Shown: positions 1-41,649 of the stretch, piece after piece
Numbering within the stretch: the stretch's first letter is position 1
Layout of the letters: the number at the start of each line of letters is the position of its first letter
Notes under the pieces: model-generated
The model's input: the letters and a program-made list of their open reading frames with translations, nothing else
What the model was told of the DNA's origin: nothing
Database searches by the model: none
Position numbers and translations under genes: made by a program
Origin: Candidatus Hydrogenedentota bacterium
GTDB lineage: Bacteria > Hydrogenedentota > Hydrogenedentia > Hydrogenedentales > SLHB01
Direction of reading: 5' to 3'
Assembly (NCBI GenBank): GCA_016215105.1
Contig: JACRLJ010000076.1
Location: forward strand, 1 to 41,649
Length of the DNA stretch: 41,649 nt

Positions 1-100
1 TCATTCACTTCCCAAAAGATTGCCCCGAAACCCTCCTGCGGATCGAGCGCTCGCGCGTCCCATACTGCCCGCTCGCGCACAACCGAATTCAGTGCTCGCG

Positions 101-829
101 CTACGCCGTATTCGCTGGCCTACTCGTGCCGAAATATGCACCATAGTCATTGAACAAGTAGACGAAATCGTAATCTGGGTCACCCCAGTTGATGTCGCCA
201 AAATCAAGAACAGCAACGACTGCGCTGTCTTCCATCACGAGATGCGTTCGGCTGAGATCGGCGTGGAGAACCACTGGCTGGAACGAAAAGTTTTCGGATC
301 TGCTGAGATACGCCTCAAATTGCGCGGCCAAGGCTCTGGCGTCCCGCAATGGCAGTCTTGGCGCGATCTCGCGTTCGGTACGCTCCAGGAAATACTCCGC
401 TGCTATATGCGCGTCTTCCCTCGGTAAAGCGGCTGCAATTTCGGGACCAGGTTTCAAATGGTGTAACGCTTGCAAGAACGCGGCAATAGAATCAGCGGAC
501 CGACGGCGCTCGTCCTGCGTCATCGCACGAAGCTCCAAGAGTTCCCCTGCCAAATACCGGTACACTGCGTAGCCACACGCTGCTGCGGGCGATTCCGGTA
601 TTACACCGACATAACGAGGGACTCTTAGCGGCAACAGATCTGCGGCAAAGTTCAAGAAGTCTATCTCGCGCCGGAGTTCCACCCACTGATCTGGCCGTTT
701 AGGAAACATGAAGACGAGCTCGTTGTTTACCAGGTAAGCGCGAGAGTTACACCCTTCTCCGAGAATGTGGGCAGACTGAACCGATAGTCCTCGATTTTCG
801 GACTCGATTATTCGCCATTTGGGTTCCAT
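101..829 (-). CDS. APH-family phosphotransferase-like protein, 3' end probably frameshifted
   Basis: This looks like an aminoglycoside/choline-kinase (APH) family protein, a fold that transfers phosphate from ATP to small hydroxylated substrates; the substrate cannot be told. The catalytic loop appears as LHADLSRTHLVM and the metal-binding segment as VLDFGDINWGDPDYDF, both in the expected order near the C-terminus. An AGGAG lies about 11 nt before the ATG at 829. The protein stops at 242 residues, only about 20 residues after the metal-binding segment, whereas family members usually continue for several dozen more. Just past position 115 another minus-strand frame becomes open and protein-like (ASEYGVARALNS...) and stays open to the window edge. 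This suggests a one-base frameshift near 109-120, either a real mutation or an assembly error. The true end would lie outside the window. Confidence 0.7.
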   Translation of the reverse strand: MEPKWRIIESENRGLSVQSAHILGEGCNSRAYLVNNELVFMFPKRPDQWVELRREIDFLNFAADLLPLRVPRYVGVIPESPAAACGYAVYRYLAGELLELRAMTQDERRRSADSIAAFLQALHHLKPGPEIAAALPREDAHIAAEYFLERTEREIAPRLPLRDARALAAQFEAYLSRSENFSFQPVVLHADLSRTHLVMEDSAVVAVLDFGDINWGDPDYDFVYLFNDYGAYFGTSRPANTA

Positions 830-950
830 CGAATTTAGCGCTCCTGATTAAGCGGACCAAGGGGGGCGTTACGCAATCGACACTTTTGGACATCTCACAT
901 GAACGCGTTATTCAGTACGAAACATCACTGCGGAGCACGGGGGTAAGGCG

Positions 951-1214
951 TCACTTCCCGCGGCCTGCGGCACGTCCTTTGGGAGCTTTCTTTCCGCCGC
1001 TATCTTGGGTTGACGCTGGGAGTCCGACCCACTGGAGCAAACCAGCTACCAAGGCGCTCGTCCCGCAGAGGGTGGCAGCGAAAAGAATTCGATTCGGCGG
1101 GGCGGTCTCGGTGTGGCCGAACACGAACAGCAAATAGATTAGAGAGGCGCCGGATAAGGCCAATGCGAGGCGAAACGCGATGATCAGCAAGGTCCGCAAC
1201 TTCTCTGGTTTCAT
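951..1214 (-). CDS. Small two-helix membrane protein, function unknown
   Basis: This is an 87-residue protein I do not recognise. It has two hydrophobic segments, at about residues 8-33 and 44-64, followed by a basic, Gly/Lys-rich tail (GGKKAPKGRAAGRGK) that probably lies in the cytoplasm. An upstream in-frame ATG exists at 1229. I chose the ATG at 1214 because GGAG sits 6 nt before it. It is on the same strand as the kinase-like gene downstream but 120 nt away, so co-transcription is uncertain. Codon use and the hydrophobic pattern favour this strand over the overlapping plus-strand frame. Confidence 0.5.
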   Translation of the reverse strand: MKPEKLRTLLIIAFRLALALSGASLIYLLFVFGHTETAPPNRILFAATLCGTSALVAGLLQWVGLPASTQDSGGKKAPKGRAAGRGK

Positions 1215-1540
1215 CTCGGACTCCAACATAGGCTTGAGGTCTTGCGGCGGCTAGACAAGCGCATTTTGGTGTAATTCGATAGGATTCTCATAGCCAAGCC
1301 ACTATACCACAGGCTCCAGCCGATATATCGTTCACAAATGGATGGATTTGCGCCGTTAGTTTGTTTCTGGGGTCAGTGGGTTGGACTCACGGCGTTGGCG
1401 CACTGTCGAGAAGGGGGGCAATTGGCGCCCAGTATAGGTTCTTGGAGGCTGAAGAGTTAGTTCGCCCCGAATGCCTGCGCTCATCGAGCGCAGGCGTACT
1501 TGCGTCTAACCTCATGTGACGGATTGGATGAGAAATCGAG
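1215..1540. other. Intergenic region between divergent genes
   Basis: This stretch of about 326 bases separates the minus-strand small membrane protein from the plus-strand gene at 1541 and must hold promoters for both. I see no convincing open frame and no clear -35/-10 pair. The one distinct structure is a 9-bp hairpin at 1473-1495. Confidence 0.5.
1473..1495. promoter_or_regulatory. 9-bp perfect hairpin upstream of the gene at 1541
   Basis: GCCTGCGCT (1473-1481) and AGCGCAGGC (1487-1495) are perfect inverted repeats around a 5-nt loop, ending 45 nt before the ATG at 1541. No T-tract follows, so an intrinsic terminator is unlikely. An operator or a structured 5' leader are the obvious alternatives. 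The inverted repeat is seen directly; the role is inference. Confidence 0.4.
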
Positions 1541-2296
1541 ATGGGTGACGTGCGACAGACCGTAGATTACACGCTGCCGATCCCGTTGCCGAGTCCTGAT
1601 CACCAGCAGCGGATAACGCGGCAGAAGTGGTTCGAAATCGGGGCCGTGGCGCTCCTTATTGCGGCGGGCGCCGGGTACCTCGTGTGGCGGGACGTTAGGT
1701 CGCAAACCACGGCGGACAATTCAGTGAGCCTTACCGCGTCCGCAGAGGTGATCAAGCAAGCGGGAGGGCACGCCTCCGGTGGTACTGTGCTACTGAATCG
1801 TCATTTCCAGACATTCCGCCAGGAATTGACGATCTTCGATTGCCAGGTCGCTTTGATCGGAGAGGGGACTGAGGATCCTCTCGAGACCGCCGTAATCTGG
1901 CTCACGCCTGTGCCCGACAAATGGGCCCCCACTGCGGAAGCCATGCAGGGCGCCGTGAATTCGGTCGCGTCATTAGCTCAAAAACTGGTCCGTTCGGCGG
2001 GCGACGCCCTAGAAAAAGCATCCAAGACCATGATATACGTTAGTGACACGAAGCGGCCTCACGACAAAGGGGTCGCGGGAACGAGTGACGGTTGGAAGAT
2101 CACGTATGTAACGTACCGGTCCGCGAACGAGGGCGCCGCCCCCGAACCAGCGCTCTATTTGGTATTGCAGCGTCTATCTGCGGGGTCGAATCCTGATTTG
2201 GCCGTGTTCAATCGGACCCTTTACGAGGCGATTGAGCAAGGGGACGATATCGAGACGGTCCTGCGGGGCGCGTCGGCGAGTCCTCCACCCGGGTAG
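1541..2296 (+). CDS. Single-pass membrane-anchored protein, function unknown
   Basis: This is a 251-residue protein I do not recognise. A proline-rich cytoplasmic N-terminus (about 30 residues) is followed by one membrane segment at about residues 31-49 (core ALLIAAGAGYLVW) and a soluble domain that should face the periplasm. The soluble part has an alternating beta and alpha pattern with no Cys-rich or other diagnostic motif. It ends in a short Pro-rich tail. It lies 374 nt upstream of the large redox operon on the same strand. It could be the first gene of that transcript, but the gap makes this uncertain. Confidence 0.65.
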   Translation: MGDVRQTVDYTLPIPLPSPDHQQRITRQKWFEIGAVALLIAAGAGYLVWRDVRSQTTADNSVSLTASAEVIKQAGGHASGGTVLLNRHFQTFRQELTIFDCQVALIGEGTEDPLETAVIWLTPVPDKWAPTAEAMQGAVNSVASLAQKLVRSAGDALEKASKTMIYVSDTKRPHDKGVAGTSDGWKITYVTYRSANEGAAPEPALYLVLQRLSAGSNPDLAVFNRTLYEAIEQGDDIETVLRGASASPPPG

Positions 2297-2670
2297 TTCG
2301 CCCCTCAGGGGCGGTAGCAGTGCTCCAATTCCACCTCGCAGCGTTCGCGCGTGAAACCAACACGCGAAACCTGGTGTCAGTTCCTTAACCGGTGGGAACT
2401 GCGGTTCCGTCTTGTCGGGTCGGTAAACTAGGTTTTCGATGGATTTATTTGGACGGGTCAATCGATGCAGGCGCCGGTCAGGCACACACTTACGAAAGGT
2501 CTCGGACGGAATGCGGACTGCGTCCTGAGTGTTTTCCAAGAGAGTGATTCTGTGCCGCCGGCCGCGATGGCGCAGAAGCCAAGGTTGACCCGAAGTTCTG
2601 TTGGTAGTGGATTCCGAATCGGCCAGGAGTGTGCCGTCCAGGATTGCCCCTGGGTGGACCTAGTCGCTAC
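2297..2670. other. Intergenic leader with two hairpins before the redox operon
   Basis: These roughly 374 bases hold no credible gene; the open frames here have no recognisable features. Two inverted repeats sit close together. At 2344-2368 an 8-bp stem with a 2-nt bulge encloses the loop AAACCAA. At 2378-2401 the arms CAGTTCC and GGAACTG form a 7-bp stem with a 10-nt loop. They could end the upstream transcript or form part of a structured leader for the propeller gene at 2671. I could not identify a promoter with confidence. Confidence 0.4.
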
Positions 2671-4143
2671 ATGACGCTTCTCGAAATCGAATTGAACTCG
2701 TTGGCGAACAATCCGCGTCTCAGCCGTGCGGTGGTAAACGCCACGGCATTTCTGTGTTCGCTGGTTTCGATTTCCGCCATCTACCTCTGGCTCCACCACA
2801 ATCCCACTCGCGATCTCGAGGCCGAGGTCCCCGGAAACGATGGCCTGACGAAGGGCGATGCCCAGTTGGCGGCTAAGATCGATCTTGCGGGCGTCTTCGA
2901 GAAGTTTGACGGCAAGCCATCCCAATTGAGTGGCGCCTGGACCGTGTTTCGCGGGCCGGACTCGAGTAACATCGCGGCCGATGCGCCGGCCTTGGCGGAT
3001 TCATGGGGTAGCGAGGGTCCAAAGGTGCTGTGGACCACCGCGGTTGGCGACGGTTACGCGTCACCAGCGATCTTGGGTGGCGCCGTTTACCTGATGGATT
3101 ACGACGTCAAGAAGCGGGCTGATGCGATTAGATGCATGTCGTTGGAAGACGGGCATGAGATTTGGCGGCGATCATACGGCATTAATATCAAGCGTAACCA
3201 CGGCATGTCGCGGACGATCCCGGCCGTGACCAAGGATTTCCTGGTCGTGATGGGGCCCAAGTGCCAGGCAGTGTGCCTCGATACCGCTACTGGGGATTAC
3301 CGCTGGGGAATTGACCTTCAGAGAGAATACGGAACCAAGGAACCGCTCTGGTACACGGGACAATGCCCGATTATCGATGACAACAAGGCAGTATTGGCGC
3401 CCTGTGGCAAAGATGTCCTCATGATGGGCGTGGACTGCAAGACTGGCGCCGTGGTCTGGAAGACGCCAAACCCGCACGAATGGAATATGTCCCATTCTTC
3501 GGTCATTCCCATGACGATCCTCGGGCAGAAGATGTACGTGTACGGGGCGCTTGGCGGCATGGTCGGCGTTTCCGCGGCTCCCGAGAGCGCCGGCAAGGTG
3601 CTCTGGGAGATCCCCTGGGATGCAAAGGTCGTGGCGCCGTCGCCTGTCAAAGCCGGCGAGGACCTCATCTTCGCCACCGCGGGCTACGGCCGGGGCAGCC
3701 GATTGCTGCGATTAAGGGAAGCGAACGGCGCTATATCGGTCGAGGTGGTTTACGACAAGCCCCCCCAAGATATCTTGGCGTGCGAGCAACAGACGCCCAT
3801 CTACTACAACGGGCTGCTCTACGGCATCATGCCCAAGGACGCCGGGTCGCTCAAGGGACAGTTCGTCTGTTACCAGCCCGACGGTAGCTTGGTGTGGTCC
3901 AGTGGTCAGGACAATCGCTTTGGTCTTGGACCGTTCCTGGTGGCGGACAACAAGTTCTACGTTCTGGATGACGAAGGCGTCTTGACGATGGCTGACGCGC
4001 GAAAGCAGGAGTTCGTGCGGCTTGGGCAGGCGGATTTGTTGAAAGGGCACGACGCGTGGGGTCCCCTGGCGTTGGCCGGCTCGCGTATGTTGCTTCGTGA
4101 CATGAATACACTGGCATGTATCGAGTTGGGCGCGAAATCATGA
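2671..4143 (+). CDS. Membrane-anchored PQQ-like beta-propeller protein (first gene of redox operon)
   Basis: This 490-residue protein has one N-terminal membrane segment (about residues 18-41) that anchors a periplasmic PQQ/BamB-like beta-propeller. Blade signatures such as VWKTPNP, GKVLWEIPW and SLVWSSGQD recur, and the propeller opens with the W-x-x-FRGP element (WTVFRGPDSSN) shared by its paralogues here. The C-terminal AWGPLALAGSRMLLRD segment is another family hallmark. I placed the start at the ATG at 2671 because the membrane segment follows directly; a GTG at 2629 is possible and neither has a strong ribosome site. The next gene begins 16 nt after the stop. Scaffold, binding or quinoprotein-like roles are all possible, and I see no residues that would prove PQQ binding. 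Confidence 0.85.
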   Translation: MTLLEIELNSLANNPRLSRAVVNATAFLCSLVSISAIYLWLHHNPTRDLEAEVPGNDGLTKGDAQLAAKIDLAGVFEKFDGKPSQLSGAWTVFRGPDSSNIAADAPALADSWGSEGPKVLWTTAVGDGYASPAILGGAVYLMDYDVKKRADAIRCMSLEDGHEIWRRSYGINIKRNHGMSRTIPAVTKDFLVVMGPKCQAVCLDTATGDYRWGIDLQREYGTKEPLWYTGQCPIIDDNKAVLAPCGKDVLMMGVDCKTGAVVWKTPNPHEWNMSHSSVIPMTILGQKMYVYGALGGMVGVSAAPESAGKVLWEIPWDAKVVAPSPVKAGEDLIFATAGYGRGSRLLRLREANGAISVEVVYDKPPQDILACEQQTPIYYNGLLYGIMPKDAGSLKGQFVCYQPDGSLVWSSGQDNRFGLGPFLVADNKFYVLDDEGVLTMADARKQEFVRLGQADLLKGHDAWGPLALAGSRMLLRDMNTLACIELGAKS

Positions 4144-4159
4144 GAGAAGACGTGTCGAA

Positions 4160-5254
4160 ATGAATGAATCGGTTCGACAGCTCAAACGTCCTTGGCTTGC
4201 CGGCGCGGCGCTTGTCATCGTCGCCGCGGCGTACTTCTTCCTGCTGGGTTCGAGTAGATATCCCGAGCCGGGCCCCAACATCGAGTACAACATCCAGGCG
4301 TTCGAGGACCTGGACAAGATCGAAACGCAGTTTGAGGAAAAGGGATCGATCTCGTTGAACGTCGAGAATCCTCGCGCGCTGGCGGTGGGTCAGGGCAAGA
4401 TATACGTCGCCGGTAAGGATAGCGTGGTGGTATTCGGTGAGAACGACCAGGAAACGGCTCGTTTTTCTGTCGAAGGTACACCGAATTGCGTTGCCGCCGC
4501 GTCCGACGGAACAGTTTACGCAGGCATGCCGAGAAGAGTGGTTGTCCTGGACGATCACGGGGCGCTGCAGAGCGAGTGGAGCAATGACTTCGTGTCGCGG
4601 AGCTATCTTACGTCTATCGCCGTGAACGGATCGGATGTGTACGTCGCCGATGCGGGAAAGCGCGTGGTGTATCGCTTCGATCGGAAGGGCGCGCTGCAGA
4701 CACGTATTGGCGAAAAGGATGCGTCGCGTGACGTGCCCGGTATCGAGGCGCCAAGTCCGTATCTTGACCTCGCCGTCAACAACGACGGCGAGTTGTGGGT
4801 CGTGAACCCCGGTAAATTGGGTTTGGAGCAATATCGGAGCGACGGGTCTATCGTTACGTCGTGGTATCGTCCGTCATTAAAGCTCGACGGCTTTCCAGGA
4901 TGCTGCAATCCGACGCACATCGCCTTCAATAGCAAGGGCGAGTTGATCACGTGTGAGAAGGGGCTCGTCCGCGTAAAGAAGTATGAGGTCACTTCCGGAG
5001 ACTTCGAGGGCCTCGTTGCGGGTTCCAAACTATTTCCCCAGGAGCAGTCCTTGCGGGATATCGCGGTCGATTCCCGTGACCGGATACTTGCCCTCGACGC
5101 CCAGCGTAACGCTGTCCGCGTGTTCACGCGTAAGGAGAGTTCGCCGCAACTATCCAACCAACGGCACGGTTCCTTGGACGGCAAGCGGTACATATCCCGC
5201 ACAGTTCACACAGGTGACGAACTTGAGGAGAACGATCATGGCTTCACCGGTTAG
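4160..5254 (+). CDS. NHL-repeat beta-propeller protein, membrane-anchored, with vicinal Cys pair
   Basis: This 364-residue protein has an N-terminal membrane segment (about residues 13-30) and a periplasmic NHL-type six-bladed propeller. Repeats of the form ALAVGQGKIYVAG, SIAVNGSDVYVAD, LAVNNDGELWVVN and IAVDSRDRILALD are spaced as expected. A vicinal cysteine pair occurs in GFPGCCNPTHIA (Cys248-Cys249), placed at the start of a blade, with further Cys at 110 and 265. In this operon the pair could bind a metal or act as a redox disulfide, which is inference. The last 17 nt overlap the next gene, indicating translational coupling. NHL domains generally mediate binding, so a scaffold role for the Fe-S proteins encoded downstream is plausible. 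Confidence 0.82.
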   Translation: MNESVRQLKRPWLAGAALVIVAAAYFFLLGSSRYPEPGPNIEYNIQAFEDLDKIETQFEEKGSISLNVENPRALAVGQGKIYVAGKDSVVVFGENDQETARFSVEGTPNCVAAASDGTVYAGMPRRVVVLDDHGALQSEWSNDFVSRSYLTSIAVNGSDVYVADAGKRVVYRFDRKGALQTRIGEKDASRDVPGIEAPSPYLDLAVNNDGELWVVNPGKLGLEQYRSDGSIVTSWYRPSLKLDGFPGCCNPTHIAFNSKGELITCEKGLVRVKKYEVTSGDFEGLVAGSKLFPQEQSLRDIAVDSRDRILALDAQRNAVRVFTRKESSPQLSNQRHGSLDGKRYISRTVHTGDELEENDHGFTG

Positions 5255-5438
5255 TCGGCACGAGTTTCTGGAGAGCCTCTTTCGGAGGAGTATGATTGCC
5301 GGCCTGTTTGGCGTGGGGATCGCGGCGGTCCGGGGCAAGAAGACGGTCAGCGAGTGCTTTAACGAGAACTACTGCGCGTCGTGCTGGGCGTATGACGGCT
5401 GCGCGCTGCCGGAGAAGAAGGAGAAAACGGATGAATGA
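5238..5438 (+). CDS. 66-residue Cys4 protein with twin-arginine-like N-terminus
   Basis: This small protein starts at an ATG with AGGAG about 8 nt upstream, inside the tail of the NHL gene, and ends 8 nt inside the next gene. Such packing argues for a real, coupled gene. The N-terminus has a twin arginine followed by a hydrophobic stretch (LFRRSMIAGLFGVGIAA), resembling a Tat signal or a membrane anchor. The remainder carries four cysteines, Cys40, 46, 49 and 55, spaced C-x5-C-x2-C-x5-C. This could hold one Fe-S cluster, a zinc ion or two disulfides. I do not recognise the family. Position directly before a Tat-exported ferredoxin suggests an accessory subunit or a maturation factor. Confidence 0.7.
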   Translation: MASPVSRHEFLESLFRRSMIAGLFGVGIAAVRGKKTVSECFNENYCASCWAYDGCALPEKKEKTDE

Positions 5439-6051
5439 GCAGGTAGCATTTGATCGGCGCGACTTCATCCGTGGGGCCGCTGCCGTGGCGTTTGCCGGCG
5501 CTGCGTATACCGCCGTGGGCGACAAGACCGAACAGTTGGTATGGCAGTTGGACCCGAATAAGTGTACGCAGTGCGGACGGTGTTCCACTCATTGCGTCCT
5601 GAACCCTTCAGCCGTGAAGTGCATGAACCAATTCAACATTTGCGGGTACTGCGACTTGTGCTTTGGCTATCTGCAGCCGGGTTCGCGGGAACGTGATACG
5701 GGCGCCGAAAACCAGCTTTGTCCCACGGCCGCCATAAAACGCACCTACATCGAAGAACCGTACTACGAATATGTGATTGACGAAAAGCGCTGTATTGGCT
5801 GCGCGAAATGTGTGAAGGCATGCCTGGTTTTCGGCAACGCCTCGTTCTACCTGCAGATTCGACAGGACGTCTGCATCAACTGCAACGAGTGCTCAATCGC
5901 GAAGGCCTGCCCATCAGACGCGTTCAGAAGGGTACCCGCTTCAACCCCGTACATCTACCTTACCGGGGATATCGAGTCGACGAAATCGCAGCCATCTTCC
6001 AGTAGTCAACCTCCGCAAGCAACATTGGGCCCAAAAAGTGAGACAAGCTAA
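5431..6051 (+). CDS. Tat-exported polyferredoxin, NapG/DmsB-like, about four [4Fe-4S] clusters
   Basis: This 206-residue iron-sulfur protein begins with a Tat signal (DRRDFIRG then AAAVAFAGAAYTAVG), so it is expected to be folded in the cytoplasm and moved to the periplasm. Cysteines fall in classic ferredoxin groups: 45/48/51/55, 64/71/74/77 with 97, 121/124/127/131, and 148/151/154/160. That is enough for four [4Fe-4S] clusters, as in NapG, HycB and DmsB-type electron-transfer subunits. A Ser/Pro/Gln-rich tail ends the protein. The start has a purine-rich GGAGAAGAAGGAG before it. It overlaps both neighbours, and the next gene is a NapH/NosR-type membrane protein. The pair therefore looks like the NapGH quinol-dehydrogenase module, known in nitrate reduction, but no nap catalytic gene is present. 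Confidence 0.88.
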   Translation: MNEQVAFDRRDFIRGAAAVAFAGAAYTAVGDKTEQLVWQLDPNKCTQCGRCSTHCVLNPSAVKCMNQFNICGYCDLCFGYLQPGSRERDTGAENQLCPTAAIKRTYIEEPYYEYVIDEKRCIGCAKCVKACLVFGNASFYLQIRQDVCINCNECSIAKACPSDAFRRVPASTPYIYLTGDIESTKSQPSSSSQPPQATLGPKSETS

Positions 6052-7312
6052 GCTCATCATACTGTTGGCGATTCTACTACTTCCCGCAACGTTTAGCGGC
6101 GCGGCGGAGATGCGGTTTCCGCCGCCGGATTTCCAGACGGGTTACCATCTGCCTGACTTGCACTCGCCACCGCCGGCGAGCAGCAACGGGGTAAAGGATG
6201 CGGTAATCCTCCTGGCGGCCCTCATCGTCACGACGTGGATGGTCTTCAAGGCGAGATCCCGCAGGGGTCTTTTTCTCATTAGCATTTTTTCGCTGGCATA
6301 TTTCGGGTTCTACCGGACAGGGTGTATATGTCCCGTAGGTTCGACTCAGAACGTGCTGGCGGCCGTGTTCATACCCGACGTGAGTGTATCTGTTGCGGTG
6401 CTGTCGTTTTTTGTGATGCCGCTGCTGTTCTCGCTGTTTTTCGGCAGGGTGTTCTGCGCCTCCGTGTGTCCTTTGGGCGCGATGCAGGAGCTGGTGGCGA
6501 TTGCCCCGATTCGCATTTCGCCGGCGCTCGATCGCGTTTTGGGTCTTGGCCGGTACTTTTATCTGGGGCTCGCCGTGCTCGGAGTCGCGACAGGCTCGGG
6601 CTTCTTCATTTGCCGGTGGGACCCATTTGTGGGCATTTACCGCTTGGGACACAGCTATGGTATGCTTCTCGCGGGCGCGGCAATACTAATGCTGGGCGTG
6701 TTCGTCGCTCGTCCGTACTGCCGGTTCTTGTGTCCCTACGGTGTACTCCTGGGGTGGATGTCCAGATTCTCGAAGTGGCATCTCGATATCCCGCCGTCTC
6801 CGTGTGTCAATTGCCGCTTGTGTGAAAACTCGTGTCCGTACAATGCGATTGATATGCCAACGCCGCAACACCTTGTACAAGACCCAGAGATTGGAAAGCG
6901 CCGAATCCGGAGACTCGTATTCGTTTCACCGCTGCTCATTGCCGTGGGCGCCACGGCCGGCTATTTGATGTATGAGCCCCTTTCCCGCATGCATCCCACG
7001 GTCGCGCTCAGTGAACGCGTGGCCGCCGAGGACGCTGGTAAGATAAAGGAAGATATCCTCGAGAGCAAGACGTTTCGTGCGGCCAATCAAACCACGACGG
7101 AGCTCCATACGGAAGCCCTGGCGATTCGCGAGCGATTCAAGAAAGGCGGGGCGTGGCTTGGCGGATTCATTGCGCTGATTATTAGTCTCAAACTAATCAG
7201 TCTTTCGATTGTACCCAAGCGGGATATTTATACTCCTCATAAAGAAACGTGCTTTAGTTGCGGGCGGTGTTATCCCTACTGCCCGGTTGAAGCCGAACCG
7301 AAACGGGCGTGA
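6038..7312 (+). CDS. Polytopic Fe-S membrane protein, NosR/NapH family
   Basis: This 424-residue protein starts at a GTG overlapping the previous gene by 14 nt. After a signal-like N-terminus it has about six or seven membrane helices (roughly 52-70, 76-92, 118-137, 172-190, 208-224, 293-312, 373-392). It has the CxxxCP motifs of the NosR/NapH family, FCASVCPLGAMQE and YCRFLCPYGVLLG, plus GCICPVGSTQN and CRWDPF. Two ferredoxin-type [4Fe-4S] sites follow: Cys256/259/262/266 and Cys405/408/411/415. Family members pass electrons between quinol or cytoplasmic donors and periplasmic Fe-S proteins. Here it should connect the NADH-oxidising proteins encoded downstream with the Tat-exported ferredoxin encoded upstream. 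No FMN-binding domain of full-length NosR is present, and there is no nosZ nearby. Confidence 0.88.
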   Translation: MRQAKLIILLAILLLPATFSGAAEMRFPPPDFQTGYHLPDLHSPPPASSNGVKDAVILLAALIVTTWMVFKARSRRGLFLISIFSLAYFGFYRTGCICPVGSTQNVLAAVFIPDVSVSVAVLSFFVMPLLFSLFFGRVFCASVCPLGAMQELVAIAPIRISPALDRVLGLGRYFYLGLAVLGVATGSGFFICRWDPFVGIYRLGHSYGMLLAGAAILMLGVFVARPYCRFLCPYGVLLGWMSRFSKWHLDIPPSPCVNCRLCENSCPYNAIDMPTPQHLVQDPEIGKRRIRRLVFVSPLLIAVGATAGYLMYEPLSRMHPTVALSERVAAEDAGKIKEDILESKTFRAANQTTTELHTEALAIRERFKKGGAWLGGFIALIISLKLISLSIVPKRDIYTPHKETCFSCGRCYPYCPVEAEPKRA

Positions 7313-7315
7313 TAC

Positions 7316-9124
7316 GTGTTAGAGAAACGGGAATTCGAGCGAAACGATTTCTACTGGCGATTGTCCACTGCCGTAGCGGTGGTATCGGGGTTATTTTCGC
7401 TGGTGGTATTCTTGTTGATCGTGCTCAACTATTTGCAGTTCCGGGACGCGGATCCGGTCAACAATCTGCTCATTACAAAGATGCGCCAGGAGTATGCTGG
7501 GCTTCCCCAGAAGGACGATGCGCTCGCGGAACGAATTCGCGATCTCGAGTTATTGAATCGCAAAGCATTTTTCACGAGCCAAGTGTTTCTCCGTTCCGGA
7601 GCCATCATGCTCTTGGTTGGCGTGTCGGTGTTCATGATAGCCCTCAAGAACTCACTTCGCTGGCGCCGTGAAAGGCCGGTCCCAGAGGCTACGCCCACTG
7701 CTGACAAGGAGTTTCTCGCCTACGCTCGATCTCGACAATTGATCATGTGGGCCGGGGTCGCCCTCTTGGCGGTGGGGATGGCTGCGACGCTGATGACGGA
7801 AAGCGAAGTGGTGAAAGGCGCTGGCGGAGTCGCAGCAATACCGCCGGGCCCTCTGGCAAAAAGTGACACTTCGCCGTCCACGGGGGCGGCTGCGGAGAAG
7901 ACCCAGGTCGCGTCATTGCCGGCCACCGTTTCCGTACCAGCTCCAACGTGGGAAGCGATGGAGAAGAACTGGCCTAGCTTCCGAGGCCCCGGAGCTACCG
8001 GCGCGGCTCACTTTACGAACGCCCCGGTAGATTGGGATGTGGAAGCAGGAACGGGTATTCGCTGGAAATCGGACGTAGCGCTGCCAGGTTCGAATTCCCC
8101 GGTAATCTGGGAGAAGCGGCTGTTCATTTCCGGCGCCGACGACAAGACGCGCGAGATCTATTGCTACGACATCGATAGCGGCAAGCTGCTTTGGAAACAA
8201 TCCGTTGACAACGTGAGCGGGTCGCCCCAGACTCCCCCAAAAGTAAGTGAAGATACAGGATATGCGGCGCCGAGCATGGCCGCGCTCGGGGGACAGGTAT
8301 TTGCGATTTTCGCCAACGGGGACCTGGTTGCCTACGATGCCGAAGGGACCAGGCAGTGGGGATTCAATGTAGGCCTGCCGGACAATCATTACGGACACTC
8401 GTCGTCGTTGCTTGCGTTTGAAAAGCTGCTCTATGTGCAACTGGACCAACGTAAGGAGGCCAAACTGATCGCATTTGACGTAGCGACAGGAAAGCCGGTC
8501 TGGACTGCGAAACGCAAGACCATCTCCTGGGCCTCGCCAATCCTCGCGCGTACGGCATTTGGCCCTCAACTCATACTGAATTCGGAGACGACGGTAGATG
8601 CGTACGACCCGCAGACCGGCGCGGCCCTTTGGAGCCAGGAGTGCTTGGGAGGCGAGGTCGCGCCGTCTCCGGCGTATAGCAACGGAGTGGTCTTTGCCGC
8701 GAACGAATACGCCACCGCGTCCGCGATTCAGTTGAACAAATCCGAACAAGGTGTTACACCCCAGATTCTCTGGAAATACGACGAACTGCTTCCCGAGGTA
8801 TCGAGCCCGGTGGGAGACGGGGAACGTTTCTACTTCGGTACAAGCGCCGGTCAGCTTGTCTGTCTCGACGCGAAGTCCGGAAAGAAGCTATGGGTTCAGG
8901 AGTTTTCCGACGGGTTCTTCTCGTCACCGGTGCTCGTAGGTGATCGGATCTACATTCTTGATAACGAGGGTCACATGCACATCGTGGCGGCCAGTTCGAC
9001 GTATAAGTTAATAGCAACACGGAACATGGGCGAGAAGACGTTCGCCACGCCCGCGTTTCTCGAAGGCCGAATCTATCTCCGAACCATCGATCATTTGTTC
9101 TGTATCGAGCAAAAAGATGTCTGA
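7316..9124 (+). CDS. Multi-pass membrane protein with C-terminal PQQ-like beta-propeller
   Basis: This 602-residue protein begins at a GTG 3 nt after the previous stop. The N-terminal third holds three hydrophobic segments (about 12-40, 86-108, 145-165) separated by a charged, probably helical stretch. A low-complexity Ala/Pro/Ser linker leads to the propeller from about residue 215. The propeller opens with NWPSFRGPGATG, the shared W-x-x-FRGP element, and continues with repeats such as GKLLWKQSVD, GKPVWTAKRK and GKKLWVQEF. The end overlaps the NuoEF fusion by 8 nt. A three-helix anchor is more than a propeller needs, so the membrane part may contact the NapH-like protein. That is inference from co-encoding, not from any visible motif. 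Confidence 0.85.
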   Translation: MLEKREFERNDFYWRLSTAVAVVSGLFSLVVFLLIVLNYLQFRDADPVNNLLITKMRQEYAGLPQKDDALAERIRDLELLNRKAFFTSQVFLRSGAIMLLVGVSVFMIALKNSLRWRRERPVPEATPTADKEFLAYARSRQLIMWAGVALLAVGMAATLMTESEVVKGAGGVAAIPPGPLAKSDTSPSTGAAAEKTQVASLPATVSVPAPTWEAMEKNWPSFRGPGATGAAHFTNAPVDWDVEAGTGIRWKSDVALPGSNSPVIWEKRLFISGADDKTREIYCYDIDSGKLLWKQSVDNVSGSPQTPPKVSEDTGYAAPSMAALGGQVFAIFANGDLVAYDAEGTRQWGFNVGLPDNHYGHSSSLLAFEKLLYVQLDQRKEAKLIAFDVATGKPVWTAKRKTISWASPILARTAFGPQLILNSETTVDAYDPQTGAALWSQECLGGEVAPSPAYSNGVVFAANEYATASAIQLNKSEQGVTPQILWKYDELLPEVSSPVGDGERFYFGTSAGQLVCLDAKSGKKLWVQEFSDGFFSSPVLVGDRIYILDNEGHMHIVAASSTYKLIATRNMGEKTFATPAFLEGRIYLRTIDHLFCIEQKDV

Positions 9125-11603
9125 ATCCATCAACGTAGAAACCGAAGTCGATCTTAGCGAGATCGAGAGCATCGTCGAGGCGAATGGACGCGCCCCGGAA
9201 GCGGTCATTCCGATTCTCCAGGCGATCCAGTCAAAATATCGCTATCTTCCCACGCCTGCCCTGGAACGTGTCTGCGAATTGACCGAGATTACTCCTGCCG
9301 CTATCGAGGGAGTAGCGACATTCTATTCGCAATTCCGCCGAAAGCCGGTCGGAAAACATGTAGTGAGTCTCTGTGATGGCACGGCCTGCCACGTCAAAGG
9401 CGCCGTCGATGTCCACGAAGCGATGGAAATCGAGTTGGGCATGGAATCCGGCGATGATACCGACCCAGAGAGACGCTATACCATCCGAAAGGTGGCTTGC
9501 CTAGGATGCTGTTCCCTCGCGCCGGCCATGCAAATTGACGGCGTGACCTATGCCCACGCAGGCGCCGATTCCGTCCCGGGCATACTTCTTGATTTCCAGA
9601 AGCGCCAGTTGGAGACCCCTGAGGACCGCGACGAGACTCGGCGCAGTGTGAAGGCCAATGGCGCTGAGATTCGCATTGGCCTGGATTCATGCTGTGTCGC
9701 CAGCGGCACCGATCGAATCGAGCGCGCCCTTCACCGTGCGCTCGCGGAGTTGGAATCGGAAGTGCCTATCAAGCATGTAAGCTGCGTGCATATGTGCCAT
9801 CAAGTGCCCGTGGTCGAGGTGATCGAGGCCGGCAAGCCCCCGACACTGTACACGAGGGTCAGGGAGGAGGACGTTTCCGAGATCGTCGCGCGCCACTTTA
9901 AGCCGCGCAATCCGTTCCGCTGGGTTCAATCGTCAATGCTGCGCTGGACGGAGCGCCTGTACGGCGGAGTAGACGGCGAAGAAGCGCCCGAAAGTCACGA
10001 CGAAGATGTACGCGACGAACAGGTCTCGACGTTCCTGGGCGGACAATATCATATTGCCACGGAACACCGGGGCGATCTGAACCCCGCCGATCTCGACGAG
10101 TATTTGCGCCGCGGGGGCTTCATGGCGGTGGAGAAATGCCTCTTCGGAAAGGCAAGGGGACATGTGTTGCTCGCGCGCCACAAGGGAGTGGCTCCCGAGC
10201 CGCCAGTAACGGGAGCTGGGTGGACGGCGCGACAAATCATTGATGAGATAACCGCCAGTGGATTGCGGGGCCGCGGAGGCGCCGGGTTCCCGACGGGAAA
10301 GAAGCTGCAGTTCGTTCACGATGCGCCGGGTGACAAGAAATACATTATTTGCAACGGCGATGAAGGCGATCCGGGCGCGTTCATGGATCGAATGATCCTG
10401 GAATCGTACTCGTACCGCGTGATCGAAGGGATGATCCTTGCCTCGCTCGCGGTGGGATCGGACGTCGGCTACCTATACATACGTGCTGAGTATCCGCTAG
10501 CGACCAAGCGGATGCGCAAGTCCATAATCGAATGCGAAGAGGCAGGTCTGCTCGGTGACAATATACTTGGCAGCGGCAAGGCGCTGCACTTGAAAGTGAA
10601 AGAAGGGGCGGGGGCGTTCGTTTGCGGCGAAGAGACCGCATTGATCGCGTCGCTTGAAGGCAAGCGTGGCATGCCTACAATACGTCCGCCGTACCCTGCG
10701 CAGTGCGGATTGTATGGATGTCCGACTCTCATCAACAACACGGAAACGCTGGCGATGATCCCGTGGATCATCCGTAACGGAGCGGCGAAGTTCGCGGCGC
10801 TGGGCACCGAGCGAAGCAAAGGCACCAAGGTATTCTCGCTCGCGGGCAAGATACGGCACGGCGGCCTAATCGAAGTGCCTATGGGCATTACCATCAACCA
10901 GATCGTCGAAGGCATCGGCGGCGGTATCGCCAATGGCCGGAAGTTCAAAGCGATACTCGTCGGCGGACCATCGGGCGGATGCATTCCCGCATCTCTCGGC
11001 GAGACGCCCGTTGATTACGAAGCGCTCGCCGAAGCAGGCGCTATGATGGGCTCGGGCGGGATGGTAGTTCTTGACGATTCCGATTGCATCGTCGAAATGT
11101 GCCGCTATTTTCTGTCCTTCACGCAACATGAATCTTGCGGTAAGTGTTCGCCGTGCCGCATCGGCACCATGCGCTTGAAAGAGATGCTGACCCGATTGAC
11201 CCTTGGCCAGGGCCAGCTTAGCGATCTTGAACTGCTCGATCAGTTGAGCCGCGTGGTGAAGAATCAAAGCCTGTGCGGACTCGGCAAGACCGCTCCGAAT
11301 CCGGTCTTGACGGCGCTGAAGTATTTCCGAGAGGAATTTGAAGCCCATGTAAAGGGAATCTGCCCGGCGGGAAAGTGCAAGGCCTTGATTGACTACTGGA
11401 TCGTGGACACCTGTATCGGCTGCACCAAGTGCGCCCAAGTGTGCCCGGTCGACTGCATCGACTCGGAAGCATTCACGATGCACCACATTCGCCTGGACAC
11501 ATGCACGCGGTGTGACGCGTGTCTCGTGGCGTGTCCGGTTAACGCCATCAAGGCGGGATCGCGAACCAGAGAAGAACGGGAGTTGGCCTTGTGCCCACGA
11601 TAG
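9117..11603 (+). CDS. NADH dehydrogenase NuoE-NuoF fusion with C-terminal ferredoxin domain
   Basis: This 828-residue cytoplasmic flavoprotein joins four parts. Residues 15-165 are NuoE-like, with [2Fe-2S] ligands Cys86, 91, 128 and 132. Residues 185-262 form a second thioredoxin-like domain with Cys192/193 and Cys223/227, as in HydB/HndC-type NuoF. Residues 330-740 are the NuoF core, with the FMN/NADH glycine-rich loop GLRGRGGAGFPTG (382-394), NGDEGDPGAFMDR (413-425), and [4Fe-4S] ligands Cys674, 677, 680 and 720. Residues 762-812 carry two ferredoxin clusters (CIGCTKCAQVCP and CTRCDACLVACP). NADH oxidation on FMN is well established for this family. Unlike bifurcating hydrogenases, no HydA is present. 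It overlaps both neighbours, so its partners are probably the FAD/Fe-S protein and the NapH-like protein. Confidence 0.93.
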   Translation: MSESINVETEVDLSEIESIVEANGRAPEAVIPILQAIQSKYRYLPTPALERVCELTEITPAAIEGVATFYSQFRRKPVGKHVVSLCDGTACHVKGAVDVHEAMEIELGMESGDDTDPERRYTIRKVACLGCCSLAPAMQIDGVTYAHAGADSVPGILLDFQKRQLETPEDRDETRRSVKANGAEIRIGLDSCCVASGTDRIERALHRALAELESEVPIKHVSCVHMCHQVPVVEVIEAGKPPTLYTRVREEDVSEIVARHFKPRNPFRWVQSSMLRWTERLYGGVDGEEAPESHDEDVRDEQVSTFLGGQYHIATEHRGDLNPADLDEYLRRGGFMAVEKCLFGKARGHVLLARHKGVAPEPPVTGAGWTARQIIDEITASGLRGRGGAGFPTGKKLQFVHDAPGDKKYIICNGDEGDPGAFMDRMILESYSYRVIEGMILASLAVGSDVGYLYIRAEYPLATKRMRKSIIECEEAGLLGDNILGSGKALHLKVKEGAGAFVCGEETALIASLEGKRGMPTIRPPYPAQCGLYGCPTLINNTETLAMIPWIIRNGAAKFAALGTERSKGTKVFSLAGKIRHGGLIEVPMGITINQIVEGIGGGIANGRKFKAILVGGPSGGCIPASLGETPVDYEALAEAGAMMGSGGMVVLDDSDCIVEMCRYFLSFTQHESCGKCSPCRIGTMRLKEMLTRLTLGQGQLSDLELLDQLSRVVKNQSLCGLGKTAPNPVLTALKYFREEFEAHVKGICPAGKCKALIDYWIVDTCIGCTKCAQVCPVDCIDSEAFTMHHIRLDTCTRCDACLVACPVNAIKAGSRTREERELALCPR

Positions 11604-13132
11604 TCATAAACAATAGGAGTATCGACGTCGAGAACGGCACGACAGTCTTGCAGGCTGCGCGTGCGCTGGGCATCGAAGTGCCGACGCTGTGCTATTGGGA
11701 AGGCGTACGGCCGATGAACTCCTGCATGTTGTGTGTCGTACGCAATACCAAGACCGGTCAATTGCTGCCTTCCTGCTCCTCCGTGGTTCAGGAGGGCATG
11801 ACTGTCGAGACGGATACCGGCGATGTCTGCAATGCGCGAAAGGAAGTCCTCGAGCTGATCATCAGTGAGCACATCGGGGACTGCGAGGCCCCGTGTACGC
11901 ACACCTGTCCCGCGTCGATGAACATCCCGGTAATGATGCGGCAGATCTATGATGGGGACTTCGATGCGGCGGCGTTTACCGTCACCAACGGACTCGTGTT
12001 CCCCGGAACGTTGGGCCACGTTTGCCCCGCCCCCTGTGAGAATCCGTGCCGGCGCAAGTCCTATGACGAAACCATGGAGATCCGGTTCCTGCATCGAAAC
12101 GTCGCGGCCAAAGCGCGCACGGACAATCCTGAGTTGCTCGAGTGTCCTCCTGATTCTGGCCGGAAAGTGGCTATCGTTGGCGGCGGTTTGGCGGGTATGG
12201 CCGCCGCGTGGGTACTGCGAAAGCGCGGTCATGCGGCGACAATCTTCGAGAAGGAAGACAAGGCGGGCGGGAAGCTTCGCAAGTTGACGGAGGACGAGTT
12301 GCCGAAGGAGGTATTGGACGCCGAAATCGATCAAGTCCGCCGCCTGGGGGTCGAATTCACATACGGCACGGCGGTCAATGGCGATCTTGAATCCATTTGC
12401 GCCTCCTATGACGCGGTGATTCTGGCGTGTAATGGGGTCGGAAAGGCCGGCGGAAGCGTCTTCGAAGCGAAGGAACACAAGTTGAACGTCCGTGCGGTTG
12501 GCAACGGCAAGACCGCCGCCGTATGGGTTGACAAGTACCTCAAGAGCATCGAGGGGCCGGCGGAGCCGAAATTGTTCGAGAGCAAGATCGGAAAAATGGA
12601 CAAGTCCGAACTCGAGAACATGCGCGAGCACAATGAAAACAAAGAGTCCATGGCCGTGGCGTCACTGGATGGTACTCGAGTCGACTTGCGCGCGGAAGCC
12701 GGCCGTTGTCTGCATTGCGATTGCCGGAAACGAGTTTCGTGCGGGTTGCGAAAGTGGGCTTCGGAGTACGGAGCGGAGAAAAAGAAGTATCTTACGACCG
12801 AGGAAAGGGATTTCCGCATCATTGGGCGCGGGAACGTACTGTTCGAGCCAGGGAAGTGTATCCGCTGTGGGCTGTGCGTGGCGATTGCGGAGAAGCACGG
12901 AGAGGACATCGGCTTGGCGTTTAGCGGACGCGGATTCGACCTCGAAATCCGGGTGCCCTTTGACCACAGCTTTGATGAGGCGCTGCGGAAATCAGCCGAC
13001 GAGTGCGTCGCTGCGTGCCCCACGGCCGCGATTGCGTTTCGCAACAAGGAAGACGTCGAGGCCTGTCACACCACCACATGGATCGAACTCGATCCTCACA
13101 GCACTCTCAGCGTGAACGCCAGCGTGAAGTAG
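11591..13132 (+). CDS. NuoG/GltD-like 2Fe-2S, 4Fe-4S and FAD protein lacking the NAD(P)H domain
   Basis: This 513-residue protein starts at a GTG overlapping the NuoEF fusion by 13 nt. A plant-type [2Fe-2S] domain (Cys34, 45, 48, 62), as in NuoG, comes first. A GltD/DPD-like helical Fe-S domain follows (Cys98, 102, 106 and Cys145, 149, 153), then an FAD Rossmann fold (VGGGLAGMAAAWVLRKRG, from residue 196). GltD then has an inserted NAD(P)H-binding Rossmann fold. Here only about 100 residues separate the FAD glycine loop from the closing AVGNGKTAAVWVDKYL element, with no second GxGxxG. The C-terminus adds Cys-rich sites at 373/376/378/384 and 423/426/429 with 472/476. The likely role is an electron-transfer partner that receives electrons from NuoF. 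The stop lies 37 nt inside the converging ArsG-like gene. Confidence 0.88.
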   Translation: MPTIVINNRSIDVENGTTVLQAARALGIEVPTLCYWEGVRPMNSCMLCVVRNTKTGQLLPSCSSVVQEGMTVETDTGDVCNARKEVLELIISEHIGDCEAPCTHTCPASMNIPVMMRQIYDGDFDAAAFTVTNGLVFPGTLGHVCPAPCENPCRRKSYDETMEIRFLHRNVAAKARTDNPELLECPPDSGRKVAIVGGGLAGMAAAWVLRKRGHAATIFEKEDKAGGKLRKLTEDELPKEVLDAEIDQVRRLGVEFTYGTAVNGDLESICASYDAVILACNGVGKAGGSVFEAKEHKLNVRAVGNGKTAAVWVDKYLKSIEGPAEPKLFESKIGKMDKSELENMREHNENKESMAVASLDGTRVDLRAEAGRCLHCDCRKRVSCGLRKWASEYGAEKKKYLTTEERDFRIIGRGNVLFEPGKCIRCGLCVAIAEKHGEDIGLAFSGRGFDLEIRVPFDHSFDEALRKSADECVAACPTAAIAFRNKEDVEACHTTTWIELDPHSTLSVNASVK

Positions 13133-13785
13133 AGTCCTATCGTAAGGAATACGCCCCCAGTCGCATACCGCGCCCAGCGTTCCATCCGTCCAACTCGCGC
13201 GAAGGCGGGAGCAACTCTGTGCGCCGCCAACGCAATAACCAGACTGAAGACGATTACCGGGAGCGCAACGCCGATGGCGTACATCAGCGGCAGAAATACA
13301 CTGGAGCTGCGCGACACGGCCAAAGGAAGGAGGCTTCCGAAGAACAATGCCGCCGTTGTCGGACAGAAGGACATAGCAAAGACAATGCCCAGCGCCGCCG
13401 CCGCCCAGAACCCGCCCGCGCCCGCCTTTCCGTGAATCCAAGCCTTCAATCTTCCACTCCCGAATTGGAAACTGATGAATTCCAGCAGGAACAGCGCACA
13501 GAGTATTAGTATCGGACCCAACAGCCGGAACATGTATTTCTGGAGCCCGTGTGACACCAACGGGACGGAGAGCAGGCTGGTCACGAGCGTCATCGCGAGC
13601 AGTACGAACGCCAACGCCTGCCCCGCGATATAGCAAACGCACGAGAGCAAGACAAACCGAAGACTCTCTACCCGGCGCGCGAGAAATGAGATTGCAGCTA
13701 CGTTGGTCGCGAGTAAACATGGGCTGATAGACGTGAGGAAACCAAACCAGAACGCGGCGCCGGCCGCCAAGGCAATGTCTCTCAT
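13096..13785 (-). CDS. ArsG/CcdA-like membrane protein with two intramembrane Cys
   Basis: This 229-residue polytopic protein has about six hydrophobic helices. It belongs to the CcdA/DsbD transmembrane fold, most like the ArsG group, from the motif FLTSISPCLLATNVAAISF (Cys23) and its counterpart FAMSFCPTTAALFF (Cys141). In this fold the two Cys pass reducing equivalents across the membrane. ArsG has been linked to efflux of aromatic arsenicals alongside ArsE and ArsF. The ATG overlaps the stop of the ArsF-like gene as ATGA, which sets the start and implies coupling. Its last 37 nt lie inside the end of the converging operon. Arsenic resistance and a general disulfide or haem-maturation relay both remain possible. 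Confidence 0.78.
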   Translation of the reverse strand: MRDIALAAGAAFWFGFLTSISPCLLATNVAAISFLARRVESLRFVLLSCVCYIAGQALAFVLLAMTLVTSLLSVPLVSHGLQKYMFRLLGPILILCALFLLEFISFQFGSGRLKAWIHGKAGAGGFWAAAALGIVFAMSFCPTTAALFFGSLLPLAVSRSSSVFLPLMYAIGVALPVIVFSLVIALAAHRVAPAFARVGRMERWARYATGGVFLTIGLYFTLAFTLRVL

Positions 13786-14270
13786 GGAGGCGCATCCAGG
13801 TATTCGCGCGTTTCCGCGCGGACGTAGTCCACAAACGCGGTCTTGTTGTTGACGAAGTCCCAAATCGACTCGAGATTCTTCCAGCTAACTTGATTGCCGT
13901 TTTCGATTCGCACCAGCACGACGGACTTCGTATAGATGTTGTACTCTGAGATGTAGTGCTCGTTGCGCGGGTCGTCCACATCGATTGGACGCCAAGAGAG
14001 GTCACCCGTCGCCAGTTCAGCCGCGAAGTGCGTCTCAAGCGCTTCGCGCGTATACGCTTCGATGTTTTCGCACGTTGTACAGAGTTTTCCTTCCGAAAAG
14101 TAGTACACGATGAGCTTAGGCGACCTGCCCCCTACTGGAGTCAACGATTCCGGCGCGGCGGCGTTTGCCGCGGCGTTCCGGCGCTCCACGGCCTCTTTCA
14201 CCGCTACGTACAAGAGACTGCCAATGGCCAGAACAAGGAGGACGTTACGAATGTGTTTTCTGGTGTTCAT
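13782..14270 (-). CDS. ArsF-like membrane-anchored thioredoxin-fold protein
   Basis: This 162-residue protein has one N-terminal helix (about residues 9-24) and a thioredoxin-like domain with the active pair CTTC (Cys64, Cys67) in the context KLIVYYFSEGKLCTTCENI. The later PIDVDDPRNEHYISEYNIYT and SVVLVRIENG segments match what I know of ArsF-family proteins, which are encoded beside ArsG and described with reduction of nitro-aromatic arsenicals. It should hand reducing equivalents to or from the ArsG-like helices. The gene ends in an ATGA overlap with the ArsG-like gene. No strong ribosome site is visible before its ATG, so a different start is possible. Confidence 0.75.
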   Translation of the reverse strand: MNTRKHIRNVLLVLAIGSLLYVAVKEAVERRNAAANAAAPESLTPVGGRSPKLIVYYFSEGKLCTTCENIEAYTREALETHFAAELATGDLSWRPIDVDDPRNEHYISEYNIYTKSVVLVRIENGNQVSWKNLESIWDFVNNKTAFVDYVRAETREYLDAPP

Positions 14271-14354
14271 TCGTGATAGGCGCTCGGCCTCGACGCTGGA
14301 ACGGCTGGGATCGCGGCGCCGCGCCTCGTATCCGCATAACGATTCATGATCGCG

Positions 14355-14594
14355 CTAGACGCTATTGATCATGTCCTTGAGTTCGCGCAGGGAAGGCACC
14401 CTTCCTACGACGCGCACTTCGCCGTCAATCACCAACGCCGGAGTGCCCGGCACATCAAAGGCGAGAATGCGGTCAATATCCGAAACCTTTTCCAACTCGA
14501 ATTCGACATGCAATTCCGTGGCTGCCTGAGCCGCCAATTCCGCCAAACGATGGCAGGACGGGCACCCGGTTCCAAGTATTTGAAGTTTCCTCAT
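14355..14594 (-). CDS. Small ArsE-like thioredoxin-fold protein with CPSC active site
   Basis: This 79-residue protein belongs to the TM0996/MTH895 group of minimal thioredoxin-like proteins. The active site is GTGCPSCH (Cys11, Cys14), and VPGTPALVIDGEV gives the cis-proline strand typical of the fold. It is cytoplasmic. I chose the ATG at 14594 rather than the in-frame one at 14636 because GGAG lies 7 nt upstream of it and the fold begins there. It is the first gene of a three-gene minus-strand unit with the ArsF-like and ArsG-like genes, 84 nt upstream of the former. The trio forms a possible relay from cytoplasm through the membrane to the periplasm. Confidence 0.8.
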   Translation of the reverse strand: MRKLQILGTGCPSCHRLAELAAQAATELHVEFELEKVSDIDRILAFDVPGTPALVIDGEVRVVGRVPSLRELKDMINSV

Positions 14595-14737
14595 GGCGCG
14601 TCTCCGAGGCATGCGTACTATGCGCGAAGAAAACAATAGACATCCGTGCCGGGCATGCGCTCAATCCGGCGCGGGGAACAATTCGCCGCTGGGACTATGT
14701 TAAGCTATCACTGACCGATTAACAAGGAGTGATCACC

Positions 14738-15001
14738 ATGGATGACGAAATCCTTACCGTCGAAGAGGCCGCGGCGCTTCTGAAATCTTCGCCTGACGTT
14801 GTGCTGAGTCTGCTCATGTCCAGCGAGTTGGCGGGGCGGAACATCGGCGGTGATTGGCGTACGACGCGGCGGGCGTTGGTTAGTTTTGTGGATGGTGTTC
14901 CGCTGCAAATGGCGTGCTGCACGCCGGATATGTGCCGCACTTCGAACACGGGGATGGCGATGTCCGGGGGGCGCGCCGCTTCGGGGCGGTGTTGCTCGTA
15001 G
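14738..15001 (+). CDS. Excisionase/MerR-type HTH protein with Cys-rich tail
   Basis: This 87-residue protein begins with an HTH_17-type winged helix (ILTVEEAAALLKSSPDVVLSLL, then AGRNIGGDWRTTRRAL), typical of small DNA-binding proteins. AAGGAG 8 nt before the ATG at 14738 fixes the start. The C-terminal 30 residues are unusual: a CC pair, then C after four residues (ACCTPDMC), and a final CC (GRCCS). Clustered thiols like these suit As(III), other soft metals or redox sensing. It is divergent from the ArsE-like gene with 143 nt between starts, a usual place for a regulator of that unit. A propeller gene follows 59 nt later. A role as thiol-based regulator is inference. Confidence 0.75.
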   Translation: MDDEILTVEEAAALLKSSPDVVLSLLMSSELAGRNIGGDWRTTRRALVSFVDGVPLQMACCTPDMCRTSNTGMAMSGGRAASGRCCS

Positions 15002-15015
15002 CAGGGTATTTCTAA

Positions 15016-15031
15016 TCGGCGCAAGCGCCGA
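15016..15031. other. Short GC-rich hairpin after the HTH gene
   Basis: TCGGCGC (15016-15022) and GCGCCGA (15025-15031) form a stem immediately after the HTH stop codon. There is no T-tract. It may weaken read-through into the propeller gene at 15061 or stabilise the upstream message. Only the inverted repeat is seen. Confidence 0.3.
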
Positions 15032-15060
15032 ACGCACCACGGGGGGTACGTCTCCTTCCC

Positions 15061-16338
15061 ATGACAGAGAAAAAATTCAGAGCACTGGCGCCGGGTGTCG
15101 CGGTTGTGCTAATCGTTCTTTGCGCTGTCGCCGCCGAATACTGGTTTGTTCAGGCGCCGGAAAGCACAATTCCGAAGCAGCAAGTCAATACTAAGCCGGC
15201 GTACGAGCCGCCGCCCGCGCCTGCCAAAGGGGGGGCGCCGGTCACCGCGGATTGGCCGGTGTATCACGGTGGTGCGGACTTGGCCGGGGCAACGGACTGC
15301 CGGTTGCCCGATAAGCCCGGCATATTGTGGCAATGCCGCGTGGAAGGTTCCATTCATCAGCCTCCGGTTGGCGATAGTCATGGCATCTATGTGGCGACGC
15401 GCGCTGGCACGGTGATGGCGCTCGAGGTCGATGGAAAGGAACGGTGGAAGAAGCAGCTCGTCGACGCCGCCAAGACCGACGGGAGCGAACCTCGGGAACG
15501 TTTCGACGCCCCGATTGCGTGCTTTCGTTCAACGGTGGTGATAGGGTCCAAGGCAGGGGTTGTTCATGCGCTTGACACCGCGGATGGAACGGAGCGTTGG
15601 ACGTACGACGTGGGAGCGCCGATTCTTGGCACCGTGAACCTGTATGCGCCGAAGTCGTCCGAGGAGCCCGCGCGGCTCTACGTGATCAAACAAGACGACG
15701 GGGCGCTTCACTGCATCGACTTCAACACCGGCAAGCCGATCTGGCAGGGAAGAGCCGTTGCCCGAAGCGATGGCTCGCCGGCCGTTGGAGATGGCATTGT
15801 TGTGTACGGTAGTTGCGCCTCGGCGTTGCATATCTTTGCAGCCCAGGAGGCGCGGCTTCTCACGAGTATCGAACTTGGCGAAGATTGCCAAGTCGCTGCG
15901 GGTCCCGCGCTGGCCGGTGGCGATGTCTACTCGGGTAGCCGGGGCGGGAAGTTCTTCCGGGTCAATGTTGGCGCCGGACGAATTGTCTGGACGAACTCGG
16001 ACAGCAAGAAGGAAATATTTACGACACCGGCTGTAGGACAGGACATGGTGGTATTTGGGTCTGAAGATGGCGGGGTCTACGCGGTTGACCGGGATTCCGG
16101 ACGATTGAAATGGCGCTTCGATACACACCGGGTTCCAACTTCGGCGGTCATCGCCTCCGACAAGATCGCCGTTGGCGCCGGTGGCGTGTTCTATCTGCTG
16201 AAATCGGACACCGGCGAGAAGGTCTGGAGCTACGAAGTAAGTGACGGAATTGCGTCACCAGCCATCATCAATGGAATGGTGGTCGTTGGTAGCGAGGATG
16301 GGACGATTATGGCGTTTGGCGAGAAGCCGGCCGGATGA
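15061..16338 (+). CDS. Membrane-anchored PQQ-like beta-propeller, YHG subtype
   Basis: This 425-residue protein has an N-terminal membrane segment (about residues 10-31), a Pro/Ala-rich linker and a periplasmic propeller. Blade ends read ERWKKQLVD, ERWTYDVGA, IVWTNSDS, LKWRFDTH and KVWSYEVSD. The propeller starts with WPVYHGGADLAG rather than FRGP, and a central VVYGSCASALHIF segment is distinctive. Both features recur in the lipoprotein at 24861-26105, to which it is clearly paralogous along its whole propeller (PILGT, YGSC, DCQVA/DSQVA, SYEVSDGIASPA/SYAVSDEITSPA). It follows the HTH gene by 59 nt and may be co-transcribed with it. A terminator-like hairpin overlaps its stop. Confidence 0.83.
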   Translation: MTEKKFRALAPGVAVVLIVLCAVAAEYWFVQAPESTIPKQQVNTKPAYEPPPAPAKGGAPVTADWPVYHGGADLAGATDCRLPDKPGILWQCRVEGSIHQPPVGDSHGIYVATRAGTVMALEVDGKERWKKQLVDAAKTDGSEPRERFDAPIACFRSTVVIGSKAGVVHALDTADGTERWTYDVGAPILGTVNLYAPKSSEEPARLYVIKQDDGALHCIDFNTGKPIWQGRAVARSDGSPAVGDGIVVYGSCASALHIFAAQEARLLTSIELGEDCQVAAGPALAGGDVYSGSRGGKFFRVNVGAGRIVWTNSDSKKEIFTTPAVGQDMVVFGSEDGGVYAVDRDSGRLKWRFDTHRVPTSAVIASDKIAVGAGGVFYLLKSDTGEKVWSYEVSDGIASPAIINGMVVVGSEDGTIMAFGEKPAG

Positions 16339-16352
16339 GCCGGCCTATTCTT
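16329..16352 (+). terminator. Terminator-like hairpin at the end of the propeller gene
   Basis: GGCCGG (16329-16334) and CCGGCC (16340-16345) form a 6-bp stem with a 5-nt loop that contains the TGA stop, followed by TATTCTT. The short U-rich tail makes an intrinsic terminator plausible but not strong. Confidence 0.5.
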
Positions 16353-16439
16353 GCAGGGTACCGGGTGCGAGGCAACACCTAAGCCGGAATCCCGCGGCGG
16401 CGCCGTTTGTTACATTGAGTACGGGATCATACTACCTGG

Positions 16440-16907
16440 ATGCTCACGCATATCGTCAAGCACACCTGCGGACACGAAGCTCCCCATGGCTTTTCCGGCC
16501 ATGAGCCGGAACGGCGTCGCCGTGAAGAATGGCTGCGTCGGCAACCGTGTCAAGCCTGTTGGCGCGCCGAACAGGCAAGGTCGGCGGAGGTCCAACGAGG
16601 GCAATCGAACCTGCCCGCGCTGGAAGGCGCGGACGAGCAGAATACCTGGGCGGAAGTCATCCGCATGAAAGCCATTGCGCACAATAGGGACTACTGCAAG
16701 CGATTGCTCGAAAGCCGCAAGTTCAATGACGAAGACGAAGCGATGAAGATCGCCATTCGCGGCGCCGCGGACGACGCTCTGCGAGAACTTGAGAACCAGC
16801 GCAGCGCCGAATGGTGGATAGCGAATCGTTTCAGCTCGCTTTCCTGCGTCAAGCAACGAATCGTAGCGGCAGTCACTCCGATTCTGAACGCCCGCGCCGA
16901 ACGATAG
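16440..16907 (+). CDS. Small protein with N-terminal zinc-binding-type motif, function unknown
   Basis: This 155-residue protein starts with a probable zinc site: HTCGHEAP near residues 8-15 and QPCQACW near residues 35-41, giving C-x-H ... C-x-x-C. The sequence between is rich in Arg and Glu and likely helical. The remainder is helical and charged (AEVIRMKAIAHNRDYC onward), with no enzyme motif I recognise. Similar CGH...CxxC proteins occur widely as hypotheticals of unknown role. The ribosome site is weak. The gene stands alone between the propeller terminator and the prepilin-like gene. Confidence 0.6.
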   Translation: MLTHIVKHTCGHEAPHGFSGHEPERRRREEWLRRQPCQACWRAEQARSAEVQRGQSNLPALEGADEQNTWAEVIRMKAIAHNRDYCKRLLESRKFNDEDEAMKIAIRGAADDALRELENQRSAEWWIANRFSSLSCVKQRIVAAVTPILNARAER

Positions 16908-17138
16908 CGCGTCCACGCGGTATTGTCGGGAACAGACAAGGGACTTCTTTTGGTTCCTCCGGTTTCCATAGGCTTGTAAATGGCGTCCGGGAAACTTAGA
17001 ATAGCCGCCGTCAGTTTTGGGTGTGGACACGAGCAGATGGTGATGGACGTCCGGATGCGGCGTTCTTGCGTTCCCAGATTCGAGATGCGCTTACTTTTGG
17101 ATAGCTTTGCGATGCGTTGAAAGGATGGAGTAAGAGAC

Positions 17139-18116
17139 ATGAATAGACGAGGCTTTACGTTGATCGAGTTGCTTGTGGTAATCGCAATCATTGGAATTCT
17201 GGCTGCGATACTCCTGCCGGCGCTCGCGCGTGCGCGCGAGGCGGCCCGCCGCGCCAGTTGCGCAAACAACCTCAAGCAGATGGGGGTCGTTTTCAAGATG
17301 TATTCGGGTGAATCGCGCGGACTGCTTCCGCGTGTACACGGCGACCAGCCCTGGGGCGCTGCTCTTCCCGCGAGCTGCCAAGGTGGAGGAACCAAGGCTA
17401 GCTTGGCTCCGTATATGCAGGCCATCTATCCCGAGTATCTTAGCGACGTGAATGTCTTGGTCTGTCCCTCCGACCCGGAGGCGAGCGGCGCAAATTCGTT
17501 GGGGATCGTCCAAGATGCTCCGGCGCAGACCTGTCAGTACAGAGGGTTCCCATCCAGGACCGACGTGAGCTACCTTTACTACGGATTCGTGTTCGACAAG
17601 GTTTCTGACAAGGATCCGACCTTTGACACCATTGCGTTTGGTCTGCCGTCGTCACAAGTATCCGCGCAAGTGGCGTACGTAATGGGTTGTCTGTCCAGCT
17701 TCCCGCCATTGTTTAATGGGGCGCTGGGCAACATGAACCCCGCAGACGACTTTAATCTGGATAAGGACATCAACAACGCGTTGGTGTATGGCACGTTTGC
17801 CAGCATGGCGACGCCGGCTGGCGTATCTTTCGGTAACGCGAACACCACGACCGTGTACCGCCTCAAGGAAGGGATCGAACGTTTCCTGATTACCGACATC
17901 AACAATCCCGCCGGCGGCGCAAGGGCAGAAAGCATGCTGCCCATCATGTGGGACGTGGTGTCGTCGAGCACGACTGCGAGCGCCCAGTTCAATCATATCC
18001 CTGGCGGCGCCAATGCGCTTTACATGGACGGTCACGTCAAGTTCAACAAGTATCCGGATGAATTCCCATCGACGAAATCGTTCGCTGCGGTGGGCGCGCT
18101 GTTTAATCTGGGTTGA
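17139..18116 (+). CDS. DUF1559-type prepilin-like protein
   Basis: This 325-residue protein has a type IV pilin/pseudopilin leader: MNRRG then [18 protein letters not shown], with the Glu five residues into the mature part, expected to be cut after Gly5 and N-methylated. The N-terminal helix continues with [22 protein letters not shown], a hallmark of the DUF1559 group abundant in Planctomycetes-like bacteria. Near the C-terminus [17 protein letters not shown] gives the His-x10-Asp-Gly element after which the H-X9-DG family is named. GGAG precedes the ATG by 9 nt. These proteins are thought to be exported, surface or pseudopilus-associated. No assembly genes are nearby, so it probably relies on machinery encoded elsewhere. 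Confidence 0.92.
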
Positions 18117-18241
18117 CCACTACGAAGTCGCGAGACGCACAGCGCTTGGCGCCGTGGCAATCGAGCGTTCTTCTGATCTGAGTGGCTTGTTCGCGTGGTG
18201 ATTCCCGTGTGGCCGCGAATCGGGTGAGAAGGAATTGATCG

Positions 18242-19333
18242 ATGAAATTAGTCCTGGTCGGTGGATTTCTCGGCGCCGGTAAGACAACCCTGCTCTGGGA
18301 ATCGGCGCGGCGCCTCGCGCAACGAAACATCACAGTCGGCCTGATCTCCAATGACCAAGCCCCGGACTTGGTCGATACGGCGTTTCTGTCGCGCTCCGGC
18401 GCAGTTGTTCGGGAGGTAGCGGGCAGTTGCTTTTGCTGCAACTTCGACGGATTCCGGCGCGCAATAGATTCCCTCGCGCAGGCTGGCGCCGAATGCGTCA
18501 TCGCCGAGCCGGTGGGAAGTTGTACCGATCTGTCCGCTACGATCATTCAGCCCCTCAAAGCGCTTTGTCCGGAATACGCCCTTGCCCCGCTAAGTGTTCT
18601 TGTTGACCCGGCGCGGGTACGCCGTGCGCTTCGCGAAAGGCATCCGTTGTTACACGCGGACGCCGCATACATCTTGCGCGTACAACTGGAAGAGGCGGAT
18701 CAGATTGTTGTCAACAAGGTGGACGCGTTTTCGAACGATGAACAACGGGAAATCGTCTCGTACTTGGCGGCTGAGTTTTCTCATGCCCCTGTTGTGTCCA
18801 TTTCGGCATTGCTCGGCGATGGCCTGGATGCGTGGCTCGATGGGGTTCTCGACGACAGACCCTCGGGCTCGAAGATAGCCGCGGTGGACTACGTTCGCTA
18901 CGCCAACGGCGAAGCCGTCCTGGGTTGGCTGAACGCCGTGGTTGAGCTTCGGTGGGTCGGGAGTCTTCATGCGGAGTGGGAAGCGTACATAGCGGCGATA
19001 TTCGATGCCCTTCGCAATGAGTTGTGCGCGGAGGAATGCGAAGTTGGCCATATTAAAGCGCTGTTGGAAAGTCCGCAGGGCCGAGTTATGGCCAACCTGA
19101 CCAGTCTGCACGATCCAACGCGCGTGCGCAGTGAGGGCCTCCCAAACCAACTCACTGCCATATTGACTGTAAACGCTCGGGCGCAGATCGCGCCCGAAGG
19201 CATTGAGAACGCGTTTCGTAGCGCTTTGCGCCACGCTTCTCACGGCAGTGTATCGCCATCAATACGGGCCTTTCACTGCATCAAGCCCGGCCGTCCTGTC
19301 CCGACCTATCGTTACGACACGGTTGTGGCTTAG
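18242..19333 (+). CDS. CobW/COG0523-family GTPase, probable metallochaperone
   Basis: This 363-residue G3E GTPase has the Walker A loop GGFLGAGKT (residues 7-15), the metal-binding CxCC motif as GSCFCC (Cys63, 65, 66) and the guanine-specificity motif NKVD (158-161). Such proteins deliver zinc, cobalt or other metals to target enzymes, using GTP hydrolysis as a switch. The C-terminal domain lacks the His-rich stretch found in some zinc-dedicated members, so the metal cannot be told. An AAGGA element lies 8 nt before the ATG. It stands alone; the prepilin-like gene ends 125 nt upstream. Confidence 0.9.
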   Translation: MKLVLVGGFLGAGKTTLLWESARRLAQRNITVGLISNDQAPDLVDTAFLSRSGAVVREVAGSCFCCNFDGFRRAIDSLAQAGAECVIAEPVGSCTDLSATIIQPLKALCPEYALAPLSVLVDPARVRRALRERHPLLHADAAYILRVQLEEADQIVVNKVDAFSNDEQREIVSYLAAEFSHAPVVSISALLGDGLDAWLDGVLDDRPSGSKIAAVDYVRYANGEAVLGWLNAVVELRWVGSLHAEWEAYIAAIFDALRNELCAEECEVGHIKALLESPQGRVMANLTSLHDPTRVRSEGLPNQLTAILTVNARAQIAPEGIENAFRSALRHASHGSVSPSIRAFHCIKPGRPVPTYRYDTVVA

Positions 19334-19415
19334 CCTGACACTAGCTGACCCAGTGCGCCAACTCTGCCAGTAAGAACTGGACAGGTTCCATGCGATAGTG
19401 GAAGGCCTACGTAAC

Positions 19416-19529
19416 GTGTCATTCTGAGCGGTAGCAAGGAATCTCCTGCCAACGTGTGGCGGCCACACAAGAAAAGCAGAGTGCTTGGTATGCGCCGGGT
19501 ATATTCTTCACTTGCATTCAGAATGACAC
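19416..19529. repeat. Inverted-repeat element between convergent genes
   Basis: A perfect 12-bp inverted repeat, GTGTCATTCTGA (19416-19427) and TCAGAATGACAC (19518-19529), bounds a 114-bp segment. Inside is a second short palindrome, GTGTGGC (19454-19460) with GCCACAC (19462-19468). The unit sits in the 271-bp gap between two converging genes. The GTCATTCTGAGCG core resembles a dispersed palindromic repeat I have seen in several environmental bacterial genomes, which would make this a non-coding MITE- or REP-like copy. It could also act as a two-way transcription stop. Confidence 0.55.
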
Positions 19530-19604
19530 TCTAAGGTACGTGTCTCCAAACACCACCAACGCTACTGGTGGAACTGATTCCTCGAAAGCCAGATTTGAAG
19601 CCAC

Positions 19605-20855
19605 CTAATTTGCTTTGATATCGAAGGCCATGAGGACATTGCCATGGCGGATGTACAAGCGCCCGTCCGAGATGACCGGGTGGGCCCAATGCGGACCGTC
19701 GCCTGCGGTGATTTTGAAGCGGCTAACCAGTTCGAGCGCCTTGGGGTTTACCGGCGCCAACGCGAGCGTGCCCTTCTCGCCGTAGCAGTACAACAAGCCC
19801 TCGGCGCAAATGGCGGAAGCCATTCCAACTTCCTCGGTTTCATACATCACTTTTCCGGTCTTAAGTTCGAGGCACGCCCAGTGACTCTTGGCGTTTGAAG
19901 AATAGAGATATCCGTGGTCTACGATGATGCCGCCGTGCCCGGTGTTGATGACTTCATCGGTCCACTTTTCAGTGGTTGTCTTGCCGTCGGCGGAAAGCTC
20001 GTATGCCCGCCCGCCCTTGCCGTGCCCACTCGTGATATAGATGAACCCGTCCTGGTAGACGGGCGAGTTCGAGTGGTTGGGATCTTCGGCCGTCGTGTCG
20101 AACGGCTGCTTCCAGATTACCTCTCCCGTCTTCGGATCGAAGCCCGACAGATACCGCGCAGTCAATGTGACGAGCTGGCGCCGTCCGCGCTCGACCAGAA
20201 TGGGCGAGCAGTAGGCCGGCATATCGCCGAATCCCACGCTGGTCCAGACGGTCTTACCAGAGTTCTTATCGAGTGCCGCGAATGCGGCCTCTTTTCCGCC
20301 CGGCGTGCATATTAGGCGGTCCGAATCGATGAATATGGATTCGACGAAGCCGCAGCGCGGAGACTGCCCGCCAAACTCCTTCGCGAGATCGCGGGTCCAT
20401 CGGACATCGCCGGAAATAGCGTCGAAGCAGAACAGCTTCCCAACGCCGCTTACCAGGTATAATCGATCTCCGTCGACCGTGGGACATGCCCGCGAGCCCG
20501 GATACGAATCGTTCCAGTCGGGCCCGTAGGACTTCTTCCACAGCAAACCACCCTTCAGGTCATATGCAAAAAGAAATCCTTCGTCTCGGTCAACGGACAT
20601 ACCCGTGATATACAATTTCCCGCGCGCGACGGTAGCCGACGAATAGCCCCGCCCCAGTCCTTCGACCGTCCACAGCGGTTTGAGGCCGTCCTCCGGCCAT
20701 TTCTTCAACAAACCGGTTTCGGGCGAGTGACCATCGCGGTGCAACCCGCGAAACTGAGGCCAGTCGGCGCAATATGCCGGGAGGCAGAATGCCGCGATCA
20801 GCAATACGAGCCATGTAGTTCGATTACGTCGACGAAGATCCCGATCCGAATCCAC
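19605..20855 (-). CDS. Exported PQQ-like beta-propeller protein, FRG subtype (last gene of export operon)
   Basis: This protein of about 416 residues has a basic N-terminus, a signal peptide (core TTWLVLLIAAFCLPAYC) and a propeller opening with ADWPQFRGLHRDGHSPETG. Blade ends such as LLWKKSYGP, VRWTRDLAK and VIWKQPFD mark it as PQQ/BamB-like. It ends with HWAHPVISDGRLYIRHGN, nearly identical in form to the protein at 29170-30408, so the two are close paralogues. I chose a GTG at 20855 because GGAGGA lies 9 nt upstream; a GTG at 20900 is possible. It starts 49 nt after the FtsX-type permease gene on the same strand. A periplasmic partner of that transporter is a reasonable guess. Confidence 0.85.
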   Translation of the reverse strand: MDSDRDLRRRNRTTWLVLLIAAFCLPAYCADWPQFRGLHRDGHSPETGLLKKWPEDGLKPLWTVEGLGRGYSSATVARGKLYITGMSVDRDEGFLFAYDLKGGLLWKKSYGPDWNDSYPGSRACPTVDGDRLYLVSGVGKLFCFDAISGDVRWTRDLAKEFGGQSPRCGFVESIFIDSDRLICTPGGKEAAFAALDKNSGKTVWTSVGFGDMPAYCSPILVERGRRQLVTLTARYLSGFDPKTGEVIWKQPFDTTAEDPNHSNSPVYQDGFIYITSGHGKGGRAYELSADGKTTTEKWTDEVINTGHGGIIVDHGYLYSSNAKSHWACLELKTGKVMYETEEVGMASAICAEGLLYCYGEKGTLALAPVNPKALELVSRFKITAGDGPHWAHPVISDGRLYIRHGNVLMAFDIKAN

Positions 20856-20904
20856 TACGGACTTTCCTCCCCAGTCGGGCCACCCGCTGGGGTGGCGCAC
20901 AAAG

Positions 20905-23900
20905 TCATTCCGTTCGTAATGACGAGACGCTGGTCTTGCGTAGACCCAGCAGTAGCGCCAAACCGGCGCACACCATGGCGCTGATCAGCACCAGCGCAAA
21001 TACACCGAGGCGTCCCATCGCGGAAACTCCGGCGTGCGACGATACCATCGTCGGGAGCATCGCCACCACGGACGCCACGGCGCCGATTACTGATCCTAGC
21101 ACGAGCAATAGACCGTATTCGCACGCAAGCAACGTGAAAACGGCGTCAGGAGAGAATCCTACCGCCCAGAGTAGCGCGATTTCCCTGCGCCGCTCAAAGA
21201 TATTTCTAAGCGCGACCACGCCGGTAGCCGTCGCCCCCAGCATCAATCCGACCCCTCCCAGGGCCAGGAACATGCTGAGGTAGGTACCTTCGACCGCGTG
21301 AAAGAGCGCGAGTCGGGCAACAGTAGTGGTCACGTCCAGGCCGTGCCGATCGAAGGCGTTTCGAAGCGCGACCATAGTGTCTGAAGCGGTGTTAGGCGGT
21401 GTATCGAGCAAGAATACGCGAAATCCTTCCTGTGACGGCCAGAGTCTAACGAAGTTCTTCAGCGAGATCAGGATAGCGCCCTGGAATACCGACAGGCGCA
21501 TCGGAAGTTGGCCCGCCAGCTTTACGGAGACATCCCGGCCCGCGTCGTCGCGGTACGTCAGGCTGTCGCCATCTGTCAGTCCTGTCTTCTTCTTGAGCGT
21601 CCACATCGCCGTATCGGAATCGCCCACCAGCGCTGGGATAGCTCCATCTCCCAGGTCTTGATTCAACACCGCCCAAATGTTCTCGCTGGATTCACCCGAA
21701 AAAGCCTTAAGACGTCCCAGTTCCTGTTCATCAACCCCGAGCACCCGAGGCGTCAGCGCGCGATTGAGGTTCAAGCAACTCGCATCATCACCGTCGTGAA
21801 CACGAATACCAATCGCATTAACGCCTGGGACGGCCGTCGAAAGCGTGGCGGGATCAAGGATGGGAGCCGTCGCTTCCGCATAGAGCGCGAAGCCTCCTGT
21901 ACCCGACGAGCGCTGATCCGCGTTCGCTCCGATATCGCTCTGCATGGCGGATACGGCGAGCACGAGAAACCCGCCGCCGGCGAGCGATGAGACGATGCCG
22001 AGACTGCGGCCGCGCCTGCGCGTGCCGTTCAGTATGGCGAGAGAAAGCGTCGTGGGAGGTCTGGCGCCGCGATGGGACGATGCGCGCGAGAACAAATACT
22101 TCATAAACAGGAGCCCAGCGGCGAGCGTTAAGGCGCCGGAAACGAAGAACGGCATCGCAATTTCCGCGGGCGGAGAAATTACCGCATACACAACAAGGGC
22201 AATCGCGCCAATCAGCGCAACACTAGCCCCGGCAAGATCCCGCAAGTTGCGAGGCCTTGTTCGCGCCTCCTGCGAGAAGTCCGCATTCATGAGTTCTGCC
22301 GCGCCGTGGCGCAACAAGCGTTGAAGAGTGAACGCCGCCGACACCAGCGCGCAGACGACGCCTCCCGCCGCGCCGGCCTCAACGCTTGTCAGTTGGATAT
22401 CGAATAGAATCGGAATACGGCCAACGGCGTCCTGCCAGTAGATGGACAGCCCAGCCATTAGGGCCCACGCGTACGCTAGGCCCAATCCCGTCCCGGCAAT
22501 GGATCCGGGGAGCGCCACTGCGAGCGCTTCGCATAGCAAAATGGTGCGAATACGCCCCCTGGGATATCCGAGCGCCGCCAGCGTTCCAAGTTCCTCGGCG
22601 CGTTGCTGCATTCCAAACGCGTACAGCAGGCCCATCAACGTGAGGGCGGAGACCAACAGGAAGAAGCTCATCCCGAGGAACATCCCGCCAAGATCGGTGG
22701 CTTGCGCCGCCGCGGACAGCGCTTCGTCGTGTACCGGTCTGAGTTCGATCCCGGCGTCGCGAGGGCCAAGGCTCTTGGCGATGCCGGCCATGATATCGTC
22801 TGCGTGCATGGTCGAACTCGGGAAACGGACTGCGGTCAGCCGGCCGAAGCGATTTCCCCACATTTCTTGACCGGCCGCCAACGTGACAAGCGCCTTGGGG
22901 GTCTGGCGGTACTCGCGCCAATACGCTTCGTTGGCCTCGTCCTTCAGAAGCTGTTCGTCCATGGGCATGCCGATCTTCCAGTCTTTGCAGCTTTCGACAT
23001 TGCTCAGTCCGGGGAAATCGGGGACGAGCGCTTTTTCGGCGTCAAAGTCCTCCATCGGTAGAATGCGCTTGACCGTGAATTGGCGGGCGCGCTCCTCGAA
23101 ACGGTTGGAAGGCAGGGTTACGTAATACGCGATAGTGATGCGTGCGCCTTCGTGCGCCGCGAGGCGCTCGGCGAGCCACGAATTGATCACCATTTCATCG
23201 TCGCTGAGTCCTTGACTGAGTTCGCCACCGGCGGTCATGAACGAATAGGGCGTTGAATGACTGTCGTTCCGTAGGGCATTGACGAGATACGTCAGTGTTC
23301 CTTGCGCGCTAGGCAACGAAAGCGCGGCCTTCTCCGTTGCGTCGTCCAGAAAGACGCGGTTCGTCTCCAATTGAAGAACCGTGCCGCTGCGCTGCGTCAC
23401 TCGTAGCCCCGAAAATTCCGGCCTCCAAACTTCGGAGAGAGTCCGTTGCGCCCTATCTAGCGTGCAGCCAGGGCCTGCGAGCAGAAGGTTCGCCTGGTCA
23501 GCGCATGCAGCCATCTGCTGTAGATCGGAAATGCGAACAAAAAAATTGGAAGGGGGAAGTTGGCTGGGCGTGAGACTGAATCGCCCCATCTGCGCGTCGG
23601 TAACTATTGCTTTCACGGTGAAATTGGCGCGCTGCGACGCTTCTTCCTCGCGCGACGAGAGCGGCGCGTCTCGGGATAGAAGGCCGGGCTTGGCGATTCG
23701 TAACGCGACCGAGTCTCCCTCCTTGACGCCCAGCGCCTTCGCGAGGCGCAGATCGAGCGCCGCCTCCCGTGTTCCCAACTCCAACGGAGGTGATTCCGCG
23801 TAGCTCCAGAAGTCAGTCGAAACACCCAGAGCTTGGACCTTATTAATCTGCGTTTTCTCGCCCGTGTTGGGGTCCTGGTAGATCGCCATGCCCGGAAGCA

Positions 23901-24165
23901 GGAGAGCAGCGGTCACCGGCGCGCCCAGACGGGCCCGCGCCGCCGAGGCCAACTCGGCGGAGAACAGGCGTTCCCCGGAGCCCGCCGCGAACTGCACGTG
24001 ACCGAGACGCAAGAGCGCGTACGTTCGGAGGGTATGGTTCACCGAATCGCCGATGGCCAGCGCCCCAGTGAGAATCGCGGCCGCCAGCGCCGTGCCAATG
24101 AATAGCCCGAAATGGGTCCGGCGATAATGAACGAGACTGCGTGCGATGAGACGGAGACTATTCAT
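20905..24165 (-). CDS. Long FtsX-type ABC transporter permease
   Basis: This 1086-residue permease has an N-terminal helix (HFGLFIGTALAAAILTGALA) followed by a large periplasmic domain. A first FtsX-like block lies around GMSFFLLVSALTLMGLLYAF and EELGTLAALGYPRGRIRTIL. More helices and a second periplasmic domain follow, and a second FtsX block carries RREIALLWAVGFSPDAVF near the C-terminus. This double-FtsX layout matches the MacB/LolCE superfamily, which moves lipoproteins or other substrates by pulling on them from the periplasmic side rather than across the inner membrane. The ATG at 24165 overlaps the ATPase stop by 8 nt, fixing the start. The substrate is unknown; the propeller and glycosyltransferase neighbours hint at envelope glycans or lipoproteins. 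Confidence 0.87.
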   Translation of the reverse strand: MNSLRLIARSLVHYRRTHFGLFIGTALAAAILTGALAIGDSVNHTLRTYALLRLGHVQFAAGSGERLFSAELASAARARLGAPVTAALLLPGMAIYQDPNTGEKTQINKVQALGVSTDFWSYAESPPLELGTREAALDLRLAKALGVKEGDSVALRIAKPGLLSRDAPLSSREEEASQRANFTVKAIVTDAQMGRFSLTPSQLPPSNFFVRISDLQQMAACADQANLLLAGPGCTLDRAQRTLSEVWRPEFSGLRVTQRSGTVLQLETNRVFLDDATEKAALSLPSAQGTLTYLVNALRNDSHSTPYSFMTAGGELSQGLSDDEMVINSWLAERLAAHEGARITIAYYVTLPSNRFEERARQFTVKRILPMEDFDAEKALVPDFPGLSNVESCKDWKIGMPMDEQLLKDEANEAYWREYRQTPKALVTLAAGQEMWGNRFGRLTAVRFPSSTMHADDIMAGIAKSLGPRDAGIELRPVHDEALSAAAQATDLGGMFLGMSFFLLVSALTLMGLLYAFGMQQRAEELGTLAALGYPRGRIRTILLCEALAVALPGSIAGTGLGLAYAWALMAGLSIYWQDAVGRIPILFDIQLTSVEAGAAGGVVCALVSAAFTLQRLLRHGAAELMNADFSQEARTRPRNLRDLAGASVALIGAIALVVYAVISPPAEIAMPFFVSGALTLAAGLLFMKYLFSRASSHRGARPPTTLSLAILNGTRRRGRSLGIVSSLAGGGFLVLAVSAMQSDIGANADQRSSGTGGFALYAEATAPILDPATLSTAVPGVNAIGIRVHDGDDASCLNLNRALTPRVLGVDEQELGRLKAFSGESSENIWAVLNQDLGDGAIPALVGDSDTAMWTLKKKTGLTDGDSLTYRDDAGRDVSVKLAGQLPMRLSVFQGAILISLKNFVRLWPSQEGFRVFLLDTPPNTASDTMVALRNAFDRHGLDVTTTVARLALFHAVEGTYLSMFLALGGVGLMLGATATGVVALRNIFERRREIALLWAVGFSPDAVFTLLACEYGLLLVLGSVIGAVASVVAMLPTMVSSHAGVSAMGRLGVFALVLISAMVCAGLALLLGLRKTSVSSLRTE

Positions 24166-24850
24166 GAGTTCCGGTTCGTTCGTTGAGGACGCCATCGCGA
24201 AACTCAAGGACGCGGTCCATCATTTGGGCGATGGCCATGGAATGCGTCACGACAACCAAGGTCAATGCTTCTTCCCGGTTCAAATCGAGGAGAAGGCGGG
24301 CAAGCTGTTCCGCACCGTCCTGATTGAGCGATCCCGTGGGCTCATCCGCCAGCAACAGGCTCGGTTGATTGATCAACGCGCGCACTACGGCGGCGCGCTG
24401 CCGCTCGCCTCCGGAGAGCCGTCCCGGCAATTGGTGCGCGCGGTCCGAAAGACCCGCTCGCTCCAATAACTTCTGTGCGCGCTCCACGCTTTGCCCGGAG
24501 TTGCTGTTCACCAGGGTCGGCACAAGCGCGTTTTCGAGCACACTGCATTGGGGCAACAAGTGGTGCATCTGGAACACGAATCCGATTTCCGTATTCCGAA
24601 TCCGGGCGCATTCGTTCTCAGAGATCGCGCCTAGATCCCGGCCCTTGAAAATGATCGCTCCCGAGGTGGGGCGGTCCAACGTGCCGATAAGGTTCAGAAG
24701 TGTACTCTTCCCGCAACCTGATGGACCCACAATTGCCAGTGATTCGCCCGGCATGACCTCAAGATTCACGCGCGTTAGAACGCGTAGTGGCCGCGGCGAC
24801 TCCGGGTATTCCTTGACAATGTCACGAAGCGACAGTAAAGGTTCCGCCAT
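24158..24850 (-). CDS. LolD/MacB-type ABC transporter ATP-binding protein
   Basis: This 230-residue ATPase has all core motifs: Walker A GPSGCGKST (residues 42-50), Q-loop FVFQMHHLLP, signature LSGGERQR (from 145), Walker B LLLADEPTGSLN (165-176) and switch His in VVTHS. The LNLIGTLDRPTSG and PTGSLN wording is typical of LolD/MacB-like ATPases that pair with FtsX-type permeases, as here. GGGAG lies 6 nt before the ATG, inside the tail of the propeller lipoprotein region, and the gap from that gene is 10 nt. Its stop overlaps the permease start, so the two subunits are translationally coupled. Confidence 0.95.
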   Translation of the reverse strand: MAEPLLSLRDIVKEYPESPRPLRVLTRVNLEVMPGESLAIVGPSGCGKSTLLNLIGTLDRPTSGAIIFKGRDLGAISENECARIRNTEIGFVFQMHHLLPQCSVLENALVPTLVNSNSGQSVERAQKLLERAGLSDRAHQLPGRLSGGERQRAAVVRALINQPSLLLADEPTGSLNQDGAEQLARLLLDLNREEALTLVVVTHSMAIAQMMDRVLEFRDGVLNERTGTHE

Positions 24851-24860
24851 GAACTACTCC

Positions 24861-26105
24861 CTAGCCCCCGCCAAACGCGGCTACCGAGCCATCATCGGCC
24901 CCGACGACCACGAGCGAGCCCGCCAGCGCGGGGGATGTGATTTCATCGCTGACCGCATACGACCACAGCTTTTCGCCGTCCAGCAGCTTCAGCATGTAAA
25001 GGGTTCCGCCAGCCGACACCAATACCTTATCACCGGCGATGACCGGCGAGGAAGGCGTGTCCCCAAGTTTCTGTCTCCATTTCAGGTCGCCAGTCTGGCG
25101 GTCTAGCGCATAGACAACTCCGTCGTTGGCCGTAAACACAACGCGATCGGGGCCAACGGCGGGGGTCGAGAACGCTTCGGCGTCGCAGTTAGCATTCACC
25201 CAGAGTGTAGTGCCCGTCTGTACATTGACGTGAACGAATTTCCCGCTACGGCTACTCGAGAAGGCGTGTTCGCCAAGCAGGACGGCGCCACCGGCCACCT
25301 GGGAGTCCTCGTCCAAGGGGATTTCGCGGAGCATGTTCCCAGTGACGGTCGAGAACACATGCAACGCGCCGGCGCAGCTTCCGTAGACTGCGAACGCGTC
25401 GCTAACAGCGGCGGACCCGTCGCAACGCGCTACGCCCTCACCCCTCCACACGCGCTTGCCGCTGGCAAAGTCCAAACATTGAAGCGCGCCCTCAGATTGG
25501 TCAATAACGAATAACCGCTTCTGTGTCTCGCCGTCTGTCCGCACCGTTGCGAAATTGGGAGTCCCAAGAATAGGGTAGTCGGTGTTACATTCCCAGCGCA
25601 GTTCACCGTCCGTTGCGTTGATCGCGTATATCACCCCGCTGGCAGCGCACGCGATCAGCGTGGATTCGAACAACGCCAAAGGGGCCTCAAATTCGACTGG
25701 AGTCTGCGGCTTTCCTTGCGCGGCGGGATAGCTGAACGGCTTGGACCATACCGCCTTTCCATTCAGATCTAGTCCGTGCAGGACACCTTTCTTATCGGCC
25801 AGGCAAACGCGGTCGTTTCCCACCACGGGAGTGTTGGACACCGGAGCGCCTGAGTCGTATCGCCAAATCCGCGTGAGCGTATTGGGAAGCGACACGCTCG
25901 ACGCGCCATCAAGCGACGGTGCGCCGTGATACGTCTCCCACGTGGGGGGCACGCGGGCTGCCTTTGCGAGCTCAGCCGCTGGTGCGGCTGTTGGCGCGGG
26001 GACCGAGTTTGCCGCAGGCGTTCCGGATTCCGGCGCCGGACGACCGCATGCGGCGAACAAAAGGATAACACCCATCGCCGCCACGATTGGCACGTTTTGT
26101 CTCAT
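24861..26105 (-). CDS. PQQ-like beta-propeller lipoprotein, YHG subtype
   Basis: This 414-residue lipoprotein has a signal ending in the lipobox LFAAC (Cys20), then a low-complexity Pro/Ala linker, then the propeller. It opens with WETYHGAPSLDG and carries the VYGSCAGALHVF segment, both shared with the membrane-anchored propeller at 15061-16338. The two can be aligned by eye over the full propeller. Blade ends include KAVWSKPFS, LRWECNTD, RVWRGEGV, LKWRQKLGD and KLWSYAVSD. The ATG shares its A with the TGA stop of the glycosyltransferase (TGATG), which fixes the start. Lipid anchoring and adjacency to a LolD/FtsX-type transporter make it a candidate accessory protein or cargo. Confidence 0.87.
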   Translation of the reverse strand: MRQNVPIVAAMGVILLFAACGRPAPESGTPAANSVPAPTAAPAAELAKAARVPPTWETYHGAPSLDGASSVSLPNTLTRIWRYDSGAPVSNTPVVGNDRVCLADKKGVLHGLDLNGKAVWSKPFSYPAAQGKPQTPVEFEAPLALFESTLIACAASGVIYAINATDGELRWECNTDYPILGTPNFATVRTDGETQKRLFVIDQSEGALQCLDFASGKRVWRGEGVARCDGSAAVSDAFAVYGSCAGALHVFSTVTGNMLREIPLDEDSQVAGGAVLLGEHAFSSSRSGKFVHVNVQTGTTLWVNANCDAEAFSTPAVGPDRVVFTANDGVVYALDRQTGDLKWRQKLGDTPSSPVIAGDKVLVSAGGTLYMLKLLDGEKLWSYAVSDEITSPALAGSLVVVGADDGSVAAFGGG

Positions 26106-27442
26106 CAAGTACCTTTCGAGGCCGCCGCCGATCTCACATTTCCGGCGCTCCGCCCCGCCACACACTCCTCAAAGACGACCGTCATATTTGCGGCCATGGC
26201 ACCGCTCGTGAATCGAGCGCCTATAGCTTCACGCGCTCGGGTTCCAAGGCTGCGGGCGAGATCGGGGTTTAGAAGTACCTGCTTGAGCGTCTCCGCTAGT
26301 GCGGCGCCATCAGAAGGATCATACACCAGCCCGCCGCCGGTCATCTCAATCACCTCGCGGAACGCGCCAACGTCCGGCTGCACAACGGGCACACCGCAGG
26401 CCCCAGCTTCGAGAATGAATAACCCAAAGGCCTCTCCCATTGGCGCGGGCGACGACAGCACCGTGAGGGAGCGAACGAATTCCAGGCGTGCAGCCTTATT
26501 GAACTGTTCGATGATTTCCACATCAGCCGCCACGCCCGCGTCCGAGAGTCTCGCCATCATGTCCCTGACGTAATCCCGATCACCGCTTGTTACTCCTCCG
26601 GTAGCGCGCAACCGCAAATTCTTCAACCGCGGTTCCTTCTTCAATTGGATGAACGCATCGACCAATGCGCTGAAGCCTTGGGTCGAATGTATTCGCGAGA
26701 GGTACCCCAGAACCGGCGGGTCGACGCTTAGCGGGGCAGGCTGGATCTCATTCCAGTCAATCCCTAACGGAACGACGCGAATGCGCTCGAGGGACATTTG
26801 TGTCCGCGCCGCTATTCGCTCGGCGTACCACCGGCTCACGGACACAAAGGCGTCGACGTCGCGGCCCTTTTCCGCGATGATTCTCCAGCAACGTTCGCGC
26901 CACGCAGGCGCCATGGCGTCTACCCAGGTGTCCTCGTCCTGCAAGCTGCATACGACGGGAACGTTCAACGTCTTTCGAATTTCCGACGCTACGCCCAACA
27001 GCAAAGCATTCGATATGTGCGCCACGTCAGGCTTGGGCTGATCGCTCAACCACGCGAGCAGGCGATCCAATTCCTTGCGTTGCCGGCCACGCCGTCCCTG
27101 CAACATCGAAAAGGTCATTGGCCCCAAGTCTGCCGCCCGGGTCGAACCTTCTTGCGCCGCGGCGCGCCGCAACATCCACGCGGAGTCAAATAGCCGGTCA
27201 AACCAGCGGGGAGTATTCCGGAAAAGACCCAATTGCTGCTGAAGGAAGACGTTTACTCCCCCAAAGAAGACACCTGCCTCAGCGTCCATACCTTCCGAAT
27301 CCAAGAGGATCGGGAGATAAAGTGGGACCACGGTAACATCGTGACCTTGCCGGCGCAGTGCGCGCACCATCTGCCCGTCGCGAAGGCAGTTCTCGCAGTA
27401 AAACGTCCCGCCCGTGCCGGGCGTAAGTGATAGAATCCTCAT
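26105..27442 (-). CDS. GT4-family glycosyltransferase with N-terminal CxxC
   Basis: This 445-residue GT-B fold enzyme should transfer a sugar from a nucleotide donor at the cytoplasmic face. The donor-binding EX7E motif is visible as EAFGLFILE within PMGEAFGLFILEAGACGVPVV (split here: the Glu pair spans GEAFGLFILEAG), and IRVVPLGIDWNEI marks the start of the C-terminal domain. The N-terminus has GGTFYCENCLRDG, a CxxC in the acceptor-side loop; I recall this form from a subgroup of GT4 enzymes. The acceptor is not predictable. It is the first gene of a five-gene minus-strand unit with a propeller lipoprotein, an ABC ATPase, a permease and an exported propeller. It joins the lipoprotein gene by a TGATG overlap. 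Confidence 0.87.
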   Translation of the reverse strand: MRILSLTPGTGGTFYCENCLRDGQMVRALRRQGHDVTVVPLYLPILLDSEGMDAEAGVFFGGVNVFLQQQLGLFRNTPRWFDRLFDSAWMLRRAAAQEGSTRAADLGPMTFSMLQGRRGRQRKELDRLLAWLSDQPKPDVAHISNALLLGVASEIRKTLNVPVVCSLQDEDTWVDAMAPAWRERCWRIIAEKGRDVDAFVSVSRWYAERIAARTQMSLERIRVVPLGIDWNEIQPAPLSVDPPVLGYLSRIHSTQGFSALVDAFIQLKKEPRLKNLRLRATGGVTSGDRDYVRDMMARLSDAGVAADVEIIEQFNKAARLEFVRSLTVLSSPAPMGEAFGLFILEAGACGVPVVQPDVGAFREVIEMTGGGLVYDPSDGAALAETLKQVLLNPDLARSLGTRAREAIGARFTSGAMAANMTVVFEECVAGRSAGNVRSAAASKGT

Positions 27443-27566
27443 CTAATCCAGTCTGAGTAGCCGGTGATCGTTCCCTTACATTTCGAAACCGGCTCCAAGC
27501 GTCAGATAATTCCGTTTTCGGCCCTGACGGGACCGTACTATACCAGCCCAGCGCAACGCCGTCTCC

Positions 27567-28925
27567 CTATGGGCGCTTCAGATCGAGGCACTTCAGGGTA
27601 TCTTGATTCCGGACGAGCAATTTGCCATCCGTCAACGCCATCGGCGCCCACATTTCCCGTCCATCAAACACCTTGGCTCGAGCAAGTTCCTTGTACTTTT
27701 CCGGGGAAGGGTCAACCAGATGAAGCATGCCCGTCTTGCCATCAAACGCGATGATCATATCATCCGCCAGAATGAAGTCGCCGCGCTCAAACAGGGGAAG
27801 CGCTTCGGCGCCGGGGGAATCCGATTTGGCGTCCGGCGTCGCTCCCGGCGCGGCAGGTTTGACCTCGCTTTCAGGAACGGGTTTAGTGCGCCACTTGACG
27901 GTCCCGTCCAGCGCGAGACAAGTCATGCCATCCTCCCTCTCATTCGAATTGCTATTCACGTAGAGATGATCTTTGTATAGGATGGGCTGATGAATCTGGC
28001 TGCCGCATGTTTTCGGGTCCAGTTTGAGCACTTCAGCGGCTTCGAGACCGGTAGCGCCCTTCCTGACTTGGAGAATCGCGGATCCCGCGTTATAGCCGCC
28101 GGTGACGAACAACTTGTCTCCGGGCAGGCTGGTGGGATAAGGGATTGGAATCCAGCACTGCCATCCTTCGTATTTCCACAGAATAGATCCATCCGTGAGC
28201 GAGATTCCCGCGGTTGAACCCTTTTGTGTGGCGTCCTTGTTGGACGCGCCGATCGCGACGACCTGCTCTAATCCGGCGAGCGTCACGACAGTGGGGGACA
28301 CATAACCAACTAGTCCCAATCCAGGGCTCTTCCACTTGAGGTCACCGGTGACGCGATTGTACGCGACTACGAACGCGTCGGGGGCCTGAGCCGCAACAAT
28401 AACCAGATCGCCATGTAGGACGGGCGCCTGCGAGACGCCCCACCGGGGCAATTCCGATTTGAAATCATTGAGAAGATTCTTCCGCCAAACGGGTTTGTGG
28501 GTCTTGCGATCCGTGCATAGGAATTCGCCTGTCAACCCTACCGAATAGACGTACTTGTCGTCTACGGTTGGAGGGGTCCGCGAACCGTTGTGGCTGACCT
28601 TCCCCAGCGCCTCGTACGAGTAGTTCCAGAGTTCAGTCCCTTTATCGAGCGATAGGCAGCGCAGAATGTCAGTCTTATCCTCAGTCCGATCCAATAGGTA
28701 GACTTCCCCGTTACGGATTGCCGGACCCGCGAATCCCATTCCGAGCGGGATACTCCACAAAACGCGCGGCCCGGTCTCCGGCCAGGAGCGAAGTAATCCC
28801 TTCTCTGGAGATACGCCGTCCCGGCTCGGACCTTCAAACTGGGGCCAGTCACCATACGATGCCCAGCAGCATGTGACGGCGCAGACTGCGAAACAACAAG
28901 TAACTCCGGTGCGGTTGAGAATCAT
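27567..28925 (-). CDS. Exported PQQ-like beta-propeller protein with Cys-rich signal region
   Basis: This 452-residue protein has an N-terminal hydrophobic signal containing five Cys (from VTCCFAVCAVTCC), then a propeller opening with GDWPQFEGPSRDGVSPEKG. Blade ends include ELWNYSYEA, PVWRKNLLN, LKWKSPGLG and ILWKYEGW. A Pro/Ala/Ser-rich insert (PAAPGATPDAKSD) interrupts the later blades. The C-terminal MWAPMALTDGKLLVRNQD matches the family closing segment. An AAAGGA element precedes the ATG by about 9 nt. It is divergent from the related propeller gene at 29170, with 244 nt between starts. Its relation to the export operon 124 nt downstream is unclear. Confidence 0.85.
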   Translation of the reverse strand: MILNRTGVTCCFAVCAVTCCWASYGDWPQFEGPSRDGVSPEKGLLRSWPETGPRVLWSIPLGMGFAGPAIRNGEVYLLDRTEDKTDILRCLSLDKGTELWNYSYEALGKVSHNGSRTPPTVDDKYVYSVGLTGEFLCTDRKTHKPVWRKNLLNDFKSELPRWGVSQAPVLHGDLVIVAAQAPDAFVVAYNRVTGDLKWKSPGLGLVGYVSPTVVTLAGLEQVVAIGASNKDATQKGSTAGISLTDGSILWKYEGWQCWIPIPYPTSLPGDKLFVTGGYNAGSAILQVRKGATGLEAAEVLKLDPKTCGSQIHQPILYKDHLYVNSNSNEREDGMTCLALDGTVKWRTKPVPESEVKPAAPGATPDAKSDSPGAEALPLFERGDFILADDMIIAFDGKTGMLHLVDPSPEKYKELARAKVFDGREMWAPMALTDGKLLVRNQDTLKCLDLKRP

Positions 28926-29169
28926 ATGCCCATATCCTTTGAAGTTAGTCCGGTTTTCCTACTTTGACTCGGATTCCGCGCGGCTGGCTTCACAATAGTA
29001 CCATGTGCCCCGTTCGCAGTCGAACCGTCCGTGCGCCCTGTCACAACTTTCGGACGGCGTATGCCCCGAGTTGCGCGGAGCATCACCTTTGCCGTAACTT
29101 AGACACCAGTTCGATGGGTGAAACTGCGGCCAACAATGCACTGCATTTCCTCAATGATTGGAGAACGCG

Positions 29170-30408
29170 ATGAACAGAATTCCCTATCTCGGAGTAATGG
29201 CGCTCGTGGCGCTGGTGATGTCGTCAGCGGTTTGGGGAGCGGACTCCCCCCAGTTTCGAGGTCCGAATCGAGACGGCATTTTCAAGGACACCGGGCTACT
29301 GAAAACGTGGCCTGCGGAGGGTCCGGCGCTCGAATGGAAAGTTGACGGAGTGGGGCAGGGCTATGCCTCGGTTGCGGTGGCCGACGGTACGATCTACGTC
29401 ACCGGCATGCAAGAGGACAAACAAGGCTACCTGTTCGCCTACGACTTGACCGGCAAGCAGAAGTGGAAAGTAGTTTACGGTCCCGAGACACTGGACGCGC
29501 AGGCTCCAGGCTCGCGCGCAACGCCTACCGTGGACGGTGACCGTGTGTACATCATGTCAGGGGTGGGTGTGCTCACGTGCTTCGCCATTGCCGACCAGAA
29601 GCAAGTATGGCAGGTGGACGTGTTCAAGCAGTTCAACGGCCAAGCTGTCGATTGGGCCGTATCGGAGTCTCCGCTGGTCGATGGCGATCTAATCTTCGCG
29701 ACTCCCGGCGGGGCTGAGGCGTCCGTCGTGGCACTTAACAAGATGACCGGCAAGACTGTGTGGACTTCGAAAGGACTCGGGGAGCGCAGTGCGTACTGCT
29801 CTCCCGTTGTCTTCTCCTTTGGAGGGCGGCGGGTCCTCGTGACCATGACCGCGAAATCGGTCGTCGGCATCGACATAAAGACCGGTCAAGTGCTGTGGAC
29901 GCACAAGCACGAAACGGAGTACGACATCCACGCCGTATCGCCGGTGTGCAAGGACAATGTGATCTACTACACGGGTGGATATGGTTCTGGCGGCGGCGCG
30001 TTAGAAGTAAGCCCGGACGGTTCCAGCGTCACGCCGAAATGGTCGGACAAGAATCTCGACTGCCAACATCACGGAGTGGTGCTTGTTGACGGATATATCT
30101 ACGGCACAGGTCATAAGAACAGCAAGTTGATGTGTCTCGAACTCGCCTCCGGCAAACTCATGTGGACTTCGGACGAGGTGACTCAAGGGGACGTGGTCTA
30201 CGGGGACGGCATGCTATACGTGTACGAGGGGCCCAAGAAGGGAATTATGAGCCTGGTCAAAGCGGCTAACGCCAAGTTCGAACGAGCCGGTTCGTTCCAG
30301 GTTTCGCAGGCCAAGGACAAACACTGGGCGCACCCCGTCATCGCGAACGGACGCCTCTACGTTCGTCATGCGGGCACACTCTATGCCTACAAGGTCGCCG
30401 CAAAGTAG
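29170..30408 (+). CDS. Exported PQQ-like beta-propeller protein, FRG subtype
   Basis: This 412-residue protein has a clean signal peptide (YLGVMALVALVMSSAVWGA) and a propeller opening with SPQFRGPNRDGIFKDTG. Blade ends read ALEWKVDGV, KQKWKVVYG, QVWQVDVFK, TVWTSKGLG and VLWTHKHET. It closes with HWAHPVIANGRLYVRHAG. Over its length it resembles the last gene of the export operon (19605-20855), including the GERSAYCSPVV and GDMPAYCSPIL segments. GGAG lies 6 nt before the ATG at 29170, preferred over an in-frame TTG at 29158. No enzyme motif is visible. It stands alone on its strand. Confidence 0.87.
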   Translation: MNRIPYLGVMALVALVMSSAVWGADSPQFRGPNRDGIFKDTGLLKTWPAEGPALEWKVDGVGQGYASVAVADGTIYVTGMQEDKQGYLFAYDLTGKQKWKVVYGPETLDAQAPGSRATPTVDGDRVYIMSGVGVLTCFAIADQKQVWQVDVFKQFNGQAVDWAVSESPLVDGDLIFATPGGAEASVVALNKMTGKTVWTSKGLGERSAYCSPVVFSFGGRRVLVTMTAKSVVGIDIKTGQVLWTHKHETEYDIHAVSPVCKDNVIYYTGGYGSGGGALEVSPDGSSVTPKWSDKNLDCQHHGVVLVDGYIYGTGHKNSKLMCLELASGKLMWTSDEVTQGDVVYGDGMLYVYEGPKKGIMSLVKAANAKFERAGSFQVSQAKDKHWAHPVIANGRLYVRHAGTLYAYKVAAK

Positions 30409-30497
30409 TCTCTGTCGCCAGAGCAGGCGATACCATGGGATTGCTGCGTCTCGCGGCGGAGCGGTATACCATCATCGCCTGGCGGCGGCCAATGGGC

Positions 30498-30917
30498 TCA
30501 TACTATCGACAGTACGACGGAGGCGAGACAATCAACACAACGAATCATCTCGCCGCGAACGTACCACGGCGCATCAATGAGCGGCGCGACATCTTGCGCC
30601 GTGCTGGATTCGCGTTTCAGGCTCTCGTCCAACTCGTCGGAACGAAACCGGTAACAGATTCGCCACGCGTCATTTAGTTTGACGTATCCCAACTCATAGT
30701 AGTAGCGTGAGATTCTGCCTGTCGCGGAAGTAAAGTAGTCAGTTCCGAATTTGCCGTACCAAACAGTCTTGTGGATGCCGATTTCGTTCAGCCGCTCTTC
30801 AAATGAATCAATATACGCCCGTGCGTCTTGATCATCGATCTCCGTGTCGCCCGTTTCCGCCTGTGTAGAGCGAACTCCTGGCGATTCACAGACACGCTCC
30901 TCCGAACTTGGCGCCAT
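30498..30917 (-). CDS. Small soluble protein, function unknown
   Basis: This 139-residue protein has no signal peptide or membrane segment. The central part, YIDSFEERLNEIGIHK then ISRYYYELGYVKLNDAW, looks like a compact alpha/beta domain. I do not recognise the family. The open frame extends further upstream, but the ATG at 30917 has GGGGAGAA about 7 nt before it, and the upstream part is low-quality, Arg-rich sequence, so I chose the shorter form. It is divergent from the sulfatase gene. Confidence 0.55.
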   Translation of the reverse strand: MAPSSEERVCESPGVRSTQAETGDTEIDDQDARAYIDSFEERLNEIGIHKTVWYGKFGTDYFTSATGRISRYYYELGYVKLNDAWRICYRFRSDELDESLKRESSTAQDVAPLIDAPWYVRGEMIRCVDCLASVVLSIV

Positions 30918-31183
30918 TCGAATCTTCTCCCCGCGAGACCAACGCCCGCATTCCCCGTCGCCACCCCATTGAAATCTACGCTGCACTATACATACAAACA
31001 GCACTATTTTCAAAACGGACTCGGGCGATGGAGTCCGGCAATTGGGCCGAAGACCGTCGGCGTGCTGGAATGCGCGGGCCCCGGCGCGATAGAGTGATAG
31101 CGCCTTTCCTTTCGTATCGAGGCGTTGTCGCGGAAGGGAAGTTCTTTGCGCGTGGCGCTCGCTGGCGGGAAGGAGAAAACAAC

Positions 31184-32635
31184 ATGACGCACCAATACAC
31201 ACGAAGACAAGCGTTGGCGATGGGGACCGCGTTCGCGGCGTCCGCGTTGGGGTACGCCGGGTGTGCGACGCCAAGAGGCGCGTCATCGCGGCCACCCAAC
31301 ATTGTCTACATTATGTCCGACGACCACGCTGCGCACGCGATTAGCTGTTACGGGAGTGTCATCAACAAGACGCCCAACATCGATCGGGTGGCGGCGGGCG
31401 GGATGCGATTGGACAACTGTTTCTGCACCAACTCGCTCTGCGCTCCAAGCCGGGCCGCAATTCTCACCGGAAAATACAGCCACATCAATGGACTCCGCAC
31501 CAATGCAGACACATTTGATGGCTCCCAGCAGACTTACCCCAAGCTGCTGCAGCGAAACGGTTATCAAACGGCGATGATCGGCAAATGGCATCTAGTCAGC
31601 GATCCCACCGGGTTTGACTACTGGAATATTCTGCCGGGTCAAGGCGCCTACTACGACCCCATGCTCATCGAAATGGGGCAGAAGACAAAACACCAGGGAT
31701 ACGTGACGGATATCATCACGCGATCATCCATCGAGTTGCTCGAAAAGAGGGACAAGTCGCGCCCGTTCTGCCTCATCAGCCAACACAAGGCGCCGCATCG
31801 GCCGTGGAGTCCGGACGCGGCGCACGCAAACCTCTACGAGGGCGTGGACATCCCGGAACCCGCGACGTTCAAGGATGATTATTCGAATCGAGGCCACGCG
31901 GCGCACGAAGCCGACATGCGCGTGGCCAGCAAGCTTGACCATACCGATCTGAAGGTGGAGCCGCCTGCGGGCCTGGCCGGTGACGCGCTAGCGCATTGGA
32001 AGTATGAACGCTATATCAAGGACTATCTCCGCGTTATCGCGTCTCTGGACGACAACATTGGCCGGCTGTTGGACTATCTCGATAAGGAAGGGCTGACCGA
32101 AGATACCATTGTCGTGTACACGGCCGACAACGGCTTCTTCCTCGGAGACCATGGATGGTTTGACAAGCGTTTTATGTACGAAGAATCGCTGCGAATGCCC
32201 TTCCTGATGCGGTATCCCCGCGAGATTGCCGCAGGGTCTACGGATTCGCATATGGCGCTCAATATCGATTTCGCGCCCACCATGCTCGATTTTGCCGGCT
32301 TGCCCGTACCTTCGGACATGCAAGGCCGGTCGCTACGGCCCGTCGTGTGCGGCAAGGCGCCCGCGAATTGGCGGAAATCAATGTACTATCAGTATTACGA
32401 ATACCCCATTGCGCACGCGGTACGTCCGCACTATGGAGTGCGCTCCATGGACTTCAAACTGATTCATTACCTGGGCGGAACACCGAACCCGATCGACGAA
32501 TGGGAAATGTTCGATCTGCGCAAAGACCCCCAGGAAATGCGGTCCGTCTACGCCGATCCCGCGTACGCTATCGAGCGCGCCAAGCTAACCGCGGAACTGG
32601 AGCGACTCCGCAAAGACGTACGCGCCGTCGATTAA
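31184..32635 (+). CDS. Sulfatase, Cys-type formylglycine enzyme, Tat/lipoprotein signal
   Basis: This 483-residue arylsulfatase-family hydrolase cleaves sulfate esters, probably on polysaccharides. The maturation motif is CAPSR (Cys86), to be converted to formylglycine, followed by AAILTGKYSH. Metal-binding Asp residues are in IVYIMSDDH (near 40-48), and GKWHL and TADNGFFLGDHG are further active-site segments. The N-terminus has a twin arginine (TRRQALAMG) and then a lipobox-like GYAGC (Cys27), suggesting Tat export and lipid anchoring. AAGGAG 8 nt before the ATG at 31184 fixes the start. The anaerobic or aerobic maturase is not in the window. It ends 42 nt from the converging glycoside-hydrolase-like gene. 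Confidence 0.93.
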   Translation: MTHQYTRRQALAMGTAFAASALGYAGCATPRGASSRPPNIVYIMSDDHAAHAISCYGSVINKTPNIDRVAAGGMRLDNCFCTNSLCAPSRAAILTGKYSHINGLRTNADTFDGSQQTYPKLLQRNGYQTAMIGKWHLVSDPTGFDYWNILPGQGAYYDPMLIEMGQKTKHQGYVTDIITRSSIELLEKRDKSRPFCLISQHKAPHRPWSPDAAHANLYEGVDIPEPATFKDDYSNRGHAAHEADMRVASKLDHTDLKVEPPAGLAGDALAHWKYERYIKDYLRVIASLDDNIGRLLDYLDKEGLTEDTIVVYTADNGFFLGDHGWFDKRFMYEESLRMPFLMRYPREIAAGSTDSHMALNIDFAPTMLDFAGLPVPSDMQGRSLRPVVCGKAPANWRKSMYYQYYEYPIAHAVRPHYGVRSMDFKLIHYLGGTPNPIDEWEMFDLRKDPQEMRSVYADPAYAIERAKLTAELERLRKDVRAVD

Positions 32636-32677
32636 TCGCTTCTTTGTACCGGTGACGGCGTGGCTCAGCGCACGATT

Positions 32678-34672
32678 CTAATCCGGGTTTAGAACGACCC
32701 ACTCCCACTGTTGGAGCGGCTGCGCGAGCGCTACAAGATTGCTCCGAACCACGGCCTCCGCACGATTTCCCTCTGCGCCGCAGTGGACAGCGCGTTGGAT
32801 GAGTCCCATCGCGTCCGGCGGTCGAATTTGGATTTCGCGCACCGCGTCGGGGCTTGCATTCCACACGACTCCCCGCCAACGCGTTCCGTCGGTTAGGAAT
32901 TGCGGTACCAGCCATGCGCCGCCGGCGACCGAACCAAGGGAAACACCGCGCGCCAGCCACGCGAGAACCTTGGCAAGTTGCGCGCGTCGTTGCGTGCAGA
33001 GATTCGTTCCCGCGCTTGCATCCCATGGAACCACCACCACGCGGCCGCCGAGGCTGTTCTCGAACGCCAAGGCCCCGTGCCCCACGACGCGCTGCGTAGG
33101 ATCGCGCAGGTCGCTAATCAGTCTCGCACCGGACAATAGCTGGCCTTGGAGCAATCGGTTGGCGTAAGGCTTATCGGCGTTGAGCGACATTTGCGCGCTT
33201 GGCCGAAGTCCGAACTCCGCGTCCAGCGATTCCTCCATGGAATAGAGTACCTCGTCTTGCGTGATGAAGCGCGTGTCGGCTAGACCGATGAGTTCTCCAA
33301 GACCGCGCTCGACCATTGCCGCCGCCGCGGGTCCGTCGAGCAGCAGACCAGCTGCCAGCCAAGCGCGGAGCGTATCTTCGTCGTAACCCCAAACCATCGT
33401 TCCGGCGAGCGCATTCAGCGACGCGTGCGGTTCCTTCTGAAACGCAATACCGAACGCGCCGAGCCAATTGTCCCAGCCTCGTGACGCCACCTCGAGCGAC
33501 CGCCAGTCATTGCGACCGTCCGTATGTACGTTGCGCGAAAAGTCGGCCCGCCACGGAACGCCGGCTCCATACGACGTCCAGGAGGGCGGAAACTGTTCGC
33601 CGAGCCAGTCGAGCACGGGTTTGACCCGGGCCAAGAACTTCGCGCGTTCTGGTTCGTCACTGGGCAAGTTGCCCATGAAATCGTAGAGACTAATGGCCAA
33701 TCGGTCCGATCCGAATACTTGCGCCAGGGCCATCTGCGCCAAGGTTTGGCGAAACGACTTGTTCCACGGCCCATACGGAAAGCACTCGATTTCGGGATCG
33801 CTTTCTATTGCGGCGGGACGAAGCGCGCGATGCTGCTGCATCTGGCTGATTCCGTAGACCAGAATAGGCGCTGGCGTCTCGCTGTAACCCCAGAAGTGTG
33901 GGCGGTGAACCGGCGGGCTCTCTCGGGCAATCGCATGCCACCAACGACTCCAATCGCGGCCTTCCATCGCGTGGGCTTCGACACTACTGGACATCAACCC
34001 CAATCGTGAACCCGCGCCTTCAACGATTTCCCGCCACGAATCGAGCAACGCTACATGCGAATCCTCCCACATATCGAACCACAATCCCCGCCACGGATGT
34101 GGTTCACCGGATTGGATGGCGCGACTGACAATCTCCTCCCGAGACGCGGATGTACCAGCGCGCCGAACGAACTCCGCGACGTGCAGCGGACACCAGCACC
34201 CACCCCAATCCAAGGGCGCGTGATTGTGATAGCGGATGTCATCGTCAATCCAAATCACGCGAAAATGTTCCGCCGCGAATATTCGCATCGCTTTGGCATA
34301 GTAGTCTCGCCAGGCGGGGTCCAGCGGGCACACCACGGCCGATGCCGAATAGCCCCGCCAATCCACCATCGTTTGCCACGACTGGCCAGGCTTGAGCCGC
34401 CGTCCGCGATCAGTGTGCAGCAGCGAATGCCACGGATTCAGGCTAACCTCGATTCCTTCGGCCTCGAGCGCGTGCTTCCACGGACGTAGTGTGTCCATCC
34501 ACGACTGGATACGTTTGAGCGTGTCGTGACCGTCGTTCTGCTCTTCGGCAAACGCAAAGAACATGACCTCGTCGATCTGCCCAACGCGGCACGCTTCCAG
34601 AAATTCATCGCTTATCAGACCCGAATCCTGCCCTGGCTGGAACTGCATCCGGGCCGTATATCGAACTGCCAT
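32678..34672 (-). CDS. Glycoside-hydrolase-like TIM-barrel protein, family uncertain
   Basis: This 664-residue protein has no signal peptide, so it is probably cytoplasmic. The N-terminal half reads like a beta/alpha barrel: DEVMFFAFAEEQN, GIEVSLNPWHS, FRVIWIDDDIRYHNH and SRLGLMSSSVEAHAM are successive strand-end segments rich in acidic and aromatic residues. The C-terminal part, with ARLISDLRDPTQRVVGHGA and RVVVVPWDAS, resembles the glutamine-amidotransferase-like and terminal beta domains of GH42-type beta-galactosidases. I cannot assign a GH family or catalytic pair with confidence. AAGGAGG lies 5 nt before the ATG. Placement between a sulfatase and other catabolic genes supports a carbohydrate role. 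Confidence 0.6.
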   Translation of the reverse strand: MAVRYTARMQFQPGQDSGLISDEFLEACRVGQIDEVMFFAFAEEQNDGHDTLKRIQSWMDTLRPWKHALEAEGIEVSLNPWHSLLHTDRGRRLKPGQSWQTMVDWRGYSASAVVCPLDPAWRDYYAKAMRIFAAEHFRVIWIDDDIRYHNHAPLDWGGCWCPLHVAEFVRRAGTSASREEIVSRAIQSGEPHPWRGLWFDMWEDSHVALLDSWREIVEGAGSRLGLMSSSVEAHAMEGRDWSRWWHAIARESPPVHRPHFWGYSETPAPILVYGISQMQQHRALRPAAIESDPEIECFPYGPWNKSFRQTLAQMALAQVFGSDRLAISLYDFMGNLPSDEPERAKFLARVKPVLDWLGEQFPPSWTSYGAGVPWRADFSRNVHTDGRNDWRSLEVASRGWDNWLGAFGIAFQKEPHASLNALAGTMVWGYDEDTLRAWLAAGLLLDGPAAAAMVERGLGELIGLADTRFITQDEVLYSMEESLDAEFGLRPSAQMSLNADKPYANRLLQGQLLSGARLISDLRDPTQRVVGHGALAFENSLGGRVVVVPWDASAGTNLCTQRRAQLAKVLAWLARGVSLGSVAGGAWLVPQFLTDGTRWRGVVWNASPDAVREIQIRPPDAMGLIQRAVHCGAEGNRAEAVVRSNLVALAQPLQQWEWVVLNPD

Positions 34673-35083
34673 GACATCCTCCTTTGATGCGTCAAACAGT
34701 TAACTCTACACAGGAACATATCAGAAATTGGAGGCGTGTTGGAATACGGCCCCGTGCTGCGGAATTCCAGTCCGTGGCGCCAAAGCGAAGTGTCCGTGTT
34801 GGCCGTTGCCGCTCAAGGAGTCCCCGCGGGAGCGGTAGACCCGGAATCGAATTCAACGCGCGTCACGGACGTTCATGTTCGATGGTGGACACTCGAAGAC
34901 GGACTTCTGCTCGGCAATGCCGACGCGACGTGGTCGATCCGGCAAGCGGCCTGAGGCGTCGACAACGAGAGACATCGGCCCGCGCCCGGTTTGAAGACGG
35001 ACCTACGAAGCGGCTACGCTTCTTCCGTATTCCTGCAAAGGATGCGGAAAATGCGGCGGAACAATCAAGAACGAGGATTCGAC
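34673..35083. other. Intergenic region between divergent genes, with one hairpin
   Basis: About 410 bases separate the glycoside-hydrolase-like gene and the propeller gene at 35084. An open frame at 34736-34954 has no features of a real gene. A hairpin with arms GAAGCG (35007-35012) and CGCTTC (35017-35022) around a 4-nt loop lies about 60 nt before the propeller start and is followed by TTCCGTATTCC. I could not find a clear promoter. The length suggests regulatory sites or decayed sequence. Confidence 0.4.
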
Positions 35084-36847
35084 ATGTCCCAGTTACCGGA
35101 ACAGGAAGCCCCTGGTGTAAAGGCTCCGGAGCAAGGCTCTACAGCGCCGAAGGGCGCCCGGCCCATTCGCATGTGGCCCGCGGTCGCCATCGTGGTGGCG
35201 TACTACGTGACGCTGATCGTCTCGTTGTCAATGCCGACACTCATGGGAAATATGATTGGGGTGGTCTTGGCCCCAATGGCCATTGGACTGTTGTTGCCAA
35301 TCTGGTGGCTGACCGCCAGCCGCGCCGCGATTCGAGAGCGGCTAATCGGCGCCGTGCTGTACGCCGGAGTCCTGGTTTGGGTCGTTAAGTCGCAGCCGGC
35401 CAACGGTGAACGCCTTCTCCAGATCGCGAGTCCAGTCCTGGTGACGAGCATAGTCCTTACGCTCCTGGTCACGGGACGCCTGCCCTGGCAGGTTCGTCGC
35501 TGGACGGTTGTCGTCGTGATGTTGCTCTGCGCGATCTTTTTCCCCTTGTTGCGTGTCGTGAGCGTAGGTGGCAATCTCGAGCCAATCCTGGCGTGGCGAT
35601 GGAGCCCGAGCTCTGAAGATCTAATTGCTCAGGCGCGCTCCAAATCCTCTGCGGGACCAGGTGAAAAGGCCGTCTTGCCGCCCCAAATCGGACCTCTCGA
35701 TTGGCCGGCGTTCCGGGGGCCGGCCCGCGATGGACGTCTATTCGGAACCCGCTTCTCGACGGATTGGACCGCGCGACCGCCCAAAGAACTGTGGCGCAGA
35801 CCCGTTGGCCTCGGTTTTTCCGCGTTCACCGTGGTCGGCAACTACATCTTCACCCAGGAACAACGCCACGCGGATGAATTCGTCGTCTGCTATCGCGCGG
35901 ATTCGGGGGCCGAGGTGTGGCTCAACCATGTTACTGCCCGTTTCGACGATGCAACCGGTTCAGGGCCGCGCGCGACCCCGACCTACGAAGACGGAAAGCT
36001 CTACACCCTCGGAGCAACGGGAGTGCTGCAATGTCTGGACGCTGCGTCCGGCGATGTCCTCTGGAAACGGAGCCTGACGGAGGATGCGCACGCAGAGAGA
36101 CCCCAATGGGGTTTCGCCAGTTCGCCTCTGATTACGGGTAATCTCGCCGTAGTGTTTGCCGGCGGAAAAGGCGGCAAGGGCGTTATCGCGTACGATCGGA
36201 CGAGTGGCAATATCGTTTGGTCGGCGGGAGACGGTACGCATGGGTACAGTTCCGCGCAACTAGCGGCAATCGACGGCGTTTCTCAAATGCTTATGGTGAG
36301 CAATTTCGGAGTACAGTCGTTCGTTCCCGAAACCGGCGCGCTGCTCTGGGAACACCGTTGGGAAGTGAAGATGAATCCGCGCGTGGTGCAACCCCTTGTC
36401 ACCGAGGCCTCGGTTCTGATTGGCACCGCCGAAGGCAAAGGAACGCGCCAATTGCAGCTCGCGCGTGCTGACGACCACTGGAACGTACAGGAGAAATGGA
36501 CAACCCGAAGTTTCCGGCCCTATTTCAACGATTATGTCTATGACAAAGGCTGCTGCTATGGTTTCGACGGGAATATGCTGTGTTGTATGGACGCGGCCAC
36601 CGGAGAGAACCGCTGGAAGGGTCCGAAGCTCGGCGGACAGGTACTACTTCTCGCCGATATGGAAGTCCTTCTGGTTCTCAGCGAGAGTGGGGATGTCGTG
36701 CTTGTCAAAGCGGCGCCGGACGCGTTTCACGAGATCGCGCGATTCAAGGCGCTCACCGGAAAGACGTGGAATCACCCGGTTGTGGCGCGCGGAAAACTCT
36801 TTGTGCGAAATGACAGTGAAGCCGCCTGTTACGAGTTGCCCTTGTGA
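35084..36847 (+). CDS. Multi-pass membrane protein with C-terminal PQQ-like beta-propeller
   Basis: This 587-residue protein has a short acidic N-terminus and about four or five membrane helices in the first 170 residues (starting near RPIRMWPAVAIVVAYYVTLI). A periplasmic propeller follows, opening with DWPAFRGPARDGRLFG. Blade ends include EVWLNHVTA, VLWKRSLTE, IVWSAGDG, LLWEHRWEV and NRWKGPKL. It closes with TWNHPVVARGKLFVRN. A vicinal Cys pair occurs in KGCCYGFDGNMLCCMD, four Cys in two pairs, which is uncommon in the paralogues. The ATG at 35084 has CGAGGA 7 nt upstream. The layout resembles the operon protein at 7316-9124 but with more helices. Confidence 0.85.
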   Translation: MSQLPEQEAPGVKAPEQGSTAPKGARPIRMWPAVAIVVAYYVTLIVSLSMPTLMGNMIGVVLAPMAIGLLLPIWWLTASRAAIRERLIGAVLYAGVLVWVVKSQPANGERLLQIASPVLVTSIVLTLLVTGRLPWQVRRWTVVVVMLLCAIFFPLLRVVSVGGNLEPILAWRWSPSSEDLIAQARSKSSAGPGEKAVLPPQIGPLDWPAFRGPARDGRLFGTRFSTDWTARPPKELWRRPVGLGFSAFTVVGNYIFTQEQRHADEFVVCYRADSGAEVWLNHVTARFDDATGSGPRATPTYEDGKLYTLGATGVLQCLDAASGDVLWKRSLTEDAHAERPQWGFASSPLITGNLAVVFAGGKGGKGVIAYDRTSGNIVWSAGDGTHGYSSAQLAAIDGVSQMLMVSNFGVQSFVPETGALLWEHRWEVKMNPRVVQPLVTEASVLIGTAEGKGTRQLQLARADDHWNVQEKWTTRSFRPYFNDYVYDKGCCYGFDGNMLCCMDAATGENRWKGPKLGGQVLLLADMEVLLVLSESGDVVLVKAAPDAFHEIARFKALTGKTWNHPVVARGKLFVRNDSEAACYELPL

Positions 36848-36909
36848 GCCGCGAACCCCGGCACGGAGTTAAGCGTGACAAGTACACCGGAAGATTTCGT
36901 GGCAGGGAG

Positions 36910-36929
36910 GGCGGATGTCCTCATCCGCC
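36910..36929 (+). terminator. Hairpin after the propeller gene, terminator- or REP-like
   Basis: GGCGGATG (36910-36917) and CATCCGCC (36922-36929) form a perfect 8-bp stem with a TCCT loop, followed by GGTTTCACTTC. It lies 62 nt past the stop at 36847. The weak T-tract leaves open whether it is an intrinsic terminator or a dispersed repeat. Confidence 0.5.
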
Positions 36930-37031
36930 GGTTTCACTTCGAGGGTCGTAATTGACTCGCTCACTGCGTCGGCGTGCTTATGCTATGATCGGCCTTGCGT
37001 ATCAATGGATTTTCGAACGGGAGATAAGGCT

Positions 37032-38366
37032 ATGAAGGACACATTGAGCCGCCGGGGATTCTTGGCAAGCGCGGTAGCGGCGGGGGCGGTGGGACTGGGA
37101 GCGGCAAAGCGCCCAAAGAAGCGATCGCCGAAGGAGAAGCTCAACATCGCCGTAATCGGAGTGGGGGGGATGGGCGGCGTGAATCTGCGCAATGTCGCCA
37201 GTGAGAACATCGTCGCCCTATGCGACGTGGACTCGGTGTACGCCGCAAAGGCGTTCGAGGCCTACCCGAAGGCCAAAAAGTATCGAGACTATCGCGAGAT
37301 GTTGGAAAAGCAGCGCAACATCGACGCCGTGGTCATCGCCACGCCCGATCACACGCACGCCGTGATCGCGATGGCCTGCATGAAGAAACGCAAACACGTC
37401 TATTGCCAAAAGCCATTGACGCACGACGTCTACGAGTCGCGAATGCTAGCCGACGCGGCCAAGAAGTACGGCGTTGTCACGCAGATGGGCATTCAAGGCC
37501 ACTCGACGGACGATGCACGCAAAGTTCGCGAATGGGTTGAAGCGGGCGCTATCGGCGAAGTGCGCGAAGTGGACGCTTGGTGCGACCTGACCTACTACCC
37601 CTGGGGCCACGCCTACTGGAGCTCACCCCTCGGCACGCGGCCCAAGGAGACGCCACCGGTTCCCAGCACCCTCGATTGGGATCTCTGGTTGGGGCCGGCG
37701 CCGGAGCGTCCCTATCACCCGTGCTACCATCCGCTCACATGGCGGAGCTGGTGGGATTTCGGCTGTGGAATGATGGGGGATCGCGGCGCCCACACCATTG
37801 ACCCCATTGTCTGGGCCTTGGACTTGGGCGCCCCCTCGACCGTCGAAGGATTTGCGACGGACCTGAATCCCGAAACCTATCCGGTTGCCTGCCTGATCCG
37901 CTACGAATTCCCCGCGCGCGGGGCCAAGCCGCCGGTCACCTTGACGTGGTACGACGGCTTGCGCCCTCCACGTCCGAAGGAGGTGAGCAGCGCGGAAGAA
38001 CTCGGCGTTCCCGAAGGGGGCATCCTATTCAAAGGCACGGAGGGGCTGTTGACCTGCGGTATCTACGCCGAAAAGCCCCGGCTATTACCTGCGGCGCGTA
38101 TGGATAAATTCACGCCCCCGAATCCGACCATCCCCCGAGTCGAAGGAACGCACGAAGACGACTGGATTCGCGCGATCAAGTCCGGCGAGAAGGCCGGCGC
38201 CGATTTCTCCTACTCCGGGCCGCTGACCGAACTGTGTCTTCTCGGCAACATTGCCAAGCGCGTGGGGACCAAGCTTGAGTGGGACGCCGCTGCGATGCAG
38301 TTCCCCAACCTTCCAGACGCCAATCAGTACATCAAGCGAACCTATCGTGAAGGATGGAGCCTGTAA
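37032..38366 (+). CDS. Gfo/Idh/MocA-family oxidoreductase with Tat signal
   Basis: This 444-residue NAD(P)-dependent sugar dehydrogenase-like protein starts with a Tat signal (LSRRGFLASAVAAGAVGLGA) and then the Rossmann fold (NIAVIGVGGMGGVNLRN, with acidic ALCDVD at the end of the second strand). The family EKP motif appears as CQKPLTHDVYE, with Gln in place of Glu, a variant common in exported planctomycetal members. The substrate-side domain includes WWDFGCGMMGDRGAHTID with the conserved Asp and His. Such exported forms are thought to act on carbohydrates in the periplasm. The ATG at 37032 follows a GGAGATAAGG stretch. The hairpin at 36910-36929 separates it from the propeller gene. Confidence 0.9.
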   Translation: MKDTLSRRGFLASAVAAGAVGLGAAKRPKKRSPKEKLNIAVIGVGGMGGVNLRNVASENIVALCDVDSVYAAKAFEAYPKAKKYRDYREMLEKQRNIDAVVIATPDHTHAVIAMACMKKRKHVYCQKPLTHDVYESRMLADAAKKYGVVTQMGIQGHSTDDARKVREWVEAGAIGEVREVDAWCDLTYYPWGHAYWSSPLGTRPKETPPVPSTLDWDLWLGPAPERPYHPCYHPLTWRSWWDFGCGMMGDRGAHTIDPIVWALDLGAPSTVEGFATDLNPETYPVACLIRYEFPARGAKPPVTLTWYDGLRPPRPKEVSSAEELGVPEGGILFKGTEGLLTCGIYAEKPRLLPAARMDKFTPPNPTIPRVEGTHEDDWIRAIKSGEKAGADFSYSGPLTELCLLGNIAKRVGTKLEWDAAAMQFPNLPDANQYIKRTYREGWSL

Positions 38367-38416
38367 ACAACCGAGACTTGATGGCGCCGTAGCGCCCAAG
38401 TGACCGAAAGACACGT

Positions 38417-38866
38417 TTGACTGCGATCTTTGTGGATGCCGACGCTTGCCCGGTAAAAGAGGAAGTCTACCGGGTCGCGGAGCGTCATGCTGTTCGGGTG
38501 TATGTCGTCGCCAATGCGCCAATGCGTGTACCGGAATCCGCTCTCGTCGAGCTTGTTGTCGTTAGCGACGCGTTTGACGCCGCGGATGACTGGATTGTCG
38601 AACACGTGACCGGCAAGGACGTCGTCGTCACGGACGATATCCCGTTAGCGTCCCGGTGCCTCAAGAAAGGAACCCAGGCGATTAGCCCCAAGGGCCGGAT
38701 CTTCACGGATGCCTCAATCGGGGACGCGCTCGCCACGCGCGAGATGCTGTCCCAACTTCGGGACCACGGATTGGTTAGTGGCGGGCCCGCGCCGTTTCAG
38801 CAAAAAGATCGGTCCCGCTTTCTTCAGCGCTTGGACACGATGGTTCGTGCAGCGCTCGTCGAATAA
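38417..38866 (+). CDS. UPF0178/YaiI-family (DUF188) protein
   Basis: This 149-residue protein is full length for the family and starts at TTG. The conserved N-terminal FVDADACPVKEEVYRVAERH and the VVTDDIPLASRCLKKG segment place it in UPF0178, a PIN/NYN-like fold with acidic residues that could bind metal and act on nucleic acid. The biochemical role is not established. The ribosome site before the TTG is weak (GAAAG). It begins 50 nt after the Gfo/Idh gene and may be read from the same transcript, but the functions do not obviously relate. Confidence 0.88.
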   Translation: MTAIFVDADACPVKEEVYRVAERHAVRVYVVANAPMRVPESALVELVVVSDAFDAADDWIVEHVTGKDVVVTDDIPLASRCLKKGTQAISPKGRIFTDASIGDALATREMLSQLRDHGLVSGGPAPFQQKDRSRFLQRLDTMVRAALVE

Positions 38867-38950
38867 CAGGAGTCATTCCCCCAGTTTTCCGACGGCGTGT
38901 TACTCGTTTGGGAATTATGAAAAGACTTTCCGGTAAGCTTGCGTACGCCT

Positions 38951-39004
38951 GTCACGACAGGTCAGACTGGTCCGACCTGTCCGACACGTCCGGCACGTCC
39001 GGCC
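38951..39004. repeat. Six-copy 9-bp degenerate tandem repeat
   Basis: The segment can be divided into six consecutive 9-mers of form N-GTC-[CA]-G-[AG]-C-N, for example GGTCCGACC, TGTCCGACA and CGTCCGGCA. It ends 38 nt before the SGNH hydrolase start. CCTGTC and GACAGG just upstream (38948-38961) also form a small hairpin. Similar GTCCGAC-type short tandem repeats occur between genes in PVC-like genomes, from memory. No protein product is implied. Confidence 0.6.
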
Positions 39005-39042
39005 AATTCGATAACTCCAACGTGCCGAATGAGGGTAAATGA

Positions 39043-40224
39043 ATGATGCTAGATACCGCACTCTGTTTACTGCTTCTCGCCCAAACTCCGGATAAGCCCG
39101 AGTCCTGGGGTAAGGGCGCCCGGCTGCAGTCGGTGGGCACGACGGGTATCAATGCATACCGTTCGTACGTGAAAGGCTCGTTGACCATACGCAAGACGCC
39201 CGATGGCCCGCTACTTAAGGAAGCCGCCGATTATCTCGTGTCTCCGGAGTTCGCCATGGTCGGTCTCGGTTCTAGCCCTTCTATCTCCGCGGACGACACC
39301 GTCTGCGCGAGCTACCAATTCAGCCTGCTGCGGATAGATACTGTTGTCGTCGATGGCCGCGGCATGGCGAAGCTCGTCCGTGGAAAACCCGACATCGCGA
39401 TCCCCTTGGCGCCCGAAGTCCTGCCCGGAACCACGCGTTTGCTCAACGTGTTTCGTGACTACGGCGCGCGCACGGTCACGAACGACGACCTGTTTCCGAT
39501 TCTTGACGCGCCGGTAGACTGCGTCACGCATACAACTTCGGGGCGAATACCGAAAACGCTCGACAAGCTTCGCGCGGGCATGCCCGTGACCATTGTGTGC
39601 TGGGGCGACTCGGTTACGTGCGGCGGGGACGTTTCGCGGGGTTCGCAAAAGTACGTGGAGCAGTTCCGGACCATGCTGCTGGACCGATTCTCGTATGCTG
39701 CCCCGATCAACATCATCAACATAAGCGTAGGAGGAACAAACTCGTCCATGTGGCTGCGGCGCGAACCGTACAACGACGCATTTTTTGCCCAGAATCCCAT
39801 GTGGCCCAAGGACCAAACCGATTTCGAGCGTATCGTCTCGCTCAAACCGGACCTCGTCACCATCGAGTTTGTGAATGATGGCGGACTCGACACCGCCGGA
39901 GTCGAAACGGTGTATTCGGACATCATGGGCCGACTGGCCGCATTCAAGACGGAGTTCATCCTAATCACACCGCATTTCACATCACTTGATATGATGGGAA
40001 ACAAGTCCTTGCGCGATGCCGATGGCCGAAAGTACGTTGAAGGCCTGCGCGCGTTTGCCGACAAGCATAATGTGGCCCTCGCAGACGCGTCATCGCGCTG
40101 GGCGCATCTGTGGCGTGAAGGCGTTCCGTACGTGACGCTGTTGGCGAATTGCCTGAATCACCCCGACGATCGCGGCCACCGGCTCTTTGCCGAGGAGTTA
40201 ATCCGGTGCTTTGACACTCCGTAG
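39043..40224 (+). CDS. SGNH/GDSL-type hydrolase, probably exported
   Basis: This 393-residue protein has a short hydrophobic N-terminus (LDTALCLLLLAQT) that may be a signal peptide. An N-terminal beta-rich domain of about 170 residues precedes the SGNH hydrolase domain. Catalytic blocks are visible: block I CWGDSVTCGG (Ser190), block II SVGGTNSS (Gly), block III EFVNDGG (Asn) and block V NHPDDRGH with the Asp/His pair. The family removes acyl or acetyl groups from sugars or lipids, and in this neighbourhood deacetylation of a polysaccharide is likely. GAGGGT precedes the ATG at 39043 by 6 nt; the ATG at 39046 is equally possible. Confidence 0.87.
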   Translation: MMLDTALCLLLLAQTPDKPESWGKGARLQSVGTTGINAYRSYVKGSLTIRKTPDGPLLKEAADYLVSPEFAMVGLGSSPSISADDTVCASYQFSLLRIDTVVVDGRGMAKLVRGKPDIAIPLAPEVLPGTTRLLNVFRDYGARTVTNDDLFPILDAPVDCVTHTTSGRIPKTLDKLRAGMPVTIVCWGDSVTCGGDVSRGSQKYVEQFRTMLLDRFSYAAPINIINISVGGTNSSMWLRREPYNDAFFAQNPMWPKDQTDFERIVSLKPDLVTIEFVNDGGLDTAGVETVYSDIMGRLAAFKTEFILITPHFTSLDMMGNKSLRDADGRKYVEGLRAFADKHNVALADASSRWAHLWREGVPYVTLLANCLNHPDDRGHRLFAEELIRCFDTP

Positions 40225-40253
40225 ACGCGATCGCGTGGCAAGAAACGGGGTGG

Positions 40254-41066
40254 CTATTTCCATGCTTCACACCCCCGAAAGGGCATACTGTGGGCGGGGT
40301 CATATGCGGGCCACGAGTTGTAGTCGTTTAGGCCAGATACTTCGGCGCCGCGAAGCAAGAACGCGCTGGGCTGCCGTTCGCCAGGCTTCAGTCCCCCGAT
40401 TTGAGTGGTCGTGGGTATGTACCGGATGGTGAGTCCACGCCGCCACACCGGCGACGTGTTCGCGTTCGATCCGTGGATTATGTTCGGGTGATGGACCGAT
40501 ACCCCGCCGGCCCGTACAACGACGTCCACCGCCTTGGATTCGTCCACCAGACTCTCATCCATTCCCGACTCCAAGACATTCGCAATGTCCTTGCGCTGCT
40601 TCAATTCGCGCAAGCTTTCATGCTGAGTCCGGGGAATCACGCGCATGCACCCATTTTCCGGAACCGAATCGTCAATTGCGAGCCACAGCGTCACAACTTC
40701 CATCGGCGTAAGCGGCCAATAGCTCCCGTCCTGATGCCACAGGACCGGCTGCCCGTCGTAGGGAGGCTTGCAGATGTAGTGCGACGCAAAAAGCGCGATG
40801 TTGGGCCCGATGAACTGCTCCGCGATATCCAGGAGCCGATCATCGCTTACCAGCCTGACCCAAAATGCGTCGTGAGTAACCAGCCAGTGCCCCAGTTGTT
40901 CGGGACGCAGATTCGGATGCCTCGCTTGAAGCCAGTCGACATGCGCCCGGCCTTCCGCGACCAATTCGGCGTCAAGCACGTTCTGAAAAACGACGTATCC
41001 GTCTTGTTCATATTGCGCGCGAGCCGGGGTCCAGTTCACCGTGACAGAGTTTGCCTCTCTAGACAT
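40254..41066 (-). CDS. Phytanoyl-CoA dioxygenase (PhyH)-family Fe(II)/2-oxoglutarate oxygenase
   Basis: This 270-residue protein has the cupin-type iron site of PhyH-like oxygenases: HQD in LWHQDGSYW (His111, Asp113) and the distal His in HHPNIIHGS (His198), with a likely 2-oxoglutarate-binding Arg in LTIRYIPT (Arg215). Family members hydroxylate varied small molecules and lipids, and the substrate here is unknown. GGGAG lies 6 nt before the ATG at 41066; an ATG at 41093 is possible but less likely. It follows the squalene/phytoene synthase gene by 23 nt on the same strand, so a shared transcript is plausible. It needs oxygen, implying at least occasional oxic growth. Confidence 0.9.
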   Translation of the reverse strand: MSREANSVTVNWTPARAQYEQDGYVVFQNVLDAELVAEGRAHVDWLQARHPNLRPEQLGHWLVTHDAFWVRLVSDDRLLDIAEQFIGPNIALFASHYICKPPYDGQPVLWHQDGSYWPLTPMEVVTLWLAIDDSVPENGCMRVIPRTQHESLRELKQRKDIANVLESGMDESLVDESKAVDVVVRAGGVSVHHPNIIHGSNANTSPVWRRGLTIRYIPTTTQIGGLKPGERQPSAFLLRGAEVSGLNDYNSWPAYDPAHSMPFRGCEAWK

Positions 41067-41089
41067 ACGATACTCCCTGCAAGTAGTCG

Positions 41090-41649
41090 TCAATTCCGCC
41101 GCATTGTGCTCGGGGCGTGTGGCAGACCTCGCGCCACCAGCCGGTACGAAAGACCGAGCAAGCGATTGCTCCAGCCGAACAACTGGGTTACCGCAATCGT
41201 CGCCTTCACGCTCCGCCTTGAGATCTTCACCTGCGCGCCGGAGCGAAAAGTGCGATTCGCGCTTATCTTACGCAAGGTCAGTATCGCCATGCCAATCGCC
41301 CAAAGGCAAAACCGGCGTACCCCCGCCTCTTCTTTCGGAATCAGGAGTGTGTAAGCAAGCGCGTTGTCCAAGTGACCTCGCGCGATGCCGATCAGCTGTT
41401 CAAGCCCGGCCTCGAATCCCGTGGCGCCCAATTCACTCGACAGGTCTGCGAGGTCGAAACCATGGGACTGAAAAACGCTCTGCGGAAGCCAGCATACGCC
41501 GCGATTCTTGTCGTCCCAAATATCCTTCAAAATATTCGTCATCTGCAGCCCCTGACCGAATGACACCGCAAGCCTCGACAAGGCCTCGCGGCGCGGCGCA
41601 ATCGCCGGCGAATGCGCGCAGAAGAGCTCTGTCAGCATTTCGCCAACGA
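41090..41649 (-). CDS. Squalene/phytoene synthase, N-terminal part beyond the window edge
   Basis: Only the C-terminal 186 or so residues are present; the frame stays open to the window edge with VGEMLTELF, a conserved internal segment, so the ATG at 41638 is not the start. The second Asp-rich motif is visible as NILKDIWDDKNRG, preceded by FGQGLQMT and followed by CWLP, all diagnostic of head-to-head prenyl synthases (HpnC/HpnD/CrtB group). The product is squalene or a carotenoid precursor; hopanoid synthesis is likely in this kind of bacterium but is inference. The first DxxxD motif would lie outside the window. Confidence 0.92.
   Translation of the reverse strand, partial: VGEMLTELFCAHSPAIAPRREALSRLAVSFGQGLQMTNILKDIWDDKNRGVCWLPQSVFQSHGFDLADLSSELGATGFEAGLEQLIGIARGHLDNALAYTLLIPKEEAGVRRFCLWAIGMAILTLRKISANRTFRSGAQVKISRRSVKATIAVTQLFGWSNRLLGLSYRLVARGLPHAPSTMRRN

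Follow-up and report, generated by a model that had tools for sequence, protein, structure and literature searches.

A YbbP-type ABC gene set with a glycosyltransferase and a BamB-like propeller, and its linkage to a redox module in Hydrogenedentota and other phyla

The locus described here raises the question of what an ABC transporter does when its genes are joined to those for a glycosyltransferase and for propeller proteins. It lies in a window (the whole stretch of DNA that was analyzed) of 41,649 nt, and all coordinates are positions in that window. An earlier note on this DNA described five minus-strand genes as one operon that may export or load a glycolipid or a glycosylated lipoprotein. 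Here, we describe how far this gene set is conserved, which known ABC systems it resembles, and which other genes accompany it.

The gene set and its conservation

The five genes of the earlier note, and a further propeller gene upstream of them, are as follows:

19605..20855, minus strand: exported PQQ-like propeller (the fifth gene), GTG start; PQQ_2, 101.2 bits
20905..24165, minus strand: predicted YbbP-type permease, 1086 aa, ATG start; two FtsX domains (Pfam)
24158..24850, minus strand: LolD/YbbA-type ATP-binding subunit, 230 aa; ABC_tran, 123.7 bits
24861..26105, minus strand: BamB-like propeller lipoprotein, 414 aa; PQQ_2, 121.8 bits
26105..27442, minus strand: GT4 family glycosyltransferase, 445 aa; Pfam Glycos_transf_1, 76 bits
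27567..28925, minus strand: exported propeller upstream of GT4, with a 124-nt gap to it; PQQ_2, 65 bits

All five genes are present with the junctions first described, and Pfam agrees on their domains. The start codon of the propeller lipoprotein and the stop codon of GT4 share one base (TGATG), the propeller stop codon is followed by a 10-nt gap to the ATPase gene, and the ATPase and permease genes overlap by 8 nt. The gap of 49 nt between the permease and the fifth gene is valid for the chosen GTG; an alternative in-frame GTG is found at 20900. The propeller at 27567..28925 has an equivalent directly upstream of GT4 in relatives L050, L051, L058, L060, and L084. Scans for signals gave null results: 2 promoter-like signals versus 3.0 expected, 8 terminator-like signals versus 8.6 expected, and 18 occurrences of AGGAGG versus 14.9 expected.

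A gene-neighborhood search, as the earlier note had proposed, showed that the first four genes recur across many phyla. A scan of genome contigs confirmed at least 576 relatives, the best 80 of which were studied. For the counts of linkage and co-occurrence given here and below, presence was scored with strong-match thresholds of our own setting (more than about 200 bits for the permease, E up to 1e-80 for GT4). Permease and GT4 genes are no more than 12 kb apart on the same strand in 31 of the 39 Hydrogenedentota genomes holding both. The core set of GT4, BamB-like propeller, LolD-type ATPase, and permease also occurs in Kiritimatiellota, Planctomycetota, Verrucomicrobiota, Bacteroidota, Aminicenantes, and Spirochaetales, and its order is conserved in relatives with tight spacing. 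Absence of this order in relatives had been named as the sign of chance adjacency; since the order is conserved, that sign is lacking. Canonical LolCE neighborhoods contain GT4 in 0/20 cases, the propeller in 0/20, and the StnC-like gene described below in 0/20. Because the HMMs were trained on Hydrogenedentota loci, the values of 17/20, 18/20, and 11/20 set beside this LolCE comparison are partly circular; the values of 0/20 are not. Chance adjacency of the core is ruled out by the recurrent order across phyla together with these canonical LolCE neighborhoods, and the four-gene set is more than chance. Mirror-tree correlations are positive in 21 of 21 gene pairs (r 0.48–0.84); because this comparison had no unlinked control gene, co-inheritance is the most that can be read from them.

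The fifth gene behaves differently from the core. An orthologue (>50% identity) lies directly downstream in 2 of the 40 loci examined, some of which end at contig ends, and any same-strand propeller directly follows the core in 14 of 61 named loci. A fixed five-gene unit is thereby ruled out. The five-gene arrangement described earlier is conserved in its four-gene core and not in the variable fifth gene; similarly, a transporter “flanked by two propellers” is too broad a description, the propeller on the GT4 side alone being constant.

A Type VII transporter closest to YbbP

The ATPase has intact Walker A, signature, and Walker B motifs, and LolD and YbbA are among its solved relatives. The permease has 10 TM segments, with periplasmic domains at residues 39–495 and 741–967, between TM1-2 and TM7-8. 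Its motif GDDAxCLNLN (C797) is invariant, and C393 is near-invariant. Whole-domain matches give the large periplasmic domain that follows the first TM helix a Porter/Sabre fold, as in Type VII systems. This class, the mechanotransmission type, had been assigned in the earlier note, and the LolD/MacB-type ATPase and FtsX-fold permease support it. Domain 1 contains an internal repeat (probability 93, E 2.7e-7, resting on 33 columns) that has no significant match to periplasmic domain 2.

The overall best Foldseek match of the permease model (pLDDT 88.4, pTM 0.82) is YbbP (E 2.5e-15); superposition of the model on YbbP 9ge6_A gives a Z of 23.3 with 706 aligned residues and an rmsd of 6.2. YbbAP-TesA has been described as a Type VII ABC lipid hydrolase complex with a 10-TM permease whose domains lie between TM1-2 and TM7-8 (PMC12646458). 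The system described here shares with it the 10 TM segments, two periplasmic domains, a separate LolD-like ATPase, and a candidate extracytoplasmic partner encoded alongside the ABC genes; TesA itself is described as having been assigned to YbbAP partly through gene adjacency (PMC12646458). It differs in that the permease exceeds YbbP by about 280 aa and its domain 1 is enlarged, and in that the ABC genes adjoin GT4 and a BamB-like propeller rather than the hydrolase TesA and are linked to a redox module. No TesA-type GDSL hydrolase is adjacent to the permease; a GDSL_2 protein is encoded in the window about 12 kb beyond GT4.

The label “MacB-type” is not borne out, because no MacB periplasmic-domain family was matched in Pfam and the fold is closest to YbbP. 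Modeled domain 1 does match MacB 3ftj (Z 14.8, 184 residues, 4.1 Å), and MacAB-TolC shares the Type VII fold. However, MacB has its ATPase fused to a 4-TM permease, whereas the ATPase here is a separate protein and the permease has 10 TM segments. No MacA-like adaptor or TolC-like gene was found among the window genes scanned, and together these features rule out a MacAB-TolC system.

There is also a resemblance to LolCDE-LolA: the ATPase is of the LolD type, the permease is of the FtsX type, and modeled domain 1 is similar to the LolC and LolE periplasmic domains (LolE 5udf_D: Z 15.9, 185 residues, 3.9 Å). However, one large permease takes the place of LolC plus LolE, and both proteins score below the equivalog cut-offs (ATPase versus LolD TIGR02211, 254.9 bits with a cut-off of 307.75; permease versus LolCE, 26.9 bits with a cut-off of 362.45). 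The source genome also has a separate LolCE and LolA. The missed cut-offs and the separate LolCE and LolA rule out the housekeeping Lol system, and the view that the layout is neither a standard Lol nor a standard Mac arrangement is supported. On sequence and model comparisons, the permease belongs with neither LolCE nor MacB and is best classed as YbbP-type, with an enlarged first periplasmic domain.

A dedicated Lol-like pathway is a separate proposal: lipid-anchored propellers, or another class of lipoprotein, would be sorted to the outer membrane, with the core propeller as a LolA-like receiver and GT4 glycosylating the cargo. The closeness of the ATPase to LolD and the domain 1 matches are consistent with this, as is the presence in the window of eight PQQ_2 propellers, one with a clear lipobox. 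We nevertheless regard it as doubtful, given the equivalog scores, the LolCE and LolA that the genome already has, and the fact that most of the propellers have a signal peptide or an anchor in place of a lipobox. Alternatively, ATP-driven movement of the periplasmic domains could signal to or regulate the propeller or a redox complex, with no substrate extracted, as in FtsEX or BceAB. Such regulators exist among Type VII systems, and BceB is a close structural match to the permease model (Z 23.4, but with an rmsd of 12.2). The overall best match is YbbP, which extracts, and no sensor kinase or cell-wall hydrolase was recognized among the recurrent neighbor clusters; we consider regulation of this kind improbable.

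GT4 has no predicted membrane helix, and its N-terminal CxxC (C16, C19) is invariant in 41/41 sequences. The core propeller is modeled as 8-bladed (pLDDT 91.1), with a match to BamB (E 1.7e-22) at about 20% identity, and its C244 is invariant. It differs from BamB in scoring 114.7 bits against an equivalog cut-off of 285.2 and in being linked to an ABC transporter. Its lipobox here is FAAC and is not conserved in relatives, which rules out a lipoprotein nature as a constant trait.

A linked redox module

The same window contains, at 5.4–13.1 kb, a redox module (NapH/NuoEF/StnC-like) that the earlier note had missed. Its genes, and a propeller gene between the two operons, are as follows:

4160..5254, plus strand: NHL-repeat protein with a membrane anchor, first gene of the redox operon, membership uncertain; NHL, TM
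5431..6051, plus strand: Tat-signal 4Fe-4S ferredoxin (NapG/RnfB-like), with an RRDFIRG motif; Fer4_7, weak mauM_napG and rnfB matches
6038..7312, plus strand: NapH-like membrane polyferredoxin, 424 aa, overlapping the ferredoxin gene; Fer4_5, 57 bits; TIGR02163, 53 bits, below cut-off
7316..9124, plus strand: PQQ-like propeller of 602 aa, anchored in the membrane, with three TM segments at its N terminus; PQQ_2, 110.8 bits
9117..11603, plus strand: NuoE-NuoF fusion (BfuC-BfuB-like) that also has a second thioredoxin-like 2Fe-2S region and, at its C terminus, a 4Fe-4S pair
11591..13132, plus strand: Fe-S flavoprotein, truncated StnC/NfnA-like, 513 aa; Pfam 2Fe-2S, Fer4_20, Rossmann, followed by a Cys-rich part at the C terminus
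15061..16338, plus strand: paralogue of the GT4-operon propeller (43% identity over 390 aa, BLASTP E 5e-105); PQQ_2, 125.3 bits

The fusion protein carries 2Fe-2S_thioredx, a second thioredoxin-like stretch, Complex1_51K, NADH_4Fe-4S, and the C-terminal 4Fe-4S pair, so at the domain level it appears to contain a BfuBC core (FMN domain and full Fe-S domain set). Its best solved relatives are NfnB (9n5u_B, 9bov_B, 8oh5_B) and HydB chains. In the StnC-like protein, only residues 4–281 align to 9bov_A and 8oh5_C (chains of 1172–1178 aa). The PDB chains matched by the module are, we presume, those named StnB and StnC. The module resembles the Bfu family (Nfn-Bfu/StnABC type; PMC9304861) in that the fused NuoE-NuoF holds the BfuC and BfuB domains and the StnC-like protein has the N-terminal 280 residues. 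It differs in the fusion of BfuC with BfuB, in a StnC-like subunit of 513 aa rather than about 1170, which does not align to the remainder of StnC, and in its association with the ABC system and with membrane partners, namely the NapH-like protein and the Tat ferredoxin. In the Bfu family, 17 clades are without an assigned function (PMC9304861).

In many relatives across several phyla, the redox module lies upstream of the ABC core in a single run, on the same strand, with short gaps, and in one order; in this window, the redox operon (plus) and the ABC operon (minus) are on opposite strands. The two parts also co-occur strongly in two phyla, in tests that ignore the relatedness of genomes. 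Among 68 Hydrogenedentota genomes, 39 of the 41 with the permease have the StnC-like gene (E up to about 1e-57), and the permease is no more than 12 kb away in 26 of these 39. In one Bacteroidota order (247 genomes), the figures are 29 of 42, and 16 of 29 within 12 kb; this count covers the short, full-length type only, which kept 31 of 84 matched genomes. The other Bacteroidota matches were of a long type only, about 900–1290 aa, matched over the first ~280 residues. Genomes reached via loci of other phyla have the StnC-like gene in 12/12 cases, including three without it near the permease. The short StnC-like gene is missing from 13 of the 42 Bacteroidota genomes with the permease, and the redox module is near the permease in 0/12 Verrucomicrobia-titled loci; thus, the ABC part can stand alone.

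These exceptions, together with the opposite strands in this window, would fit two neighbors with no joint action, one an envelope transporter and the other a redox enzyme, each of use to anaerobes. The shared strand, short gaps, and single order across several phyla, along with the coupled presence and absence in two phyla, make such independence unlikely. Genes for an NADH-fed electron-transfer complex adjoin the ABC set in many phyla, and the complex probably uses the ABC machine. No description of the linked ABC and redox cluster was found in the literature searched, and the pairing appears to be undescribed.

Possible function and significance

The reading we favor, with a probability of roughly 0.4, is that a YbbAP-like Type VII module serves the Bfu-like complex. 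The ABC module would draw a hydrophobic or lipid-anchored substrate out of the inner membrane and hand it to the propeller. This substrate, which GT4 may modify, would be required for building or equipping the extracytoplasmic part of an NAD(H)/ferredoxin-linked membrane electron-transfer complex that itself includes propellers among its parts, several in number. The YbbP match with 10 TM segments, the conserved order, the StnC-like co-occurrence, the canonical LolCE neighborhoods that lack these genes, and the separate LolCE/LolA favor this reading. Counting against it are the lipobox of the core propeller, which is not conserved, and the permease genomes and loci in which the short StnC-like gene is absent or the redox module is not nearby. 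GT4 is a further difficulty: Type VII systems work on the periplasmic face of the membrane, and whatever a cytoplasmic GT4 makes would have to cross by some other route. For the earlier idea that a glycolipid or a glycosylated lipoprotein is exported or loaded, our searches found no substrate evidence.

A far bolder proposal, which we consider a long shot, is that these genes encode an envelope machine of a new class. In it, a YbbP-type ABC transporter would work solely for a NapH-linked, electron-bifurcating membrane complex, loading glycosylated or lipid-anchored propellers for a trans-envelope electron conduit in many, mostly anaerobic, phyla.

To our knowledge, few Type VII ABC systems have been characterized, and it is the periplasmic partner that defines each of them. 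The gene set described here would be one more kind, marked by its propeller and its glycosyltransferase and conserved in many phyla. Its link to a Bfu-like NADH module would give one more Bfu-like variant a testable role. In Hydrogenedentota, Kiritimatiellota, Planctomycetota, and Bacteroidota, among them cultured hosts such as Pontiella, Marinifilum, and Maribellus, this link also suggests a coupling between envelope assembly and electron flow.

Recurrence of the four-gene core

The earlier note described a run of five minus-strand genes, all of which are present in the window with junctions as described:

26105-27442, minus: soluble GT4 glycosyltransferase
24861-26105, minus: propeller
24158-24850, minus: LolD-like ATPase
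20905-24165, minus: permease
19605-20855, minus: exported PQQ-like propeller, 3' of the permease

The domain labels given there agree with Pfam, except that "MacB-type" does not hold for the permease, which has no match to the MacB periplasmic domain. The proposal that the five genes form one unit stands for the first four, which recur as neighbors in relatives. Among 68 genomes of the host's phylum group (Hydrogenedentota), a strong match to the permease was found in 41, to the GT4 in 42, and to both in 39; in 31 of these 39, the two genes lie on one contig, ≤12 kb apart and on the same strand every time. At least 576 permease relatives were confirmed in named genomes, and the best 80 were taken for study. 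These include 44 non-Hydrogenedentota loci with ≥3.6 kb of upstream sequence, where the ATPase (39/44), GT4 (25/44), and propeller (25/44) are encoded upstream of the permease on the same strand. The gap between ATPase and permease is short (≤60 nt in 53 of 66 loci). Among studied loci with both GT4 and propeller, most of those outside Hydrogenedentota, Kiritimatiellota, and Lentisphaerota have the two in reversed order. As a control, canonical LolCE neighborhoods from the same phylum had a GT4 of the core kind in 0/20 cases and a propeller of the core kind in 0/20. The fifth gene, by contrast, is variable: its orthologue follows the permease in 2 of 40 Hydrogenedentota loci, and any same-strand propeller lies downstream in 14 of 61 named loci (among the best 80 of at least 576). 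Within the window, a 41.6-kb contig, eight separate genes spanning 2629-36847 carry PQQ_2 propeller domains above cut-off (starts 2629, 7316, 15061, 19605, 24861, 27567, 29158, and 34991).

Folds and conserved cysteines of the core proteins

By sequence comparison, the nearest relatives of the ATPase are LolD, MacB, and YbbA. The permease is predicted to contain ten helices, of which helices 1 and 7 are each followed by a large loop; its predicted model is confident (mean pLDDT 88.4, pTM 0.82). Foldseek ranked E. coli YbbP first (E 2.5e-15). In VIA-align, 706 residues of the model aligned to YbbP with Z 23.3 and an rmsd of 6.2 A; BceB scored level (Z 23.4), but its rmsd was 12.2 A. The first periplasmic domain is ~455 residues long and contains an internal repeat; ~185 of its residues can be aligned with LolE and MacB domains. 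Two periplasmic cysteines are conserved across 78 aligned sequences (C797, 100%; C393, 94%). The host genome has its own LolA and one LolCE above the curated cut-off, so the housekeeping Lol role is already filled.

The core propeller (model pLDDT 91.1) shares the eight-bladed fold of BamB but scores well under the BamB equivalog cut-off. Its lipobox is not kept in relatives, and lipidation is therefore no constant feature; C244, on the other hand, is invariant or nearly so in 43 sequences. The GT4 has an invariant CxxC at residues 16-19 (window 27386-27397; 41/41 sequences), which is suggestive of metal or thiol chemistry.

A redox module coupled to the ABC genes

When neighbor genes were clustered without prior choice, three more families proved recurrent on the upstream side of the core. 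Their products are a NapH-like polyferredoxin, a NuoE-NuoF fusion (~790 aa), and an Fe-S flavoprotein (~510 aa). Pfam places a membrane-anchored propeller (~590 aa) among these redox genes. A search of the host genome located the Fe-S flavoprotein inside the window itself; its module and other genes of the window are as follows:

1541-2296, plus: 251-aa single-TM protein preceding the redox genes; no match in Pfam or NCBIfam
5431-13132, plus: redox module, genes overlapping or almost touching
13096-14616, minus: arsEFG-like triad (MTH895/ArsE-type thioredoxin, ArsF-family protein, ArsG-family permease), all over NCBIfam cut-offs
30908-32635, plus: sulfatase with SGSH_C domain, adjoining the next gene
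32681-34672, minus: 664-aa protein; no Pfam match
39043-40224, plus: GDSL_2 lipase/acylhydrolase of the TesA fold class, ~12 kb from the GT4

The arsEFG-like triad stands between the redox and ABC operons; ArsG-like neighbors occur in seven and ArsF-like in six of the studied loci (neighbor clusters 9 and 10, matched by eye).

Redox and ABC genes form one same-strand run in named loci such as L113, L118, L123, L148, and L150. In the planctomycete loci L127 and L174, the redox run lies on the other side, downstream of the ABC genes; L174 has genes for a Tat-like ferredoxin and a 350-aa protein between the two. The short flavoprotein is present in 39 of 41 permease-bearing Hydrogenedentota genomes and absent from 23 of 27 permease-free ones (uncorrected for relatedness), with the pair ≤12 kb apart in 26 of the 39. 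In a Bacteroidota order (247 genomes, uncorrected for relatedness), the permease occurs in 42 genomes and the short flavoprotein in 31; 29 genomes contain the pair, which is ≤12 kb apart in 16 of them; this order also has a long flavoprotein type (~900-1290 aa). Genomes probed via named loci had the flavoprotein in 12/12 cases, including three with none seen near the permease. Against strict coupling, 13 of the 42 Bacteroidota permease genomes have no short flavoprotein, and in 12 Verrucomicrobia-titled loci none was seen near the permease.

Among subunits of bifurcating enzymes, NfnB, HydB, and chains that we take to be Stn-type are closest to the fused NuoE-NuoF. The window flavoprotein aligns to Stn-type subunits over residues 4-281 only. 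PMC9304861 defines the Bfu family by a BfuBC core, and its authors leave 17 Bfu clades without an assigned function. Judged by sequence, the module is compatible with this family and is a candidate bifurcating enzyme.

A putative extraction machine for electron transfer

Every single part is of a known kind. Our searches of the open PMC literature gave no description of a YbbP-type permease in this enlarged form beside a propeller and a GT4, or of its tie to a Bfu-like module. According to PMC12646458, YbbAP-TesA pulls hydrophobic compounds out of the inner membrane, with gene adjacency helping to support TesA as the partner, and substrate transfer across the inner membrane is not the rule for Type VII systems. 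Glycolipid export, which the earlier note put forward as a possibility, is thus an awkward fit for a cytoplasmic GT4; it would take either a flippase or a glycoprotein substrate that is secreted. In the likeliest interpretation, the core is a YbbAP-like extraction and hand-off machine serving a NapH-type electron-transfer complex; what has been established of this is the fold, the set of genes, and the coupling of the two halves. The ABC part would extract a substrate, perhaps with a contribution from the GT4, and the propeller would receive it. The product would serve the extracytoplasmic side of this NAD(H)-linked complex, and the two sets of proteins may be physically linked.
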